DNA from: Jiangella aurantiaca
GTDB lineage: Bacteria; Actinomycetota; Actinomycetes; Jiangellales; Jiangellaceae
Direction: 5' to 3'
Length of the DNA stretch: 64,000 nucleotides
NCBI RefSeq assembly: GCF_004349105.1
Contig: NZ_SMLB01000002.1
Span: 186,001 to 250,000, forward strand
In this document: in pieces, positions 1-64,000 of the stretch
Position numbering within the stretch: the first letter of the stretch is position 1
How the letters are laid out: each line of letters begins with the position of its first letter
The notes under the pieces: generated by a model
The model's database searches: none
Seen by the model: the letters and a program-made list of their open reading frames with translations, nothing else
What the model was told of the DNA's origin: nothing
Made by a program: the position numbers and the translations under genes

Positions 1-1
1 C

Positions 2-469
2 GTCGCCCGCCACACCCTGGACGGCACCGTCCAGGCGAAGACTCTGGTGAGCGTTCGGGTGGCTCCGGGATCGGCGCGGGCGGTCCCGCTGAGCCCGGAC
101 GTGACGACGCCCGCCCACCCCGAGGCGGAGTTCATCCTCGCCGAGGCCGCGGGCCCGACACCGGACCGAGCCTGGTGGTTCTTCGCCGAGGACCGCGACG
201 TCCGTTATCCAGAGCCGCAGTACCACGCGGCGGCCGAGCCGCACACCGACGGCGTGCGGGTCACCGTCACGGCCGAGACGCTGCTGCGTGACCTGACCTT
301 CTTCCCGGACCGGCTGGATCCGGACGCCGTCGTCGACGACGCCCTGGTCACGCTGCTGCCGGGCGAGTCGGCCCGGTTCACGATCCGCACCGCCGCACCG
401 CTCGACCTCGACCGGCTCACCTCCCGGCCGGTCCTGCGCTGCCTCAACGACCTCGGAGTCAACCGATGA
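2..469 (+). CDS. GH2 beta-mannosidase-like glycosidase, C-terminal fragment (cut by window edge)
   Basis: The frame is open from base 2, so the gene begins before the window; only about 155 C-terminal residues are visible. They look like the last Ig-like/beta-sandwich domain of GH2 beta-mannosidases: a stretch around residues 60-130 with the WWFF...EDRD start, an LLRDLTFFPDRLDP segment and a closing ALVTLLPGESARFTI strand, which is typical of the end of these enzymes. The catalytic TIM barrel is not in the window, so activity cannot be judged. Its stop overlaps the next start (ATGA at 466-469), implying translational coupling with the GH28 gene and a joint role in plant cell-wall hemicellulose and pectin breakdown. 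No exported domain can be assessed. The internal GTG at 47 is only a local start in the open frame and should not be taken as the gene start. Confidence 0.7.
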   Translation, partial: VARHTLDGTVQAKTLVSVRVAPGSARAVPLSPDVTTPAHPEAEFILAEAAGPTPDRAWWFFAEDRDVRYPEPQYHAAAEPHTDGVRVTVTAETLLRDLTFFPDRLDPDAVVDDALVTLLPGESARFTIRTAAPLDLDRLTSRPVLRCLNDLGVNR

Positions 470-1848
470 CCAGCAACGTCTTCGACATCCGGACACACGG
501 AGCCCTGGCCGGCGCCACCCGCCCGCAGACCGCAGCCGTCCAAGCAGCCATCGACGCGGCCCACAGCGCCGGCGGCGGCACGGTGTACGTGCCGCCGGGG
601 ACGTACCTCACCGGCGGCATCGAACTGCGGAGCAACGTCACGCTGCACGTCGAGGCCGGCGCGACCCTGCTCGGCAGCCCGGACCTCGCCGACTATCCGC
701 CCCACGCGGGGCCGCCGCCGAACTCCGACGCCAACGACCGCCATCTGATCTTCGCGCGCGATGCGGAGAACGTCGGGATCACCGGCCTGGGCACCATCGA
801 CGGCAACGGTCCGGCGTTCTGGGAGCCGCGCGGCCGCCCGCCGGTCGAGCCCGATGAGCTGTGGCGCGACGTCATCGCCTGGGACTGGAAGCCGGCCGGG
901 GACAACGAGCGCCCCTCCCCCATGATCGAGCTGGTGGAGTGCGGCAACGTCCGGGTCGAGAACGTCACGCTGCGCAACTCGCCCGGCTGGACGCTGCGGC
1001 CCATCGGCTGCGAGACCGTGCTCATCCGCGGGGTGCGGATCCGCAACCCCGTCCACGGGCCGAACACCGATGGCATCGACCCCACGTGCAGCCAGAACGT
1101 GCTCATCGCCGACTGCGACATCGACACCGGCGACGACGCCATCTGCATCAAGAGCGAGAACCCCTACGGCGAGCTCCGGGTGACGCGCAACATCACGATC
1201 ACGAACTGCGTCCTGACGACCTGCTGCAACGGCCTGAAGATCGGCACCATGACGCGCGGCGGGGTCGAGAACCTGACGTTCTCCAACTCGGTGATCCACA
1301 ACGGCGAGGTCCCGCTGAACGAACGGGTGATCGCCGGCCTCGCGCTGGAGGTCGTGGACGGCGGCTGGATCGACGGGGTCGTGGTCACCGGCATTCGGAT
1401 GCAGAACACCCGCACGCCCGTGTTCATCCGGCTGGGCAACCGCGGGGTCGGTCAGCGCGTGCCGACTCCCGGCACGCTGCGCGGCATCATGATCTCCGAC
1501 GTGCACGCCACCGGCGCGGTGCTCACATCATCGATCACCGGGCTGCCCGGCCACCACGTCGAGGACGTCACCCTGCGCAACGTCCGCATCGCGACCGACG
1601 AGCGTGGCCGGCCGGAGTGGGCCGGCCTCGACGTGCCCGAGGTGCCGGCCGACTACCCGGAGGCCCGCATGTTCGGCCGGCTCCCCGCCTACGGCCTCTA
1701 CTGCCGGCACGCCACCGGTGTGCGGCTGACCGACGTGCGGGTGGTGCCGTCGTCGCCCGACCCGCGGCCGATGGTGGTGTGCGACGACGTCGACGACATC
1801 CAGGTCGACGGTGCGCCCTTCCTCCAGGAGGCCGTCCGTGCCGGGTGA
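466..1848 (+). CDS. GH28 polygalacturonase-like glycoside hydrolase
   Basis: A 460-residue right-handed beta-helix enzyme of family GH28, expected to hydrolyse galacturonic-acid linkages in pectin fragments. Residues 30-60 form the DAAHSAGGGTVYVPPGTYLTGG pectin-lyase-fold entry (positions approximate). The catalytic signatures are NTDGID at about 200-205 and GDDAI at about 222-226, supplying the acidic residues. The third GH28 motif, usually GHG, reads CNGLKIGT near 254-260, so the His is replaced by Asn, a variation I believe occurs in other bacterial GH28-like proteins. There is no signal peptide, so it probably acts in the cytosol on imported oligogalacturonides. It overlaps the beta-mannosidase stop by four bases and the next gene by eleven, placing it in the galacturonate operon. 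GH28 members also include rhamnogalacturonases and xylogalacturonases; the exact substrate is not decided by sequence. Confidence 0.85.
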   Translation: MTSNVFDIRTHGALAGATRPQTAAVQAAIDAAHSAGGGTVYVPPGTYLTGGIELRSNVTLHVEAGATLLGSPDLADYPPHAGPPPNSDANDRHLIFARDAENVGITGLGTIDGNGPAFWEPRGRPPVEPDELWRDVIAWDWKPAGDNERPSPMIELVECGNVRVENVTLRNSPGWTLRPIGCETVLIRGVRIRNPVHGPNTDGIDPTCSQNVLIADCDIDTGDDAICIKSENPYGELRVTRNITITNCVLTTCCNGLKIGTMTRGGVENLTFSNSVIHNGEVPLNERVIAGLALEVVDGGWIDGVVVTGIRMQNTRTPVFIRLGNRGVGQRVPTPGTLRGIMISDVHATGAVLTSSITGLPGHHVEDVTLRNVRIATDERGRPEWAGLDVPEVPADYPEARMFGRLPAYGLYCRHATGVRLTDVRVVPSSPDPRPMVVCDDVDDIQVDGAPFLQEAVRAG

Positions 1849-2761
1849 CCCTGCCGGAGCCGGGCGGCCGGGCTCGAGCCCCGGGCAACGGCTGCTGATC
1901 ACCGGCGCCGCGGGCGGCGTCGCCGATCAGCTCCGGCCTCGCCTGCGACGCCCAGGGCGCACGCTGCGGCTGCTCGACGTCAGACCGCCGGCCGAGCCGG
2001 CCGGAGCGTCGGAGGAACTGGTGATCGGCTCGATCATCGACGTCGACGAGCTGACCGCCGCCTGCCGCGACATCGACGCAGTCATCCATCTCGGCGGTGA
2101 GAGTCGCGAGGCTCCCGCGGAGGACGTGCTGCGGTCCAATGCCTACGGCACATGGTGCGTCCTGGAGGCGGCCCGCCGAGCCGGGACATCCCGAGTGGTC
2201 ATCGCGTCGTCGAGCCATGCCGTCGGCTTCGTCCGCACCGCCGAGGCGCCGGTACCGGCGGACGTCCCCGGGCGGGCGGACACGTTGTACGGCTGGAGCA
2301 AGATCGCTGCCGAGGCAGCCGGACGGCTCTACCACGACCGCTACGGCATGGACGTGATCTGCCTGCGCATCGGCACCTGGCGGGTCCGACCGACGACCCC
2401 ACGCGAGCTCGCCACGTGGCTGTCGCCCGACGACGGCGCCAGGCTGATCGAGGCCTGTCTCGCCGCGACGTCACCGGGCTACCGCGTCATGTGGGGCATC
2501 AGCAGGAACACCCGTCGCTGGTGCTCGCTCGCCGAGGGAGAGGCGATCGGCTATGTCCCCCGCGATGACGCCGAGCGCTACGCCGGCGAGCTGATCGCTC
2601 GATCCGGCGCTCCCGACATCACCTCCGACCCGCAGGTGGCGCGGATCGGCGGTACGTGGTGCCACCTCCCGCTCGGCGTGCGCCACGCCGCGACGCCACA
2701 CCCCGTCCGTGATGGTTGCGCACCCCTGGAAGGCTCGAGTGATCAACACCTCCGGCACTGA
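1838..2761 (+). CDS. udh: uronate dehydrogenase-like NAD(P)-dependent SDR
   Basis: Extended short-chain dehydrogenase of 307 residues resembling bacterial uronate dehydrogenases, which oxidise galacturonate or glucuronate to the aldarolactone with NAD+. The dinucleotide-binding TGAAGGVA motif lies at about residues 22-29, an HLGG segment follows near 85, and the catalytic YxxxK is Y151-K155 (YGWSK). The LATWLSPDD stretch and the late GYVP motif match the Udh subgroup rather than general epimerases. I chose GTG 1838 because AGGAGG at 1826-1831 sits 6 bases upstream; the open frame to GTG 1811 lacks a good site. The protein is roughly 35 residues longer at its C-terminus than typical Udh, and this tail overlaps the start of the dehydratase gene. 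Position between GH28 and the aldarate dehydratase supports galacturonate to galactarate oxidation. Confidence 0.8.
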   Translation: MPGDPAGAGRPGSSPGQRLLITGAAGGVADQLRPRLRRPGRTLRLLDVRPPAEPAGASEELVIGSIIDVDELTAACRDIDAVIHLGGESREAPAEDVLRSNAYGTWCVLEAARRAGTSRVVIASSSHAVGFVRTAEAPVPADVPGRADTLYGWSKIAAEAAGRLYHDRYGMDVICLRIGTWRVRPTTPRELATWLSPDDGARLIEACLAATSPGYRVMWGISRNTRRWCSLAEGEAIGYVPRDDAERYAGELIARSGAPDITSDPQVARIGGTWCHLPLGVRHAATPHPVRDGCAPLEGSSDQHLRH

Positions 2762-4013
2762 GATCGCCGACGTCGTCGTCACCCCGGTCGCGTTCCGCGA
2801 GCCGCCGCTGCTCAACGTCGCCGGCGTCCACCAGCCATGGGCGCTGCGTGCCATCGTCGAGGTACGCACGACTAGCGGGCTGACCGGGCTCGGGGAGACG
2901 TACGGCGATGCGCCACACGTCGCCTTGGTCCGCCGCGCCGCAGCCACGCTGACCGGGCTCGACGCGTTCGACCTCCATGGGCTGAACGCCCGGATCGCCC
3001 ACGCCGTCGACGGTGTCGACCTCGCCGACCGGCACGGGCTCACGGGGCGCTCCACTCCGTCGAAGACCCTGCTACGCGTCCTCGCCGCGTTCGAGACCGC
3101 GTGCCTGGACCTGCAGGGTCAGGCCGTGGACCGGCCTGTCGTGGACCTGCTCGGTGGCCGGGCTCGCGACGCCGTGCCGTTCTCGGCCTACCTGTTCTAC
3201 AAGTGGGCGTCGCACCCCGGCGGCGAACCGGACGAGTGGGGCGCGGCCCTCGACCCCGACGCGATCGTCACCCAGGCCCGGCGCATGATCGACCAGTACG
3301 GCTTCCGCTCCATCAAGCTCAAGGGCGGTGTCCGTCCTCCGGCCGAGGAGGTCGACGCGATCCGTGCCCTGCGTGTCGCCTTTCCCGAACACGGGCTGCG
3401 GCTGGATCCCAACTGCGCGTGGGCTCCCGATACGGCCGTCGGCGTCGCCACCGAGCTCGCCGACGTCCTGGAGTACCTGGAGGATCCCACCTCATCCATC
3501 GCCGGGATGGCCGAGGTGGCGTCGAGAGCACCGATCCCGCTCGCGACGAACATGTGCGTGGTCGCGCTCGACGACGTCCGGCCGGCCTTCACCGCGGATG
3601 CCGTTCAGGTGGTGCTGGCCGACCACCACTACTGGGGCGGCCTGCGGCGCTCTCTCGACCTCGCGGCCGTCTGCGCCGCCTGGGGCGTCGGTGTGTCGAT
3701 GCACTCGAACAGCCACCTCGGCATCAGCCTTGCCGCCATGACGCACCTGGCCGCCGCGGCGCCGCAGCTGACCTATGCCGCGGACACCCATACCCCGTGG
3801 CGCGGCGACGCCGACGTGGTCCAGGACCCGCTCTCGATCGTCGACGGAGCAGTCGAGGTGCCGCACCGCCCGGGCCTCGGCGTGACGCTCGACCGAGACG
3901 CGCTGGCGAGAATGCGCGACGACTATGTCCGCTGTGGCATCACCGAGCGCGACGACACCGGATACCTGCGAACCATCGACCCGGCATGGGAGCCGCGCCA
4001 GCCACGGTGGTAA
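2739..4013 (+). CDS. gudD: glucarate/galactarate dehydratase-like enolase-superfamily enzyme
   Basis: A 424-residue enolase-superfamily member of the glucarate dehydratase group. Expected role: Mg-dependent dehydration of galactarate or glucarate to 5-keto-4-deoxyglucarate after the uronate dehydrogenase step. The KLKGG base motif has lysines at about 193 and 195; metal ligands D223 and N225 lie in LRLDPNCAW, EDP follows at 248-250, the ATNMCV stretch near 268, and the His/Asp dyad is H322 in the SMHSNSH segment with D295. Residue order and spacing match E. coli GudD. GTG 2739 is preferred because a GGAAGG site lies just upstream; GTG 2709 and ATG 2712 are in-frame alternatives. It overlaps the udh stop. 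The N-terminal substrate loop is too variable to say whether galactarate or glucarate is preferred, and the gene symbol reflects family only. Confidence 0.83.
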   Translation: MINTSGTEIADVVVTPVAFREPPLLNVAGVHQPWALRAIVEVRTTSGLTGLGETYGDAPHVALVRRAAATLTGLDAFDLHGLNARIAHAVDGVDLADRHGLTGRSTPSKTLLRVLAAFETACLDLQGQAVDRPVVDLLGGRARDAVPFSAYLFYKWASHPGGEPDEWGAALDPDAIVTQARRMIDQYGFRSIKLKGGVRPPAEEVDAIRALRVAFPEHGLRLDPNCAWAPDTAVGVATELADVLEYLEDPTSSIAGMAEVASRAPIPLATNMCVVALDDVRPAFTADAVQVVLADHHYWGGLRRSLDLAAVCAAWGVGVSMHSNSHLGISLAAMTHLAAAAPQLTYAADTHTPWRGDADVVQDPLSIVDGAVEVPHRPGLGVTLDRDALARMRDDYVRCGITERDDTGYLRTIDPAWEPRQPRW

Positions 4014-4125
4014 TGCGCGGGGCTTGGTACGCCGACGGCGTTCGGTTCGGCTTGCGTCATGCGCGCATTCCCCGCGACTACCGAAATACGCGGACGCATT
4101 TGTATGTCGCATGGATAACCGGGTG

Positions 4126-4169
4126 TTGACCGCTGGATTAACATCCGCTAGCCTTTTACTCAACCGGTT
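4126..4169 (+). promoter_or_regulatory. candidate promoter with AACCGGTT operator
   Basis: TTGACC at 4126-4131 and TAGCCT at 4149-4154 are separated by 17 bases, a sound actinobacterial sigma-70-type arrangement. The perfect 8-base palindrome AACCGGTT at 4162-4169 lies eight bases beyond the -10 element, where a LacI/GntR-type repressor would block transcription. It would drive the beta-helix gene at 4276 through a leader of about 110 bases. The preceding operon ends at 4013. Regulator unknown. Confidence 0.5.
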
Positions 4170-4275
4170 TATCAGCAGGTCTTTGAACCGCCCCAATCTC
4201 TGATTCTTTCGCGCAGGAATCAGACCCACCCTGTGCTCAATGAATCCCGTCGTCCTCGAGCAAGGAGGAACAGGT

Positions 4276-5625
4276 ATGAGCCACAACGATCGACCCATCA
4301 GCCGAGCGCGGCTCCTGGCTGGGATCGGAGCCACGGGGGCAGGCATCGCAGGTGCGTCAGTGCTTCAGCAAGCCGGCTCCAGCACCGCGGCCGCGTCTCC
4401 GCCCAGCGATTGGGCGAATGTCAAGATCGACCACGGAGCCAAGGGTGACGGTACGACCGACGACACCGCCGCCATCCAAGCAGCGGTGGACACGGCCGCG
4501 ACCGCAGGGACGGTCGCCTACTTCCCTCCCGGTACGTACAAGGTCACCGGCACGATTCACGTGGCCGGCGCCTCGATACATGCCGCCTTCGGAGCCGTCA
4601 TCAAACATCAACCGGCGGACGACACCACCGACTGTATGGTGATCACCGGGTTGAATGCTGGACGAACGAAGATCTCCGGCCTCCAGATCAAAGGCTTACA
4701 GGACGGCCACGGTTTCGGCCGCGATCTCGTCCGCGTCGCCAAGGGCGACTACGTCACCCTCGACGATCTCTACCTCGACTCCGCCAAGCGTGACGCAGTT
4801 CATGTCGAACCGGGTCAAAGCTTCTTCTGGATCGAGAACATGCTTCTTGTCAATGTCAAGATCCAATCTCCCCGGCGGGACGCGTTCCACTACGCCATCC
4901 CGGCCGGGCTGACCGACGTGTTCATCAATCAAACCACCATGATCAACTGCGAGAGCAGAGCTGCCGCGCGACATGCGTTGGCGTTGATCAACAGCAATGA
5001 GGGCGCTGCTTCCAACAAGATCAGCTGCTTGAAGGTCGTCAACTGCGAGCTGGCCGGCACGGGCTCGACTTCCGAGCCACTCGCAAGACTGAGTGGTTCG
5101 ATCAACGGTGGAACAGTCGAGAACATCTCCTTCGAGGATTCCGCCGTCGAGGACACCACCGCCACCCGGACCGGCGATGCGGTTCTGATCAGCGGCAAAG
5201 TGAACGGCCTGTTCCGCTTCGAGAACAGCATCCACTACGGCACCGTCCGCGGGATCACGGGCCTGACCCTCTTTCCGCACTATTTTTATCGCAACATCTT
5301 CAGTTCGGCTTCAGTACCCTTATATAGCTCCCATATGGGGTTGTACAGGAAGTACCGCACCGCCACTCTGGCGCAAGGTGCTCATGAGGACACTTACCAG
5401 CTGCAGGGTGGAGAAATCCTCAAAGGCTACGTACTGGACCGGTACAACAACGAAGATTGGTATGCCGAGTTCACCTGCCTCAACACGTCGGCGCTGGTCG
5501 TAGCCGCACAAAACAACGTCGTCGTCAGTTTGAGCGGCTCCACCATACGATTGACCAACACGTCCTCTACGGCTACGTCTTTGGAGCTCTTCTTGCTGAG
5601 AATGGCAAAAGACACCGCATTCTGA
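4276..5625 (+). CDS. exported pectate-lyase-superfamily (Pectate_lyase_3-like) beta-helix protein
   Basis: A 449-residue secreted-type beta-helix protein. The N-terminus holds basic residues (DRPISRARLL) then a Gly/Ala-rich hydrophobic stretch ending near AAAS, compatible with a Sec or weak Tat signal; the twin-arginine is not canonical. Residues 45-100 show the DHGAKGDGTTDDTAAIQAAVD and YFPPGTYKVTG entry of the pectate-lyase-3/GH28-like fold. No catalytic residues of a specific lyase or hydrolase family can be named. ATG 4276 is chosen because AAGGAGG at 4262-4268 is 7 bases upstream; the frame to 4240 has no such site. Base use is less GC-rich than neighbours, with an AT-rich patch at about 5280-5340, hinting at acquisition. 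Likely acts outside the cell on pectic or other polysaccharides, or as a surface or exopolysaccharide-binding protein. Confidence 0.72.
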   Translation: MSHNDRPISRARLLAGIGATGAGIAGASVLQQAGSSTAAASPPSDWANVKIDHGAKGDGTTDDTAAIQAAVDTAATAGTVAYFPPGTYKVTGTIHVAGASIHAAFGAVIKHQPADDTTDCMVITGLNAGRTKISGLQIKGLQDGHGFGRDLVRVAKGDYVTLDDLYLDSAKRDAVHVEPGQSFFWIENMLLVNVKIQSPRRDAFHYAIPAGLTDVFINQTTMINCESRAAARHALALINSNEGAASNKISCLKVVNCELAGTGSTSEPLARLSGSINGGTVENISFEDSAVEDTTATRTGDAVLISGKVNGLFRFENSIHYGTVRGITGLTLFPHYFYRNIFSSASVPLYSSHMGLYRKYRTATLAQGAHEDTYQLQGGEILKGYVLDRYNNEDWYAEFTCLNTSALVVAAQNNVVVSLSGSTIRLTNTSSTATSLELFLLRMAKDTAF

Positions 5626-5792
5626 CGAGTTCCGGTGCGAGGAAGGCTTGGAGCACCCAGTTGCGCTCGTGCCGGCCGCGCCGGCGACGAGCCCGGCCCC
5701 CCGGCCACGACCGGCGCGGGCAGGGTCGTCGCCCACCACCACCCTCTGGCGCAGTAGCCTTGCGATCGGCGAACGAGTGGGATCATGGTGCG

Positions 5793-6482
5793 GTGGATCC
5801 GGTGACGATCCTGCGCAGCACCAAGGTGTTCGGCGAGCTGAGCCCAGCCGCGCTCGCCGAACTCGTGCCTCATCTACGTGAGCGAACCTTCGCGACCAAC
5901 CAGGTCGTGTGGCTGGAGGGCGATCCGGCGGACGCGCTCTACATCCTCGCCGACGGAGCCCTGAAGTCTCACCGCACCAGCCGTGAGGGCCATGAGGTGA
6001 TCCTGATCTTCAACTCAGTCGGCGACGTCGCCGGCGAGGTCGGGCTCTTCCACCCGGCTCAGGTGCGCCACGTCAACGTCACCGCGATGGCTCCTACCCG
6101 CTGCCTCACGATCGGAAGGGAACCACTGCTGGGCTTCCTGTCGCGACATCCCCAAGCCATGCTCCGAATGCTGGAGCAGATCGCCACCGTCGCAGTCAAA
6201 GCGGCGTCGTCGTACAGCGGGCTCGCGTTCAACGACATCCGCGGACGGGTCGCCGCTGCCCTCCTCGCCCTGGCCGATGAGTACGGCGAACGAACGCCCA
6301 CCGGCGTCCGAATCAGACTGCGCCTGTCCCAAGCCACTCTTGCCGCGCTCGTCGCAGCGTCCCGGGAGAACGTCAACCGCGCGCTGGCCGGCTTCCTCGC
6401 CTCCGGCGCAGTCAGCTACGCCGACCGCCAGTTCGAGATCCACGACCCGACCGCTCTGGAGACCGCTCGAAACCTCCCATGA
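5793..6482 (+). CDS. CRP/FNR-family transcriptional regulator
   Basis: A 229-residue regulator with an N-terminal cyclic-nucleotide-binding-type beta-roll (about residues 10-125, including the EGDPADALYILADG segment and GEVGLF) and a C-terminal winged helix (about 150-220) whose recognition region reads LSQATLAALVAASRENVNRAL, the classic HTH_Crp pattern. The Arg-containing phosphate cassette of true cAMP receptors is not clear, so the ligand may not be cAMP. GTG 5793 begins at the conserved start of the sensor domain; the open frame reaches back into the preceding gene but that part has no family similarity. It is 52 bases upstream of the BBE-type flavoenzyme in the same orientation and could control it. 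Targets cannot be told from sequence. Confidence 0.82.
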   Translation: MDPVTILRSTKVFGELSPAALAELVPHLRERTFATNQVVWLEGDPADALYILADGALKSHRTSREGHEVILIFNSVGDVAGEVGLFHPAQVRHVNVTAMAPTRCLTIGREPLLGFLSRHPQAMLRMLEQIATVAVKAASSYSGLAFNDIRGRVAAALLALADEYGERTPTGVRIRLRLSQATLAALVAASRENVNRALAGFLASGAVSYADRQFEIHDPTALETARNLP

Positions 6483-6534
6483 ACAGTGATGCACAACACT
6501 GCGGGCGACCCGCGACCGCCAGACCATCGACGAC

Positions 6535-7905
6535 ATGACCACTCCAACCATCGAGGGCGTGCAACTGCTCACCGCAGCGGATGGTGAGGCGTACGACGAC
6601 GCCCGGCGAGTCTTCAACGCCATGTTCGACCGCAGGCCGCGGGCGATCGCACGAGTGAAGACACCACACGACGTTGCCGCAGCCATCGGATACGCCCGTG
6701 GCCGGGCCCTGCCGATCGCCGTACGTGCTGGCGGCCACTCAGTCGCGGGTTATTCCTCCGTCGAGGACGGCCTGGTCATCGACGTCCGCCCCATCGACCA
6801 CATCGCCGTACACATCGACAACCGGACGGTTCGCGTCGGCGCCGGCGTCACCTGGGGCGCACTCGATGCGGCGACGCAGGCCCATGGGTTGGCGACCACC
6901 GGCGGTCGGATGACCACGACCGGCGTGGCCGGCTTCACCCTTGGCAGCGGCAGCGGCTGGCTGGAACGGATGCACGGCCTGGCCTGCGACAACCTGCTGT
7001 CCGCGCACGTCGTCACCGCTGACGGACAGCAACTGATTGCTAGCGAGACCCAGAATCCGGATCTGTTCTGGGGCCTTCGCGGAGGCGGCGGCAACTTCGG
7101 CGTGGTCACCGAGTTCACCTTCCGGCTGCATGCAGTGGGTCCGACCATCTACGGCGGGTTCACGATGCATCCGCGTGTCGAAGCGCCCAAGGTAGTCCGG
7201 CTCTTCCGCGACTTCATGGACGACGCGCCAAGGGAGGTCTGCGGTGGCGCCATCCTCATGACCGCGCCGCCGGCGCCGTTCGTGCCCGCCGATCTGCGGG
7301 GCCGACCGGCGGTTTCCTTGTTCGCCGCCTACTTCGGGCCGGTCGATGAGGGCGAACGCGCCCTCGCACCTCTTCGCACGTTTTCCCCGCCTGCGGTCGA
7401 CAACCTCGGCGCTCGCCCGTACGTCGAGTTCCAAGCCATGACCGATCCCGGCAACCCGCCAGGCCGTCGCAACTACTGGCGGTCCGGGTTCCTCAGCGAC
7501 CTCCCCGACGACGCCATCGACACCTTCCTGGCATGCGGCGTCGGCGCGACCTCGCCGTACAGCGTGCAGGTTCTGGCACGCGCCGGAGGTGCGATCTCCG
7601 ACACACCGGAGGACGCCACACCGATCAGCGGGCGATCGGCCCCATGGCTGTTCCACTGCTACGGATCATGGGAACAACCAGACGACGACCGGCACATCGC
7701 CTGGGTGCGCACGACCGAGCAAGCGATGCGGCCGTGGTCGATGCCTGGGATGGCGCTGAACTTCTTCAGCGCCGTCGACCCTGAACTGATCCGGAGTACG
7801 TTCGGCGCCGGCAAATACGCCCGACTCACCGCGCTGAAGGCGAAGTACGACCCGGAGAACCTCTTCCACCTCAACCAGAACATTCCGCCCGCGCCGACCC
7901 AGTAG
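6535..7905 (+). CDS. FAD-linked oxidoreductase, berberine-bridge-enzyme-like
   Basis: A 456-residue flavoprotein of the PCMH/FAD_binding_4 plus BBE family. The FAD domain spans about residues 30-200: RAGGHSVAGYS carries the His (near 70) that usually links covalently to FAD, and GLACDNLLSAHVVTADG holds a Cys that in some members forms a second link. The C-terminal BBE motif DPENLFHLNQNIPP is present near 443-456. Such enzymes oxidise sugars, aromatic alcohols or secondary metabolites with oxygen, releasing peroxide. There is no signal peptide. It follows the CRP/FNR gene and is convergent with the degraded DUF222 fragment, whose break lies right at its 3' side. Substrate unknown. Confidence 0.82.
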   Translation: MTTPTIEGVQLLTAADGEAYDDARRVFNAMFDRRPRAIARVKTPHDVAAAIGYARGRALPIAVRAGGHSVAGYSSVEDGLVIDVRPIDHIAVHIDNRTVRVGAGVTWGALDAATQAHGLATTGGRMTTTGVAGFTLGSGSGWLERMHGLACDNLLSAHVVTADGQQLIASETQNPDLFWGLRGGGGNFGVVTEFTFRLHAVGPTIYGGFTMHPRVEAPKVVRLFRDFMDDAPREVCGGAILMTAPPAPFVPADLRGRPAVSLFAAYFGPVDEGERALAPLRTFSPPAVDNLGARPYVEFQAMTDPGNPPGRRNYWRSGFLSDLPDDAIDTFLACGVGATSPYSVQVLARAGGAISDTPEDATPISGRSAPWLFHCYGSWEQPDDDRHIAWVRTTEQAMRPWSMPGMALNFFSAVDPELIRSTFGAGKYARLTALKAKYDPENLFHLNQNIPPAPTQ

Positions 7906-7929
7906 CAGCCAACTGGTGGTCGGGGTGGA

Positions 7930-8313
7930 AGCAGGGACCCGCGGACGTCCAGCCGCGGCGGTCTCCCCCGCCCGCGCCGCGCGCGCCACCGCGGCCCGTG
8001 GGTCGGCCTGGATCGCCAGCCGGCGCGCGATCGCATGCGCGCGCTTCGGGCCGAGCCCGGGCAGCAGCTCGGCGAGTTGTCTATCGACCAGTCGCCGGTC
8101 CTCGGCTCCGAGGTGGGAGGTCTCAACGGCGACGATGGTCGCCACCTGCTCGGAGATCAGACCACGCTGCCACAGCGCGAACGTGGCCGGCAGCTGCTCG
8201 ATCAGTCCTCATGCCTGGGTCACCTGCCGAGCCGCCGACGTCGGCGAGACCCGGCGCGCCAGTGCCACCTGTTCGGGAATCCCCCGGCCGGCGTGCCGGG
8301 TGTGAGCCGCCAT
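7930..8313 (-). pseudogene. DUF222/13E12-type HNH-endonuclease family fragment with in-frame stop
   Basis: Read on the minus strand from ATG 8313-8311, the frame encodes a recognisable piece of the DUF222 domain found in 13E12-repeat/HNH endonuclease proteins: the ARRVSPTSAARQVTQA segment, then LIEQLPATFAL, ISEQVATIVAVET, and the strong LPGLGPKRAHAIARRLAIQADP motif. A TGA at 8211-8209 falls where a Trp is expected, so a single base change broke it. Similarity stops near 7950, just after the RAARAGE region, and the C-terminal HNH domain is absent. The fragment abuts the 3' end of the flavoenzyme gene. Its 5' end overlaps the palindromic repeat copy at 8301-8630, which is probably its ancestral upstream region. 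Confidence 0.65.
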
Positions 8314-8630
8314 CGAAACTGCCGATGATGGCGTCACTGATCATGAGAATCTGGCGGTCACAGGCGAGGCCGGGTGATCGGCACGGCGACGTCGGCGTCG
8401 TCACGGCGTCGGCCGCGCCTGCGGGCCTGGCCGACCCGGCCAGGGCACCGAACACGACCCGGGCGTGTTGACACCAGCGCCAACAGTTGGCGCTCATGTC
8501 AACACCCGCGACCACGACCGGCCCCCGGGCACGGACGCCCGGCCGCCGCAGCGGGCAGCGCCAGGATGAACCACCCCCATGGCGGCTCACACCGCCGCCA
8601 CCGAGTCGATCACGGAGAAGGGTCGGGTTT
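8301..8630 (+). repeat. 330-bp repeat, copy A (inverted partner at 26711-27018)
   Basis: This stretch reappears in reverse complement at 26711-27018 with high identity by eye (roughly nine bases in ten). Copy A carries an extra 19-base tandem-like insertion at about 8389-8407. Shared landmarks are a GCCGCCAT start, the CGATGATGGCGTCACTGATCA block, the long palindrome and the CACGGAGAAGGGTCGGGTTT end. Copy A leads from the DUF222 fragment into the transposase fragment. No coding frame is conserved between the copies. Confidence 0.85.
8466..8504. repeat. 39-nt near-perfect palindrome within repeat A
   Basis: Arms TGTTGACA (8466-8473) and TGTCAACA (8497-8504) flank a second perfect pair, AGCGCCAAC (8476-8484) and GTTGGCGCT (8486-8494), with a one-base centre and two 2-base bulges. 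The partner copy at 26835-26873 keeps the structure with compensating and loop changes. It could be a REP-like element, a protein-binding palindrome or a bidirectional terminator. No T-tract is present. Confidence 0.85.
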
Positions 8631-8639
8631 CGCGACCGC

Positions 8640-9195
8640 AGCCAAGTACGCAGCGGACTGGCCGGCCTGGAGGCACCGCAAGATCGCCGCGATGATGCGC
8701 GCCGACGGCTGCGAGGTGTCCACCTCGACCGTGGAACGGGCGCTGCGCCGCCGCGGGCTGCTGCTGCCGTCCGGGTTCCGCGCTGACCGCAGATCCTGGG
8801 CGCGGTTACGTAAGCGGGTGTTCCGCGACCCGCCGAGGCAGCGGAACCGGGTCTGGCAGACGGACTTCTCCGAGTTCGGAACCGCCCGGGGCGGGATCTG
8901 GCGGATCTGCGCGGTGATCGACTACGCCACCAAGTACTGCCTCGCAGCTACTGTCACACCCACGTCTCGCGGCGCCGACGCGCTTGCCTACCTGCGCCGC
9001 GCCGTCGTCGAGGCGGAACGGGTCCTCGACCTCGACGACCTCCGCGCCGACCGCGGCGAGATGGACGTCGTCGACGCCGACGACTACGTCATTGGTCAGA
9101 CGGCGGCGCCGATCGCGTGGTCACCGACAACGGCCCATGCCTCCGCGGCGGCACCTTCGCCGAGGCGTTCACCGGCGACGACCCGCTGCTCCGAG
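8640..9195 (+). pseudogene. DDE transposase/integrase-core fragment, frameshifted and truncated
   Basis: The plus frame from about 8640 shows a transposase of the IS3/IS481-like integrase-core type: a HTH-like piece with RKIAAMMRADGCEVSTSTVERAL and RRRGLLLP, then WQTDFSEFGTARGG containing the first catalytic Asp and CAVIDYATKYCLAATVTP. Near 9095-9110 the frame changes; the second catalytic motif RVVTDNGPCLRGG continues in the other frame at about 9114-9150. Similarity ends near 9190, where the sequence joins the RibD/DHFR-like fragment on the other strand. The catalytic Glu and the C-terminus are gone. The left side runs directly out of the repeat at 8301-8630, whose final CACGGAGAAGG bases may be an IS end. 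It cannot make active transposase. Confidence 0.7.
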
Positions 9196-9458
9196 AACAC
9201 CACCTTCGGCATGTCCCGCCAGCGGCCGGCGAACTCGATCGCCGCCGGTGTGGCACCCGGCTGCTGGTCGGCGGTCGGCCAGTGGGAGCTCATCGTCTCC
9301 CACAGCTTGCGCCCGTACAGCGCCAGGCCCGTCGCGTCCACCCGGTCGGACCACCACTGGAACAGCTCGTCGCTCGGCACGCTCCAGCCGAGGTCGTCGC
9401 CGGGAGCGGCGATGTAGCCGTCCAGGCTCATGTTCATGCCGAAGGTCAGTTTCCGCAT
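9190..9458 (-). pseudogene. RibD/dihydrofolate-reductase-like protein, C-terminally truncated
   Basis: From ATG 9458-9456 the minus frame starts MRKLTFGMNMSLDGYIAAPGD, the unmistakable N-terminus of RibD C-terminal/DHFR-like proteins, and continues through LYGRKLWETMSSHWP and WRDMPKVVFS at about residues 78-87. After that it runs into the reverse of the transposase fragment and the rest of the roughly 190-residue family is missing. The break point (about 9190) is thus shared by two fragments, pointing to an old insertion plus deletion. The short product would lack most of the substrate site and is unlikely to be active. Confidence 0.7.
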
Positions 9459-9902
9459 GGCGTCAGCCTCCCGTGAGTCGGTATTCGGCGTACAGACCAA
9501 CTTCTTGACGCATGACAGCTTGAGCCAAGCTGGCTCGTTCACCGCTCTCGCCTCAGCCATCCGATATGCGGCGTAGGTGCTGTTCACTGACTGGCGCCAG
9601 CTTGCGCCTGGTTCTGGCGGCCGCACGTGTCCAGTTCCAACAAGCATCCGCCTCAGTCCGCAGGCAACGGACTGAGGCGGATCAGCAGACGTGCCGCCTT
9701 TGTGGCTCCGTCGGCGATGACGGCGGGTGCGGCCGGAGCGTGCGCGAGGCGGTCATGCGGGCCACGGTGGGGCATCTTCCTTGGGGGAGGCTCAAGTCGC
9801 CGGCTGGCGTCGGTTGAGCTCTTCGAGACCACAAGCGATGATTCCCCCGACGGTCCCTGGTCTGTAGGTCGCACCGCTCCGTCACTCGACTCAGGAGGCA
9901 TC
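9459..9902. other. non-coding spacer
   Basis: Between the truncated RibD-like gene and the S51 peptidase I see no convincing gene. It contains the 15-bp hairpin at 9646-9682 and the ribosome-binding site of the peptidase gene. A GAGCC-N5-GGCTC small stem at about 9520-9535 is the only other symmetry noted. Confidence 0.55.
9646..9682. terminator. perfect 15-bp hairpin, terminator-like
   Basis: The arm at 9646-9660 (ATCCGCCTCAGTCCG) is exactly complementary to 9668-9682 with a 7-base loop. There is no T-tract on either side, but actinobacterial terminators often lack one. It lies in the spacer before the S51 peptidase gene and could insulate it from the transposase region; a protein-binding or REP role is possible. 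Confidence 0.55.
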
Positions 9903-10589
9903 GTGAGGCTTCTGCTCACGTCCGCGGGCGTCAAGAACCCGAGCATCCACGACACGCTGCTCGACCTCCTCGGCAGGCCGATCGCCGACTGCACCGCCCT
10001 GGCCATCCCCACCGCGATGTACGGGCACCCGATGGCGGGCCCGGGAGCGGCGGCGTGGGAGTTCATCGCCGGACGGTCGAACGAGCCGATGATCGAGCTT
10101 GGGTGGAAGTCCGTCGGGGTGCTGGAGCTCACCGCGCTACCGAGCATCCCGGAGGAAAAGTGGGTCCCCCTGGTCCGGGAGGCCGACGTCCTGCTGGTCT
10201 CGGGCGGCGACGCCCTGTACCTGAACCACTGGATGCGCGAGGCCGGATTCACGGACCTCGTCCCGTCCCTGACCGACACGGTCTACGTGGGGATGAGTGC
10301 CGGAAGCATGGTGACGACCCCGCGCATCGGGGAGTACTTCGTCGGCTGGAAGCCGCCCTCGGGTGACGACCGCGCGCTGGGGCTCGTCGACTTCTCGATT
10401 TTCCCGCACGTCGACCACCCGATGCTGCCAGCGAACACCATGGACGCCGCCGAGCAGTGGGCGGCCGGGCTCGGCGGTCCGGCGTACGCGATCGACGACG
10501 AGACCGCGATCGTGGTGGACGACGGCGACGTCGAGGTCGTCTCCGAGGGGCACTGGAAGCACTTCCTCGCCGACGGCGTGCCTCTGTAG
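9903..10589 (+). CDS. peptidase S51-family protein (peptidase E-like)
   Basis: A 228-residue cytosolic protein of family S51 (dipeptidase E/cyanophycinase fold). The nucleophile elbow GMSAGS sits at about residues 132-137 with Ser near 134; the LLVSGGDALYL segment near 98-108 matches the glycine-rich strand preceding it. Later HVDHPML and WAAGLGGPAYAIDDETAIVV stretches match the peptidase E C-terminal half. These serine peptidases cleave Asp-Xaa dipeptides or related small substrates. GTG 9903 is chosen because AGGAGG at 9893-9898 precedes it closely (short 4-base spacing); upstream frame lacks family similarity. It stands alone between decayed elements, with a possible hairpin right at its stop. 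Confidence 0.82.
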   Translation: MRLLLTSAGVKNPSIHDTLLDLLGRPIADCTALAIPTAMYGHPMAGPGAAAWEFIAGRSNEPMIELGWKSVGVLELTALPSIPEEKWVPLVREADVLLVSGGDALYLNHWMREAGFTDLVPSLTDTVYVGMSAGSMVTTPRIGEYFVGWKPPSGDDRALGLVDFSIFPHVDHPMLPANTMDAAEQWAAGLGGPAYAIDDETAIVVDDGDVEVVSEGHWKHFLADGVPL

Positions 10590-10616
10590 CGCAGGTGAGT
10601 CGATGTCGCGCGCTAC
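10586..10616 (+). terminator. weak hairpin at the peptidase stop
   Basis: GTAGCGC at 10586-10592 overlaps the stop codon and pairs with GCGCTAC at 10610-10616 across a 17-base loop. It could end the peptidase transcript; the long loop and lack of a T-tract make this tentative. Confidence 0.3.
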
Positions 10617-10664
10617 CTGCTGCAGAGTTCAGTCACCATCCGCGCGGTCTCCGGGTCGTTGCAA

Positions 10665-10835
10665 CTCCGGGCAGGACGGCGGATTTGTCCGCGGCGTTGT
10701 GGCCGGTGGTGTAGTGGTGGGTGTAGCCCAGGTCGGCCAGCCGGCGCAGCCCTCGGGCGCCGTCGGTGTGGATGGTCGAGCCGGGCTCGACGACGCCGGC
10801 GGCGAAGGTGACCTTGTCCCCGCCCGCGCCGGCGG
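10665..10835 (-). pseudogene. ISXO2/IS1595-type transposase fragment
   Basis: In one minus-strand frame this stretch reads GVVEPGSTIHTDGARGLRR followed by LADLGYTHHYT and GHNAADKSAVLP, matching the DDE core of ISXO2-like transposases (the HTDG motif carries a catalytic Asp). No start, earlier Asp or end is present, and the frame closes on both sides. It lies just past the end of the first sulfatase gene, so the catabolic operon terminates in mobile-element debris. Confidence 0.5.
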
Positions 10836-10840
10836 TCCGG

Positions 10841-12112
10841 CTACCGCGCGGTCGCTCGGCCCGCGGCGCGGGCCTCCGCGGCCAGGCGTTGGCCGGCGAT
10901 CTCGGCCTCGAACCGGGTCGCCATGCTGGTGAGGTGTTCGAGGACGTCGGGATGGCCGTGGCGCAGGTCGTAGGTCTCGGCCGGGTCGAGCTCGAGATTG
11001 AACAGCTGAGGCAGCTCCCTGCCCTGGGCTCGGTTCGGGTCGCGTGGGAAGCGGTCGAGGTGCAGCTTCCACGGCCCCGATCGGACGGCGTTGAGCGTCC
11101 ACCAATGGAAGAAGAACAGCGGCCGCGGTCGTGGGATCGGTCCGCCGGTGAGGACGGCGGACATGTCGATGCCGTCGATCGGCCGGTCCTGCGGCACCGC
11201 TGCGCCGGCCAGGCCGGCGAGGGTCGGGAGCAGATCGAACAGGCACACCGGCTCGTCGGACACCGCGCCCGCCGGGATCCGTCCCGGCCATCGAGCGACG
11301 AACGGGACCCGGATCCCGCCCTCGTACGTGTGCAGCTTGGTGCCGCGCAGCCCGCCGGTGCTGCCTTCGAACCACGGCCCGTTGTCGCTGGTGATCACGA
11401 CGAGGGTGTCGTCGGCCAGGCCCAGGTCGTCGAGCCTGTCGAGAAGGCGGCCGATGTGGTGGTCCAGGCTCTCGACGACATCGCCGTACCTGCCGCCGGC
11501 CGACCGGCCGGCGAACTCGTCCCCCACGTGCAGCGGGATGTGCGGCATGGTGTGCGCGAGATAGACGAAGAACGGCTGGCCGGCGTGCCGCTCGATGAAG
11601 TCGACGGCCTGATCGGTGTAGGCACGGGTCAGCGCCGCCTGGTCGACGTCGGCGGTGGAGATCTTCTCCCCGTCGAACAGCTCGACCGGATGCATGTCGT
11701 TGCTGTAAAGAAGCCCGGCGTACTCGTCGAAACCGTGCCGGGTCGGGTAGTGCTCCGGCCGGCACCCGAGATGCCACTTGCCGAACATCGCCGTCCGGTA
11801 GCCGGCGTCGCGGAGCATCTCCGGCAGGGTGTACTCCCACGCCGACAGGCCGGTGCCGTCACGCGGGTTCAGCACCCGCGGCAGCCCGACCCGCTGCGGA
11901 TACCGTCCGGTCAACAACGCCGCGCGCGACGGGGTGCACACCGCCGAGGCCGCGTACATGTGCCGCAGAGTGATCCCGTCCGCGGCGACGGAGTCGATGC
12001 GCGGCGTCCGCAGGATCGTGTTCCCCATACAACCGAGGTCGCCGTAGCCGAGGTCGTCCATCACCACCAGCACGACGTTCGGCCCGACCCCGGCCGCCGA
12101 CCGGTCACTCAT
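10841..12112 (-). CDS. type I sulfatase (arylsulfatase A-like)
   Basis: A 423-residue sulfatase that should hydrolyse sulfate esters, last gene of the LacI-controlled operon. The metal site begins at VVLVVMDDLGYGDLG (about residues 13-27) and the formylglycine signature is CTPSR with C59, followed by ALLTGRYP; GKWHLG near 111-116 and the TSDNG motif near 240 complete the active site. No signal peptide is seen, so desulfation would be cytosolic and its Cys modified by a formylglycine-generating enzyme encoded elsewhere. Its ATG overlaps the upstream sulfatase by eight bases. The pair of sulfatases implies a multiply sulfated substrate. Which sugar is desulfated cannot be told from sequence. 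Confidence 0.88.
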   Translation of the reverse strand: MSDRSAAGVGPNVVLVVMDDLGYGDLGCMGNTILRTPRIDSVAADGITLRHMYAASAVCTPSRAALLTGRYPQRVGLPRVLNPRDGTGLSAWEYTLPEMLRDAGYRTAMFGKWHLGCRPEHYPTRHGFDEYAGLLYSNDMHPVELFDGEKISTADVDQAALTRAYTDQAVDFIERHAGQPFFVYLAHTMPHIPLHVGDEFAGRSAGGRYGDVVESLDHHIGRLLDRLDDLGLADDTLVVITSDNGPWFEGSTGGLRGTKLHTYEGGIRVPFVARWPGRIPAGAVSDEPVCLFDLLPTLAGLAGAAVPQDRPIDGIDMSAVLTGGPIPRPRPLFFFHWWTLNAVRSGPWKLHLDRFPRDPNRAQGRELPQLFNLELDPAETYDLRHGHPDVLEHLTSMATRFEAEIAGQRLAAEARAAGRATAR

Positions 12113-13373
12113 CGTGCACCGGAGCCACGGGTCCGGTCAGGGCCGGATCCTTTGTCTCGACCATCCACTCCTCCAGGCGCGCCGCCAGGCCGGCCCTCAC
12201 GCTCGCGTACGCCGCGTCGTCGGCGAGATCGCGCAGCTGCCACGGGTCGTCGTCGAGGTCGTAGAGCTCCTCGGCGGGTCGTGGCCGCAGCTGTTCGTCA
12301 CCCAGACCCAACCGCACCGGGCTGCGCTCGATGTCACCCGAGAACCTCGGCGGCGTGCCCGGTTCGAGATTGCGGATGTAGGCGAACCGGTCCGTGCGGA
12401 TGCTCCGGATCGGGTCGTACTCGTCGTGGTAGTTCTTCTCGGCGAAGATCTCGGTGCGCCGCGGGCCGGGCTCTCCGCGCAGGACGGCTGCGAAGCTCGT
12501 GCCCTGGACGAACGGTGGGACCTCGCCGCCGGCCACGTCGAGCAGGGTGGGCAGCACGTCGACATGACTGAGCAGCCCGTCCGGAGTCGCCGGCGCGATG
12601 TCCCACGATCGCGGCGGCCGGGCGATGAACGCCACCCGGATGCCGGGGTCGTACAACGTGCCCTTCGCTCGCGGGAACGCGATCCCATGGTCGGTGGTGA
12701 ACATGACCAGGGTGGACTCGGCCAGGCCGGCCCGGTCGATGGCGTCCAGGACGCGGCCGGTGGCGGCATCGGCGACCCGGATCGAGCCGAGGAACCCGGC
12801 CAGGTCCTCCCGCGTGTGGTGGTTGTCCGGCAAAAACGGCGGAACCTCGACCGTCGCCGGGTCCGCCGGCGGGTACTCCGCCGCCGGATACGGGCGATGC
12901 GTCTCGAAGAACCCGACGGTGAGGAAGAACGGCTCCGCCGGCGCCGCCTCGAGCCACTCCACCGCCTTCACCGACACCGGGCCGCATCGTGCCCCACCCG
13001 TGGGCCACGGATACACCTCATCGAAGCCGAGCCTGAACGGGTCGCGGCTCTCGTGCTGCTGACCGATGAGAGCGGTCCGGTAGCCGAGCTCGGACAGCAG
13101 CGCCGGGGCGGTCCGCTCACCCGGACCGTACTCCCACCCCCTGTTCACCAGGCCCATCAACCCGTTCGTGTGCGGATAGCGGCCGGTGAACAACGAACCC
13201 CGGGCCGGGCTGCACAACGGCGTCGTGCAGAACGCCCGGCCGAAGCGCAGCCCCTCGGCGGCCAGCCGGTCCACGGCCGGGCTGGTCACGTCACCGTGGC
13301 CGTACGCGCCGAGATGGGTACCGACATCATGCCAGTGGATCAACACCACATTGGGCCGCTCGGTCGTCGTCAT
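12105..13373 (-). CDS. type I sulfatase, divergent N-terminus
   Basis: A 422-residue sulfatase. The metal-binding entry is unusual: VVLIHWHDVGTHLGAYG (about residues 9-25) rather than the DDxG form, keeping D16. The formylglycine motif is CSPAR with C54, then SLFTGRYPHTNGL. GQQHES near 104-109 occupies the place of GKWHLG, and FTTDHGIAFPRAKGTLYD near 235-250 carries the last metal ligands; this layout resembles heparan-type and N-sulfatase/sulfamidase-like relatives, so the substrate could be an N- or O-sulfated sugar. Start ATG overlaps the FAH gene stop (ATGA). No signal peptide. Family is secure, substrate unknown. Confidence 0.86.
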   Translation of the reverse strand: MTTTERPNVVLIHWHDVGTHLGAYGHGDVTSPAVDRLAAEGLRFGRAFCTTPLCSPARGSLFTGRYPHTNGLMGLVNRGWEYGPGERTAPALLSELGYRTALIGQQHESRDPFRLGFDEVYPWPTGGARCGPVSVKAVEWLEAAPAEPFFLTVGFFETHRPYPAAEYPPADPATVEVPPFLPDNHHTREDLAGFLGSIRVADAATGRVLDAIDRAGLAESTLVMFTTDHGIAFPRAKGTLYDPGIRVAFIARPPRSWDIAPATPDGLLSHVDVLPTLLDVAGGEVPPFVQGTSFAAVLRGEPGPRRTEIFAEKNYHDEYDPIRSIRTDRFAYIRNLEPGTPPRFSGDIERSPVRLGLGDEQLRPRPAEELYDLDDDPWQLRDLADDAAYASVRAGLAARLEEWMVETKDPALTGPVAPVHDE

Positions 13374-15202
13374 GCGCGGCCCGCCGATCCGTGCGGCACG
13401 AGATCGGCACGTATCTTGCCGAGACCCTCGATCTCGCCACGGACGACGACGCCGGCGTCGTACTCGTCCCGGGTGAGGACGAGCCGGGCCGCGGTCGACC
13501 CCAAGGTGATGACGTCGCCGGGGAACAGCGTGATCATGGCTGAGATGGTCCTGATCAGGTCGCCCGGTCCGGCGATGTAGTACGACGTCGAGCCGCTCAC
13601 CACCCGGTCGCCGACCTCCAGGGACATGGCCCGGTCGCGCCAGTCGTGGTCGGGCAGCGGTACGAGCGCGTCAGCCACGATGTTGAACCCGTCGGCCCAC
13701 CGGCCGTACATGGCGGGGGCGCCGCGTTCGCCGGTCCGGGCAGGCTCCACGACCGCGTCGGCGAACGAGCGGTCGCATACCGAGACCAACGGCGTGTACC
13801 CGAGCACGATCTCCGGCCCGTCCTCCACCTCCGCCGCGAGCGCACGGACGACGACGGCGAGCTCGATGCTCACGACGAGGTCCGTCGCACGCGGCGGGAT
13901 CTCGACCGGGGATCCGCCGTTCCCCAACGAGCTCGCGGGACCGTTGAGGAATCGCGGCACCTCGAGCCGGGGCAGCCCGTCGGACTCCTCGGCGGTCTCG
14001 TGGTTGCCGAACGCCGTGTAGAAGTGCCGAGCCGACCCGGCCGTCCAGGACCGCGGCGACTCGAGGGCCGACGCGCCGGACGTCGCGATCTCCCGCACCG
14101 CATAGGACGGGTGCGACTCCAACGGCATCGCCGGCCGGTCCGTCCCGTCGGCGATGACCACAGGGTTCACCAGCGTGCCGACGTCCTCGATCTCGACCTC
14201 GAGGCGCGTCAGCGGGTCGGCCACGTCGTCCGGGAGCACCGGCAGGCCGTCGACGCCCATCGTCGCGAAGTGGATGACGTCGCCCGGGTTGAGCGAGGCG
14301 AACGACGAGTACCAGGAGATGACGCGCTCGATCCCCATGAGGGTCGCGCCGCTGTGGGCGCGATCCCGCGTTCGCCCCGACTGCCGGGTGTACATCAGCA
14401 GGTCGTACGGATCGCCGATCTCGTCCTTCGTCACGAGGAACGGACCCATGGGGGCGAGGGTGTCGGCCTTCTTCCCGCCCCAGGAGGCGGTCGCCTGGTA
14501 GAGCCAGTCGCCGTAGCGTTCCGGCAGCGAGTAGCCGCGCCCGGCGTTGCCGGGGACGATGCCGTAGTAATAGGTGCCGGACACGTCGTTGACCACGGTG
14601 TAGCCGGCCACGTGCTCCATCGCCCGCTCGATCGGGATGTACCGGCCGGCCTTGCCGATCACCACGGCCAGCTCGACGTTGTAGGCCATGAGCGGCTGGT
14701 GGTTGCCGCCTCTGAAGGTGACCGGTGCGCCGGAGCCGATCGCCGCCCCCTGCGGCCGTTGGTGCCCGAGCGGGAACAAGTTGAGGATGCGGGTGTTCGG
14801 GTTGTTCCGCACGAACGACGGAGCGTTCGCCACCAGTCCCCAGTAGAGCCGAGGCCGCGGAACGGGAGCCAGAAGCTCGACCTCTTCCACCGGGTGCCCG
14901 GCCTTCGGCAGCAGCGTCGCGTCCGACTGCGCCACGAACCGCTCGACGTACGGCACCAGCCGTGACAACGCGGCCATGCCCTCGTCCTCGAGGGCGAGGA
15001 ACTCCACGAGCGTGGCCGGCCAGTCGTCCCCGAGGAACCGGGGACGACTGGCGACCAGGCCCGACGACGGGATCGACGCGTACCGGACGACGAAGGCCTC
15101 GGCCTGCGCGGGTTCGACCACCCAGACCCGCCCGGTGGCCGGCTCGTCGACGACGAACCCCCACCGTTCGGCGCCGTCGACGAGGTAGCTGGCAAGCCTC
15201 AC
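13370..15202 (-). CDS. tandem fumarylacetoacetate-hydrolase-fold protein
   Basis: A 610-residue protein with two fumarylacetoacetase-like halves. The first half (about 70-345) carries YWGLVANAPSFVRNN, a YNVELAVVIGKAGRYIP segment and VNDVSGTYYYG; the second (about 370-605) carries ELAVVVRALAAEVEDG, a VSVCDRSFADAVVE segment and the LEVGDRVVSGST end with LFPGDVITLGS. FAH-family proteins are metal-dependent C-C hydrolases or decarboxylases of acylpyruvates; members act in 2,4-diketo-3-deoxy sugar-acid routes for rhamnose and fucose. Standard members are near 280 residues, so this is a duplication or fusion. GTG 15202 is picked because AAGGGA lies about 7-10 bases upstream; the longer open frame has no family content. 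Its placement with sulfatases and an FAD oxidoreductase suggests cleavage of an oxidised sugar acid. Confidence 0.78.
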   Translation of the reverse strand: MRLASYLVDGAERWGFVVDEPATGRVWVVEPAQAEAFVVRYASIPSSGLVASRPRFLGDDWPATLVEFLALEDEGMAALSRLVPYVERFVAQSDATLLPKAGHPVEEVELLAPVPRPRLYWGLVANAPSFVRNNPNTRILNLFPLGHQRPQGAAIGSGAPVTFRGGNHQPLMAYNVELAVVIGKAGRYIPIERAMEHVAGYTVVNDVSGTYYYGIVPGNAGRGYSLPERYGDWLYQATASWGGKKADTLAPMGPFLVTKDEIGDPYDLLMYTRQSGRTRDRAHSGATLMGIERVISWYSSFASLNPGDVIHFATMGVDGLPVLPDDVADPLTRLEVEIEDVGTLVNPVVIADGTDRPAMPLESHPSYAVREIATSGASALESPRSWTAGSARHFYTAFGNHETAEESDGLPRLEVPRFLNGPASSLGNGGSPVEIPPRATDLVVSIELAVVVRALAAEVEDGPEIVLGYTPLVSVCDRSFADAVVEPARTGERGAPAMYGRWADGFNIVADALVPLPDHDWRDRAMSLEVGDRVVSGSTSYYIAGPGDLIRTISAMITLFPGDVITLGSTAARLVLTRDEYDAGVVVRGEIEGLGKIRADLVPHGSAGRA

Positions 15203-15261
15203 GCGTCGATCCCTTCGCTGTTCATCGCCCGTGCCGTCGGCCGGCGGGCCCATTGTCCCGT

Positions 15262-17115
15262 TCAGGAGGTCCTGACCAGGGCACCCAGCGGCAGGCGGCG
15301 CCACCCCGTGCCGTCGGCGACGGCGAGGATGCCGGCTCCGGTGGACGCATCCTGCACCAGGGCCACGGCTCCCGGCGTGGGTTCCGGCAGGTCGGCCGCC
15401 GATACGACCGTGAGCTGCAGGTTGTGCGCGTACACAGTACGGATCTTCCGCTCTGCCGACCCGATGTCGCGGAGGTTGTCGGCGGATGGGATCAGCCCGT
15501 TGATGTCCACCCGCATGGCCGCGACGGCGTTGGTGTCGTTCGTCGAGCAGAGCAGCTCGACCGCGGCGGCGCCGGACGCATTGGCCGGGACGACCCGTAC
15601 ACCGCCCTTCACCCCCGGTCCCGCACCGATCGGCTGTTCCGACGCGGCGACGAAGCTGCCGTACGCGTCAGTACCGGCTGCTGGCGCGGCGGTCGCCCGG
15701 ACCACGAGCGCGCCGTTCTTCGCCGCGGTGAGCTCGTGCTGGTTGGCGCCGACGCTGCGCCGCTCGATGTAGTTCTCCTCGCCGATCGCCTCGGCGTAGA
15801 CGACGCCCGCGGTGTTGTCGAAGAGGTTCCCGACGATCGTGGATCCGGTCAGCGTCCCGATCACCCGCACCGGGGGCGCCCCGGCGACGGTGTTCGCGCC
15901 GAACGCGTTACCGATCACCGAGAGGTCGGTGGCGTCGCCGTTGACGCGCACGGCCGCCCAGCGCTCCTCGGCGAGGAGGTTCCAGTTGTCGAACGAGTTC
16001 GCCGAGACCGTGATCTCCGACGCCGCCCGGCCGAAGTAGATCGGCGACCCGTCGACCCAGTTGAAACTGTTCCCGGTGATCGTGACGTTGCGCGCGGCCG
16101 CCTCGGGCCGGAACTCGATGGCGTGTCGCGGCCGGGCGCCGCCACCCGGGTCGCCGCCGCCCAGGACGTTGCCGGTGAAGGTGAGGTTCGAGCCACCCGA
16201 CTTCACGGAGATCACCGCGGCGTCGGCGGCGTTGGTGGCCCCGTTCTCGACGACATTGCCGGAGAAGGTCGAGTTGATGATCCCTCCGGTGAACAACCGC
16301 CGGCCGATGTCGAGGATGTTGTTGGCGATGATCGCACCACGGAAGTTGTGCGCGTCGGCGCCGGTCGTCGTGATCGCGAAACTCATGCTGTGGAAATGGT
16401 TGCCCTCGATGAGCCACTTGCGCATCCCGTACGGCAGCACGTGGACGTTGCTCCCGGCGACGCCTCCGGTGGGCCACGAGATGTCGAGGCCCACGTCGCC
16501 GACCGCGACGAGGTTGTTCGTGAACACCAGTCCGCGCCCGACGTGCTTCACCGCGGTGAAGAACTCGACGAACGTGCACTCGGTGATCGTCGCGTCCATG
16601 TCGTCGGTGTTGGACTGTGTGCCTCGGCCGGCATCGCGGGCGATGTGGATGCCGATCGTGTTCGTCAGGCTCGCCGGCGCGACGAAGGAGAGCCCGCGGA
16701 CCGCGGCCAACGGCGCCTGCAGAAGGATGCCGGTGCCGTTGAAGTCGACGTCGATGATCGACGTCCGCGATCCCATCGTCCCGGCGCCGGCGAGCACGAG
16801 GCGGTTGAAGTTCGGCGCGAGGTTGCCCTCGACGTCCGGGATCACGAGGGTCCGGGTGATCCGGTACGTGCCGGGCGGGAAGTAGACGATCTTGTTCGGC
16901 TTGGTCAGCTGGGCGTCGATGGCCTGCTGGATGGCGTTTGTGTCGTCGGCGGCGCCGTCGCCGACGGCGCCGAAGTCCTGCGGGGTCGCGGCGCCGGCCA
17001 GGTCCACGGCGGGTGCTGCCTGCGCCGACGCGCTGACGGCGCCGAGCGTCGCGGTGGCGACTCCCGCGATGCCCGCGGTACGGAGCAGATGACGCCTGTT
17101 CACGGGTGTGACCAT
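15262..17115 (-). CDS. Tat-exported pectate-lyase-like beta-helix protein with C-terminal tail-fibre-like domain
   Basis: A 617-residue exported protein. NRRHLLRTAGIAG at residues 6-18 followed by a hydrophobic Ala-rich stretch is a good twin-arginine signal, with likely cleavage near AQA. Residues 43-75 are the DFGAVGDGAADDTNAIQQAID and YFPPGTYRIT entry of pectate-lyase-3-type beta-helices, then many N-x-F/I-x-G repeats to about 430. The C-terminus is unusual: AVAAMRVDINGLIPSADNL then RDIGSAERKIRTVYAHNLQL resembles the closing modules of phage tail fibres and intramolecular-chaperone proteins. It could be a lyase or hydrolase that cuts the operon substrate outside the cell. No catalytic residues can be assigned. 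AAGGGA precedes ATG 17115 by about 8 bases; 66 bases separate it from the oxidoreductase gene. Confidence 0.72.
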   Translation of the reverse strand: MVTPVNRRHLLRTAGIAGVATATLGAVSASAQAAPAVDLAGAATPQDFGAVGDGAADDTNAIQQAIDAQLTKPNKIVYFPPGTYRITRTLVIPDVEGNLAPNFNRLVLAGAGTMGSRTSIIDVDFNGTGILLQAPLAAVRGLSFVAPASLTNTIGIHIARDAGRGTQSNTDDMDATITECTFVEFFTAVKHVGRGLVFTNNLVAVGDVGLDISWPTGGVAGSNVHVLPYGMRKWLIEGNHFHSMSFAITTTGADAHNFRGAIIANNILDIGRRLFTGGIINSTFSGNVVENGATNAADAAVISVKSGGSNLTFTGNVLGGGDPGGGARPRHAIEFRPEAAARNVTITGNSFNWVDGSPIYFGRAASEITVSANSFDNWNLLAEERWAAVRVNGDATDLSVIGNAFGANTVAGAPPVRVIGTLTGSTIVGNLFDNTAGVVYAEAIGEENYIERRSVGANQHELTAAKNGALVVRATAAPAAGTDAYGSFVAASEQPIGAGPGVKGGVRVVPANASGAAAVELLCSTNDTNAVAAMRVDINGLIPSADNLRDIGSAERKIRTVYAHNLQLTVVSAADLPEPTPGAVALVQDASTGAGILAVADGTGWRRLPLGALVRTS

Positions 17116-17181
17116 GCTGCTTGTCCCTTCGTTGGGTGGAGTAGCTGGTTCTCGTGCGGTGACAGGACGGTCCGTCGGCCG

Positions 17182-18795
17182 TCAGTAGCCCTTCACCTCG
17201 GGCCAGGCGAGCTCGAACCCGTCGGCGACGAGCTCGCTCTGGAAGGTGTCGAGCCGGACGGCGTCGCCGCGTACCTGCTCCGGGGTGAGCGAGTGGGCCA
17301 GGCAGTGCGCGGCCAGGGCGCCCGCGGCCTCGCCGATGTTCCACTCGACCGGGTGGAGGCGGTAGCAGCCGTTGGTGATGTGCGTCGTGCCGAGGTTCTT
17401 CCCGGCGGCGAGCAGGTTGCGCACCCGGACCGGCAGCAGGGCACCGAGCGGGATCTGGAACGGGCTGCTGGGCACGTCGATGTAGTTGTCGCCGCCGGTC
17501 GACGGGTGTAGGTCGATCCGGTACATCCCGATGCCGACCGAGTCCGGGTACCGCACGGCGCCGGCATCCCCGCGGACGGTCATCGACAGGTCCTGCTCGA
17601 CGATGGTCGTGTGTGCCTTGATGCGGCGGGACTCCCGGATGTACGGCGCCATGGCCAGGCCGTCGGTCGTGCCCATGACGTCGGGCCGCAGCCGCAGACC
17701 CGGCCAGCCGGCGCCGCCGCCGGGCCGGGGCGCTTCGGTCTGCAGCCAATAGAGCATGCTCAGCGAGAGCTGCCGCGCGCCCTCCAGGTGCTTGGCGCGC
17801 TCGTCGTCGGAGACCCCGGCCAGCGGACCGGGCAGGTAGTCGATCATCGGCCAGTTGACGACGGTGACGTCGCTCGCGGCGAGGCCGGGCTCGTACTGCT
17901 CCCGGGCGAAGATCCGGCGGAACAGCCACAGGTCGCGGTCGCCGGGGTCCTTGCTCTGGTCGGCCACCACCCGGCCGGCGGGGGCATGCGGCACGAACGT
18001 CCGCGTGAACGGCACCAGCGTCCGCGGGTCCGGGGCGGTGAGGCTGAGCAGCCGATCCGGCCAGAAGTCCGGCTGGTAGTCGCGCCAGAACCCGTACTGG
18101 TCGGGGCGGTCGATCGTGTGGTCCTCGCCTTCGCGGTGCTCGACCGCGAACACCCACGAGAACGCCTGCTGGTTGAGCGGCTGCGCCTCACTCGGTGCGC
18201 TCGGCTCGCCGGTCTCGGACTGCGCCTCGAAGCCGATGCTGTGCTCGACCCCCGCCAGCGGCAGCAGGTCGCCGAGCTCGGTGGCGTCCAGGACGTACGA
18301 CGCCTCGATGGTGCACCCCACGCCGTCGCGAGCGACGACGGTGACGGCCGTGACCCGGTCGCCGTCGGTCTGGGCGGCGACGGGGCGGTGACCGGTCAAG
18401 ACCCGCAGCGTGCCCGCGGAGCGGTACGGGGCGAGCATGCCCTCGATCACGGACAGGGCGACCCGCGGCTCGTGACACAGGCGGCTCACCCGGCCCAGAC
18501 CCGGATTCAGGTCGGCCTGGCGGCGCGCGGCCGCGGTGAGCGGGTACCAGGTCCGGTAGTAGTCGCGCACTCCCTCACGGAACGCGCGATACGAGCGGGT
18601 GCACCCGAACTGCTCGATCCACGGATGCTCGTCCGGCGGGACAGCCTGGCTGGTGAGCTGCCCGCCGAGCCAGTCGCACTCCTCCGTCACGGTCACCGAC
18701 CGGCCGCGACGCAGCGCCGCCAGAGCCGCCGCGACCCCGCCCACACCTCCGCCGACGATCAGGATGTCGGTGTGGAGGCTCGCGTCCGTACTCAA
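17182..18795 (-). CDS. FAD-dependent oxidoreductase (FAD_oxidored/PF12831-like)
   Basis: A 537-residue flavoprotein. Residues 9-24 form the Rossmann entry ILIVGGGVGGVAAALAA, and CDWLGGQLTSQAVPPDEHPW at about 41-60 is characteristic of the FAD-dependent oxidoreductases often found in sugar-catabolic loci. The late GKNLGTTHITNGCYRLHPVEWNIGEAAG segment (about 480-507) closes the FAD site. The start is unusual: TTG 18795 overlaps the TGA of the upstream ATPase gene (TTGA) with GGGAG about 9 bases before it; no ATG or GTG fits the beginning of the domain. Probably oxidises an imported sugar or uronate derivative in the cytosol before the FAH-type enzyme acts. Substrate unknown. Confidence 0.8.
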   Translation of the reverse strand: MSTDASLHTDILIVGGGVGGVAAALAALRRGRSVTVTEECDWLGGQLTSQAVPPDEHPWIEQFGCTRSYRAFREGVRDYYRTWYPLTAAARRQADLNPGLGRVSRLCHEPRVALSVIEGMLAPYRSAGTLRVLTGHRPVAAQTDGDRVTAVTVVARDGVGCTIEASYVLDATELGDLLPLAGVEHSIGFEAQSETGEPSAPSEAQPLNQQAFSWVFAVEHREGEDHTIDRPDQYGFWRDYQPDFWPDRLLSLTAPDPRTLVPFTRTFVPHAPAGRVVADQSKDPGDRDLWLFRRIFAREQYEPGLAASDVTVVNWPMIDYLPGPLAGVSDDERAKHLEGARQLSLSMLYWLQTEAPRPGGGAGWPGLRLRPDVMGTTDGLAMAPYIRESRRIKAHTTIVEQDLSMTVRGDAGAVRYPDSVGIGMYRIDLHPSTGGDNYIDVPSSPFQIPLGALLPVRVRNLLAAGKNLGTTHITNGCYRLHPVEWNIGEAAGALAAHCLAHSLTPEQVRGDAVRLDTFQSELVADGFELAWPEVKGY

Positions 18796-19625
18796 CTGAT
18801 CTGCTCCCGTGTGTACTCGAACCCGACGTTCGTGCCTTCCAGGTCGTGGGCGGCGCTCAACAGCCCTTGGGTGTACGGATGGGCGGGCGCCGTGAACAGC
18901 TGCTCGGCCGTCGTGCACTCGACCAGCTCGCCCGTCTTCATCACCGCCACCCGGTCCGCGATCTGCCGTACCACCGCGAGGTCGTGCGTGATGAAGAGGA
19001 TCGACAGGTCGTGCGTGCGCTGGAGATCGACGAGCAGGCGCAGGATCTGCGACTGGACCGACACGTCCAGAGCCGAGACCGCCTCGTCGCACACCAGCAG
19101 GCGCGGTCGCAGCGCCAGCGCTCGAGCGATGCTCACCCGCTGGCGCTGGCCGCCGGACAACGCCGACGGGCGGCGGCCGGCGACGCCCGCGTCGAGACCG
19201 ACGTCGGCGAGCACCTCCGCCAGCGCCTTCCGGCGATCGCCCTTCGGCGCGACCGCGGGATGCACCTTCCACGCCTCGCGGATGATCGCGCTCACGGTCA
19301 TTCGCGGATTCAGCGACGAGCCGGGATCCTGGAACACCATCTGGATGGCGCGCTGCAATTCCGCGGGCCGCTTGTCGATCGGCCCGAGCGCTCGGCCCTC
19401 GTACGTGATCGTGCCCTCCTGCGGGCGGACGAGCCCGAGGACACAGCGCGCGACGGTCGACTTCCCCGACCCGGACTCGCCGACCAGCGCCAGTGTCTCC
19501 CGGGCCCGGATGTCCAGGTCGACGCCGGCGACGGCCTGGACGATCGTCCGAGCTGCGCGCAGCGACCGGCGGGGTCCGGGGAACGCCACCCTGAGGTCAC
19601 GGATCTCCAGAACGTGCGAACTCAC
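18792..19625 (-). CDS. oligopeptide/dipeptide-type ABC transporter ATPase (DppF-like)
   Basis: A 277-residue cytosolic ATPase of the family-5 ABC importer class. Walker A is GESGSGKST near 49-57, the signature LSGGQRQRV lies near 155-163 and Walker B LLVCDEAVSALD near 173-184, followed by the ITHD H-loop. The short protein without a cysteine-rich C-terminal extension is typical of the F-type partner. GTG 19625 overlaps the stop of the D-type ATPase (GTGA). In this operon the importer most likely brings in oligosaccharides rather than peptides, as family-5 systems in actinobacteria and Thermotoga often do. Regulated by the LacI operators upstream. Confidence 0.9.
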   Translation of the reverse strand: MSSHVLEIRDLRVAFPGPRRSLRAARTIVQAVAGVDLDIRARETLALVGESGSGKSTVARCVLGLVRPQEGTITYEGRALGPIDKRPAELQRAIQMVFQDPGSSLNPRMTVSAIIREAWKVHPAVAPKGDRRKALAEVLADVGLDAGVAGRRPSALSGGQRQRVSIARALALRPRLLVCDEAVSALDVSVQSQILRLLVDLQRTHDLSILFITHDLAVVRQIADRVAVMKTGELVECTTAEQLFTAPAHPYTQGLLSAAHDLEGTNVGFEYTREQIS

Positions 19626-20653
19626 GGCTCCACCTTCTCGGAGAAATGGCAGGCGCTGAACCGGCCCGGCTCGACCTCACGCAGGAGCGGCACCTCAGTG
19701 CGACAGCGGTCCTGTGCCATCGGGCAGCGCGGATGGAACGCGCACCCGGTGGGCCGGTCGAACGGGTTGGCCGGGGCGCCCTGCAGCGGCTCGGCGATCG
19801 CCGACTTCGTGCTGACCGCCGGCACGTTGTTCGCCAGTGCCCGGGTGTACGGGTGCAGCGGGTGCTCCAGCACCTCCCGCGCCGGGCCGCGCTCGGCGAC
19901 CCGGCCGGCGTACATGACCACCACATCGTCGGCGACGTGCGCCATCACCCGCAGGTCGTGGCTCACCAACAGCATCGCCATGTGCTCCTGCTCGCGCAGG
20001 TCGGCCAGCAGCCGGAGGATGCGCGCCTGGGTCGTGACGTCGAGGGCGGTCGTCGGCTCGTCCGCGATGATCAGCTGTGGCTCTCCGGCCAGCGCCATCG
20101 CGATCATGACCCGCTGCCGCATGCCGCCGGACATCTCGTGCGGGTACACGTCGATCCGCTGGTGCGGGTCCGGGATCCCGACCCGCTCCAACAGCTCCAG
20201 GACCCGGGCTCGGACCTGCTGACGCGACATGCCGCCGCGCCGCAATATCTCGCCGACCTGCCTGCCGATCGTCTGGATCGGGTTGAGCGCGGCCAGCGGG
20301 TCCTGGAAGATCACACCGATCTCCCGGCCACGGACCTGCCGGATCCGGCGAGCGGCCGCGGTGAGGAGATCCTCCGACCTCCAGGTGACGCGACCCGCGG
20401 TCTCCGCCTCGGCCGGCAGCAGCCCGACGATCGACATCGCGCTCATCGTCTTGCCACTTCCGGACTCCCCGATGAGGCCGGTCGTGCGGCCGGCGTCCAC
20501 GGCGAAGGACACCTTGTCGATGACGGTACCTGGAGTGGCACCCGACGGCAGCACGACCACGAGGTCCTCCACCCGGAGCAGAGGCGCTCCGGGTGCGTGG
20601 GCCGCGTCGCCTGCCGCGGGTGCCGCGGCGGTGGACGAGTACTGATCAGTCAC
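19622..20653 (-). CDS. oligopeptide/dipeptide-type ABC transporter ATPase (DppD-like)
   Basis: A 343-residue ATPase with the typical D-type layout: Walker A GESGSGKT near 60-67, LSGG-type signature MSGGMRQRV near 168-176, Walker B LIIADEPTTALD near 187-198, H-loop VSHD, and a C-terminal oligopeptide-transporter extension rich in Pro and Cys (FHPRCPMAQDRC) that binds an iron-sulfur cluster in some relatives. It starts at GTG 20653, overlapping the stop of the binding-protein gene by eight bases, and pairs with the F-type ATPase downstream. Confidence 0.9.
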   Translation of the reverse strand: MTDQYSSTAAAPAAGDAAHAPGAPLLRVEDLVVVLPSGATPGTVIDKVSFAVDAGRTTGLIGESGSGKTMSAMSIVGLLPAEAETAGRVTWRSEDLLTAAARRIRQVRGREIGVIFQDPLAALNPIQTIGRQVGEILRRGGMSRQQVRARVLELLERVGIPDPHQRIDVYPHEMSGGMRQRVMIAMALAGEPQLIIADEPTTALDVTTQARILRLLADLREQEHMAMLLVSHDLRVMAHVADDVVVMYAGRVAERGPAREVLEHPLHPYTRALANNVPAVSTKSAIAEPLQGAPANPFDRPTGCAFHPRCPMAQDRCRTEVPLLREVEPGRFSACHFSEKVEP

Positions 20654-22175
20654 CCGAGACCGTGACCTCGTCGAAGTAGGGCACGCCGTCCGGGACGGGC
20701 TGGAAGCCCTCGACGCTGGTCCGCCACGCGTACGGCTGCTCTACGAACATCGGGTACATGCCGACCGCGTCGTTCCAGATGATCTCGCTCGCCTGCGCAT
20801 ACAGGTCCTCGCGCTGCGCCGTGTCGCTCGTCGAGCCGGCCTCGGCGAGGATCTGATCGAGTTCCTCGTTGCAGTAGCCCATGCGGTTCGCCGCGCACGT
20901 GTAGAGACGGCCCAGGTTGGTCGCCGCGTCGAACCCCTGCGTCCCGAGCTGCTGGAGGTTCATGTCCCAGTTCAGCGCCAGCAGGTCTTCGAGGAAGACC
21001 GCCTGCTCCTTCTCCATCGGCTCGACGGTCACGCCGATCTCGGCGAGGTCGGAGACCACCGCGTCGACGAAGTTCCGGAAGTTGGCCTGCGAGAACTGCC
21101 ACCGGATCACGGTGTTCTCGTAGTCGAACCCGGCCGCGTCCAGCGCCGCCTTGGCCGCCTCCGGGTCGTACTCCACCGGCTCCTGCGGTGCGTAGCCGAG
21201 CACGGCGGGGCTGATCGGCGAGTCCGCCGGTGTTCCCGTCTCCGGGTACAACGAGCCGATGATCGACTCGAAGTCGACCGCCTGCCACAGGGCCTGCCGC
21301 ACAGCTGAGTCCTGCAGGGCCGGCGTGGAGCTGTTCATCCACATCGTGAAGACGGCCGGGCTCGCGACGTTCTCGACAGTGATGTTGGAGTCCGACCTCA
21401 GCTGCGCGATCTGGTCATCGGGCATGGCCCAGGTGACGTCGACCTCGCCGGTCTGCAGCGCCGTCATCCGAGCCGCCACCTCGGGGATCGACTGGAACTC
21501 CAGGGAGTCAAGGGCCGGCTCGCCGTCCCAGTAGCCGGGGTTCGGCGCGAGCTGGAGCGTCGCCCCAGGCTCGAACGACTCCACGACGAACGGCCCGGAC
21601 CCGATCGGATCCTGGAAGAAGCCTTCGTTCGCGGCGGCCTGCGGCGTGACGAAGAACGAAGAGACCTTGCCGAGGAACGCGGCGTCCGGCGTCGGAGAGG
21701 TGAAGACCACGGTCGACTCGTCGGGTGCCGCCGCGGTGTACCCGCCGAAGTTGCCGGCGAGCGGACCTTCCCCGGCCAGGACGCGGTCGAACGACGCCAC
21801 GACGTCGGCCGAGGCGACAGGAGTGCCGTCGGAGAACTCGACCCCTTCACGCAGGGTGAACGTCCACACGCTGGCGTCGGCGTTGGGTTCCCACGACTCC
21901 GCGAGCTCCCCCTCGAACTCGCCGGGACCGTTGCTGACGACGAGCTGGCTGAAGATCGCCCGAGCCGCGAGCTGGGTGCCGGCGTCCAGGCTCGCCGCAC
22001 CGTGGGGGTCGAGGTTCTCGATCGGGATCGGCCCCGCGACGGTCAGGTCGCCGCCGGCCGCCTCGGAGCCACCGGTCTCAGACGCCGGGTCGTCGGATGA
22101 GCAGGCAGCAGCCCCGATGAGCAGTGCGACGGCGCCTGCGGCCGCCGCCAGCGATCGCCGAGTACGGATAGTCAT
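20646..22175 (-). CDS. ABC transporter substrate-binding lipoprotein, family 5
   Basis: A 509-residue extracellular solute-binding protein of family 5 (SBP_bac_5). The N-terminus has a basic start, a hydrophobic stretch and a lipobox ending in C25 (GAAAC), followed by an acidic Ser/Asp/Gly linker, so it is membrane-anchored outside the cell. SBP_bac_5 features include LAESWEPNADASVWTFTLRE at about 89-108 and FSDGTPVASADVVASFDR near 112-129. The family binds peptides, nickel chelates or oligosaccharides; the sulfatase and beta-helix context favours a sugar ligand. ATG 22175 has AAGGA about 10 bases upstream. Its 3' end overlaps the D-type ATPase. Confidence 0.9.
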   Translation of the reverse strand: MTIRTRRSLAAAAGAVALLIGAAACSSDDPASETGGSEAAGGDLTVAGPIPIENLDPHGAASLDAGTQLAARAIFSQLVVSNGPGEFEGELAESWEPNADASVWTFTLREGVEFSDGTPVASADVVASFDRVLAGEGPLAGNFGGYTAAAPDESTVVFTSPTPDAAFLGKVSSFFVTPQAAANEGFFQDPIGSGPFVVESFEPGATLQLAPNPGYWDGEPALDSLEFQSIPEVAARMTALQTGEVDVTWAMPDDQIAQLRSDSNITVENVASPAVFTMWMNSSTPALQDSAVRQALWQAVDFESIIGSLYPETGTPADSPISPAVLGYAPQEPVEYDPEAAKAALDAAGFDYENTVIRWQFSQANFRNFVDAVVSDLAEIGVTVEPMEKEQAVFLEDLLALNWDMNLQQLGTQGFDAATNLGRLYTCAANRMGYCNEELDQILAEAGSTSDTAQREDLYAQASEIIWNDAVGMYPMFVEQPYAWRTSVEGFQPVPDGVPYFDEVTVSGD

Positions 22176-22217
22176 GTGCGGGAGTCCTTTCGTCGTTGGA
22201 AGTGAGCGGCCAGCGCC

Positions 22218-23102
22218 CTAGTCCCGCTTGCGCGTGAACCGCCGGGTGAGCCTGTCGCCGACCAGGCCGATGCAGATGACGAGGATCGTGAGCGCGATAC
22301 CGGGGAAGACCGTGATCCACCAGGCGGTGCTCAGGTGCTCCCGGCCGCCCGCGATGGCCTGTCCCCACGACACGATGTGCGGGGGAAGACCGAGACCGAG
22401 GAAGCTGAGGGCCGCCTCGGACAGCACGGCCGATGCGAGTTCGATCGTGGCCAGGGCGACGACCGATCCGGCCAGGAACGGAACGATGTGCCGCTTGAGG
22501 GTGGCCGGCTTGGAGACGCCCATGATGCGGGCGGCGTCCACCCAGTCGCGTTCGCGGGTGGACATCGTGATACTGCGCGACAGCCGCGCGAAGCCGACCC
22601 AGCCGCCAACCGACAACGCGATGATCACGACGTGCATGCCGCGCTCGAGCAGGCCGGCGATGACGATCGCGAGCAGGATGCCGGGGAACGCCATCAGGAT
22701 GTCGATGGTCCGCGAGACGACGGCGTCGGGCAGCCCGCCGGAGTATCCGGCGATCGCGCCGAGCGCGACACCGATCAGGCAGCACACCGTGACGACGGCG
22801 ATGCCGATGATGAACGACGTCCGCGCGCCGTACACGACCTGCGCCAGAACGTCTCGTCCAACGGCGTCGGTGCCCAGCCACGCGGTACCGGACCCCGTCG
22901 CCGATCCCGGGGGTAGCAGGCGCTCGGTGACCTCGGTGGCCACCGGGTCGTAGTCGATCAGGAACGGGCCGATCGCCGCCGCGAGCACGTAGACGCCGAT
23001 GATCACGTAGGGAATCGCGGCGAGGGGCCGCCGGCGCCGGCGCCGGACGGGAGGTGCGGCCGGACCGGGGGCCTCGGTGAGCAGGATGTCCGACTGGGTC
23101 AT
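22218..23102 (-). CDS. ABC transporter permease (DppC-like)
   Basis: A 294-residue inner-membrane permease with one N-terminal helix (PYVIIGVYVLAAAIGPFL, about residues 35-52) and a cluster of five helices after residue 95. The EAA loop is near 195-215 and includes SKPATLKRHIVPFL. The LGTDAVGRDVLAQVVYGARTS signature of DppC/OppC permeases is at about residues 75-95. ATG 23102 overlaps the stop of the partner permease (ATGA); the longer open frame upstream belongs to the partner gene's region. Forms the channel with the DppB-like permease. Confidence 0.9.
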   Translation of the reverse strand: MTQSDILLTEAPGPAAPPVRRRRRRPLAAIPYVIIGVYVLAAAIGPFLIDYDPVATEVTERLLPPGSATGSGTAWLGTDAVGRDVLAQVVYGARTSFIIGIAVVTVCCLIGVALGAIAGYSGGLPDAVVSRTIDILMAFPGILLAIVIAGLLERGMHVVIIALSVGGWVGFARLSRSITMSTRERDWVDAARIMGVSKPATLKRHIVPFLAGSVVALATIELASAVLSEAALSFLGLGLPPHIVSWGQAIAGGREHLSTAWWITVFPGIALTILVICIGLVGDRLTRRFTRKRD

Positions 23103-24028
23103 CGGCGCGCCTCCAGACGGATCCGAGGGTCGAGCTTGGCGTTGACGATGTCGGCGGCCAGGTTGAGGACGATCACGCACAGGGCGATCAGGACGGTGGC
23201 TGCCTGGACGACCGCGTAGTCACGGTTCCCGACCGCGCTGACCAGCAGGGACCCGAGCCCGGGCCACGCGAACACGGTCTCGATGATCACGGCGCCGCCG
23301 AGCAGTGTCCCGACCTGGAGACCGACGACGGTGACCACGGGGATGAGCGAGTTCTTCACGACGTGGCCGGTGAGCACCTGCGTCTCGGTGAGGCCCTTGG
23401 ACCGGGCGGTCTGGACGAAGGCCTCGGACATCGTCTCGGCCACGCCACTGCGGGTCATGCGGGCTACCAGCGCTGTGAACGGGATCGACAGCGTGACCGC
23501 CGGCAGGACGAGGTTGGCGAGACTGCCGCCGCCGGCACTGGGCAGCACCTGCAGCTGCAGCGCGAAGATCAGGATGAACATGATGCCGACCCAGAACGGT
23601 GGCAGTGCCTGGAGGCCGAGAGCGAACGTGGAGACCGCCCGGTCGAGGACGCTGCCCGGCTTCTTGCCGGCGAGGACGCCGAGGATCAGGCCGGCGATGA
23701 TCGCGATGACCGTGGCGGCCAGGGTGAGCTCGACGGTCGCCGGGAAGCGCTCGATCACCTGATCCATGGCCGGGCGGCCGAAGCGGTAGGACTCTCCGAA
23801 GTCGAGCCTCACGACGTCGCCGAGGTACGAGAAGTACTGGACCAGCAGGGGCCGGTCGAGGCCGAGCGTGTGCCGCAGCGCCTCGATCTCCGCCGCGCTC
23901 GCGTCCGGGCCGAGTGCCACCGTGGCCTGGTCGCCGGGCGCGAGCCGGACCACGATGAAGACCGCGGTGACGACGCCCCAGATGGTGAGGAGGCCGATCG
24001 CCAGCCGCTTGACGATGAAGTAGGTCAC
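23099..24028 (-). CDS. ABC transporter permease (DppB-like)
   Basis: A 309-residue membrane permease: first helix at about residues 8-27 (LAIGLLTIWGVVTAVFIVV), then the RLAPGDQATVALGPDAS periplasmic region and five more helices. The QTARSKGLTETQVLTGHVVKNSL region near 205-227 is the EAA loop contacting the ATPase. Start GTG 24028 overlaps the lacI stop (GTGA), so regulator and transporter are translationally coupled. It is the usual B-type partner of the family-5 importer. Confidence 0.9.
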   Translation of the reverse strand: MTYFIVKRLAIGLLTIWGVVTAVFIVVRLAPGDQATVALGPDASAAEIEALRHTLGLDRPLLVQYFSYLGDVVRLDFGESYRFGRPAMDQVIERFPATVELTLAATVIAIIAGLILGVLAGKKPGSVLDRAVSTFALGLQALPPFWVGIMFILIFALQLQVLPSAGGGSLANLVLPAVTLSIPFTALVARMTRSGVAETMSEAFVQTARSKGLTETQVLTGHVVKNSLIPVVTVVGLQVGTLLGGAVIIETVFAWPGLGSLLVSAVGNRDYAVVQAATVLIALCVIVLNLAADIVNAKLDPRIRLEARR

Positions 24029-25098
24029 CGCGGCGGTCCCTTCGGCGGTGCGGGCGGTTCGGCGATGGAGACGCCGGGGATCGGCGTACAGGCGACGTTC
24101 AGCTGACGAGGTTCGCCGTCGTCGTTGTCCAGCAGGTCCAGGAGCAGCCGGACGGCCTCCCGGCCCATCTCCTCGCGGGGCAGTGAGAAGCGCGTCCAGT
24201 CGCGGGCGCCCTCGCCGAGGGGCGGGTCACCGAGCAGGACCACCGAGCAGTCCTCGGGGATGCGAACACCGGCCTCGGCCGCGGCTCGCTCGACCGCGGC
24301 GATCGTGGAGTCGTCCTCACTCGGTTCCACCAGCAGGGCCGTCACGCCGGCGGACAGCCAGCTGCGCAGCAGGTCACCCGTGATGACGCCGTGGTCGTCG
24401 ATGGGGTGGACGACGCAGCCGTCGCCGGCGATCCCCACGTCACCGAGCCCCAGCCGGAACCCGGACTCGCGGTCCCGGGTCGGTTCCTGATCTCCGCTCA
24501 GCTTGAGGTACGCGAGATGCCGATGCCCGCGATCGGCGAGCGTCCGGACCATGTCCCGAGTGGCGCCCACGTAGTCGGCGGCGACGTACGACAGCTCCTC
24601 ACCGGGGACCTCGCGGCGTCCGATGAACACGAACGGGAAGTCCTCGTGGACGAGTTCGGCCAGGTCGTCGCGGTGCAGATGGCGACCGAGAAGCACGCAG
24701 CCGTCGGCCACCTTGAGCCGGTTGACCCCGCCCGCGTAGATGCGTCGAGTACCCCCGGCCGTGGCCGAGCTGAACAGCAGCAGGTCGTAGCCGTAGCGAG
24801 CCGTCGCCTCCTCGACGCCGAGCAGGAACGGGAAGTAGAAGTCCCGCTGGTCCACCGGAAACACCGGCTCGAACGTGTACAGGCCGAGCATCCGGGTACG
24901 TCCGCCCTTGAGCCTGCGCGCCGCGGCGTTGACCGTGTATCCGAGCTCTGCGGCGGCCTCGAGCACCGCGCGGCGGGTCTTCTCGGCGACCTGGTCGCTC
25001 GCCGCGCCACCACTGATGACCAGCGAAACCGTCCCCTGGGAGACGCCCACACGCCGGGCTATGTCCACCTGGGTGGGGCGCCGCCGTTGCGCTGCCAT
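24025..25098 (-). CDS. LacI-family transcriptional repressor of the sulfatase/ABC operon
   Basis: A 357-residue regulator: the LacI helix-turn-helix PTQVDIARRVGVSQGTVSLVISG sits at about residues 8-30, the hinge with NAAARRLKGGRTRMLGLYT at 55-73, then a periplasmic-binding-protein-like effector domain ending in GREAVRLLLDLL. ATG 25098 is preferred over ATG 25104 because AAGGA ends five bases before it, while it touches the first ATG. The gene is first in the transporter operon and carries a palindromic operator just upstream (25107-25120), the same as that in front of the alpha/beta hydrolase. That indicates autoregulation and control of both units. The inducer is presumably a sugar released from the imported substrate. 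Confidence 0.9.
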   Translation of the reverse strand: MAAQRRRPTQVDIARRVGVSQGTVSLVISGGAASDQVAEKTRRAVLEAAAELGYTVNAAARRLKGGRTRMLGLYTFEPVFPVDQRDFYFPFLLGVEEATARYGYDLLLFSSATAGGTRRIYAGGVNRLKVADGCVLLGRHLHRDDLAELVHEDFPFVFIGRREVPGEELSYVAADYVGATRDMVRTLADRGHRHLAYLKLSGDQEPTRDRESGFRLGLGDVGIAGDGCVVHPIDDHGVITGDLLRSWLSAGVTALLVEPSEDDSTIAAVERAAAEAGVRIPEDCSVVLLGDPPLGEGARDWTRFSLPREEMGREAVRLLLDLLDNDDGEPRQLNVACTPIPGVSIAEPPAPPKGPPR

Positions 25099-25106
25099 GG
25101 CCATCC

Positions 25107-25166
25107 TTAATACGTATTGATTCCTGATGGGCGCTCACGTTACGGACAGATGACGCGCGCCGTCAA
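25107..25166 (-). promoter_or_regulatory. lacI operon promoter and operator
   Basis: On the minus strand: -35 TTGACG at 25166-25161, 18-base spacer, -10 TAACGT at 25142-25137, 16 bases, then the operator TCAATACGTATTAA at 25120-25107 (ten-base core AATACGTATT is a perfect palindrome with the CG centre usual for LacI). The operator sits in the start region of the transcript, right before the ribosome-binding site, where bound repressor would block transcription. The same spacing recurs at 26394-26453. Confidence 0.8.
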
Positions 25167-25301
25167 GAGCCCGTCGACGACTCGTCCCGAGCTGTTATCG
25201 AAGGGCCGGGTAGCCGTCACAGGCGACACGATGCGAGTACCGCGGGCTCGTCATGGGGCGCGTTCTCGTCGCGCCGCGCGGGCGTCGACAAATGCCGCCG
25301 G
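25121..25301. other. non-coding spacer between hydrolase and lacI
   Basis: Apart from the promoter elements listed separately, I see no gene or clear terminator between the hydrolase stop and lacI. The two units therefore could also be joined by read-through. Confidence 0.5.
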
Positions 25302-26225
25302 TCAGGGCTTGTCGATGACCGCCAGGCGGCTGAAACGAGCCATTTCCCAGGTCGTCCTGTCGAAATAGCTGACGTTTTCGTCATCGGGTCGCCGACGGGC
25401 GCCGTCGCGCGGATTGAAGAAACCGTGGCGCTGGCCGGGGTACAGGATGACCTCGGCATACCCGCCGTGCGACATCACTGCCCGGGCGAAATCGACGGAG
25501 TTCTCGTGGTGCACGGCGGTATCCGCCGTGCCGTGCATGACCAGCACGGGCGGAGTTCTCGAGCCGACGTGATGCACAGGCGAGTAACGCCGGGCGTGAT
25601 CGTCGTTGTCAAAGTGCCGTCTGCCGAATCCGGCCGGGAACTCACCGCAGGTGTTCGTGACCGGATTCAGCAGGACGAGAGCGGCCGGCCGGTGGTTCGG
25701 ATCGGTGTCCGGCAGGTCGAGCACGGCCGTCGCCAGTGCCAGGTGGCCGCCGGCCGAGCCGCCGATCGCCACGATGCGCTCCACGTCGCACCCGATGTCC
25801 CGGGCGTTCTCGACCACGGCCCTCATGGCGGCCACCGCATCCGCGGCGGCCGCCACGGGGCCCTCCATGCGGTACTCGACGAGCACGGCGAGCATGCCCA
25901 GCTCGTTCAGGCAGGACGCCTGCGGCAGAAACTGCCTCCACGTTCCGCGGACCCACCCGCCCCCGTGGTAGAAGACCGCCGTCGGCACCGGCGAGCTGAC
26001 CGGCTCGCGGGATGGCGACACATGAAGGAGCATCGTCCGGCCGTCAACTGTCCTGTAGGGGATCTCGCGCACGGTGTCCGAGGATGCGCGCGCAGCCCAC
26101 ATCAGTGCCGACGCGTCACCCATGGGGGAACGACTCGAGGAGTGGCTCAGATCGGCCGTCCTGGCGGAGAGATCAGCCACGATGTCCCGTCCGACACCGC
26201 CAGCGACGCTCGACCCCACGGGCAT
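25302..26225 (-). CDS. alpha/beta hydrolase (BD-FAE/esterase-lipase type)
   Basis: A 307-residue hydrolase. The oxyanion HGGGWVRG lies at about residues 87-94, the nucleophile elbow GGSAGG near 154-159, the acid in VLVMHGTADTAV near 231-242 and the His in YPGQRHGFF near 265-273. This layout matches BD-FAE-like carbohydrate esterases and HSL-type lipases; next to sulfatases it may remove acetyl or feruloyl groups from the substrate. The frame has a TGA just upstream of ATG 26225, but no good ribosome-binding site; ATG near residue 35 (MGDASALMW) could be the true start. A short ORF with a better site begins upstream in another frame at 26319, so a frameshift in the N-terminal region is possible. 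It is controlled by the operator at 26394-26407. Confidence 0.78.
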   Translation of the reverse strand: MPVGSSVAGGVGRDIVADLSARTADLSHSSSRSPMGDASALMWAARASSDTVREIPYRTVDGRTMLLHVSPSREPVSSPVPTAVFYHGGGWVRGTWRQFLPQASCLNELGMLAVLVEYRMEGPVAAAADAVAAMRAVVENARDIGCDVERIVAIGGSAGGHLALATAVLDLPDTDPNHRPAALVLLNPVTNTCGEFPAGFGRRHFDNDDHARRYSPVHHVGSRTPPVLVMHGTADTAVHHENSVDFARAVMSHGGYAEVILYPGQRHGFFNPRDGARRRPDDENVSYFDRTTWEMARFSRLAVIDKP

Positions 26226-26319
26226 CGGTGATCACGGCGGTGGCGCCGGTCAGGCCAGCCGGCGACGGGAGGTCGGACGTCTCGCAGGGCGTGATCGCGA
26301 CGCGGGTGGCTTCAGGCAT
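26173..26319 (-). CDS. 48-residue ORF downstream of the LacI-type operator
   Basis: First ORF after the promoter at 26394-26453. GGGGGA ends five bases before ATG 26319, a good ribosome-binding site, and the first 36 codons are strongly GC-rich at the third position, like real genes here. The product (MPEATRVAITP start, GATAVITDARG near residue 25-35) is not recognised. It overlaps the hydrolase start in another frame by about 53 bases. It is either a leader or small coupled peptide, or the true N-terminus of the hydrolase cut off by a frameshift in the DNA or the assembly. Confidence 0.4.
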   Translation of the reverse strand: MPEATRVAITPCETSDLPSPAGLTGATAVITDARGVERRWRCRTGHRG

Positions 26320-26393
26320 GGTCATCCCCCATGGAGATCGTGGCCGACGACGGACGCCGAAGCGGCAGAGGATGTCGAGCAGACATCCAGGCG

Positions 26394-26453
26394 TTAATAC
26401 GTATTAAAGCGTTGCTGATGGTGATCGTACGCGCGAAGAGCACCGAGGGTCAA
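26394..26453 (-). promoter_or_regulatory. hydrolase promoter and perfect LacI-type operator
   Basis: On the minus strand: -35 TTGACC at 26453-26448, 18-base spacer, -10 TACGAT at 26429-26424, 16 bases, then the perfect 14-base palindrome TTAATACGTATTAA at 26407-26394. Element choice, spacings and operator match the lacI promoter at 25107-25166 base for base in layout. It should be repressed by the same LacI protein. Confidence 0.82.
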
Positions 26454-26676
26454 CGGGCTGCGAAGGGCGGTGCCTGCCGGGTGCGCGAGGCGCGCCCCAG
26501 TACAGCTCGAGGAACGACAAGTCACGGTGTTAGCCGCCGTTGTCGATGACGATGGGTCGTCGTCGACGTTGACGACCAGGCGTGGACAACCGGTCCGATG
26601 TCGGATGGGTCGTGTGCGCCGTCAGCGTGGCGTCGTACGGGGCTGCCGCACACGGCGACGACGACCGGGTACGGCT

Positions 26677-26734
26677 TGATCATGGAGAAGGTCGGCTCTG
26701 CAGTCGCGGGAAACCCGACCCTTCTCCGTGATCG
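26677..26734. repeat. back-to-back IS-end-like inverted repeat
   Basis: TGATCATGGAGAAGGTCGG at 26677-26695 is inversely matched by 26715-26734, differing by one base insertion and a few substitutions, with 19 bases between. The right arm coincides with the end of repeat B; the same GGAGAAGGGTCGG end sits next to the transposase fragment in copy A. This looks like two ends of one insertion sequence left together after loss of its interior. Confidence 0.5.
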
Positions 26735-27018
26735 ACTCGGTGGCGGCGGTGTGAGCCGCCATGGGTAGCTCATCCAGGCGCTGCCCGCTGCGGCGGCCGG
26801 GCGTCCCTGCCCGGCGGCCGGTCGTGGTCGCGGGTGGTGACATGAGCGCCAATTGTTGGCGCTGGTGTCAACACGCCCGGGTCGTGTTCGGTGCCCTGGC
26901 CGGGTCGGCCAGGCCCGCGGGCGCGGCCGACGCCGTGCCGATCACCCGGCCTCGCCCGTGACCGCCAAATCCTCCTGATCAGTGACGCCATCATCGGCCG
27001 TTTCAATGGCGGCTCACA
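26711..27018 (-). repeat. 308-bp repeat, copy B (inverted partner of 8301-8630)
   Basis: Reverse complement of copy A over its length, lacking the 19-base insertion and with scattered substitutions. It contains the paired palindrome at 26835-26873 (TGGTGACA and TGTCAACA outer arms, AGCGCCAA and TTGGCGCT inner arms). Unlike copy A it is not joined to a DUF222 frame: similarity stops at the GCCGCCAT block. The two copies bracket an 18-kb segment in inverted orientation. Confidence 0.85.
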
Positions 27019-27438
27019 GTCACGGCCTTTCTGGGACGGCACCGCGTGGGCTCAGCACGTCGAGGGCAGCGGTAGCAGCGCCAACGTCAGCAGCGCCGCC
27101 GCTCTGAGCCATCGCCGACGGCGAGGCGACCAGAGTGGCGCGGAGCGGGCCTCTGCTAGGCGCCAGCGCACTCGGGCGGTAGCAACCCGGCCGCCCGGCG
27201 GACCGCTCGCGGCGCGCAAGACCAGCGCCTCACTCGTACAGGTCGCGCTTCGAACAGCCCTGCGGAGGCCGCGGCGGCAGCCGGGCAGATCTCTGCGTTG
27301 CACTGGCCGGCATCGTCACGCGGTCCCGGAACCGCAGCATGCTCCGAGTGGTTCAGAGCGTGCCGCGTCACCGAGCAGCGCAATGTCCCGCGAGGACCAG
27401 CCGCTGGTTGCCCGTTTCCTCCAGCGACGGGCACTTGA

Positions 27439-27466
27439 CCTAACGCTGTTATGTAACAACGTTAGG
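27439..27466 (+). promoter_or_regulatory. 28-bp palindromic operator before tetR
   Basis: CCTAACG (27439-27445) and CGTTAGG (27460-27466) flank TGTTA and TAACA, giving a dyad broken only at the centre and one pair. It ends 13 bases before the GTG start of the TetR gene and overlaps a TTGACC -35-like hexamer at 27435-27440. This is a standard autoregulatory TetR operator. Confidence 0.75.
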
Positions 27467-27479
27467 TTATGCTCGCCAC

Positions 27480-28088
27480 GTGGGTAGACCTCGGCTCCAC
27501 GACGACGCGCTCCGCGACCGGCTGCTGGAACGGGCGGCCGCGACCGTCTCGTCCGACGGCGTCGCGGCGCTGAACCTGCGCGCGCTAGCGGCCGAGGCCG
27601 GCACGTCGACGGCGGCGGTGTACTCACTGTTCGGAGGCAAGCCCGGGCTGGTCTCGGCGCTGTACAAGCAGGTGTTCGCCCGGTTCGCCGAGCGGCTGGC
27701 GGCGGTCGGGGTCAGCGACGACCCGGTCGCCGACATCGTCCAGCTCGGCCACGCCTACCGCGAGAACGCGCTCGCCGATCCGCACGGCTACCGCGTCATG
27801 TTCGGCGGCGAGCTGCGCCCAGCCGACGTCGGGCGGCGCGCGGCGCGGTCCGGCGCGCGGACATTCGAGCCGCTGCTCAAAGCGGTCCGGCGGGCGGTCC
27901 GCGCGGGCGCGTTCCCGAAGCGGCCGCCGGCGGAGTCGATCGCCACCGCGCTGTGGGCCAACGTGCACGGGCTGGTGTCGATCGAGCTCGGCGACTTCAT
28001 GCCGCGGGAAGGCGATCCGGCGGCCGTCTTCGAGGCCGCCATCCGGGCCAACGTGAGCGGCTGGGTGGCGTCCGCGCGTGGTCGGTGA
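27480..28088 (+). CDS. TetR-family regulator with WHG-type C-terminal domain
   Basis: A 202-residue regulator. The HTH is at about residues 27-50 (LNLRALAAEAGTSTAAVYSLFG), preceded by the helix RLLERAAATVSSDG; the C-terminal half with YRENALADPHGYRVMFGGE and ALWANVHGLVSIELG matches the TetR_C_13/WHG group. GTG 27480 is the first start after the 28-bp palindrome and the residues match the family from the beginning (GRPRLHDDALRDRLLE). No partner gene follows on the same strand; the next genes are convergent. It probably controls itself and a nearby or distant transporter or enzyme. Confidence 0.85.
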   Translation: MGRPRLHDDALRDRLLERAAATVSSDGVAALNLRALAAEAGTSTAAVYSLFGGKPGLVSALYKQVFARFAERLAAVGVSDDPVADIVQLGHAYRENALADPHGYRVMFGGELRPADVGRRAARSGARTFEPLLKAVRRAVRAGAFPKRPPAESIATALWANVHGLVSIELGDFMPREGDPAAVFEAAIRANVSGWVASARGR

Positions 28089-28220
28089 CGGCGCCGGCAC
28101 GCACGGAGTACCCGTATCCACACCTGCTCGAGATCGAGTATCGGGCCATATGGCGCGGCGAGTTGGCCGATGTTCGGGCCGCGGAACACCCACGCCGTGT
28201 GCGGACACTCTGGCGTGCAG

Positions 28221-28820
28221 CTATGCGACGATCTGCTTCGTCAGCGTGCGGAAGCGGCTGAGGTTGTCATGGCATGCCTCACGGAGAAGTTCGTCGGCGT
28301 CCGTTTCGGCGACGGTGTGGAGCCGGCCAGTGAGGATGTTGTTGATGAGCAGGACGTTGGCGATGAACTGTGCCGCACGGTCTGAACCGAGTCCGGCTTC
28401 ATCGCGCACGATGCGGTAGATGGCGAGCAGGCCGTCGCGCGCGACCGATCCAGTGACCGCGTCGTGGCCGAGGGCGAACATGTGGGTGATGCTGAGCAGG
28501 ATGCCCCTGTCGGCGATCAGTTCGACAAGGGCGTGCGCAAGGCGTTGCTCCATAGGCTCCGCTGACCCCGTATCGGCGATCGCCTGGCGGAAGGTTTCGC
28601 TGACCGTGTCGATGGCACGGCGGGCGACATCGAGGAACAACTGTTCCTTCCCACCGAAGCTGCGGACCACGAGCGCCTGGCTGATTCCGGCCCCGGCGGC
28701 GATCTGGTCGGTGGTCGCGCCGGCGTAGCCACGGTCACCGAAAACGACGCTCGCGGCGGCGAGGATCGATTCTCGCCGCTCGGCCGCGGGGACGCGCTTG
28801 CCGGACGGGGTCTCGGTCAT
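28221..28820 (-). CDS. TetR-family regulator
   Basis: A 199-residue TetR protein: HTH at about residues 31-54 (ATTDQIAAGAGISQALVVRSFGG) after the RRESILAAASVVFGDRGYAG helix. The ligand-binding half has no subgroup I can name. ATG 28820 is chosen because it starts the conserved N-terminal helix region. It lies 22 bases after the membrane-anchored hydrolase gene in the same direction and is probably cotranscribed, a common arrangement for local control. ACAAGG directly precedes the ATG with poor spacing; GGGAG lies further up. Confidence 0.85.
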   Translation of the reverse strand: MTETPSGKRVPAAERRESILAAASVVFGDRGYAGATTDQIAAGAGISQALVVRSFGGKEQLFLDVARRAIDTVSETFRQAIADTGSAEPMEQRLAHALVELIADRGILLSITHMFALGHDAVTGSVARDGLLAIYRIVRDEAGLGSDRAAQFIANVLLINNILTGRLHTVAETDADELLREACHDNLSRFRTLTKQIVA

Positions 28821-28842
28821 CCTTGTGTCACTACTCCCTTGC

Positions 28843-30339
28843 TCACCAGCGTGGCTCGAATACGCCCCAGTAGGCGACGCTGAGGACCATGAGAGCCGCC
28901 ACCGCGCCATGCGAAGCGAGCAACACCTGTTGCGCACCCTCCGGCGCCCAGCCGTGCCGGCGGGCCGTCAGCAGCGCCGCGCCGGCCGCCGCCCCGGCCA
29001 CCACGGCCAGTAACCCGGCTGCACGCACCAGGCCCCAGCCGACCTGAAAGAGCAGCTCACCGCCGTTGCGGGTGTAGCCCAGGCCGATCGTCAGGCCGAC
29101 ATAGGCCCACATGACGGCGTAGGCGGCGATGCCCGCCCGCATCGCCCGCCGGCTGCTCCGCAGCACGGCGGCGCACTCGCCGGCACCGGCCGGCAGCCGC
29201 CGCCGCACGATAGCGGGCACGACCAGGGCGCCCACGACGGTCAACAGCACCGTCGCGATCAGCCCCGGTGTGCCGCCGTACCAGGGCGTGCGCGGCACCG
29301 GCGTGGTGGCGTACCGCTGGACCGGCAGCGGGCCGGCCACCGGTGCGGCGGCCGCGGCCGAGCCGGGCAGACCCGTGATCCAGTCGGTCACGGTGCGCAC
29401 GTAGCCGGGGGCGTAGTCGCCGTCGCGGCGCAGTCCGTGGTCGGCTCCGTCGAAGAACCGGACGGCGTGCGCCGTGTTGCCGCCGCGCCGCAGGTCGTCG
29501 ACGATGTGGCGGGAGCTCTCGGCGGGCGGGACGAGATAGTCGTTCGTCCCGTAGATGACCAGCGCGGGTTGCCCGACCCCGGCCCAGACCCCGGTGGGCG
29601 GGTCCAGATGCAGGGTGAACAGGTGCCCGCCGCCGAGGATGCGCACGGCGAGCCGGCCCGCGCCGGCCGGTGCCCCGGCCGCGGCGAGGCCTTCGTACAC
29701 CGACCAGGCGGTGTTGCGCAGCGGGCCGCGGATCGCACCGCCGACGGTCACGACGAACGCCACGCCGGAGTCGCGTGAGGCCGCGAGCGGAACGACACGG
29801 CCGCCCTCGCTGAGTCCCCACAGCCCGGCCCGCTCGGGGTCGACGTCGGAACGGTCCCGCATGACCGCGACGACGGCGCTCGCGTCCTCGGCCAGTTGGT
29901 CGAAGTCGCGGTTGTCGAAGTAGGAGTAGTCCGACCGCTTGTCATAGGCGACGGCGACGATGCCGGCCCGGGCGAACCGCTCGGCCAGGCCGAAGAACGA
30001 CGACCGGTCACCCGCCCCCGCGCCGTGCACGAACGCGACGGCGGGGTACGAGCCGGGCGCGTCCGGGGCGAACACCGTTGCGGCCAGCTCGTCGCCGCGG
30101 ACGGGGACCGAGATGTCTTCCCGGACCACCCCGTGCTCGGCGTCGCCGTCGGACGGCGCCGAGCCAGTGTCGACGGGTGGCGGCGGCCGATCCGTCAACG
30201 GCGGCGCGACGTACGGCTCCGGCCGCCAGTCCTGTGCGGGCCCCAGCAGCCGCCCGGCCACACTGAGCAGGACGACACCGACGACCGACGCCCCCAGGAC
30301 CGCCAGGCCGAGCCGGGCGGACGGGACCGCCGCTCTCAC
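28843..30339 (-). CDS. membrane-anchored alpha/beta hydrolase with C-terminal membrane segments
   Basis: A 498-residue protein: an N-terminal transmembrane helix (about residues 9-29, LGLAVLGASVVGVVLLSVAG), a proline-rich linker, then an alpha/beta hydrolase domain (about 75-345) with FVHGAGAGDRSSF, nucleophile elbow GLSEGG near 160-165, LVIYGTNDYLVPP near 249-261 and DGADHGLR near 283-290. Three or four more transmembrane helices follow after about 370 (GLIATVLLTVVGALVVPAIV, then others). The active domain would face outside the membrane. GTG 30339 overlaps the small membrane gene's stop (GTGA). The combination suggests a membrane-surface esterase or acyl-ester hydrolase. Substrate unknown. 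Confidence 0.75.
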   Translation of the reverse strand: MRAAVPSARLGLAVLGASVVGVVLLSVAGRLLGPAQDWRPEPYVAPPLTDRPPPPVDTGSAPSDGDAEHGVVREDISVPVRGDELAATVFAPDAPGSYPAVAFVHGAGAGDRSSFFGLAERFARAGIVAVAYDKRSDYSYFDNRDFDQLAEDASAVVAVMRDRSDVDPERAGLWGLSEGGRVVPLAASRDSGVAFVVTVGGAIRGPLRNTAWSVYEGLAAAGAPAGAGRLAVRILGGGHLFTLHLDPPTGVWAGVGQPALVIYGTNDYLVPPAESSRHIVDDLRRGGNTAHAVRFFDGADHGLRRDGDYAPGYVRTVTDWITGLPGSAAAAAPVAGPLPVQRYATTPVPRTPWYGGTPGLIATVLLTVVGALVVPAIVRRRLPAGAGECAAVLRSSRRAMRAGIAAYAVMWAYVGLTIGLGYTRNGGELLFQVGWGLVRAAGLLAVVAGAAAGAALLTARRHGWAPEGAQQVLLASHGAVAALMVLSVAYWGVFEPRW

Positions 30340-30572
30340 CGGGGCGCCACGGCATCGCGCCGCGACGAACGGGACAGCAGCGCCCGGAAGGCGGCCTGCT
30401 TCCACATGCACAGACCGGTCAGCGTGGCCAGTGGGACCACCACGAACATCATCGCCGGCCGCATGCCGTCGGTCACGTGCTCGGGCGCATAGACATACGT
30501 TCCCAACACCAATGCGACGGCCACATGAATTGTTCGTAACAATACTCGCGACTTGCGTGGCGACAACCGCAT
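30336..30572 (-). CDS. small membrane protein, two predicted helices
   Basis: A 78-residue protein with two hydrophobic segments (about residues 14-30, HVAVALVLGTYVYA, and 41-56, MMFVVVPLATLTGLCM) and a basic C-terminus. ATG 30572 has GGAG six bases upstream; ATG 30587 is an in-frame alternative without one. It resembles small actinobacterial integral membrane proteins of unknown role. The GTGA overlap with the hydrolase gene indicates a joint function at the membrane. Confidence 0.7.
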   Translation of the reverse strand: MRLSPRKSRVLLRTIHVAVALVLGTYVYAPEHVTDGMRPAMMFVVVPLATLTGLCMWKQAAFRALLSRSSRRDAVAPR

Positions 30573-30696
30573 GGCACTCCAATTCATAATTGATGTAACG
30601 ACCACAAACATTAAATTGGCGCACGAGCGGAGTCAAGCACCCGTTCGCTGGACGAACACGCCCTCGACGCCGCCGGCGCCCTCGTGCCGCGCGGCC

Positions 30697-31332
30697 CTAG
30701 GCCTCGGGCGTGCCGGCGAGACCGGTGAGCAGGGTCCGCAGGGTGCTCGCGATGTCCGTGGTCGTGTCGGACTCGAACGTCGCCATGCCGTCGATGCGCA
30801 GGATCGCCACGCCGTGCGCCAGCGCCCAGGCGGCCCGCTTCGCGGTGCCGGCGTCGACGGTCAGGCGCCCGGCCCGGCCGGCCTGTTCGAGCGTCTGTTC
30901 CAGCAGGTCCAGGGCGGCCAGCCCGGCGGCGGACGCGGGCAGCCGCTCCTCGACGGAGAACATCAGCCTGAACAGTTGCGGCTCACGGATCGCGAACTGG
31001 ACGTACTCCATGCCCAGCGCGATCACCCGGTCCAGCGGATCGTCCCAGGCGGTGAGGTCGACGGCGTTCATCGCCACCTTCAGCTGCTCGAACCCGCTCT
31101 CGGCGACGCAGGCCAGCAGTTCCTCGCGGCTCTCGAAATGCCGGTACGGAGCGGCCGCCGTGACACCGGCGACCCGGGCGGCCTCGGCTAGCGTGAACCG
31201 GTGCGCACCGCGGGCGCGCACCAGCGCGACGGCGCTCTCGATCAGCGCCGAACGCAGGTTGCCGTGGTGATACCCGGCCTTCGCCAGCAGGGACCGTTCG
31301 GTGCCCGCTTGCGGAGAACGACGAGGCGTCAT
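30697..31332 (-). CDS. TetR-family regulator at the end of the polyketide-type operon
   Basis: A 211-residue TetR protein with HTH at about residues 46-68 (FTLAEAARVAGVTAAAPYRHFES); a YHHGNLRSALIESAVALV start typical of the TetR_C_13/WHG subgroup and a C-terminal WALAHGVAILRIDGMATF. The gene starts 21 bases after the MFS gene in the same direction, so it is probably the last gene of the 16.7-kb operon and may sense the product and control export. A similar YHHGDLRNALL start occurs in the TetR at 51185-51865, so the two are close paralogues. Confidence 0.85.
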   Translation of the reverse strand: MTPRRSPQAGTERSLLAKAGYHHGNLRSALIESAVALVRARGAHRFTLAEAARVAGVTAAAPYRHFESREELLACVAESGFEQLKVAMNAVDLTAWDDPLDRVIALGMEYVQFAIREPQLFRLMFSVEERLPASAAGLAALDLLEQTLEQAGRAGRLTVDAGTAKRAAWALAHGVAILRIDGMATFESDTTTDIASTLRTLLTGLAGTPEA

Positions 31333-31353
31333 CGTCGGCGATTGTATGCTCGC

Positions 31354-32787
31354 TCAGGCCGAGTGGACCGCTGGGCGCGCGTCGTCGCCCGGCGGTATCG
31401 TCGGCTCGACCGACCCGGCGCCACGCGGGATGAACAGCGCCACGACGGCACCGGCCACCACCACGGGCGCACCGACCCACAGCGCGGCTACGACCCCGTC
31501 GACGAACCGCTGCGGATCGCCGTAGCCGCCGTGCGCCTGGAACACGGTGCCGAGGACCGCGATGCCGAGCGCTCCCCCGAACTCGCGGACCGTGGTGTTC
31601 GCACCGGAGGCGAGCCCGTGTTCCTCGGAGCGGACGGCGGCCAGCACCACCGCCGCCGTCGGCGCGAACACCAGCCCCATGCCGATTCCGGCCGTCACCA
31701 TCGGCCCCAGTATCTCGGCGAACGGCTGCGCCGGAGCGGCGACCGCCGCGATCCAGGCCAGGCCGGCGGCCTGCAGTGCCAGGCCGGCCGCGATCAGCCG
31801 CCCGCCGCCGATCCGCTGGGTCAGCATGCCGGCCAGCGGGGCCACGATCATGGGCATGACCGTCCACGCCATCGTCCGCAGCCCGGCGTCCAGCGGGCCG
31901 TAGCCGTGCGCCACCTGCAGCAGCTGGGCCAGCAGGAAGATCGAGCCGAACACCCCGAAGTGCATGCTCAGCGAGGCGACGTTGGTCAGCGTGAACGCCT
32001 TGATCCGATACAGCCGGGGCGGGAGCAGCGGCGTCACGGTGCGCCGCTCCCACACCACGAACGCCACGGCCAGCGCCACGGACACCGCACCGGCGACCAG
32101 CACGGCCGGCGCGGTCCAGCCTCGCTCCGGGCCGTTGACGATCGCCCAGATGCCGGCGACGACCGTCGCGCAGACCAGCGCCATGCCGACGACGTCGACG
32201 CCAGTCGAACGCACCCTGCTCTCCGGCAGCCACCGTCGCGCCAGCACCAGGGCCACCACGCCGATCGGCACGTTGATCCAGAACACCCACCGCCAGTCCA
32301 GGCCCTCGGCCACCGCTCCCCCGGCCAGCGGCCCGAGCGAGATGGCCGCGCCGTTGGCGGCGCTCCACAGACCGATCGCCAGGCCGCGACTGCGCGCCGG
32401 TACGGCACCGGCGAGGATGGTGAGCGACAACGGTGTCAGCATGGCGGCACCGGCGCCCTGCACGGCACGGGCCGCGATGAGCTGGCCCGCGGTGTCGGCG
32501 AGGCCGCAACACAGCGACGCCGCCGTGAACCCGGCGATCCCCGCGGTGAACACCCGGCGGCGGCCCCAGCGATCACCCAGCCCCGCGGCCACCAGCAACA
32601 GCCCGGCGAACGCCACGATGTAGGCGTTGGAGATCCACTGCAGGTGCGCGACGTCGGCACCGAGATCGGCCCGGATCACCGTCAGCGACGTCACCACGAC
32701 CAGGTTGTCCAGGCCGGCCATGAACATCGGGAGCGAGCAGGCGACGAAGACGGCAAGGACCGGGTAGCCCGCAGTCCTGGACCTCAT
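31354..32787 (-). CDS. MFS drug-efflux transporter, DHA2/EmrB-QacA type
   Basis: A 477-residue membrane protein with about 14 helices. First helix LAVFVACSLPMFMAGLDNLVV at residues 11-31 carries the D of motif D1; GDRWGRRRVF at about 69-78 is motif A, and RAVQGAGAAMLTPLSLTI at about 109-126 matches motif B/C of the DHA2 group. Starts at ATG 32787, overlapping the FabD stop (ATGA). It probably exports the polyketide-type product of the operon with proton antiport. DHA2 proteins also move dyes and drugs, so self-protection fits. Confidence 0.88.
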   Translation of the reverse strand: MRSRTAGYPVLAVFVACSLPMFMAGLDNLVVVTSLTVIRADLGADVAHLQWISNAYIVAFAGLLLVAAGLGDRWGRRRVFTAGIAGFTAASLCCGLADTAGQLIAARAVQGAGAAMLTPLSLTILAGAVPARSRGLAIGLWSAANGAAISLGPLAGGAVAEGLDWRWVFWINVPIGVVALVLARRWLPESRVRSTGVDVVGMALVCATVVAGIWAIVNGPERGWTAPAVLVAGAVSVALAVAFVVWERRTVTPLLPPRLYRIKAFTLTNVASLSMHFGVFGSIFLLAQLLQVAHGYGPLDAGLRTMAWTVMPMIVAPLAGMLTQRIGGGRLIAAGLALQAAGLAWIAAVAAPAQPFAEILGPMVTAGIGMGLVFAPTAAVVLAAVRSEEHGLASGANTTVREFGGALGIAVLGTVFQAHGGYGDPQRFVDGVVAALWVGAPVVVAGAVVALFIPRGAGSVEPTIPPGDDARPAVHSA

Positions 32788-33746
32788 GCCGTCAGGGCCG
32801 GGCTCAGTTCCGCCACCAGTCGATCGACCCGCCGGGCGTCGGAGGCCGAATGACACACGATGTCGGGGCGGCTGCGCTTGCACAGTCCGGTCAGCACCCG
32901 GCCCGGCCCGACCTCGACGAACGCGTCCACGCGGTGATCGGTGACGGCGTCGAGGCTCTGCCGCCAGCGCACCGGGCCGGCCAGCTGAGCGCGCAGGGCC
33001 GCCCGGGCCTGAGCGCCGGACGCCACCGTCGTCGCCGTCGCGTTCGCCACCACGGGGATCCGCGGCGTGGCGAACTCCGTGGCGGCCAGGTCGGCCGCGA
33101 ACTCCTCCTCGACGCCGCGCATCAGCGAGCAGTGGAAGGGGGCGCCCACCCCGAGCTTCGTGACCTGCACGTCCTCGGGTCCGTCGCGCAGCGCGCGCTC
33201 GGTCAGTGCGGCCACCCCGGCGACCGTCCCGGACACCACCGTCTGCGTGTCGGCGTTGTAGTTGGCCACCTCGACCAGCAGGTCGCCGCCATCGCCCACC
33301 TCGGCGCACCAGGCCTCGACGTCCGCGGCCGGCGGGCCGAGCACCGCCGCCATGGCGCCGGGCGTGCTGTCGTTCACCGCCGCCATCAGCTGCCCGCGGC
33401 GGCGGACCAGCCGCAGGGCGCTGACCCAGTCCAGCACTCCGGCCGCGACCAGGGCTGTGTACTCACCGAGGCTGTGACCGGCCACGACGACCGGCGGTGG
33501 GAGCCGCTCGGCCAGGACGCGGTGGGCGGCGACGCTCGCGACGAAGATGGCCGGCTGGGTGATGTCGGTGCGGCGCAATACGTCCTCCGGGCCTTCCCAG
33601 CAGACCCGGGCGAGGTCGAAGCCGAGCACGTCGCTCGCCGTGTCGAACAGCGGCCGCACGAGTCGCGGGTGGCGGTCGGCCAGGTCGCGGCCCATGCCGA
33701 CGCGTTGCGATCCCTGGCCTGGGAACAGGTGAGCGGTACGGATCAT
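32784..33746 (-). CDS. fabD: malonyl-CoA:ACP transacylase
   Basis: A 320-residue acyltransferase: FPGQGSQRVGMG at residues 8-19, nucleophile elbow GHSLGEY with S92, the Arg-containing region near 116 (LVRRRGQLM), and VGAPFHCSLM near 200-210 with the catalytic His. This charges the operon's ACP with malonyl units made by the neighbouring acetyl-CoA carboxylase. It overlaps both neighbours by four bases. Dedicated fabD copies are common in secondary-metabolite loci. Extender specificity (the GAFH/GAPFH stretch) is compatible with malonyl. Confidence 0.9.
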   Translation of the reverse strand: MIRTAHLFPGQGSQRVGMGRDLADRHPRLVRPLFDTASDVLGFDLARVCWEGPEDVLRRTDITQPAIFVASVAAHRVLAERLPPPVVVAGHSLGEYTALVAAGVLDWVSALRLVRRRGQLMAAVNDSTPGAMAAVLGPPAADVEAWCAEVGDGGDLLVEVANYNADTQTVVSGTVAGVAALTERALRDGPEDVQVTKLGVGAPFHCSLMRGVEEEFAADLAATEFATPRIPVVANATATTVASGAQARAALRAQLAGPVRWRQSLDAVTDHRVDAFVEVGPGRVLTGLCKRSRPDIVCHSASDARRVDRLVAELSPALTA

Positions 33747-35101
33747 GTCAGCTCCTCGGGAGGATGGCGGCTGAGGAAGTCGGTGTGCGCGTCGCCGCCG
33801 CGGAACTCCGCGTGGGCGAGGACGTTGCGCTGGAAGCCGATCGTCGTGCGGACGCCGGGCCCGGCCACGTCGAACTCGTCGAGGGCCCGGATCGCCCGGT
33901 CCAGGGCGAGCCGGCGGGTCGGCGCCCACACGATCAACTTGGCGATCATGGAGTCGTAGTGGGGCGGGATGCGGTCGCCCTGCCGGCTGGCGGTGTCGAT
34001 CCTGGTCCACGGACCGCCGGGCGGGTCGAACACCTCCAGCAGGCCGGGCGCCGGTGCGAAGCCGCGGGCCGGGTCCTCGGCATTGATGCGGCACTCCACG
34101 GCGTGACCGGAGATCCGGACGTCGTCCTGGCCGAACGAGAGCGGCAGCCCGGCGGCGACGCGAATCTGCTCGGCGACGATGTCGATGCCGGTGACCAGCT
34201 CGGTGACCGGGTGCTCGACCTGGATGCGAGCGTTCATCTCCATGAACCAGAAGTCGCCGCCGTCCTCGAGCAGGAACTCCATCGTCCCCGCGCCGCGGTA
34301 CCCGACGGCACGGGCGCCGGCCAGCGCCGCCTCCCCGAGCCGGCCCCGCAACGCCGGCGTCACGCCGGGCGACGGCGCCTCCTCGACCAGCTTCTGGTGC
34401 CGCCGCTGCACCGAGCAGTCCCGCTCGCCCAGGTGCACGGCGTTGCCGTGGTCGTCGCAGATCACCTGGACCTCGACGTGCCGGGCGCGCTCGAGGTACC
34501 GCTCGAGGTAGACGTCACGGTTGCGGAAGACGGCCTGGGCGGTCGCCCGGGTCTCCTGGTAGGAGCGGCGCAGGTCCTCGGGACGGTGCACGACGGTGAT
34601 CCCGCGGCCGCCGCCGCCGGCCGACGCCTTGATGATCACGGGGTAGCCGATCTTCTCCGCGATCTCCTGCGCCTCGTCGAACGTGTGCACGGGGTCGACG
34701 GTGCCCGGCAGCAGCGGCAGCCCCGCGTCGGTCATCGCCTGCCGGGCCACGGCCTTGTCCCCGACCACCTCCATCACCTTCGGCGGCGGGCCGATGAAGG
34801 TGACGTCGTGGTCGGCGCAGATCTCCGCGAAGTAGGGATCCTCGGAGAGGAAGCCGTACCCCGGGTGGATCGCGTCCGCGCCCGTCTTCACCGCGGCACC
34901 GATGATGTTCGGGACGTTCAGGTAGCTGGCGGCGGCTCCGGCGGGGCCGACGCGGACCGCCTCGTCGGCGAGCCGGACCACCATGCTGTTCTCGTCGGCG
35001 TCGGAGTAGACGGCGACGGTCGCGATACCCAGCTCGCGACACGCGCGCGCCACCCGGACGGCGATCTCGCCCCGGTTGGCGATGAGGATCTTCGTGAACA
35101 C
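33743..35101 (-). CDS. accC: acetyl-CoA carboxylase, biotin carboxylase subunit
   Basis: A 452-residue ATP-dependent biotin carboxylase of the stand-alone AccC type. N-terminal domain FTKILIANRGEIAVRVARACRE, ATP-grasp glycine-rich loop SAGGGGRGITVV at about 163-174, then MEFLLEDGGDFWFMEMNARIQVEHPVTE near 275-302 with the metal and substrate ligands. Starts at GTG 35101 with GAGGAGG 9 bases before it. Most actinobacteria use fused biotin carboxylase/BCCP alpha chains, so an E. coli-like split set here supports a pathway-dedicated carboxylase. Confidence 0.9.
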   Translation of the reverse strand: MFTKILIANRGEIAVRVARACRELGIATVAVYSDADENSMVVRLADEAVRVGPAGAAASYLNVPNIIGAAVKTGADAIHPGYGFLSEDPYFAEICADHDVTFIGPPPKVMEVVGDKAVARQAMTDAGLPLLPGTVDPVHTFDEAQEIAEKIGYPVIIKASAGGGGRGITVVHRPEDLRRSYQETRATAQAVFRNRDVYLERYLERARHVEVQVICDDHGNAVHLGERDCSVQRRHQKLVEEAPSPGVTPALRGRLGEAALAGARAVGYRGAGTMEFLLEDGGDFWFMEMNARIQVEHPVTELVTGIDIVAEQIRVAAGLPLSFGQDDVRISGHAVECRINAEDPARGFAPAPGLLEVFDPPGGPWTRIDTASRQGDRIPPHYDSMIAKLIVWAPTRRLALDRAIRALDEFDVAGPGVRTTIGFQRNVLAHAEFRGGDAHTDFLSRHPPEELT

Positions 35102-35131
35102 CCGGCGATGCCTCCTCTCGGCCTAGGGTGG

Positions 35132-35611
35132 TCAGTGGCCGTCGACGGCCAGCTCCACGAGGACCTCGTCGAACTCGACCATCTGCCCGTCGGCCGGACG
35201 AATCGCCACCACGCGTCCCGCCCGATCGCTCTTGATCTCGTTCATGAGCTTCATCGCCTCGACGATCCCGAGCGTCTGCCCGGCCGCGACGACGTCGCCG
35301 ACCTCCACGAACGCGTCCGCCTCCGGCGCCGGGCGCCGGTAGAACGTGCCGACCAGCGGTGCCCGGACACCGTGATGCTCCGGCCCGTCCTCCGGCGCCG
35401 GCGCGGCGACGGCGGCGGCACCGGTGCCGGTGAGGACGGCGGGAGCCGCGGCGACCGGAGCGGGCAGTTCAACCCTCAGGGAGCAGTCGCCGGCGGTGAG
35501 CTCCACCACGCGGATCGCCCCGGCCGACGCGCCGATCAGCGCCGTCGCCTCGGTCCGCAGGTGACTCACCAGGCTCCGGCGGGCGTCGTCGAGCAGTTCG
35601 GTGCCGTTCAC
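35132..35611 (-). CDS. accB: biotin carboxyl carrier protein
   Basis: A 159-residue BCCP. The biotin site [12 protein letters not shown] has K121; the thumb-containing domain spans about residues 82-158 ([24 protein letters not shown]). An Ala/Pro-rich linker joins it to a short N-terminal helical domain ([15 protein letters not shown]). GTG 35611 overlaps the AccDA stop (GTGA). Carries carboxybiotin between AccC and AccDA. Confidence 0.92.
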
Positions 35612-37308
35612 GCCGCACCGGCCCGGTAGAGCTCGGCGTCGGCACCGAGCCGGCCGAACGCGTCGAACCGGGCGTGGCGCTGGTCGCGCAGGTCGGCGCC
35701 GGACCGCGTCGACAACTCGCCCAGGGCGGCCGTGATCGCTTCGCCGACCCGATCGACCGTCCCGGCCGGGTCCGTGTGCGCTCCACCGGCCGGTTCCAGC
35801 ACGACGTCGTCGACGATTCCGAGCTCGAGCAGGTCCGGAGCGGTGAGCCGGAGTGCGGCCGCGGCCTCGGGCGCCCGGGTGGCGCTACCCCACAGGATGG
35901 TCGAGCAGCCCTCCGGCGAGATGACCGAGTAGTAGCTGTACTCGAGCATCAGCACCCGATTGGCGACCGCCAGCGCCAGCGCGCCGCCGCTGCCGCCCTC
36001 GCCGGTCAGGACGCTCACCACGGGGACCCGCAGCCGCGACATGGCCGCGATGCACTCGGCGATGACCGAGCCCTGGCCGCGTTCCTCGGCCTGCAGACCG
36101 GGATAGGCGCCCGCGGTGTCCACGAACGTGACCACCGGCAGCCCGAACCGCTCGGCGTGCCGCATCAGCCGCATCGCCTTGCGATAGCCCTCGGGGTGCG
36201 GCATGCCGAAGTTGCGCCGCACCATCTCGGCGGTGTCGTGACCCTTCTGGTGCCCGATCACGACGACGTTGCGGCCGGCCAGCCGCGCCACGCCGCCGAC
36301 GACGGCCGGATCGTCGCCGTGCACGCGGTCGCCCCGCAGCTCCACGAACTCGTCGCTGAGCCGGTGCACGTAGTCGATCGTCGTCGGCCGGTCGACGTTG
36401 CGGGCCCGGCAGACCACCTCCCAGGGGTCCGTCGCCGCCGGGCCGGGCTGCCAGCGCCGCGGCTCGTCGCGGCGGGCCGGCGGCTGAGCCGGCGCCTCCG
36501 CCGGGCGGTGCAGGCGCAGCAGGCCGGCCAAGCTTTCCCGCAGGCTCTCGCGGGGCACCACCATGTCGACCAGGCCGCGCTCGTGCAGGAACTCCGCCGT
36601 CTGGAACTCCGGCGGCAGCGCCTCCCGGATCGTCTGCCGGATCACCTGCGGGCCGGCGAAGCCGACCAGGCTGCCAGGCTCGGCGATGATCACGTCGCCG
36701 AGCGAGGAGAAGGACGCCGTAGCCCCGCCGAAGGTCGGGTGCGTGTTGAGGTTGATCACCAGGACGCCGGCCTCGCGGAGCCGGGCGATCTCCTGCGCGG
36801 TCCGGGCCAGCTGCATCAGCGACAGGCAGCCCTCCTGCATGCGGGCGCCGCCGGAGGCCGAGACGATCAGCAACGGGGTGCGCGTGGCGCCCGCCCGCCG
36901 AGCAGCGCCCACGAGGACGTCACCGACGACGGTGCCCACGCTGCCGCCCATGAACGCGAAGTCCAGCGCCGCCACGACGACCGGGTTGCCGCCGATCGTC
37001 GCCGTGCCTGCGGCGATGGCGTCCGGCCGGCCGGTCTTCCGCTGCGCCGCGGCCAGCCGCTGGGAGTACGGCCGCGAGTCGGCGAAGCCCAGCGGGTCGT
37101 TCGGGGCCGGGATCTCACCGAGCGGGTGGAAGGAGTCGCGGTCCAGCAGCAGGTCCAGCCGCTCGTCCAGCGACAGCCTCAGGTGGTGCCGGCAGTCCGG
37201 GCAGACCTTGGCGTACCGGTCGAGCCGTTTGCGATAGAGGTAGGACGAGCAGTTCGGGCACCTGGTCCAGGCGTCGCCACCGGTACGGGCGGTGGTCATC
37301 TCGGTCAC
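35608..37308 (-). CDS. accDA: acetyl-CoA carboxylase carboxyltransferase, AccD-AccA fusion
   Basis: A 566-residue fusion of the beta and alpha carboxyltransferase subunits. Residues 10-35 hold the AccD zinc ribbon [13 protein letters not shown]...CPDC with four Cys; residues 40-285 are the beta-subunit crotonase-like domain ([21 protein letters not shown] near 145-165). The alpha half follows at about 305-566 ([20 protein letters not shown], then [20 protein letters not shown]). GTG 37308 is chosen because GGGAG sits about 8 bases before it and it overlaps the upstream stop; ATG 37299 is an alternative. Transfers CO2 to acetyl-CoA to make malonyl-CoA. The fusion type is not the usual AccD5-like actinobacterial enzyme, marking a dedicated supply. 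Confidence 0.9.
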
Positions 37309-38882
37309 GGTGTTGCTCCCTGCGGCTGGGCGACGGGCGTCGCGCGCGAATACGGCTGAACCGGGCCGGTGCGATCCCGGAACGAGCGCGGCAACGTCGC
37401 CCCGACCTCGTTGCCCAGTTCCTCGAGAACCAGCTTGGAGACGTTGAAGCCGGACGACACCGCCCGGAACGACGAGCACCCGGACTCGGTCCAGTGCCCC
37501 GACAGGTAGAGCCCGCCGATCGGCGTCGTCTGCGCCAGCCGCTTGTTGGCGAACTGGTTCGGCGTGTTCTCCCAGCCGTACGTGGCGCCCTCGTAGCCCC
37601 GGGTGAAGCGGTGCATCGTCTCGGGCGTGCCGACCTCGCGGTAGGTCAGGCGGCCGGAGAACTCCGGGACGACCGTGTCGAACAGCCGGACCAGCGCGTC
37701 GCCGGCCTCCTCCTTGATCTCGCGCCACGGCCGGTCCAGCCGCCACGGCGCCATCACGTTGAGGATCGCCAGGTGCTCCCCGGCCGGGGCCAGGCTCGGG
37801 TCCAGCAGTGTCGTGTTCGACATCCACGCCGACGCCGGCCGGCCGGCCAGCACGTCCTGCCAGTTGTCGTCGTGATCGGTGTGCGGGTGGACGAACGTCT
37901 CGTGCGCGATGTCGAGCTCGGCCAGGTCGATGTCAGTGGCCGCGAAGACCGTGAGCACCGAAAGCGACGGCTTCATGCGGTTCAGCCGCTTGAGGTAGGC
38001 GTCCGGGACGTTGGCGTCGCCGACGAGGTCGTGCATGGTGTGCCGCACGTCGGCGTTGGAGATGACGACGCGGGCGGTGAACTCGGCGCCGGCGTCGGTC
38101 CGGACGCCCGTGGCGCGGCCGTCCTCCGTCGTGATCGCCGCCACCGGCGTTCCGGCCAGGATCGTGCCGCCGCTGGTCTGGACGACGGACGCGAACGCGT
38201 CGACCATGCGCTGGTACGAGCCGAGCGGATAGCGCGGTCCCTCCAGGTGCGTGTCCAGCATCTGGACGAAGTTGAGGAACGACAGCCGCGACGGCGGCGA
38301 GCCGATGAACGGCCACGCGGCGCCGGCCAGGGCCCGCACCCGCGGGCTGGGCACGTGGTCGGCGAAGACGTCGCCGACCGTCGCCATGCGGTAGCGGGAG
38401 AAGGTGGGCCGCGCCGCCATCAGGTCGGCGAGCTCACGCGGGTCGATCCGGTACGGCAGCCACGACATCTCCTGCAGCGTGGTGCGGCACACGTCGAGGA
38501 ACCCGCGCATCTCGGCGGCCTCACCGGGCGTGAGCAGCGCCGTGTTCGCCTCGGTGAACGGCTCCCAGCCGGTGGGCGCCACGATGTTCAGCCCGTCCGG
38601 GAAGGCCGCGCCGTAGACGTGCGGCGACTCCACGTACGGGACGCGGCCGTCGACGCCGAGGTACTCCAGGAAGTTCCAGACGATCTCGCCCGCACTGGTG
38701 CCGTGCACGGCCGGGTCGAAGACGTAGTCGCCGCGGACGAAGGCGTGCGCCACCCCGCCGATGCCCTCACCCTGCTCGCAGACGAGGACGTGTTCCCCGC
38801 TGTGCGCCAGCAGGGCGGCGGCCGACAGCCCGCCGAGGCCGCTGCCGACGATGATCACGTCGTAGTCGTGCGTTCGGTTCAT
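37305..38882 (-). CDS. phytoene-desaturase-like (CrtI-type) FAD oxidoreductase
   Basis: A 525-residue flavoprotein. Residues 8-40 contain DVIIVGSGLGGLSAAALLA and the EQGEGIGG GxGxxG region of CrtI-type dehydrogenases. The C-terminal IGGLYLSGHWTESGCSSFRAVSSG (about 470-493) is the FAD-closing motif of the amine-oxidase/CrtI superfamily. No carotenoid genes are nearby. In a reducing type II polyketide context such an enzyme could desaturate, isomerise or aromatise an ACP-bound polyene; CrtI-like proteins are, from memory, reported in cinnamoyl-lipid loci. Overlaps by four bases with neighbours on both sides. Reaction not proven. Confidence 0.78.
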   Translation of the reverse strand: MNRTHDYDVIIVGSGLGGLSAAALLAHSGEHVLVCEQGEGIGGVAHAFVRGDYVFDPAVHGTSAGEIVWNFLEYLGVDGRVPYVESPHVYGAAFPDGLNIVAPTGWEPFTEANTALLTPGEAAEMRGFLDVCRTTLQEMSWLPYRIDPRELADLMAARPTFSRYRMATVGDVFADHVPSPRVRALAGAAWPFIGSPPSRLSFLNFVQMLDTHLEGPRYPLGSYQRMVDAFASVVQTSGGTILAGTPVAAITTEDGRATGVRTDAGAEFTARVVISNADVRHTMHDLVGDANVPDAYLKRLNRMKPSLSVLTVFAATDIDLAELDIAHETFVHPHTDHDDNWQDVLAGRPASAWMSNTTLLDPSLAPAGEHLAILNVMAPWRLDRPWREIKEEAGDALVRLFDTVVPEFSGRLTYREVGTPETMHRFTRGYEGATYGWENTPNQFANKRLAQTTPIGGLYLSGHWTESGCSSFRAVSSGFNVSKLVLEELGNEVGATLPRSFRDRTGPVQPYSRATPVAQPQGATP

Positions 38883-39982
38883 GTCAGGTCCTCCGTCGAA
38901 GTCGGGTGCTGCCAGTCGATGAGCACGCCGGCATGCACCCACTTGCTGCTCTCGATGCCGACCAGCAGGACCCGCTGGCCGGGCCGCAGCTGCCCGGCGC
39001 GGGCGGCGTCGTCGAGACACACCAGCGGTCCGGCGCAGCCGAGGGCGCCGCGGCGCGAGAGGCTGTCGACGAACTCGCCGGTGATCTTGGTCCATTCGTC
39101 CCGCTCGACCGCGCCCTCGGTCATGGCCTCGCGCATCCAGCCGGACGTGCCCTCCGGCACGACGCAGACGTCGATCTCATCGGCCCCGGCGCCGCTGGCC
39201 GCCAGCGTCTCGCCGATGGCCTCGGCCACCAGAGCCGGCGCGAAGTGTCCGGCGGCGACGACGTCGACCTTCAGGGTGACCAGCCGCTTGGCCGCCGCCT
39301 GCTCGTGGACCGGGGCGTGCGTGCCGCCACCGATCACCTGGATGCCCGGCGCCCGCCCCGGCCCGATGGCGCCGGTCGCGCCGCCCACCAGGCCACCGGC
39401 GGGGCCGGCCTCGGCGCGCAGCACCACGGCACCGGCGCCGTCGCCGAACATGTACACGGGGATGCGGTCACGGATGCGGACCTTGCTCGACGGCACGCCG
39501 AGGAAGATCGGTGCCAACGCGGGCGACGTCGTCTCGCTCCCGATCACCAGCGCGGTGCGGTGGGTCCCGGCCTCGATCAGCAGCCGCACCAGCTCCAGCG
39601 CCTGCACCGTGCCCGCCCCGCCGGAGCGGAGCTCGTAGGTGGCACAGGTGCCGATGCCGAGCTGGTCCTGTACGAGGTTGACCGTCGGCGGGAGCGGGTA
39701 CTCGGGCGTCGCGGTCGCCAGGACCAGCAGGTCGACGTCGGCGGGGTCGACGCCGGCGTCGTCGAGCGCGGCCCGGCCGGCCGCGGCCGCCAGCTCTGAG
39801 TTCCGCTCATGGTGGCTGCCGGTCGCCGGGTCGATGATCCAGTGCCGCGACGAGATGGCGATGTCCTCGGCCACCTCCTGCGGCAACGGTCCCACCAGGC
39901 TGTCGATCAGGTCGTTGCCGATCGGCTCGCCCGGCAGGTAGCTGCCGGTCCCGGCGACGGTGGCCCGCACCGCGCTCACCAT
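38879..39982 (-). CDS. KAS III-like protein lacking the Cys-His-Asn triad
   Basis: A 367-residue thiolase-fold protein of the FabH/KAS III family: start AVRATVAGTGSYLPGEPIGND, then LLVLATATPEYPLPPTVNLVQ, FGDGAGAVVL near 180. The nucleophile position reads ELRSGGAG, with Gly122 where Cys is expected; VPEGTSGWM replaces the VPHQAN His segment; and the GNTSAAS Asn region reads GALGCAGPL. All three residues of the triad are therefore absent. Fold and glycine-rich motifs remain, so it is likely stable. It could be a starter-unit gate, a non-condensing acyltransferase or a structural partner. Overlaps FabG by seven bases and CrtI-like by four. Confidence 0.75.
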   Translation of the reverse strand: MVSAVRATVAGTGSYLPGEPIGNDLIDSLVGPLPQEVAEDIAISSRHWIIDPATGSHHERNSELAAAAGRAALDDAGVDPADVDLLVLATATPEYPLPPTVNLVQDQLGIGTCATYELRSGGAGTVQALELVRLLIEAGTHRTALVIGSETTSPALAPIFLGVPSSKVRIRDRIPVYMFGDGAGAVVLRAEAGPAGGLVGGATGAIGPGRAPGIQVIGGGTHAPVHEQAAAKRLVTLKVDVVAAGHFAPALVAEAIGETLAASGAGADEIDVCVVPEGTSGWMREAMTEGAVERDEWTKITGEFVDSLSRRGALGCAGPLVCLDDAARAGQLRPGQRVLLVGIESSKWVHAGVLIDWQHPTSTEDLT

Positions 39983-40749
39983 TTCGGCCGCCCGAGCCCG
40001 AGGCCGGCCATGCCGCCGCCGTCGATGTTGAGCAGCACCCCGGTCATGTACTCCGACTCCGGGCCGGAGAGGAAGCGGATGGCGGAGGCCACCTGCTCCA
40101 CTGTCGCGAAGTCGCGCATCGGGATCTGCCGCTTGAGGTTCTTCGCCACGTCACCGGTCGACAGGCCGGCCACCAGGTCGGTCGGTGCGAACCCTGGCAG
40201 GACCGCGTTGACCCGGATGCTGAACCGGGCCAGCTCGATGGCGGCACTGCGGGTGAATGCGTCGACCGCGCCCTTGGACGCGGCGTAGTTGGACTCCCCG
40301 GTCCACCCGCGCTCGCCCATGACCGACGAGACGTTGACGATGGCGCCGTCGCGCGTCTTCATGAAGTGGTCGAGCACGGCCTTCGTGCAGTTGAAGACGC
40401 CGCCGAAGTTCACTTTCATGACGTCGAGCCAGTCCTCCGGAGCCATGTGGTAGATCAGGCTGTCGTTCGAGACGCCGGCGTTGTTGACCAGGATGTGCAG
40501 GTCACCGAAGGTCTCGAGCACCTCCGCCACCAGTGCGGTGGCCTGTTCGTGGTCGGAGACGTCGGCCCGGAACGCCGCGGCTCGCCCACCGGCCTCCTCG
40601 ATGCGCGCGACCACCTCGAGCGCCTCGTCCTTGCCGGAGCGGTAGTTGACCGCGACCCGCGCTCCGTCGGCGGCGAGCGCCAGCGCCGTTGCGCGGCCGA
40701 TGCCGCGCGAGGCGCCGGTGACCACCGCCACCCGATCGTCGAGTTTCAT
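39976..40749 (-). CDS. fabG: 3-oxoacyl-ACP reductase
   Basis: A 257-residue SDR. TGASRGIG at residues 11-18 binds NADPH; NNAGVS near 87-92, catalytic Ser in VSSVMGERG near 138-146, and YAASK with Tyr and Lys near 153-157. All catalytic residues are present. It should reduce the beta-keto group on the ACP after condensation, as expected for a highly reducing pathway. ATG 40749 overlaps the fused KS stop (ATGA). Confidence 0.9.
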   Translation of the reverse strand: MKLDDRVAVVTGASRGIGRATALALAADGARVAVNYRSGKDEALEVVARIEEAGGRAAAFRADVSDHEQATALVAEVLETFGDLHILVNNAGVSNDSLIYHMAPEDWLDVMKVNFGGVFNCTKAVLDHFMKTRDGAIVNVSSVMGERGWTGESNYAASKGAVDAFTRSAAIELARFSIRVNAVLPGFAPTDLVAGLSTGDVAKNLKRQIPMRDFATVEQVASAIRFLSGPESEYMTGVLLNIDGGGMAGLGLGRPKW

Positions 40750-43100
40750 CGGACACCTCTCTGGTTGTCATCGGGGCAGGGACGGAGCACGAGCGACATC
40801 GCCGAGCCGCCCAGGGACGTGGCGTGGACCAGCGCGGCCCCGCCGTGCGGATCACCGGCCAGTTCGTCGACGGCCAGCGCGGCGGACAGTGCCCCGCCGG
40901 GGCCCACCGGCTCACCGAGCACGGCCTTCGGTGTGCGCAGCGCCGGCAGCCGGCCGCCGAACGCATTGGCGAGGCCGGACCGCTCGCCGCGGTCGGCCGG
41001 CTCCAGGCCGGCCGCGGCCGGCCACAGCCGGGTGATCTCGTCCGGCGCCGCACCGGCGGCGCGCAGCGCCTGGGTGACGGCCCGCGCGCTGGCGTCGCCG
41101 TCGATGTCCCAGGACACGCCGCCCGGCCGGATCCGGCTCGCCGCGCCGTATCCGGCCAGCTCGGCCATGGGCCGGCGGCCACGTCGCCGGGCCGTCTCCC
41201 GTCGTTCGAGCACGATCGCGACCGAGGTGTCGGTGATCGCGAACCGGCGGTCGCCGGGCGTCCTCGACAGCACGCCGAGGTCCCGGTAGGCACGGACCAC
41301 GAGGTCGTCGATCAGGTCGAGGGCCAGGCAGACGATCGTGTCGGCGCGGCCGGTGCGGACCAGCTCGTAGCCGTAGGCCAGGGCCGCGGCGCCGGAGGCG
41401 TGCCCGGCCGAGACCGTGGACGTCGGCCCGTACAGGCCGAGCTGCTGGGCCACCTGCCCGGCGGCCTGGTTGTAGACCGTGCTGGGGAAGACGGCGGGAT
41501 CGGCGCCGGACGCGCCGTCGGCGAGGACGCCGCGGGTGAACCGGGCCATCGACTCGACCGGCCCGGCCGAGGTCCCGAGGATGACACCGATCCCGGCGCG
41601 GTCGGCGGCGTCGACGTACCCGGCCTGGGCCAGCGCCTTCGCCGCCGTGACGACGGCCGTGACCGTCATGCGGTCCATCCGGCGGCGGGCCTTGCGGCTG
41701 AGATAGGGCTCTGGGTCGACCGTCATGGTCGCGGCCCGGCCCTGCGGATCGGCCGGGATGGGTGTCCCCGCGTCCAGCGCCGCCCGGGCCGCTGCGACGC
41801 CGTCGCCGAACGGCCCCAGCAGCGACTGGCCCGTGACCACTACCTCGTCGAGGCCGGGCGCGGGCGGGCGGCGCTCGTCGTCGGAGCGCAGCAGCACCAG
41901 GCTGGCGTTGGACCCGCCGAAGGCGAAGTTGTTGGACACGGCCACCCGGCTGTCCAGCGGCCTGGCGTCGAGCGGGGCATAGTCCAGGTCGCAGGCCGGG
42001 TCGGGACCCAGGTACGACGCGGTCGGCGGCACGGTCCGCTGTTCCAGCGCCCGGACGGTCACGACGGCCTCGGCCGCGCCGGCCGCGCCGAGCAGGTGGC
42101 CGATGACCGACTTGGTGCTGCTGACCACCACGTCGTCGGCGGCGGAGCCGAGGGCCGCGCGGATGGCGAGCGTCTCGGCCGGGTCGTTCTTCTCGGTGCC
42201 CGTCCCGTGGCCATTGACGTAGCCGACGTCGGCCGCCGCGACGCCCGCGGTCCGCAGCGCCGTCGCGATCGCGCGCGAGGCGCCGGAACCGTCGGGCCGC
42301 GGCGCCGTCGGGTGGTACCCGTCGGCCGACAGCCCGTAACCGCCGAGCCAGGCCAGTACCTCGTCCGGCTCGGCCAGGTCCTCACGGACGAGAACGAGGA
42401 ACGCGGCGCCCTCGCCCAGTGACAGGCCGCTGCGGCCCTGGGAGTACGGCCGCGCCGGATCGGCCGACAGCGCCTCCAGCGAGTGGAAGCCGGCGAAGAG
42501 CACGTCGGAGAAGGCATCCGCACCGCCGGCCAGCACGAGGTCGGCCTGCCCGGACCTGATCAGGTCGGCGGCCCAGCCGATGGCGTTCGCGCCGGACGCG
42601 CACGCGGTGTTGACCGAGACGACCGGTCCGCCGAAGCCGAACGCCCCCGCCAGGGCCTCGGCGGCGGCCTGCGGTGTGGACATCGGGGCCAGCCCGGGGG
42701 CCGGCCGCTCGCCGCGGTCCACCGCGGCCAGCCACTCTCGGCCGGAGAGCAGGCCGGCGTTGCAGGTGCCGTAGACCACGCCGCAACGGTCGGTGCCGGC
42801 GCGCCCGATGACCGGGCCGGCGGTGGTCACGGCCTCGTCGGCCGCGTGCAGCGCCAGCTCCACGACACGGTCGCGATACCCGCCGGGCTGGGGGAAGCGG
42901 TGGATCGTCCCGATCGGGGCGTCGACCTCGCCGCCCAGTTTGGTGCGCACGCCGGTCAGGTCCAGCCGCTGGACCGGCCGGATACCCACCCGGCCGTCCC
43001 GCGCCCCGGTCCACAGGGCAGCGGCGTCCTCGCCCAGCGCCGTCACCGCTCCGACGGCGTGTACCGCCACCCGGACAGTGGCCGCGTTCTCTTGGCTCAT
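40746..43100 (-). CDS. fused double ketosynthase (active KS + Cys-to-His second KS, CLF-like)
   Basis: A 784-residue protein with two thiolase-fold ketosynthase halves. The first (about 10-405) has the full triad: C167 in NTACASG, H298 in NGHGTGT, K330 and H335 in SSTKSVIGHLLG. The second (about 418-775) keeps the fold but the nucleophile site reads SAGHASG with H567 in place of Cys, and the NGHGTGT segment is lost (LWPAAAGLEP). This is the layout of a KS plus chain-length-factor pair, but as one polypeptide; a usual CLF has Gln there. ATG 43100 has GGAG six bases upstream. It is likely the main chain-extending complex; the His suggests a distinct loop chemistry or simply lost condensation. 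Follows the CLF-like gene after a 36-base gap. Confidence 0.82.
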   Translation of the reverse strand: MSQENAATVRVAVHAVGAVTALGEDAAALWTGARDGRVGIRPVQRLDLTGVRTKLGGEVDAPIGTIHRFPQPGGYRDRVVELALHAADEAVTTAGPVIGRAGTDRCGVVYGTCNAGLLSGREWLAAVDRGERPAPGLAPMSTPQAAAEALAGAFGFGGPVVSVNTACASGANAIGWAADLIRSGQADLVLAGGADAFSDVLFAGFHSLEALSADPARPYSQGRSGLSLGEGAAFLVLVREDLAEPDEVLAWLGGYGLSADGYHPTAPRPDGSGASRAIATALRTAGVAAADVGYVNGHGTGTEKNDPAETLAIRAALGSAADDVVVSSTKSVIGHLLGAAGAAEAVVTVRALEQRTVPPTASYLGPDPACDLDYAPLDARPLDSRVAVSNNFAFGGSNASLVLLRSDDERRPPAPGLDEVVVTGQSLLGPFGDGVAAARAALDAGTPIPADPQGRAATMTVDPEPYLSRKARRRMDRMTVTAVVTAAKALAQAGYVDAADRAGIGVILGTSAGPVESMARFTRGVLADGASGADPAVFPSTVYNQAAGQVAQQLGLYGPTSTVSAGHASGAAALAYGYELVRTGRADTIVCLALDLIDDLVVRAYRDLGVLSRTPGDRRFAITDTSVAIVLERRETARRRGRRPMAELAGYGAASRIRPGGVSWDIDGDASARAVTQALRAAGAAPDEITRLWPAAAGLEPADRGERSGLANAFGGRLPALRTPKAVLGEPVGPGGALSAALAVDELAGDPHGGAALVHATSLGGSAMSLVLRPCPDDNQRGVR

Positions 43101-43136
43101 CGTTCGCTCCTGTCCATCACGCCTCCATGGCTTGCA

Positions 43137-44426
43137 TCACGCCGCCCGCAGCGCGACCGCGACGTTCTGTCCCTCGAGGCCGCGGGCCAGCGCGAGCGCG
43201 GACCGCACCGGCAGGTCCCGGCCCTCGTTCGGGACCCAGTCCATGGCGCAGTCCGGGTCGGGGTCGGTCAGGTTGAGGGTGGGCGGAACGCTGCCGTGGT
43301 GCACCGCCAGCGCCGCCACGGCGATGTTCACCGCGCCCGCCGCGGCCACCATGTGCCCGAGCGCCGGTTTCACGCTGCTGGCGACCACTCGGCCGGCGGC
43401 GGCACCGAGCGCCGACCGCAGGCCCGCGGCCTCGCTGGCGTCACCCAGCCGGGTGGCACAACCGTGGGTGGCGACGTAGTCCGGGCCGTCCGCCGTCCAG
43501 CCGGCCTCCCGCCCGGCGGCGGCGACGGCGGCCGTCAGCGCCGCGCCGTCGGGCTCGGGGGTCACCAGCCCTCCGACGTCGAACGCCGATCCGAGGCCGC
43601 CGATCTCGGCGTACACCCGAGCGCCGCGGGCGGCAGCGATCTCGAACTCCTCCAGCACCAGAACGGCCGCACCCTCGCCGAGCACGGAGCCCGACCGCTC
43701 CCGGTCGTAGGGCCGGAACGCGCCGGCGCCCAGATCGTTGCGGTCGGTCAGGACGCCGAGGCCGTCCATCTTCGACATCGCCCAGAACGAGACCCCGGTG
43801 TCGAACCCCCCGGCCAGCGCGATGTCGGACTCACCGCGGCGCACGGAACGGTAGGCGCGCCCGATCGCCGTGGCGCCCGCGTCCGCCGTGCCGTGGAAGT
43901 AGGCGTTCGCCCCCTTGGCCTGGTAGCGCTGCGAGGCGTAGAAGAGCGCCGCGGCCTGCAGGCCCTCGACGTAGAACAGCGGGTAGAAACTGGATCCCAT
44001 CCGCTCGCCCAGCACACTCTCGCGGGCCGAGCCGTCCGCTTCGCGCACCGACAGCGAGCCGTCGATCAGGTGCTGGGGACGCGAGATCTCCTTGTTGCCG
44101 CCCAGGAACACCGACAGCCGCTCCGGGTTGAGTCGGGCCAGGTCCGCGCCGCTGTCGTCGACCGCCAGCGAGAGGCCTGCCAGCGCCAGCTCGTCCTCCC
44201 GGGTGGCGCTGCGCAGGGTGCGGCGCGAGGCGAACCGCGACGGGACGAAGCCGGTCAGCTCGGCGCCGATACGGGTCCGCAGCGTCGTGGCGTCGAAGCC
44301 CGTCAACGGGCCGATCGCCGTCCGGCCGCCCATGAGCCCCGCCCACGTGTCGGCCTGGCCGGTGCCGAGCGCCGACAGCAGCCCGATCCCGGTCACGGCG
44401 ACGCGCCGCCCGGTTCCGCGGCTCAT
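43137..44426 (-). CDS. beta-ketoacyl synthase-like protein lacking the active Cys
   Basis: A 429-residue KAS I/II-type protein. The nucleophile region reads FHGTADAGATAIG, aligning A181 with the usual Cys. The histidine sites survive as VATHGCATRLGD and GHMVAAAG, so it may decarboxylate malonyl-ACP (a priming role like KSQ or CLF) rather than condense. Other KS landmarks (VTGIGLLSALG start, GEGAAVLVLEE, a final ARGLEGQNVAV) are present; the last lacks the FGFGGTN form. ATG 44426 overlaps the hotdog gene stop (ATGA). It may pair with the active KS at 44863-46158 as a two-subunit KS/CLF. Confidence 0.8.
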   Translation of the reverse strand: MSRGTGRRVAVTGIGLLSALGTGQADTWAGLMGGRTAIGPLTGFDATTLRTRIGAELTGFVPSRFASRRTLRSATREDELALAGLSLAVDDSGADLARLNPERLSVFLGGNKEISRPQHLIDGSLSVREADGSARESVLGERMGSSFYPLFYVEGLQAAALFYASQRYQAKGANAYFHGTADAGATAIGRAYRSVRRGESDIALAGGFDTGVSFWAMSKMDGLGVLTDRNDLGAGAFRPYDRERSGSVLGEGAAVLVLEEFEIAAARGARVYAEIGGLGSAFDVGGLVTPEPDGAALTAAVAAAGREAGWTADGPDYVATHGCATRLGDASEAAGLRSALGAAAGRVVASSVKPALGHMVAAAGAVNIAVAALAVHHGSVPPTLNLTDPDPDCAMDWVPNEGRDLPVRSALALARGLEGQNVAVALRAA

Positions 44427-44866
44427 ACGCCGGCTCCCGCGGCCGTGGCGCGCATGACGAGCGAACCGACCGTGGTGACCGGAGAGCCGCCCACGCGGAC
44501 GTCGCCGCGCAGGACCGGCTCGTCGCCGCCGGACCGCACCTCGACACTCAGCTCGGCCACGTCGCCGGGCCGGACGAAATGCCGGAACCGGACCCGGGTC
44601 ACACCGGCCAGTCGCCACCGGTCCAGCCGGCCGTCGCCGGTCAGCACCAGTGCGCCGAGCCGAGCGAGGTCGTCGATGATGAGCACGCCGGGAACGACAG
44701 GGAAGCGGGGGAAGTGGGTGGCGAAGACGGCCGAGGTCGCCGGGACGTTCCTGGTGGCGACGCCGGCGACGCCGGGCCGCAGGGACACCACGGTGTCCAG
44801 TCCGCTGGCCGCGGCGGCCGCCGCCAGGTCCATGGCACGGGTCTCGTCGAGCAGCGGTGTCGTCAT
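44423..44866 (-). CDS. hotdog-fold dehydratase-like protein with His and Asp site (FabZ/FabA-like)
   Basis: A 147-residue single hotdog domain. The FabZ-like motif is THFPRFPVVPGVLIIDDLARLG with H51 and, where FabZ has Glu, D65 (Asp is used by FabA). It therefore may be an active 3-hydroxyacyl-ACP dehydratase, or the His donor in a heterodimer with the other hotdog protein at 46155-46607. ATG 44866 is chosen because it overlaps the KS stop (ATGA); the longer frame to 44917 lacks a site. Confidence 0.78.
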   Translation of the reverse strand: MTTPLLDETRAMDLAAAAAASGLDTVVSLRPGVAGVATRNVPATSAVFATHFPRFPVVPGVLIIDDLARLGALVLTGDGRLDRWRLAGVTRVRFRHFVRPGDVAELSVEVRSGGDEPVLRGDVRVGGSPVTTVGSLVMRATAAGAGV

Positions 44867-46158
44867 CGAGGGGTCTCCTGCCCTGGTCGCGGTCCCGGTC
44901 CGGTGACCACGAAACATGCGTTGGTTCCGCCGAAGGCGAAGGCGTTGACCAGCACGGCGCGGACCGGCCTGGCACGGGCGACGTTCGGCACGTAGTCCAG
45001 CGTCAGCGCCGGGTCCGGGCGGTCGAGGTTGATCGTCGGCGGCACCAGCTGCTCACCGAGGGCGCCGAGCGCGGCGATCAGGTTGAGGCCGGCGGCCGCG
45101 GACGTGAGATGGCCGGCCATCGACTTCGGCGAGCTGACGGACAGCCGGTGCGCCCACGGCCCGAACACCTCGGTGATGGCGACCGTCTCGCTGGCGTCGT
45201 TGCCGGGCGTGCCCGTCCCGTGGGCGACGACGTAGTCGACGTCGTCCGGGCGCAGGTCCGCGTCGGCCAGCGCATCGCGCATCGCGGTGATCGCGCCACC
45301 GCCGTCGGGCGGCGAGTCGGTGATCCGGTACGCGTTCAGGCTGGAGGCGTACCCGGAGATCTCGCCGAGCACGGTCGCGCCGCGGGCGATGGCGTGTTCG
45401 CGCTCCTCGAGGACCGCGATGACCGCGCCCTCACCGAGCACGAAGCCGTTGCGGCGCGCGTCGAACGGCTTGCAGGCGCGGTCCGGCTCGTCCGGCGAGT
45501 CCTGGGTCAGCGCACCGAGCAGGGCGAAGCCGAGTACGTCCATCCAGGTCGTCAGCGCGTCGTACCCGCCGGCGAGCATCATGTCGGCGTCGCCGTCCTG
45601 GATCCGCAGGTACGCCTCGCCGAGCGCGTGGGCCGCTCCGGCGCACGCGGTGCTGACGGAGACGAACGGGCCGCGGCAGTCGCCTATGTCGGCCATGACG
45701 GCGGGCCCGACGTTCTGGTCGCGTTCGAGGACCTCGGCCGGTGACTGCCGGAAGATCTTGCTGTGGCCGGTCGACTCGAGCAGCCAGGACATGTCGGCCA
45801 GCTGTTGCAGCTCGACCCGGCCGACGGTGCCGCCGACGGAGACGCCGCGACGGTACGGGTCGGTGCCGGTCAGCGGGCCTGCCTGGGCGAGCGCCTCGAC
45901 CGCGGCGGCCACGCCGTACCCGGCGCCACGGGACAGGTAGCGACGGTGCCGGCGCTCGGGCACCGCGGACGTCACGTCGAAGCCGGTGACCTGGCCGGCG
46001 ATCCGCACCGGGAACGTCGACGCGTCGAAGGTGCTGATCGTGCGCACCCCGCTGCGGCCGCAGGCGAGGGCCTTCCAGGTGCCCGGGGCGTCATTGGCCA
46101 GCGGTGTCACGGCGCCGATCCCGGTGACGACGACGCGCCGCCGCTCGTCGCGGCTCAT
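44863..46158 (-). CDS. beta-ketoacyl-ACP synthase, complete triad
   Basis: A 431-residue KAS I/II-type ketosynthase: VVVTGIGAVTPLA start, nucleophile STACAGAAHALG with C172, VAHGTGTPGND with its His near 311 and SSPKSMAGHLTSAAAG with Lys and His near 340-350, closing FAFGGTNACFVV. All catalytic residues are present, so it can condense. Start ATG 46158 overlaps the dehydratase-like stop (ATGA). It probably extends the ACP-bound chain, alone or with the Cys-less partner two genes downstream. Confidence 0.88.
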   Translation of the reverse strand: MSRDERRRVVVTGIGAVTPLANDAPGTWKALACGRSGVRTISTFDASTFPVRIAGQVTGFDVTSAVPERRHRRYLSRGAGYGVAAAVEALAQAGPLTGTDPYRRGVSVGGTVGRVELQQLADMSWLLESTGHSKIFRQSPAEVLERDQNVGPAVMADIGDCRGPFVSVSTACAGAAHALGEAYLRIQDGDADMMLAGGYDALTTWMDVLGFALLGALTQDSPDEPDRACKPFDARRNGFVLGEGAVIAVLEEREHAIARGATVLGEISGYASSLNAYRITDSPPDGGGAITAMRDALADADLRPDDVDYVVAHGTGTPGNDASETVAITEVFGPWAHRLSVSSPKSMAGHLTSAAAGLNLIAALGALGEQLVPPTINLDRPDPALTLDYVPNVARARPVRAVLVNAFAFGGTNACFVVTGPGPRPGQETPR

Positions 46159-46607
46159 CGGCCGGTGTCCCGAAGCGCGGCGAGCTGGCGGCGGGTCGTC
46201 TCGGGGTCGTCCAGCTCCGCCGTGTCGATGAGGGCGCACATGACATCGGCCGCCTCCATGACGGTGCGGCCGCCGACCTCGACCGCACCGGACATGACGG
46301 CCCGCTCCTCCGACGCGGACTCGACATGGGCGATCACGTCCAGCACGTCGCCGGGCCGCACGCTGCCGGGGAATCGCACGTCCGCGACCGAGAGCAGGGC
46401 GGCGCGACGGCGCACGTCGGTGTCGAGCATGACCAGCCAGGCGCCCGCCTGGCACAGGGTCTCCAGGATCAGCGGAGCCGGCATCGCCGGGCCGTCCGGC
46501 GTCTCCCGCCAGTACGGCTCGGTACGCGAGGTGACCTTCCGCGCCCGGATCGACCGGCCCGGTTCGTAGCCGGTGATCCGGTCGGTCAGGTGAAAGAGCA
46601 CGATCAT
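46155..46607 (-). CDS. hotdog-fold dehydratase-like protein with Glu but no His
   Basis: A 150-residue hotdog domain. Aligned to FabZ (GHFPxxPVMPGVLIVEALAQAG) the region reads RETPDGPAMPAPLILETLCQAG: the catalytic His becomes E35 while E49 is kept. This complements the partner at 44423-44866, which keeps the His. ATG 46607 overlaps the AcpS stop (ATGA), but AGGAGG lies only one base upstream of it and 7 bases upstream of in-frame GTG 46601, which may be the true start (LFHLTDRITGYEPG). Probably one half of a heterodimeric dehydratase; it could also bind acyl-ACP without catalysis. Confidence 0.75.
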   Translation of the reverse strand: MIVLFHLTDRITGYEPGRSIRARKVTSRTEPYWRETPDGPAMPAPLILETLCQAGAWLVMLDTDVRRRAALLSVADVRFPGSVRPGDVLDVIAHVESASEERAVMSGAVEVGGRTVMEAADVMCALIDTAELDDPETTRRQLAALRDTGR

Positions 46608-47008
46608 CCCTCCTCTTCGGGGCCGGGCTCGCCGGACATGACGACGACGGCGTGGGCGAGCGCGAAGTCCGCGGTGTGGGACAGCGAGACGTCCACCGTC
46701 CGGGCCCCTCGGCGCGCGCCGGCCGCTGCGACCTCCCCGTGCAGCCGCACCACCGGCCGGCCCCACGGCTCGTTCACGATCTCGACGTCGAGCCAGCGCA
46801 TCCGCGGCCCCAGGCCGGTGCCCAGCGCCTTCAGCACGGCCTCTTTGGCGGCGAACCGGGCGGACAGCCGGCTGACCGTGTTCCGCCGGTCGGCGCAGGC
46901 GCGCAGCTCGCCGGCGGTGAACAGCTGGCCGCCGATGGCCGGCTGTTCCGTGAGCAACCGGCGCAGTCGTGGGACGTGGACGAGATCGACGCCGACGCGG
47001 ACCTCCAT
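46604..47008 (-). CDS. acpS: holo-ACP synthase
   Basis: A 134-residue phosphopantetheinyl transferase of the AcpS type. VGVDLVHVPRL at residues 5-15 and FAAKEAVLKALGTG at about 52-65 hold the metal-binding Asp and Glu; SLSHTADFALAHAVV near 110-124 is the third motif. It would attach the pantetheine arm to the adjacent ACP. One base separates it from the ACP stop. Confidence 0.88.
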   Translation of the reverse strand: MEVRVGVDLVHVPRLRRLLTEQPAIGGQLFTAGELRACADRRNTVSRLSARFAAKEAVLKALGTGLGPRMRWLDVEIVNEPWGRPVVRLHGEVAAAGARRGARTVDVSLSHTADFALAHAVVVMSGEPGPEEEG

Positions 47009-47009
47009 C

Positions 47010-47420
47010 TCAGACCGCGGCCGGCGACGTCACCCGAGCCAGCACCAGGTCGACGAGATTGTCGACCGTGAACAGTCCCATCACGCCCTCGGCCGGCAGC
47101 TTGCCGCGCAGGGCCTCCACGTCGATCTGCGGCATGACCGTAGCCAGCTGGGCCAGGCCGACGTCGGAGACGACGCCCTCCGCCGTCCCGAAGTCCTCCT
47201 CGGAGATCCCGCCCTGCACGTGCTCGCCGAGATCGGCGGCCGAGATCTTGACGCCCAGCGACCGCTCGAGGCGGAAGAGGATGTCCAGCAGATCGATCGA
47301 CTCCGCCTCGAGATCGCCGAGCAGCGTCGCCTCGGCCACCACGTCTTCCTCCTCGACACCCAGCGCGTCGACCAGCGCCGCGCGCACCGCTTCGAAGACC
47401 TCGTCCTTTGCCACCGTCAT
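47010..47420 (-). CDS. acyl carrier protein with long C-terminal extension
   Basis: A 136-residue ACP, first gene of the 16.7-kb operon. The helix I/II region DEVFEAVRAALVDALGVEE is followed by LLGDLEAESIDLLDILFRLE with the pantetheine Ser at 41 (ESI in place of DSL). The usual ACP would end near residue 85; about 50 further residues (GVVSDVGLAQLATVMPQ, then FTVDNLVDLVLARV) extend it. ATG 47420 has GGAGG six bases upstream; the longer frame to 47480 does not. An extended ACP suggests a special docking function. Confidence 0.85.
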   Translation of the reverse strand: MTVAKDEVFEAVRAALVDALGVEEEDVVAEATLLGDLEAESIDLLDILFRLERSLGVKISAADLGEHVQGGISEEDFGTAEGVVSDVGLAQLATVMPQIDVEALRGKLPAEGVMGLFTVDNLVDLVLARVTSPAAV

Positions 47421-47768
47421 GATTCCTCCGGGATCGGCATTCCGATTGACCGTTACGCACCGCAACGCGGCGATATACATCGGTATGACCTGATCGGAGG
47501 GCTTGGTCGTACAGTGATGGGCGCAGAATTTGTGTGGCCTCGATCACATGCCCTTTTGCGCGGTATTCTTTAAACTCCCGGTTAAATCGAGACGACCGAA
47601 GAGAGCGCCTTCACAGCGCATTCACAGGTACTGCGGTGTAGCGTTCAGGCAAGTACGCGGCATCCCGGACTGCGGGCACATCCGGGCCTGCCGCCGGCCC
47701 ATCTCTCGCCCGCGTGAGACACCTCTGCCCGGCCGGGCCGGACGGACCTAGCGCGAGGAGGCGCCAGC
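47421..47768. promoter_or_regulatory. divergent spacer with TTCACAG direct repeats
   Basis: This 348-base spacer separates the polyketide-type operon from the small plus-strand gene. TTCACAG occurs at 47610-47616 and again at 47621-47627, an 11-base period, with a -10-like TAGCGT at 47639-47644 eleven bases later. Heptameric repeats with this period are typical of SARP/AfsR-type activator sites. An AT-rich patch with TTTAA and TTAAA arms lies at 47570-47587. I find no clear -35/-10 pair pointing to the ACP gene. Confidence 0.4.
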
Positions 47769-47906
47769 GTGGACGACGCCCCAGAGAACGTGGAACACCC
47801 GGAGCAGGCGGCGGGTGACGACCTCGTCGCCGAGCTGCGCGAGCTCCTCGGCAGCGTGCCGCCTCAGGTCGTCGAGCGGGCCGACGACGCCAGGCGTTCC
47901 GGCTGA
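47769..47906 (+). CDS. 45-residue acidic protein, small unrecognised gene
   Basis: GTG 47769 is preceded by AGGAGG at 47757-47762 with 7-base spacing, a strong ribosome-binding site, and the codons are GC-rich in position three. The product is acidic with one predicted helix (DDLVAELRELLGSVPPQVVERADDARR). It ends five bases before the end of the convergent ECF sigma factor gene. I do not recognise a family; the P-x-x-V-V-E-R-A pattern recalls short N-terminal parts of actinobacterial proteins next to ECF sigma factors, but this is only an impression. It may regulate the sigma factor. Confidence 0.55.
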   Translation: MDDAPENVEHPEQAAGDDLVAELRELLGSVPPQVVERADDARRSG

Positions 47907-47911
47907 CCGGC

Positions 47912-48460
47912 TCAGTCGCTGTCGTCCAGCAGCGCGCGCAGGTGGGCGATGCACCGGTTGCGCAGCGGCCCGACCGAGCCGGCCGACACCTCCAGTGCCG
48001 CGGCGACCTGGTCATAGGTGCGGTTCTCCACGAACAGCGCGAGCAGGTGCTGGCAGCGCGGCGGCAGCGAGAGCAGGGCCCGGGCGAGCTGGTCGTCCCG
48101 CTGCCCGGACATCACGCGGCCCTCGACCGACTCGCTCTGGTCCGGTAATCGGACCAGGGCCTCCGGGTTCCACGCCTGGGCGCGTCGCGAGGCGGCGTCC
48201 AGATAGCGCAGTGACTCGCGCTTGGCGATCACCGACAGCCATTCCGTCAGCCGGGCGGGATCGCGCAGACCAGGCAGGTTCTGCCACAGCCGCATCCACG
48301 TCGCCTGGCTGACGTCCTCGCTGTCGGCCGCGCTCAGGCGGTGGGCTCGGGCGATCGACCACACGAGCGGCGCGTAGCGGACCACGAGATCGCGCCAGGC
48401 CTGCTCATCGTCATTGAGACACGCCGTCACCAGATCGGCCGTCGTCGAGTACCTCTCCAC
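47912..48460 (-). CDS. ECF-type RNA polymerase sigma factor
   Basis: A 182-residue sigma-70-family protein of the ECF class. Region 2 spans about residues 20-95 with DSEDVSQATWMRLWQNL near 46-62, and region 4 about 120-178 with LLSLPPRCQHLLALFVENR and TYDQVAAALEVSAGSVGPLRNRCI as its HTH. GTG 48460 is chosen because GGGGGA lies 7-8 bases upstream and residues match the family from VERYSTTADL. No anti-sigma gene follows; the neighbours are the MMPL transporter upstream and the 45-residue gene opposite. Targets unknown. Confidence 0.88.
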   Translation of the reverse strand: MERYSTTADLVTACLNDDEQAWRDLVVRYAPLVWSIARAHRLSAADSEDVSQATWMRLWQNLPGLRDPARLTEWLSVIAKRESLRYLDAASRRAQAWNPEALVRLPDQSESVEGRVMSGQRDDQLARALLSLPPRCQHLLALFVENRTYDQVAAALEVSAGSVGPLRNRCIAHLRALLDDSD

Positions 48461-48543
48461 GGTCGGTCCCCCCGGATCGTCTGACGACTGCTGTGCGCCG
48501 GCCGCCGGTCCTCGTCGACCCGCGGCTGCCGCACGGCACGGAT

Positions 48544-50745
48544 TCACGGTCGCGCGGTGCCGCTCACCACGTCGGCCGGACGCGGTGCCTCGTCGGACGA
48601 GGCGCCGGCCCATTCGTCCTCGCGGAACCCGTGCCGGTCCCACCATCGCCGCATCGGCGGCGGAGCCCACCAACACCGGCGGCCCAGCAGTCGCATCGTC
48701 GCCGGCACGAGCAGCGCCCGCACGATCGTCGCGTCGACGACGATCGCGACGACGAGGCCGATGCCGACCATCTTGATGAACGTGACCCCGGAGGTCGCGA
48801 ACGCGCCCACGACGATGACCAGCAGCAGCGCCGCCGCGGTGATGATCTTCGCGGTCTTCTGGACACCCGTGGCGATCGACTCGACGTGATCGCCCGTGCG
48901 GTCCCACTGCTCCCTGATCCTCGAGACCAGGAACACCTCGTAGTCCATCGCCAGACCGAACGCGATGGCGATCATCAGCACCGGCATCGTCGCGTCGACC
49001 AGGCCGGTCGGGGTGAATCCGAGCGGCCCGGACAGGTGGCCGTCCTGGAAGATCAGCACGATCGCGCCGAAGGCCGCCGACAGCGACAGCAGGTTCATGA
49101 CGATCGACTTGATCGGCAGGATCAGCGACCCGAAGGCGAGGAAGAGCAGCACGATCGAGACCACGCCCACGAACAGCCCCATCCACGGCAGCCGCGAGCC
49201 GACGCTGTCGAGCAGGTCGGCGAGCCCGGCTGGGCCACCGGTGAACAGTGCCTCGCCGCCGCCCGGCGGCGGCAGGGCGCGCAACGCGGTCAGCAGCTCC
49301 ATGGCCTCGCCGGACTGCGGCTCGGCCGCGTAGCGGACGCTCAGGGCGGCGGTGTCGCCGGCGGCGCCGGACGGGTCGACGCCGTCGACGCCCGGAACCG
49401 CCGTGAGCCTGGCGGTGAAGTCCTCCAGCGCCGACCGGCCGGCGGGGCTGTCGACGGGGTCGGCCAGCGTGACGGCGACCGTGATGGCGGCGGCGGGATC
49501 GGCCGGGAACTCGTCACCGAGCGCCTCGGCGACCTGCCGGGCCTCGGTGCGCTCGGGAAGCACCCTGGCGTCGGCCATGCCCCAGTCGACGCGCAGGAAC
49601 GGCAGGCCGAGCGCGACCAGCACACCGACGATGCCGGCGGTGACCACACCGGGCCGGCGCATCACGGCGTGTGCCACCCGGTACCAGCGCTCGCCGTCGC
49701 GCCCGGCCGCCTTGCGTGGTGACGGGATGCGCCACGAGTCGATCCGCCGGCCGATCACCACCAGCAGCGCCGGCAGCACCACGAGCGCTCCGACCAGCGC
49801 GAACAGCACGGTCGCGACACCGCCGAGACCCATCGAGCGCAGGAACACCTGCGGGAAGAACAGCAGGCTCAGCAGGGACACCGCAAGGGTCAGGCCCGAG
49901 AACGCCACCGTGCGACCGGCGGTCCGCATCGTCCGGATCACCGCCTCGGCAGGGGTGGCGCTGGCCGGCAGCTCCTCGCGGAACCGGCTGACGATGAACA
50001 GCGCGTAGTCGATCGCCAGGCCGAGCCCGAGCATGGTGACCAGGTTGACGGAGAAGACCGAGACGTCGGTCACCATCGTGATCAGCCGCAGCACCACGAA
50101 CGACCCCATGATGCACAGGGCGCCGACGGCCAGGGGCAGCAGCGCGGCGACCGCGCTGCGGAAGATGACCACCATGAGCACCAGCAGGATGGGCATCGCC
50201 ATCAGTTCGGCCCGGGCGATGTCGCCCTGGATCTGCCCGTTGATCTCCTGCCCCATCGGCACCTGGCCGCCGAGCTCGACGTCCAGCCCCGGCGCCACCA
50301 GCAGGTCGGACACCGCGTCGTAGGAGTCCGCCCGGGCTGCGGCGTCGTCGCCCGCGAGCTGGATCGCGACGTAGGTACTGCTGCGGTCCGAGGATACGAA
50401 CGTCTCGGAGCCGGTCGAGTAGTACGAGCGCACCACAGAGACGGCATCCGATGCGGTCAGGTCGTCCGCCACGGCGGTGACGGCCGACTCGAACGCCTGG
50501 TCGTCGACGGTGGCGTCGTCGCTGCGGTACAGCGCGAGAACGTCGACCGCGGTCCTGCCGATCCCGTCCTCGATGGTGGCGGTCGCTCGGACGGACTCGC
50601 TGTCCGGATCGTCGAAGCCGGCCTCACCGGTGAGCGATCCGAAGACACCCGTTCCCCAGACGCCGCCGACGAGCACCAGGACCAGGGCACCGATGAGTAC
50701 CGCCCCGCGTCGCCGGGTGGTGGCCCGCCCCAAGAACGTGAACAT
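48544..50745 (-). CDS. MMPL-family RND transporter
   Basis: A 733-residue membrane protein with the MMPL layout: one N-terminal helix (about residues 14-36), an extracytoplasmic domain, five helices between about 175 and 340, a second loop domain and five more helices between about 515 and 690, each half with a Ser/Asp proton-relay zone (LGLAIDYALFIVSRFREE near 240-257 and FGLAMDYEVFLVSRIREQ near 600-617). Such proteins export lipids, siderophores or hydrophobic metabolites. ATG 50745 has GAGAGG about 8 bases before. Operator-like TGTAAA dyads precede it. Close to the polyketide-type operon, but on a separate transcript; a role in exporting its product is possible. Confidence 0.88.
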   Translation of the reverse strand: MFTFLGRATTRRRGAVLIGALVLVLVGGVWGTGVFGSLTGEAGFDDPDSESVRATATIEDGIGRTAVDVLALYRSDDATVDDQAFESAVTAVADDLTASDAVSVVRSYYSTGSETFVSSDRSSTYVAIQLAGDDAAARADSYDAVSDLLVAPGLDVELGGQVPMGQEINGQIQGDIARAELMAMPILLVLMVVIFRSAVAALLPLAVGALCIMGSFVVLRLITMVTDVSVFSVNLVTMLGLGLAIDYALFIVSRFREELPASATPAEAVIRTMRTAGRTVAFSGLTLAVSLLSLLFFPQVFLRSMGLGGVATVLFALVGALVVLPALLVVIGRRIDSWRIPSPRKAAGRDGERWYRVAHAVMRRPGVVTAGIVGVLVALGLPFLRVDWGMADARVLPERTEARQVAEALGDEFPADPAAAITVAVTLADPVDSPAGRSALEDFTARLTAVPGVDGVDPSGAAGDTAALSVRYAAEPQSGEAMELLTALRALPPPGGGEALFTGGPAGLADLLDSVGSRLPWMGLFVGVVSIVLLFLAFGSLILPIKSIVMNLLSLSAAFGAIVLIFQDGHLSGPLGFTPTGLVDATMPVLMIAIAFGLAMDYEVFLVSRIREQWDRTGDHVESIATGVQKTAKIITAAALLLVIVVGAFATSGVTFIKMVGIGLVVAIVVDATIVRALLVPATMRLLGRRCWWAPPPMRRWWDRHGFREDEWAGASSDEAPRPADVVSGTARP

Positions 50746-50802
50746 GTCCCAGCCTCTCCCGCACACCCTGTCGTGACATCGACGAACGCTACACGGACTA
50801 AA

Positions 50803-50819
50803 TGTAAATAGCCTTTACA
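50803..50819 (-). promoter_or_regulatory. TGTAAA-N5-TTTACA operator-like dyad
   Basis: Perfect six-base arms with a 5-base centre, 58 bases upstream of the MMPL start. The related palindrome TTACATGTAA lies at 51082-51091, also containing TGTAAA. They are good candidates for TetR sites, most simply for the TetR encoded just upstream. Confidence 0.5.
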
Positions 50820-51184
50820 CTAGTGCCTGCGAACCGCGTTCCAAGACAGTCGAGCTGCGGCAAGACATCGCATCGAGTCCACCCGATTCGGGTGCATCCA
50901 TGACCGCTCCAGTGGCCGTGGATGCTCGATCACCCCGGCCCGCGCCACCACCCCTGGCCACGCGAGAGCCATCCCGACGACACTACAGATCGGATGACAA
51001 ACCGATACAAGTCGACGCTTGCCGCCATGAGTAAAGCATCGCCGCCAGCGGGAGGTCAATGATCATCCGGATGTGACTTGGGTTACATGTAAATGACGCA
51101 GACTTAAAATGAATCATTGTTGATGGGTCACATTAATGCTTGGTTAAGCTGTGGCAACGCACTTCGCTTGCCAGCGGTGGTCTG
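50820..51184. other. non-coding spacer upstream of the MMPL gene
   Basis: No gene is supported. The part at 51060-51140 is unusually AT-rich for this window (TTACATGTAAATG, TTAAAATGAATCATTG) and probably contains the MMPL promoter. The rest shows nothing I can name. Confidence 0.5.
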
Positions 51185-51865
51185 CTAGCGTCTTGTGCCG
51201 TCTCCCTGCCAGTCGGCGGCGCCGGCCGACCTCGCCGACCGGCGGCTCCCGAGCCCGGTCAGGTCCCGCAGGGTCATGTCGATGACGCGATCGACGGACG
51301 CGGCGAACAGCTCGGGCGCGACGTTGGCCAGCGGGCCGTCCAGCGCCAGCCGGGCGACGCCGTGCACGGCCGCCCACGCCGCGATCTCGGCCAGCGGGCG
51401 GCGCTCTGCGGGCAGCCGGCCGGCCGCGACGAGGTCGTCCATCACCTGCGCGACCATGGCGAGGGCGTTGGGCAGGTCGTCGGACGGCAGCGCGCCCTTC
51501 TCGCAGAACGCGACCCGGAACAGCCCGGGTTCGGCCAGCGCGATGCCGACGTAGGCCCGGCCGAGCGCCTCCAGCCGGCGGGTCGCGGTCTCGCCGGCGT
51601 CGCCGGTGTCGGGGACGGTGGCCAGCCGCGCGCGCATGGCGTCGGTCAATGCCTGGAACGCTCGCTCCTTGACGCCGAGCAGGAGGTCGTCGGCGTTCTC
51701 GAAGTGCCGGTAGGCCGCGGTCGGGCTGACCCCGACCTCGCGGGCCGCCGCCCGGACCCCGACGGCGTCGGGCCCGCCCCGTTCCGCCAGCCGCGCGCCG
51801 GCGGCGAGCAGCGCGTTGCGGAGGTCGCCGTGGTGGTACGTCGACCGCGTCGTCGGTTCAGGCAT
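51185..51865 (-). CDS. TetR-family regulator upstream of the MMPL transporter
   Basis: A 226-residue TetR protein of the TetR_C_13/WHG subgroup: YHHGDLRNALLAAGARLAE start, HTH at about residues 35-57 (VGVRAAAREVGVSPTAAYRHFEN), then AWAAVHGVARLALDGPL near 175-191. Similar to the regulator at 30697-31332. ATG 51865 is used; a GGTGTCAAC direct repeat lies just upstream. It is in the same direction as the MMPL gene, whose upstream region has TGTAAA dyads it may bind. Confidence 0.87.
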   Translation of the reverse strand: MPEPTTRSTYHHGDLRNALLAAGARLAERGGPDAVGVRAAAREVGVSPTAAYRHFENADDLLLGVKERAFQALTDAMRARLATVPDTGDAGETATRRLEALGRAYVGIALAEPGLFRVAFCEKGALPSDDLPNALAMVAQVMDDLVAAGRLPAERRPLAEIAAWAAVHGVARLALDGPLANVAPELFAASVDRVIDMTLRDLTGLGSRRSARSAGAADWQGDGTRR

Positions 51866-51874
51866 CCCGATGAT

Positions 51875-51912
51875 GTTGACACCCACCCACATCGGCTGGC
51901 AAGTTGACACCC
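51875..51912 (-). promoter_or_regulatory. GTTGACACCC direct repeats before tetR
   Basis: GTTGACACCC occurs at 51875-51884 and 51903-51912, 28 bases apart, just before the TetR start at 51865. On the coding strand they read GGGTGTCAAC. The outer arms of the palindromes in repeats A and B contain the same TTGACA/TGTCAA core. They may be regulator half-sites. Confidence 0.35.
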
Positions 51913-52158
51913 GTGGCCTGGACCCACGCGTCCAGGGCATGCTTGGTCGTCGGAACCCGCCCTCCGCCTGCGCGTGGGCGAGAATCGGCACCCAGGACCG
52001 ACGCCCACGGAGGTCAGGCACCGCCCGCGCCGACCAGCGGCCACGACCACGCCGGCATGTCCACCTCCTGAACGTCGGCTGAAATCCTCGCAGCCCAGCG
52101 GCGGATCCGCCAGTGTGCCCGGCGCCCACCCACCGCCGGAACTGCGCCGCGTGCCCTC

Positions 52159-52983
52159 CTAGCTCTTGGTCCCGACCGACAGCAGGTACTCCTTCTCGAA
52201 CCGCGCCTGCTCGTCGGTGCCGCGGTTCCACGTGTCGCAGAAGGCATCCAGCGCCGCGTCGAACTCGTCGGCCAGACCGTTCTTCTCGGCGTTGTTCCGC
52301 GCTGCGATGGTCGGCCCGTAGAAGGCCTTGAAGTGCTCACCGTAGTCGTGGGCACGGGTGAACGCCGTGATCTCCAACGTGGCCCGTTCACGCCTGCCGA
52401 AGGTCACCCGGTCGCCGAAGAGCTCGTCCAGGTGAGCCTCGCGGCCCCACAAGGGCGGGGACGACGCTCCGGCGGGCGGCGGCGGCGCGAACGGCTTCAT
52501 CGTCGCGAACAGGCCGCCGATCATGCCCTCCGGCGTCCAGCTCAGCAGTCCGATCGTCCCGCCCGGCTTGCAGACCCGCACCAGCTCGTCGGCGGCCGCC
52601 TGGTGGTGCGGAGCGAACATCACTCCGATCGAGGACATCACGACATCGAACTGGTCGTCGGCGAACGGCAGGCGCTCGGCGTCGGCGGGGACCCAGGTCA
52701 GCTGCAGGCCTTCCGCCTCGGCCACAGCGCGGCCGGCGTCGAGGAGCTCGGGCGTGAGATCGCTGGCCGTCACGTCCGCGCCCTTGCGTGCCGCCGGAAT
52801 GGCCGCGTTGCCGGTGCCGGACGCGACGTCGAGCACGCGGTCGCCGGCCTGGATGCCACACGCCTCGACCAGGCGTGGGCCGAGCGGAAGCAGGAAGGTG
52901 GTGACCATCTGCGGGTAGTCGCCGGAGGCCCACATGGCGCGGTGGCGGCTCTTGAGTTCCTGGTCGCTGACAGTGCTGGACAT
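52159..52983 (-). CDS. class I SAM-dependent methyltransferase
   Basis: A 274-residue methyltransferase of the UbiE/Methyltransf_11 type. Motif I VLDVASGTGNAAIPAARKG at about residues 49-67 binds SAM, ASDLTPELLDAGR near 72-84 and VPADAERLPFADDQFDVVMS near 98-117 follow, with RVCKPGGTIGLLSW near 138-151. The target is a small molecule in most relatives. Stands alone with its own start ATG 52983. Confidence 0.85.
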   Translation of the reverse strand: MSSTVSDQELKSRHRAMWASGDYPQMVTTFLLPLGPRLVEACGIQAGDRVLDVASGTGNAAIPAARKGADVTASDLTPELLDAGRAVAEAEGLQLTWVPADAERLPFADDQFDVVMSSIGVMFAPHHQAAADELVRVCKPGGTIGLLSWTPEGMIGGLFATMKPFAPPPPAGASSPPLWGREAHLDELFGDRVTFGRRERATLEITAFTRAHDYGEHFKAFYGPTIAARNNAEKNGLADEFDAALDAFCDTWNRGTDEQARFEKEYLLSVGTKS

Positions 52984-53319
52984 GATGGTCCCCCCTGGGT
53001 CGGTGTCGACGAGACCGACACTAGACCCCGGACCCGCTCGCGCATCGGGACGTTTCCCTATCTTTCGCCCAGGCCGCGCAACACGTACGGACTCCCAACG
53101 GCCGGCAGATGGCGCCGGCGACCGTGCTCGCCTGTCGCGTCCCGCCCGTCAACGGTGAGACGACGAGACCTCGTCCGGCACGCTGTGACCAGCTGCCATG
53201 CAGTGGCGATGAGCGCGAGCAGCAGGGCGAGCACCCGGCGGTCGGGTCACCCAGCACATCCGGGTGGCCAACGTCGCGTGTCTACCGGAATGTGGCGCGT
53301 CAGCTCCAGGCCGGCGCCG
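52984..53319. other. non-coding spacer
   Basis: Between the methyltransferase start and the end of the STAND regulator I see no gene; open frames here have no ribosome-binding site or family match. It must hold the methyltransferase promoter, but I cannot place its elements with confidence. Confidence 0.45.
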
Positions 53320-55860
53320 TCAGGCCGGTCCGTGTGCGGGGAGATCGCGCTGGTCGGATATGGCCTGGAGCGCCTGTGTGGGTGACAGGCATTCGCCCTC
53401 GCGATGGGCGGCGTCGAAGCCGGCTGGGCCGAGCTGTCGTACGAGCGATCGGCGCAGGTCGTCGTCGGGTGGCTGGACGGGGCGCATGTGGGTGCTGGCC
53501 GAGTCGCGGGCGGTGTGGGCGGCGCCGAGGAGTACCGCGGCATGTCGCCGGCGGCCTTGATCGGCGAGGACGGCGGCGAGGCTCTCGAGCGCTCTCACGA
53601 GGACGAATGACTGGCCGGCCAGCGTGATGGCGCCGATGCTCGCGGCAAGGTGCTGCTCCGCGGAGCCGAGGTCGCCGCGCTCGTAGGCCCGCTCGCCGAG
53701 CACGTACAGCGCTCGCCCGGTGCAGCGCTGGTCGCCGAGCCGGCGAAGCGTCGGCAGGCAGCCCGCCATCAGGTCTGTGGCGCGGTCGTGGTTGCCGCGG
53801 AGCCATTCGAGCTGCCCGAATCCCACGGTCGCGTGTGTCTCGTCGCCCTCGCTGCCGGCCGCTTCGGCCAGCGCCCGGCTCTCGGACAGCCACGCCTCCA
53901 CCTCGTCGTCGGCGACGCCGGCATACATCGCGCGTTGCGCCATGATGAACAGCGCGTTCGCCGCATACATCTGGTCGCCCACGCTGCGGAACAACGCCAC
54001 GCTCCGTCGTCCCCAGTCGATCGCCTCGGACAGGTCACGGGACGCCTGCGCGAGACCCTGCATGGTGAGCGCGGTCTCCCACGGGTGATGCTCACCGAAG
54101 AGGGCAAGCGCATCGTTCAACGCCGGCAGCACTCGCTCTGCCTGGACCCAGATCGCGCCCATCCCCACCGCGCGCGCAGCCCGCGCACGGGTGAGGTCGT
54201 CCAGGTCCACGGCGAGGTCGACGGCCTTGTCCGCCAGGTCGAACGCGGCTCGAGCGTCCGTGGGTTGCAAGAGCGCGCTTGCCGCGGCGACTCCAGCGAC
54301 GACCTGACGGGTGGCGGGTGGGCGGCCCAGCGCCAGCGCGCGCTGAATCCACTCCTGAGCCTCGCGGCGCTGCCCGCTGACGTCCCAGAACCGCTCCAAC
54401 GCGGCGATCCATCGCCAGGCGGACTCGATGTCGCCGTCGACGATGCGGCGGTCCAGTGCGGCACGCAGATTCGGCTGCTCGGTGGTCAAGCGGTCGAGCC
54501 AGGCGCGCTGCTCCATCGTCCGTAGCCACTGGGCCGCGTGTTCGGCAAACGCGAGGTAGTGGGAGGCGTGCCGTTGCCAGGTGCCGGCTTCGGCGCCGGA
54601 CGCGGTCAAGCGTTCGGCCGCGTACAGCCGGATCGTCTCCAGTAGCCGGTAGCGGCGTCCATCGCGACCCACAGCGGTCACCAGAGACTTGTCGACCAAC
54701 GCCGGTAGCAGCGTGATCACGGCCGCAGCACCGGGCGCGTCCGCCCAGCACACGGCCTCGACGGCCGCGTAGTCGAAGTCGGCGGGGAACACCCCGAGCC
54801 GGTCGAAGAGCGCCCGTTCGGCGTCGTCCAGCAGGTCGTAACTCCAGTCGATCGCGCCACGCAGCGTCTGCTGCCGCGGCAACGCGGTGCGGGAACCGGC
54901 GGAGAGCAGCTCGAAACGCTGGTCGAGATGCTCGACCAGATCGGCCGGGTCGAAGCTGCGCACGCGGGAGGCGGCCAGCTCGATCGCGAGGGGCAGCCCG
55001 TCGAGGCGCTGGCACAGCGCGGCGACGCTCGCGGCGTTGGCGTCGGTGAGCGTGAAGCCGGGTGCGGCCGTGGCGGCACGGTCGACGAACAGCCGCACGG
55101 CGTCGTAGGTACCGGCGGTGTCGGCCGAGGAGGCGGCCGGCGGGTCCGGTACCGGCAGGGGGTGCAACTGGTAACTCACCTCTCCGGGGACGCCGAGTGG
55201 TTCGCGGCTCGTGGCGATCACGCGCAGGAGGCTCCCAGCGGTCAGGAGGTCGGTGACGATCTCGGCGGCCTCCGCGATGACGTGCTCGCAGTTGTCAACC
55301 ACCAGCAGGCCACGCATCCCACCGGCCGTCTCGCGCAGGACGTCGCGCAGCGGCCATCCGGGCTGCGGCACGACACCCAACGCTCGCGCCACCGTGTCGC
55401 CCACCAGTTCCGGCCCGACCGGCGCCAAGTCGGCGAGCCGCACACCGTCGGGCGCGGAAGCCGCCTGCTGTGAGGCGACATGAAGAGCGAGCCGGGTCTT
55501 GCCCACGCCGGCCGGCCCGATGAGTGTCACCAGTCGATGGGCGCCGCCAAGCACGGTGAGCTCGGCCAGTTCGTCCGCCCGCCCGACAAGACTGGTGAGC
55601 GGGGCGGGCAGCGTGATATCGAGGACGGCACTGCGGCGCAACTCCACACCGATCTCACCGAGGGCCGCCCGGTCCGTGACACCGAACTTGCGCATGAGAG
55701 CGGCGATGTGGCTCTCCACGGTCCGCACCGAGATGTGGAGCCGCTCGGCGATCGCGCGGTTGCGGAGACGTTCGGACACCGCCGCCAGCACCTCGGCCTC
55801 ACGCTCGGTGACACCGTTACGAGCCAGCTGCTCGGCGAGGCCGCCGTCGTGACCTGCCAT
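53320..55860 (-). CDS. STAND ATPase regulator with N-terminal LuxR-type HTH
   Basis: An 846-residue regulator. Unlike most LuxR-ATPase proteins the LuxR helix-turn-helix is at the N-terminus (about residues 15-70: LTEREAEVL-like GVTEREAEVLAAVSE, then IAERLHISVRTVESHIAALMRKFGV). A NB-ARC/AAA ATPase follows: Walker A GPAGVGKT at 115-122, LLVVDNCEHV Walker B near 185-194, then DGLPLAIELAASRV (GLPLA motif) near 290-303, and TPR-like helices from about 430 to 800. Such proteins switch on a target operon on ligand binding with ATP. ATG 55860 is divergent from the FAD monooxygenase gene 166 bases away, the likely target. Confidence 0.87.
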   Translation of the reverse strand: MAGHDGGLAEQLARNGVTEREAEVLAAVSERLRNRAIAERLHISVRTVESHIAALMRKFGVTDRAALGEIGVELRRSAVLDITLPAPLTSLVGRADELAELTVLGGAHRLVTLIGPAGVGKTRLALHVASQQAASAPDGVRLADLAPVGPELVGDTVARALGVVPQPGWPLRDVLRETAGGMRGLLVVDNCEHVIAEAAEIVTDLLTAGSLLRVIATSREPLGVPGEVSYQLHPLPVPDPPAASSADTAGTYDAVRLFVDRAATAAPGFTLTDANAASVAALCQRLDGLPLAIELAASRVRSFDPADLVEHLDQRFELLSAGSRTALPRQQTLRGAIDWSYDLLDDAERALFDRLGVFPADFDYAAVEAVCWADAPGAAAVITLLPALVDKSLVTAVGRDGRRYRLLETIRLYAAERLTASGAEAGTWQRHASHYLAFAEHAAQWLRTMEQRAWLDRLTTEQPNLRAALDRRIVDGDIESAWRWIAALERFWDVSGQRREAQEWIQRALALGRPPATRQVVAGVAAASALLQPTDARAAFDLADKAVDLAVDLDDLTRARAARAVGMGAIWVQAERVLPALNDALALFGEHHPWETALTMQGLAQASRDLSEAIDWGRRSVALFRSVGDQMYAANALFIMAQRAMYAGVADDEVEAWLSESRALAEAAGSEGDETHATVGFGQLEWLRGNHDRATDLMAGCLPTLRRLGDQRCTGRALYVLGERAYERGDLGSAEQHLAASIGAITLAGQSFVLVRALESLAAVLADQGRRRHAAVLLGAAHTARDSASTHMRPVQPPDDDLRRSLVRQLGPAGFDAAHREGECLSPTQALQAISDQRDLPAHGPA

Positions 55861-56026
55861 CTACGCATTGTGCGTCAGCTCGGCGTTCTCCGGTACTGAC
55901 GCGGCGTCCGTGGAAAGACCCGTGGATCGCACGGATGAGTTCTCGCCCGGCACCTCACAGGCTGGGGTGAGACGAGCCCGCGGCGGCCAGCAGCCGCCGA
56001 CGGCGCCACCGAAGGGGACTCACCGC

Positions 56027-57220
56027 ATGCAGATCAACCGCCACCGCCACGACGTTGTCGTCGTCGGCGCGCGTGCCGCCGGTGCGGCCGTCGGGCTCCT
56101 GCTCGCCCGGCTCGGTCACGACGTGGTGGTCGTCGACCGCGCCGTCTTCCCGGCCGACACGCTGTCGACGCATCAGCTCGCCCGAACGGGTGTGCTGGCG
56201 CTGCACCGGTGGGGTCTGCTCGACGAGGTACTGGCCACTGGTGCGCCGGCGATCCGCCAGGTCACCTTCACCGCTGACGGTGAAACCGTCACCCGACCCG
56301 TCAAGGACAAGGCGGGTGTGGACCTCCTGGTCGCACCCCGCCGCTACGTCCTGGACACCCTCCTGGCCGACGCGGCGGTGGCCGCCGGTGCGCACGTGCG
56401 GCTCGGGGTGACCATCGACGGCGTGCGCCTGGACGCCTCGGGACACGCCATCGGGGTGTATGGGCACGACCGCGCCGGCGCTGCGGTCGAGATCGACGCA
56501 CGGTTCGTGATCGGCGCGGACGGATTGGGGTCCGGGCTGGCGCGGTCGGTCGGTGCCCGCGTGGTCGAGCGCCGCGACCACGGCGGAGCGGCGCAGTACG
56601 CGTACTTCGACGGCCTGCCGTGGACCGGCATCGAGCTCGTGGCCGCCGACCGCGCGCTCGCCGGCGTCTTCCCGACCCACCACGGGCAGGCCTGTGTCTG
56701 GGTATGTACGCCCACGCTGGACGCCCGGGCCTCGCGCCGCCGGTCATCCACCCACGAGGACGCCTTCACCGCGCTGCTGAGCCGGGCCGCACCCGAGCTT
56801 GCGGGGCGACTTCGCGCTGGTCGCCGCACCTCGCCCGTGACCGGCATGCTCCGCATGCCCAACTTGGTCCGCCAGACCCACGGGCAAGGCTGGGCGCTCG
56901 TCGGAGACGCCGCCGTCCACCGGGACGCCGTCACTGGCTACGGACTGAGCGACGCCTATCGGGACGCCGAACTGCTCGCCGCCGCCTTGCACGAGGCCCT
57001 GACCGAAAACACGGACGAGCAGTGTGCGCTGGCCGGCTACCAGGCAGAACGCGACCGCGTCTTCCGCGACGTCTTCGAACTGACCTGCGCGCTGGCCGCC
57101 TACCCGCCGGTGCCTGAGTTCGTCGAGCTGCAGAAACAGCTCGGCCAGGCCATCGACACCCAATCGGCCGACCTGGCCGCCCGACCACTTCCCGGCGAGC
57201 GCCAGCTCACCTGGGTCTGA
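56027..57220 (+). CDS. FAD-dependent monooxygenase-like protein
   Basis: A 397-residue class A flavoprotein of the PHBH/geranylgeranyl-reductase type: DVVVVGARAAGAAVGLLLARLG at residues 9-30, APRRYVLDTLLADAAV near 108-123, VIGADGLGS near 158-166 and GDAAVHRDAVTGYGLSDAYRDAELLA near 297-322 (the second FAD motif). Substrate unknown; hydroxylation or reduction of a small aromatic or isoprenoid is typical. ATG 56027 has AAGGGG about 10 bases upstream. It is followed by OsmC (72 bases) and a small ORF, and is divergent from the STAND regulator. Confidence 0.83.
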   Translation: MQINRHRHDVVVVGARAAGAAVGLLLARLGHDVVVVDRAVFPADTLSTHQLARTGVLALHRWGLLDEVLATGAPAIRQVTFTADGETVTRPVKDKAGVDLLVAPRRYVLDTLLADAAVAAGAHVRLGVTIDGVRLDASGHAIGVYGHDRAGAAVEIDARFVIGADGLGSGLARSVGARVVERRDHGGAAQYAYFDGLPWTGIELVAADRALAGVFPTHHGQACVWVCTPTLDARASRRRSSTHEDAFTALLSRAAPELAGRLRAGRRTSPVTGMLRMPNLVRQTHGQGWALVGDAAVHRDAVTGYGLSDAYRDAELLAAALHEALTENTDEQCALAGYQAERDRVFRDVFELTCALAAYPPVPEFVELQKQLGQAIDTQSADLAARPLPGERQLTWV

Positions 57221-57292
57221 GCCGCTCGCCGCCCAGGCGAGCGACATCCGCACCGCGCGGCCGCGTGGTGCCCGATCGAAGGAGAACCAGCC

Positions 57293-57862
57293 ATGACGAC
57301 CGACGTCAACGACTCCGTCCGCAACGGAGTGGACACCGCCGCCCTGTTCGCCACGCTCGACGCCCTCAAGGCCGCGCCCGCGGCGGCCGCGTTCCAGTTC
57401 AGGGCCGAGAACCAATGGGTCTCGGGCACGCACAGCCGGGGCACGATCACCGGGTTCTTCGGCGCCGGCGAGGAGCAGACGCACGAGCGCGTCTTCCGGT
57501 TCGACGCCGACCACCCCGCCGTACTCGTCGGACGCGACCACGGACCCACCCCAGTGGAGTTCGTCCTGCACGCGCTCGCGTCCTGTCTCACCGCCGGGCT
57601 GGCCAACATCGCCGCCGCCCGCGGGATTCAGCTGACGGAGGTCCGATCCACGGTGTCCGGTGACATCGACCTCAACGGCATCCTCGGGCTCGACCCGACC
57701 GTCCGGAACGGCTACCAGCGGATCGTCGTCCGCTTCACCGTCAAGGGCGACGCGCCCGCCGCGAAGCTGCGCGAACTCGTCGAGCAGTCCCGCGCCCGAT
57801 CCGCCGTCTACGACGTCCTCACCGGCCAGGTCCCGGTCGACATCGAGATCGGCACCGACTAG
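57293..57862 (+). CDS. OsmC-family peroxide reductase-like protein
   Basis: A 189-residue OsmC/Ohr-like protein. GPTPVEFVLHALASCLTAGLANIAAARG at about residues 83-110 holds the C-terminal-side Cys (ASCLT) typical of the family; the N-terminal portion lacks an obvious second Cys, so activity as a thiol peroxidase is uncertain. A GAAGGAG ribosome-binding site precedes ATG 57293. Cotranscribed with the FAD monooxygenase; it may protect against peroxide released by that enzyme. Confidence 0.83.
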   Translation: MTTDVNDSVRNGVDTAALFATLDALKAAPAAAAFQFRAENQWVSGTHSRGTITGFFGAGEEQTHERVFRFDADHPAVLVGRDHGPTPVEFVLHALASCLTAGLANIAAARGIQLTEVRSTVSGDIDLNGILGLDPTVRNGYQRIVVRFTVKGDAPAAKLRELVEQSRARSAVYDVLTGQVPVDIEIGTD

Positions 57863-57935
57863 CCCCAACCGGCCGCGGTCCCGGCTGACCTCCCGGGCAC
57901 CGCATCGAACAGCGCACCACCCGGAAGAAGGAATC

Positions 57936-58127
57936 ATGGACACTCTGTACGCGGTGACCACGCAGCATGACCTGATGGTCCGGCAGTCCGACACACCGGA
58001 GCGGCGCCATCTCGCTGCCGCACTCGCGGCCCGCACACCGTGGCGCCGCCGGCTCATGCGGCGCCTGCGGCTGCTCGCCACCCAGCCGGCCAGCAGCCTT
58101 CCGGCACCGGCGCCGGAACGACCCTGA
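57936..58127 (+). CDS. 63-residue basic small protein, unrecognised
   Basis: ATG 57936 follows GAAGGAA with good spacing and lies 73 bases after osmC on the same strand. The product has an acidic/polar N-terminus and a strongly basic middle (RTPWRRRLMRRLRLL). I recognise no family. The last 20 codons overlap the end of the aspartase-like fragment on the other strand. It may be the third gene of the operon. Confidence 0.45.
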   Translation: MDTLYAVTTQHDLMVRQSDTPERRHLAAALAARTPWRRRLMRRLRLLATQPASSLPAPAPERP

Positions 58128-58129
58128 CG

Positions 58130-58375
58130 CCCGCCTCGATCAGGTCGTCAGCCGAGACCAGCGGCAGGCCGGTCAGCGTCACCAGGTGCCGGAGCACGGC
58201 CTCGCGGTAACCGGGCACCGTCGTGATCTGGGTGCCGATGGCCGTGCCAGCCGGGTTCACCTCGTGCAGCAGCCGGCGCGAGTCCTCCAGTCGAGGCAGC
58301 TCCTCGCGCATGGTCGCCGCCCACCCGGCGAACTCCTGCCCGACCGTCATCGGCACGGCGTCCTCCGTCGGGTAG
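58130..58375 (-). pseudogene. aspartate ammonia-lyase/fumarase-family internal fragment
   Basis: The minus frame here reads DAVPMTVGQEFAGWAATM, then LLHEVNPAGTAIGTQITTVPG and AVLRHLVTLTGLPLV, matching the middle of aspartase/class II fumarase proteins (the GTAIGT segment is a substrate-binding signature). Only about 80 residues of a roughly 470-residue enzyme survive, with no conserved start, and the SSxMPxKxNP catalytic loop is absent. It lies next to the integrase remnant. Confidence 0.6.
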
Positions 58376-58442
58376 CCGTTCCCGCACCTGGAACGGCGCC
58401 CGAGAATCGATCTTCGGCGATAATGCACGATGCTCGCTCATC

Positions 58443-58670
58443 GCTGTGCGGCCCTACGACCTTCGCAACGCGGCTGTCTCGAACGCGGCTCAACTCCGGC
58501 GTCCCGCCCACCAGAGTGGCAGGGTGGGCGGGGCACTCCGTGGACGTCCCCCTGAAGATCTACGCCAACTGCGTCGACGGCGACGACGATGTGTACCGCG
58601 CCAGGATCGACGCCGTGCTGAGCCGGGCCGGCGAGCCGCCAGACTTGGGCGCGCATTTGGCGAGAAGGCC
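58443..58670 (+). pseudogene. tyrosine recombinase/integrase C-terminal fragment, frameshifted
   Basis: VRPYDLRNAAVS begins in one frame at 58443 (the RPYDLRHAA box with His replaced by Asn), and after one extra base near 58482 continues in another frame as LNSGVPPTRVAGWAGHSVDV, then PLKIYANCVDG with the catalytic Tyr and the preceding AGHS His. This is the end of an actinobacterial phage or ICE-type integrase. Everything upstream is missing. It is followed at about 90 bases by a tRNA 3' fragment, the usual position of an integrase gene next to its attachment site. Confidence 0.65.
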
Positions 58671-58711
58671 CGTAGAGAGCCGCCCAGGGCCGCAGACGGC
58701 CGGGCAGACAG

Positions 58712-58752
58712 AAGCGCCCCTCACCGTGCGTTTCCGCCGGCGAGGGGCGCTT
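58712..58752 (-). terminator. 11-bp stem terminator downstream of the tRNA fragment
   Basis: AAGCGCCCCTC at 58712-58722 pairs perfectly with GAGGGGCGCTT at 58742-58752 over a 19-base loop. It lies just past the 3' end of the tRNA-like fragment on the minus strand, where a tRNA terminator belongs. Confidence 0.7.
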
Positions 58753-58756
58753 ACCT

Positions 58757-58798
58757 GTAGCCCCGACGGGATTCGAACCCGCGCTACCGCCTTGAGAG
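58757..58798 (-). other. 3' fragment of tRNA-Glu(CTC); attachment-site remnant
   Basis: Read on the minus strand, the 42 bases run from an anticodon loop (CTCTCAA) through GGCGG, a short variable loop, the T-arm with GGGTTCGAATCCC and the acceptor 3' strand ending GGGGCTAC. This matches the second half of tRNA-Glu(CTC). The 5' half is not present: upstream bases do not form the CCGCC stem side or an acceptor partner. A duplicated anticodon-to-3'-end block is what remains at the far end of an element integrated into a tRNA gene. Confidence 0.7.
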
Positions 58799-59137
58799 AG
58801 CGCCATGGCGGCCGCGTTCCAACCGCGCCTGACCTGGTACAACACGCAGTTGGCGCAAGGGCGCTACGAAACTTGGACACGTATTCGCCACGAGCCCGCC
58901 GTAGACGGCCGAAGCTTGTCGCCGACGGCCGCGCGACGATGGCTTGGGTGGGCGCCGCCCGTGAACGTCGCGCTCGACGGTCCGTGGCGGCGCGACCGCT
59001 GCCGGGTCGAACTTCACGACGCGACAGTGCACGCACCTGTTGTCTATTTGACAGGCGCCACCCCGACTGGGGACGAGCACCACGCTCGCCCCAGCCAGGG
59101 TTCAGGTAGCGGTGGCCGGTTCGCGTGCGGCGAAGCG
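58799..59137. other. non-coding region past the tRNA fragment
   Basis: I see no gene here. It holds the terminator hairpin at 59067-59094 and a TGTC-N4-GACA symmetry at about 59041-59053. Any sequence left of the former integrated element is unrecognisable. Confidence 0.5.
59067..59094 (-). terminator. terminator hairpin after the glycosidase operon
   Basis: CTGGGG (59067-59072) plus CGAGC (59074-59078) pair with GCTCG (59084-59088) plus CCCCAG (59089-59094), with one bulged base and a 5-base loop. It begins 44 bases after the stop of the last glycosidase gene on the minus strand. Confidence 0.7.
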
Positions 59138-60781
59138 TCAGCGCAGGACCCAGCCGGAGAAGTCCGCGGTAAAGGCACCGTCGACGAGGTCGACAACGCT
59201 GATCCCCGCGAAGGCCCCGGTGAACCGCAGGCTCGGGCCGAAGTCGTCGGATAGTTCGCTGACGTCGACATCCGGTCCGACCTGAGCCCACAGCCCGTCG
59301 CTGCCCACCGACCCCAGGCGGGCCGCGGCGCCCTCGATCTGCGCACGGATGCGAACCGGTCCGTCGGCGAGGTCCACCGTCGCCAGGACGCGCGCGCCCT
59401 CCGGGTGCCCGTGGACGAGCACCAGCACGCGGCGGCCCCGGTCCCCCGCCCACTGCTGGCCCGCCTGTGGCTCGCCCTCTGGCTCCGCCCACGTCACGTG
59501 GAGCTGGTAGTAGGAGGCTGTGTTGTACCAGAGCACCAGCCCGGCGGATTGGGTGAATGTCCGGGGCTCGGCCTCGACGGTCACCTCGACCTCGGCTTGG
59601 TGCTCGGTCAGTCGCCGGGCGAGCAGCGACTGCTGCCACAGCGACTCCGCGGACATCCGGCCGCGCAGCCGGACCCACCCCGGCCGTGCCACCGTGTCCA
59701 ACCAGTCCCCCGGCGGCTCGCGCAGCGTCGACCACGGCCACGCGGGTACGACGTCGAGGCCGGCCGGGGCATCGGTGCGGTCGTTTCGACGAGCACCCGC
59801 GCTGACGCGCTCGCCGACGTCGGGCACCTCGACCTCGGTGGCCGGGTGCCAGCCGCCCTGGGCGAGCCGCGGCCAGCCGTTGGCCCAGACCACCCGCTGC
59901 ACCGCCGTCTCGCGGCCGAGGGTGTTGCGCGGCCCGGCGGGGGTCTGCAGCGGCCGGGACGCGAGGTGCGTCAGGTACCACTCGCCCGACGGCGCCTGGA
60001 CCAGCTCGCCGTGCCCGGCCTTCTGCAGCGGAACCGCCGGGTCGTCCCTCGAGGTGAGCAGCGGGACGTCGTCCACCTCGTAGGGCCCGGTCAGGGAGCG
60101 GCTCCGGGCCACGAGCACGCCGTGCTCGACGCCGGTCCCGCCCTCGGCGAGCAGGAGGTAGAACCAGCCGTCCTTGACGGTGATCTTGGGCCCTTCGACG
60201 AGCTCGTCGCGCTGGAGCAGCAGGCGGGTGGGACCCGCTTGCACGCGGCCTACGTCGGGCACCCCGCCGGCCGACGGGACGTCGAGCTCGGTGAGCACGA
60301 CACCGTCGAACCGCCGACCGCCGACCCGCGAGTCGTTCTGCAGGTTGAGCAGGTAGTGCCGTCCCTCATGGTGCAGCAGGGACGGGTCGAAGCCGTGGCC
60401 GGGCAGGCGTACGGGCTCCGACCACGGACCTCCGGCGTCGGCGGCGGTGCAGAGATAGGTCTCCAAGTCGAAGTGCCGGGTACCGAGCGAGCGGACTATC
60501 GAGTACACGACCCAGAACACGCCGTCGGAGTGGCTCAGGGCGGGCGCCCAGATCCCGCCCGAGTCGGGCACCCCCAGCAGCGACCGGCCGGGGGCAGCGC
60601 TATCGACTGCCCCGGCCGGCTCCCAGTCCGCGAGATCCCGCGAACGGTACAGCGGGATGGTCGGGAACCACTCGAACGAGCTGGTCGCGAGGTAATACCA
60701 TTCGCCCACGCGGATCACCGACGGGTCAGGGGCGAAGCCGCGCACCACCGGGTTGACCGCCGTACGCGTCGCGCCGCTCAT
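59138..60781 (-). CDS. GH43-family glycosidase (beta-xylosidase/arabinofuranosidase-like)
   Basis: A 547-residue GH43 enzyme with a C-terminal beta-sandwich. NPVVRGFAPDPSVIRVG at about residues 10-26 holds the catalytic-base Asp, GFDPSLLHHEGRHYLL near 130-145 the pKa-tuning Asp, and VEGPKITVKDGWFYLLLAEGGTG near 195-217 the acid Glu; the last 200 residues match the accessory domain of GH43_11-type enzymes. No signal peptide. ATG 60781 overlaps the GH36 stop (ATGA). Removes xylose or arabinose from oligosaccharides in the cytosol. Confidence 0.87.
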   Translation of the reverse strand: MSGATRTAVNPVVRGFAPDPSVIRVGEWYYLATSSFEWFPTIPLYRSRDLADWEPAGAVDSAAPGRSLLGVPDSGGIWAPALSHSDGVFWVVYSIVRSLGTRHFDLETYLCTAADAGGPWSEPVRLPGHGFDPSLLHHEGRHYLLNLQNDSRVGGRRFDGVVLTELDVPSAGGVPDVGRVQAGPTRLLLQRDELVEGPKITVKDGWFYLLLAEGGTGVEHGVLVARSRSLTGPYEVDDVPLLTSRDDPAVPLQKAGHGELVQAPSGEWYLTHLASRPLQTPAGPRNTLGRETAVQRVVWANGWPRLAQGGWHPATEVEVPDVGERVSAGARRNDRTDAPAGLDVVPAWPWSTLREPPGDWLDTVARPGWVRLRGRMSAESLWQQSLLARRLTEHQAEVEVTVEAEPRTFTQSAGLVLWYNTASYYQLHVTWAEPEGEPQAGQQWAGDRGRRVLVLVHGHPEGARVLATVDLADGPVRIRAQIEGAAARLGSVGSDGLWAQVGPDVDVSELSDDFGPSLRFTGAFAGISVVDLVDGAFTADFSGWVLR

Positions 60782-62958
60782 GAGGCCACCCGGACCCGCA
60801 GCAGCCGCGCCGACGTCAGGGCCGGGAGCTTGAGCTCGAGCGCACGGCCGTCGTCGAGCACGGCGACGGCCTCGCCGCCCCAGCGCGGATACAGCACCTC
60901 GACGTTCTCGTCGGCCAGCCGGCAGGGCAGCGGCACCCGCAGGGTGTCGGGCGCGCCGTCGTCCTGGCCGCCCCGGCGCCACACCGCCAGGTAGAGGCGG
61001 TCGCGGTCGCGCGCGCCCTGGACGATCCAGGGGTCGCGCCAGCCGGGCAGGCCGAGCGGCCACACCGGGACCGAACGGCCGACGGCGGACCGGATCGCCC
61101 GGTACGCCGCGAGCGCCTCCCGGACTACCGCGCGCTGCCCGGCGTCGAGCGTGTCGATGCGGCCGGTCAGGTGCACGCGCGCCAGCAGCGCCGTGACGAG
61201 GGAGAAGGCGAGCTGCTCCCGGTCCATCGTGCCGTCGACGCAGGCCCACACCCCGGCCTGTTCGGGTGGTAGGGCGAGCGGCGCGGCCGCCGCGATGGGC
61301 GGAGTAGCGCGGTAGTCCTGCTGGTCGGTGACGGACTGGACGGGGAAGACGCTGCCGGTGGCCGGGTCCGTGCGCGATCCGCCGGCCGCGCAGCCCTCGA
61401 TCACCAGGCCGGGGTGGCGGTCCATGACGGCGCCTACCCAGTCCAGGAACGCCCCGCCGTGTTCGAGCAGCCCGGTGCCCGGCGCCTCGCCGGTTCCGGC
61501 GTCGGTCCCGGGGCCGATGTCGATGTTGTGGTCGAGCTTGAGGTAGGCGAGGCCGAACGTGTCGACGAGCCGGTCCACCACAGTGTCGAGGTGCTCGCGT
61601 GCGGCGGGGTGGCGCAGGTCGAGCTGGTATCTGCCCCATTCGGCGACGCGTCGGCCGTGGCGCTGGAAGAACGCCGCGTCGGGCAGCGTGCGCGCGACCG
61701 GACTGCGCACGCCGACGACCTCGGGTTCGAGCCACAGGCCCGGCCGCATGCCGCGGGTGCGGATCCGGTCGACGAGGCCGCCCAGGCCCCCGTCCGGGAA
61801 GCGCGTGGACGATGGCTCCCACTCCCCCACGGAGTCCCACCAGCCGCCGCGCTCGTCGTCGTACCAACCGGCATCGATCACATAGTACTCGGCGCCGACG
61901 TCGGCGGCCGCGTCGATCAGCGGCAGCTCGCGCTCGGTGGTCGGGTCGGACATGAGGGCGTTCAGGAAATCGTTGTAGACCACGGGCAGCGTCTGGTGGT
62001 CCAGGTGCTGCCGCCGGATCCGGCGGCGGTGCTCCGTGAGCGCCGCGCCGACGGCGCCGAGGGTCGCCTCGGGACCTGCGGCGTCACCGGGGACGACGGC
62101 GAGGCTCACCGGGACGCTGGTGAACCCCGAGCTGGCGGCGAGTCGGCCGGCCCACTGGTGCTCGTGCGCCGTCGGGCCCATGGCGGCGAGGTAGACGTCG
62201 TCGTACCGGTCGCCGAGCTCGGCGTGCCAGGCGCCGCTGGTCTCGACCTGCCAGGCGAGCATGCGGCCGGTGCGCGTGTCCTCGACCAGGCCCATGGCCA
62301 GGTGCTCGGAGGTGGACCAGGCGCCTGTCGAGGTCAGGCTGATCCGGTTCTTCGAGCCCACCTGGCCGAACCGCACCATTCCGACGTCGTACAGGCCGCG
62401 CTCGGCGAGGGTGGACCGGCGCCAGCGAAACTCCCCGCTCCACGGGTTCGCCGCCTCCCACACGGCCAGCTCGTCCTCCCAGCAGGCAGCATGTCCCAGG
62501 CCGGAGACGACGCCGGTGGTGACATGGTCGAGCACCAGCTCGCCGTCGGACGTCAGCTCCGCCCATGTGCGCAGCACGGGGATCGGGTCGGCGAGCTCGT
62601 AGTGCACGGTGGCGCGCAGACCGGACTCTGCGTCGGCGAGGTGGAGCCGCAGCTGCCGGACGGGGCCGGCCTGTTCCTCTTCCACGTCGCCGAGCCGCAT
62701 CCGTTGCGCCGCCGCGCCGTCGACGTGCCTCTTGCCCGAGGTGCCCGTACGGCCGTCGCCGAGTGCCGCCACTTCCAGCACCGGCAGCGCCGACCGGCGC
62801 AGGCTGCCCAGGTCGGGGCGCCCCTCGCCGGTGTGCCAGAGCGCCACCAGCCGCGGCGCAGTGTGCGGTCCGTGGGCTATCACCACGCGTACCAGGTCGT
62901 TGCCCCACTCGAGCCGCTGCTCCGTGTTGTCCTCAAGACCGGGAAGGGGCACGGTCAT
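60778..62958 (-). CDS. GH36 alpha-galactosidase
   Basis: A 726-residue GH36 enzyme. The nucleophile motif is YLKLDHNIDIG (Asp near 478) and the acid/base Asp lies in TDQQDYRA near 550; EYYVIDAGWYDDERGGWW near 364-381 and EGCAAGGSRTD near 525-535 are typical of the family. N-terminal and C-terminal beta domains are present, and length matches microbial alpha-galactosidases. ATG 62958 overlaps the GH43_24-like stop (ATGA). Hydrolyses alpha-galactosides, here probably side chains of plant galactans. Confidence 0.9.
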   Translation of the reverse strand: MTVPLPGLEDNTEQRLEWGNDLVRVVIAHGPHTAPRLVALWHTGEGRPDLGSLRRSALPVLEVAALGDGRTGTSGKRHVDGAAAQRMRLGDVEEEQAGPVRQLRLHLADAESGLRATVHYELADPIPVLRTWAELTSDGELVLDHVTTGVVSGLGHAACWEDELAVWEAANPWSGEFRWRRSTLAERGLYDVGMVRFGQVGSKNRISLTSTGAWSTSEHLAMGLVEDTRTGRMLAWQVETSGAWHAELGDRYDDVYLAAMGPTAHEHQWAGRLAASSGFTSVPVSLAVVPGDAAGPEATLGAVGAALTEHRRRIRRQHLDHQTLPVVYNDFLNALMSDPTTERELPLIDAAADVGAEYYVIDAGWYDDERGGWWDSVGEWEPSSTRFPDGGLGGLVDRIRTRGMRPGLWLEPEVVGVRSPVARTLPDAAFFQRHGRRVAEWGRYQLDLRHPAAREHLDTVVDRLVDTFGLAYLKLDHNIDIGPGTDAGTGEAPGTGLLEHGGAFLDWVGAVMDRHPGLVIEGCAAGGSRTDPATGSVFPVQSVTDQQDYRATPPIAAAAPLALPPEQAGVWACVDGTMDREQLAFSLVTALLARVHLTGRIDTLDAGQRAVVREALAAYRAIRSAVGRSVPVWPLGLPGWRDPWIVQGARDRDRLYLAVWRRGGQDDGAPDTLRVPLPCRLADENVEVLYPRWGGEAVAVLDDGRALELKLPALTSARLLRVRVAS

Positions 62959-63911
62959 GCGATCAGCCCCGTCACGGGATCGATGGTCCAGGTGGCCCGC
63001 CATTCGAGCTCGGCTGTGCCGTCGTCGATCCGCACCGGCAGCCACACCGGCGCCGAGTGGAACAGGTCGTCCCTGTCCCACCGGTCGCCGACATAAACGT
63101 GGCTCGTGGCACGCGAACCGTGCACGGTGACGATCGTCGAGATCTGTGAGTTGTACGTAGCCGACCCGGCCGGCGCGATGTCCGCCCAGTCGCTCCACGG
63201 CCCGGCGAGCGACCTCGCCGTCGCAACCTTGTTGTCGTTGGCGGACCAGCCTGTCAGGTCCGACCCGAACAGGTAGTAGAGGTCGTCCACCTTCACCAGC
63301 GCCGGTGACTCGTACCCGTGTGGACCGGCCGAGTGGTCGCCGGGTGAGGTGAGCGTGGTCGCGACAATCTCCTCGACCGTGACGTAGTCGGCTGACAGCC
63401 GGTAGATGTGCAGGCCGTGCTCGCGGTCCTCGGACAGCAGGTACCCCGTGCCGTCGTTGTCCGCGAAGGCGCCGATGTCGCGGCTGATGTTGCCCAGCGG
63501 GCGCTCGCTGCGCAGGTAGCTGTACGGGCCCTCGGGCCGGTCGGCCAACGCCCAGCCCACACGGGCGTCGGCGTAGTCCGCGGAGTCGACATGCAGAAAC
63601 ATCACGTACTTCCCAGCAGGGTTGCGCAGCACCTTGGGCCGCTCGATCACCCGCCCAGGAGCGAGGTCGGGGACGTCCGGCGTGACCGGAAGGGCGTGCC
63701 CGTGCGCCGTCCAGGTCGCCAGGTCTGGCGACGAATAGCAGGCCACGCCTCCGAAGTGCCCCCCGTTCGTCTTGTCCTCGCCCCACGCGTAGAACCGCTC
63801 GCCGAACTTCTGGATGCCGACGCCATGGAGCTGGGCGACGGCACGCTGGTCGTCGACGAACAGCCGCCCTGGCGCGATGACGCCACGTGGAGCGTACCGA
63901 TGGGCGGGCAC
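62955..63911 (-). CDS. GH43_24-like exo-beta-1,3-galactanase
   Basis: A 318-residue single-domain GH43 protein. QLHGVGIQKFGERFYAWGEDK (about residues 27-47), VACYSSPDLATW near 55-66, VIERPKVLRNPAGKYVMFLHVDSADYA near 87-113 and SRDIGAFADNDGTGYLL near 143-159 match subfamily 24 exo-1,3-galactanases. That subfamily lacks the usual Asp base; here the place holds HGVGIQ, in agreement. The acid Glu is in GYESPALVKV. No signal peptide. GTG 63911 is preceded by GGGAG with about 6 bases. First gene of the operon, with a LacI-like dyad upstream; type II arabinogalactan is the likely substrate. Confidence 0.82.
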   Translation of the reverse strand: MPAHRYAPRGVIAPGRLFVDDQRAVAQLHGVGIQKFGERFYAWGEDKTNGGHFGGVACYSSPDLATWTAHGHALPVTPDVPDLAPGRVIERPKVLRNPAGKYVMFLHVDSADYADARVGWALADRPEGPYSYLRSERPLGNISRDIGAFADNDGTGYLLSEDREHGLHIYRLSADYVTVEEIVATTLTSPGDHSAGPHGYESPALVKVDDLYYLFGSDLTGWSANDNKVATARSLAGPWSDWADIAPAGSATYNSQISTIVTVHGSRATSHVYVGDRWDRDDLFHSAPVWLPVRIDDGTAELEWRATWTIDPVTGLIA

Positions 63912-63929
63912 ACTTGCTCCCTAGTTCTA

Positions 63930-63943
63930 GGCAAACGTTATCC
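63930..63943 (-). promoter_or_regulatory. candidate LacI-type operator before the galactanase operon
   Basis: GGATAACGTTTGCC (minus strand) has an AACGTT core and a CG centre, with partial outer symmetry, 20 bases before the GTG start. A TACGAT -10-like hexamer lies at about 63949-63954. Suggestive only; the regulator is not in the window. Confidence 0.35.
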
Positions 63944-64000
63944 TGCCGATCGTACTTTAGGGTATTGGCAGGCGAGCCTTGCGGGCACACGGCTCAGGAA

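Follow-up and report, generated by a model that had tools for sequence, protein, structure and literature searches.

A predicted autoregulatory LacI promoter and a relic promoter of the same geometry in Jiangella aurantiaca

Genes and promoter elements at the locus

We examined a stretch of 64,000 nucleotides of the Jiangella aurantiaca genome (contig NZ_SMLB01000002.1, positions 186,001 to 250,000), referred to here as the window; coordinates below are those of the window. The genes and elements that enter the analysis are as follows.

10841–12112 and 12105–13373, minus strand: two sulfatases (PF00884)
13370–15304, minus strand, start uncertain: FAH-domain protein, two matched stretches (Pfam, NCBIfam)
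15262–17115, minus strand: beta-helix protein (PF12708), with a signal-like N-terminus as judged by eye
17182–18792, minus strand, start approximate: FAD-dependent oxidoreductase (PF12831, from Pfam)
18792–19625 and 19622–20653, minus strand: two ABC ATPases (the former from NCBIfam, the latter from PF00005 and PF08352)
20646–22175, minus strand: family-5 extracellular solute-binding protein (PF00496)
22218–23180 and 23099–24028, minus strand: two ABC permeases (PF00528)
24025–25104, minus strand, start at 25104 or 25098: lacI, LacI-family regulator of 359 aa with recognition helix VSQGTVSLV, first gene of the predicted operon (PF00356, PF13377)
25107–25120, minus strand: candidate operator 1, TCAATACGTATTAA (pattern scans of window and genome; core present in homologues)
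25137–25166, minus strand: predicted promoter P1, serving lacI and the operon, TTGACG-18-TAACGT (homologue comparison)
25302–26072, minus strand, GTG at 26072: conserved part of an alpha/beta hydrolase (Pfam, comparison with other copies)
26144–26290, minus strand: 3' end of a deleted beta-helix gene, 86.5% identical to Jiangella genome G005 over 148 columns
26173–26325, minus strand: relic ORF of this second beta-helix gene, 50 aa, with the native first codons and a C-terminal segment, then a frameshift
26394–26407, minus strand: candidate operator 2, TTAATACGTATTAA (pattern scans; identical to the G005 homologue at 13 of 14 bases)
26424–26453, minus strand: predicted promoter P2, TTGACC-18-TACGAT (a beta-helix promoter in G005 is its homologue)

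The lacI gene heads a run of eleven minus-strand genes that extends over 14 kb from 25104 to 10841, with intergenic gaps of at most 66 bp, and lacI and the ten genes that follow are likely to be read as a single transcript. Seven of the ten junctions overlap as listed; gaps were computed with every ORF taken from its most upstream possible start codon, so that some of these overlaps are probably artefacts and some listed starts probably lie too far upstream. In NCBIfam the FAH-domain protein scores best against 2,4-didehydro-3-deoxy-L-rhamnonate hydrolase, with 113 bits where the cut-off is 500.

The predicted regulator has the features of the LacI/GalR family, namely an N-terminal helix-turn-helix domain (PF00356, 41.9 bits against a cut-off of 27), a periplasmic-binding-protein-like sensor domain (PF13377, E 3.5e-24) and a CG-centred palindromic candidate operator. 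The 17 matches listed to named LacI subfamilies of NCBIfam (CcpA, CytR, RbsR, PurR and others) all fall far below their cut-offs.

On the minus strand, P1 comprises TTGACG (25166–25161), an 18-bp spacer and TAACGT (25142–25137), followed after 16 bp by operator 1 (25120–25107). P2 comprises TTGACC (26453–26448), an 18-bp spacer and TACGAT (26429–26424), followed after 16 bp by operator 2 (26407–26394). The initial annotation had described two promoters of identical architecture, and the common layout, TTGAC(G/C)-18-TAnnnT-16-operator, is confirmed to the base. Operator 2 is a perfect palindrome, from which operator 1 deviates by one base; the right arm of operator 1 (TTAAGG) overlaps what appears by eye to be the likely lacI Shine-Dalgarno sequence.

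With up to three mismatches allowed, TTAATACGTATTAA occurs in the window at just these two places (shuffle mean 0.01, with none of 100 shuffles reaching two). Across the genome (6.62 Mb in 102 contigs), the two operators are the only sites with no mismatch or one; two further sites have two mismatches and five have three, and a reversed control pattern matches once at up to three. A consensus scan of 10300–26600 returned P2 as the sole sigma-70-like match (shuffle mean 0.5), with P1 under the threshold.

P1 and its operator are conserved upstream of lacI homologues

Similarity searches with the window LacI yielded 58 non-identical homologues with upstream DNA, 38 of them at least 59% identical to it; the homologues are not independent, and many of the 38 are closely related. 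The set of 38 spans Jiangella and its family as well as Promicromonospora, Microlunatus, Actinophytocola and Prauserella, and the nearest named relatives found, J. asiatica and J. ureilytica, are 93% identical to the window LacI. One lacI of the same clade (clade A, see below), from genome G003, fell outside the set, probably through the filters applied; its operator is CCAATACGTATTAA.

The core ATACGTAT lies within 300 bp upstream of all 38 genes, against a mean of 0.045 and a maximum of 1 of 38 for shuffled upstream regions. TTGACG is likewise present in all 38 promoters, followed by a spacer of 18 bp in 36 and 17 bp in two. For each promoter the highest-scoring boxes within 75 bp were taken, and the scoring gave a bonus to spacers of 17–18 bp and to TA...T, so the spacer count is slightly biased toward 17–18 bp; the occurrence of TTGACG is independent of the bonus. 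The gap between the −10 box and the operator is 13–17 bp in 37 of the 38 promoters and 2 bp in the remaining one. It is exactly 16 bp in 12, so a 16-bp gap is no rule among the homologues, and its identity at P1 and P2 is in part coincidence. All elements are still visible in a non-redundant set of 26 promoters that are mutually less than 72% identical.

Below 59% identity the exact core was found in just 3 of 20 homologues, and several others carry related palindromes such as CTATTACGTATTAG or CTGATACGAAACAG. The homologue at L052, just under 59% and outside the 38, has two ATACGTAT sites, and that at L054 (55%) has TACGTA variants only, without the exact core. A distant homologue (L154, genome G183) has two perfect palindromes at −184 and −94, CTAATACGTATTAG and CTAATGCGCATTAG, which differ solely next to the central CG. 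Within the promoters, the P1 spacer (25143–25160) and those of its relatives contain a GAAAT-like patch with 0.6–0.9 bits per column, whereas farther upstream most columns reach about 0.02–0.4; in 24 of the 26 non-redundant promoters a C directly precedes TTGACG.

The gene order of lacI followed by transporter genes is kept in several relatives (for example at L040–L042, L047, L051 and L053). Around lacI at L043 and L045 there are only solute-binding and beta-helix genes, and the FAD oxidoreductase, ABC permeases and ATPases were not found at these two loci; at L049 there is only the FAH gene. Other genera thus retain the operator, the promoter and some of the gene order, and the content of the operon varies between them. 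The position of lacI as first gene, the gaps of at most 66 bp and the conservation across genera support, at the level of sequence, the earlier proposal that LacI regulates itself and the 14-kb operon. A conserved site at its own gene and a tight neighbouring run of uptake and catabolic genes are what an autoregulated local LacI regulon would display, and P1 is most likely a strongly conserved LacI autoregulatory promoter.

LacI paralogues and other candidate targets

A LacI search of the J. aurantiaca genome gave 53 matches, seven of which, including the window LacI, are at least 39% identical to it and clearly separate from the rest. Of the six paralogues only C33, 61% identical, is preceded by the exact ATACGTAT core; near variants lie upstream of C38 and C23, and C91, C43 and C6 yielded no such site. 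Since the core also lies upstream of a paralogue, one regulon cannot be delimited from matches to the motif alone. The genome search that had been suggested as a way to find the rest of the regulon returned no site with 0–1 mismatch other than the two operators.

In a tree of LacI proteins, clades A (which includes the window LacI), B and C are set apart with 100% bootstrap each in Jiangella. Clade B has the recognition helix VSQSTVSVV and operators TCGATACGTATCGG (five of six) or TAGATACGTATCGG (one). VSQATVSLV is common to clade C and the majority of clade A, and the helix of the window LacI differs from it by one residue. The operator flanks are mostly CCA...TAA in Jiangella clade A and (C/T)TA...GAA in 7 of 11 clade C operators, with other forms in the remaining four. 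Helix and flanks both differ in clade B from those in A and C, which counts as a single event in the tree and not as a statistical test. Three proteobacterial relatives with helix VSTAVVSA have ATAATGCGCTTAAT or ATAAAGCGCTTAAT upstream. Across the three clades the ATACGTAT core is constant and the helix and operator flanks vary, which makes them a small natural series. All three are present together in G002, in G005 and in G010, and the series could serve to test how paralogous repressors are kept from cross-talk within one cell.

A site at C5:6451 precedes a gene for a BNR-repeat protein (PF13088), and such a site lies upstream of this gene in eight genomes of the genus (L105, L177–L180 and L182–L184), the gene having been sought in the loci adjoining the sites. 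Clade C is present in all eight genomes, and in three of them (G001, G006 and G009) no clade-A LacI is among the five candidates scored per genome, so the BNR-repeat gene is more likely a target of clade C.

These comparisons bear on the possibility that the clade-C paralogue C33 binds one or both of the window sites and that the two repressors cross-regulate, which we consider a serious alternative that nevertheless falls well short of an even chance. The helix common to clade C and most of clade A, operators that differ between them only in their outer bases, and the occurrence of the BNR-gene site with clade C throughout would all be consistent with such cross-binding. Against it, the operator flanks differ by clade in a way that may suffice for discrimination, and the window LacI itself is one helix residue away from clade C.

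Further sites in the genus are G009:C249:42009 and G010:C1:1222589. At L181 (G003:C165), a promoter and operator of clade-C type at 4379 lie directly before a glycoside hydrolase gene, with no LacI match between the site and the gene; this gene seems to be a target whose local repressor gene has apparently been lost.

At E 1e-20 or better, the PF12831 FAD oxidoreductase is represented eight times in the J. aurantiaca genome. Seven of these copies are no more than ~5.3 kb away from the seven LacIs of the window subfamily (window, C33, C23, C91, C43, C6 and C38), the eighth (C22) is not near such a LacI, and a copy is also found near the proteobacterial LacI relatives at L056–L058, suggesting a possible pairing of regulator and enzyme. 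At the locus of paralogue C23 (L108), the FAD-oxidoreductase gene has its own operator-like pair, at 9542 and 9584, besides the site near lacI.

P2 precedes the remains of a beta-helix gene

A search of 12 Jiangella genomes, in which eight sites were re-examined with wider DNA, revealed a homologue of the P2 site in G005, consisting of TTGACC-18-TAACAT and CTAATACGTATTAA. The G005 site precedes an intact beta-helix gene of ~510 aa (PF12708), the one intact relative of the relic among the 12 genomes. The window aligns with G005 through the promoter, the leader and the first codons and then jumps to the 3' end of the gene. Within the P2 region the two are identical at 6 of 6 positions of the −35 box, 13 of 14 of the operator and 7 of 18 of the spacer, and the −10 boxes are TACGAT in the window versus TAACAT in G005. 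The relic retains the ancestral stop codon (26149–26147), and a 1-nt deletion breaks the frame and leaves the last ~50 codons frameshifted. Given the G005 homologue and the relic in the window, homology identifies P2 as the native promoter of a beta-helix gene most of which has been lost.

Two other origins for these features were considered. A misassembly is an unlikely source of the relic, because the surviving 3' segment shows 13.5% divergence and carries a 1-nt indel of its own. Derivation of P2 from P1 by local duplication was judged unlikely by eye, because P1 and P2 have little in common outside the elements and P2 aligns with the beta-helix promoter and leader of G005.

The hydrolase downstream of P2

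The initial annotation had made the hydrolase the owner of the second promoter. The listed hydrolase ORF reaches 26225, with 51 extra upstream codons that lie partly over the relic; similarity to other copies of the hydrolase starts at about residue 44–57, and ~320 bp separate operator 2 from the conserved start. We compared eight distinct other copies, at L040, L041 (= L101), L044, L046, L098, L099, L100 and L102, and none has a CG-centred upstream site of at least 9/14 within the upstream DNA covered (~9 kb for L040, L041, L044 and L046; 1.5 kb for L098, L099, L100 and L102). Seven of the eight copies lie directly upstream of a lacI that carries its operator, and no site was found at L102; the copy at L040 is reduced to fragments.

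Before the hydrolase start codon, CATAAT is present at L044 and L100 and ATCAT at L099, and the window and L098 have CATCCT. The CATAAT and ATCAT boxes of the relatives suggest, by eye, a leaderless promoter. Loss of the beta-helix gene may have left a LacI-controlled promoter in front of the hydrolase, which in this lineage would thereby have joined the regulon, with P2 perhaps standing in for a native promoter that had decayed; we hold this capture to be conceivable and rather doubtful.

That P2 is instead the hydrolase's own promoter, and the hydrolase a native member of the regulon of the window LacI, is improbable. In favour of this reading, the geometry of P2 is right, its operator is perfect, the hydrolase is the nearest intact gene downstream of P2 on that strand, and no terminator-like site was found between the two. 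Yet the G005 homologue of P2 serves a beta-helix gene whose relic lies between P2 and the hydrolase here, no operator was found upstream of the eight other copies in the DNA covered, and the ~320 bp to the conserved start add to the difficulty; ownership of P2 by the hydrolase is therefore not supported.

A model for the two promoters

We favour, with a probability of about 0.8, a model in which P1 is the autoregulated promoter of a local LacI repressor and an operon for glycan uptake and degradation, and P2 is the relic promoter of a deleted beta-helix gene. RNA polymerase would use TTGACG-18-TAACGT at P1. The operator starts 16 bp past the −10 box, which would place it ~10 bp into the predicted transcript. 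A LacI dimer bound to this CG-centred palindrome, ~10–24 bp downstream of the presumed start, would hinder initiation or promoter escape, and lacI and the ten following genes would stay low until a sugar released the repressor. The second beta-helix gene would once have been driven from P2 and regulated in the same way, which would account for a geometry equal to that of P1. A large internal deletion and a frameshift would then have reduced the gene, leaving an intact-looking promoter and operator, whether or not it still fires, upstream of the hydrolase.

It is scarcely credible that the palindromes arose by chance as AT-rich motifs or serve a different regulator: the window shuffles and the genome scan speak against chance, the core adjoins lacI in all 38 homologues, and the operator flanks vary along with the recognition helix.

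As read from the DNA, then, the system is an ordinary autoregulated LacI operon accompanied by a relic promoter, and the relic promoter is the unexpected part. A motif of perfect geometry can belong to a gene that has vanished, which calls for caution in regulon prediction.

Comparison with known systems

Among the titles and abstracts listed in searches of the open-licence literature (motif and LacI, Jiangella LacI, PF12831 glycan loci, paralogue cross-talk), none concerned this system. The E. coli lac operator O1 lies just downstream of the transcription start, and the operator in the window is similarly placed relative to the predicted start. Unlike the E. coli lac repressor, the window LacI has no evident tetramerisation tail, as judged by eye, so a loop joining the two operators, whose centres are 1287 bp apart, is not supported; the protein is probably dimeric and would act without looping.

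The transporter genes resemble ABC uptake operons with a family-5 solute-binding protein, with two permeases, the binding protein and two ATPases in order. The window run differs from such operons in the addition of the PF12831 FAD oxidoreductase, the beta-helix protein, the FAH-domain protein and two sulfatases.

According to a survey of LacI regulators, 72% of those studied are autoregulated and a central CG pair is reported for 1173 regulators (PMC4052901). Autoregulated local LacIs share with the window system an even CG-centred palindrome, a site near the start of the regulator gene and an adjacent carbohydrate operon (PMC4052901). The window system departs from them in two ways: its operon begins with lacI itself, and there is overlap between operator 1 and the likely ribosome-binding site.
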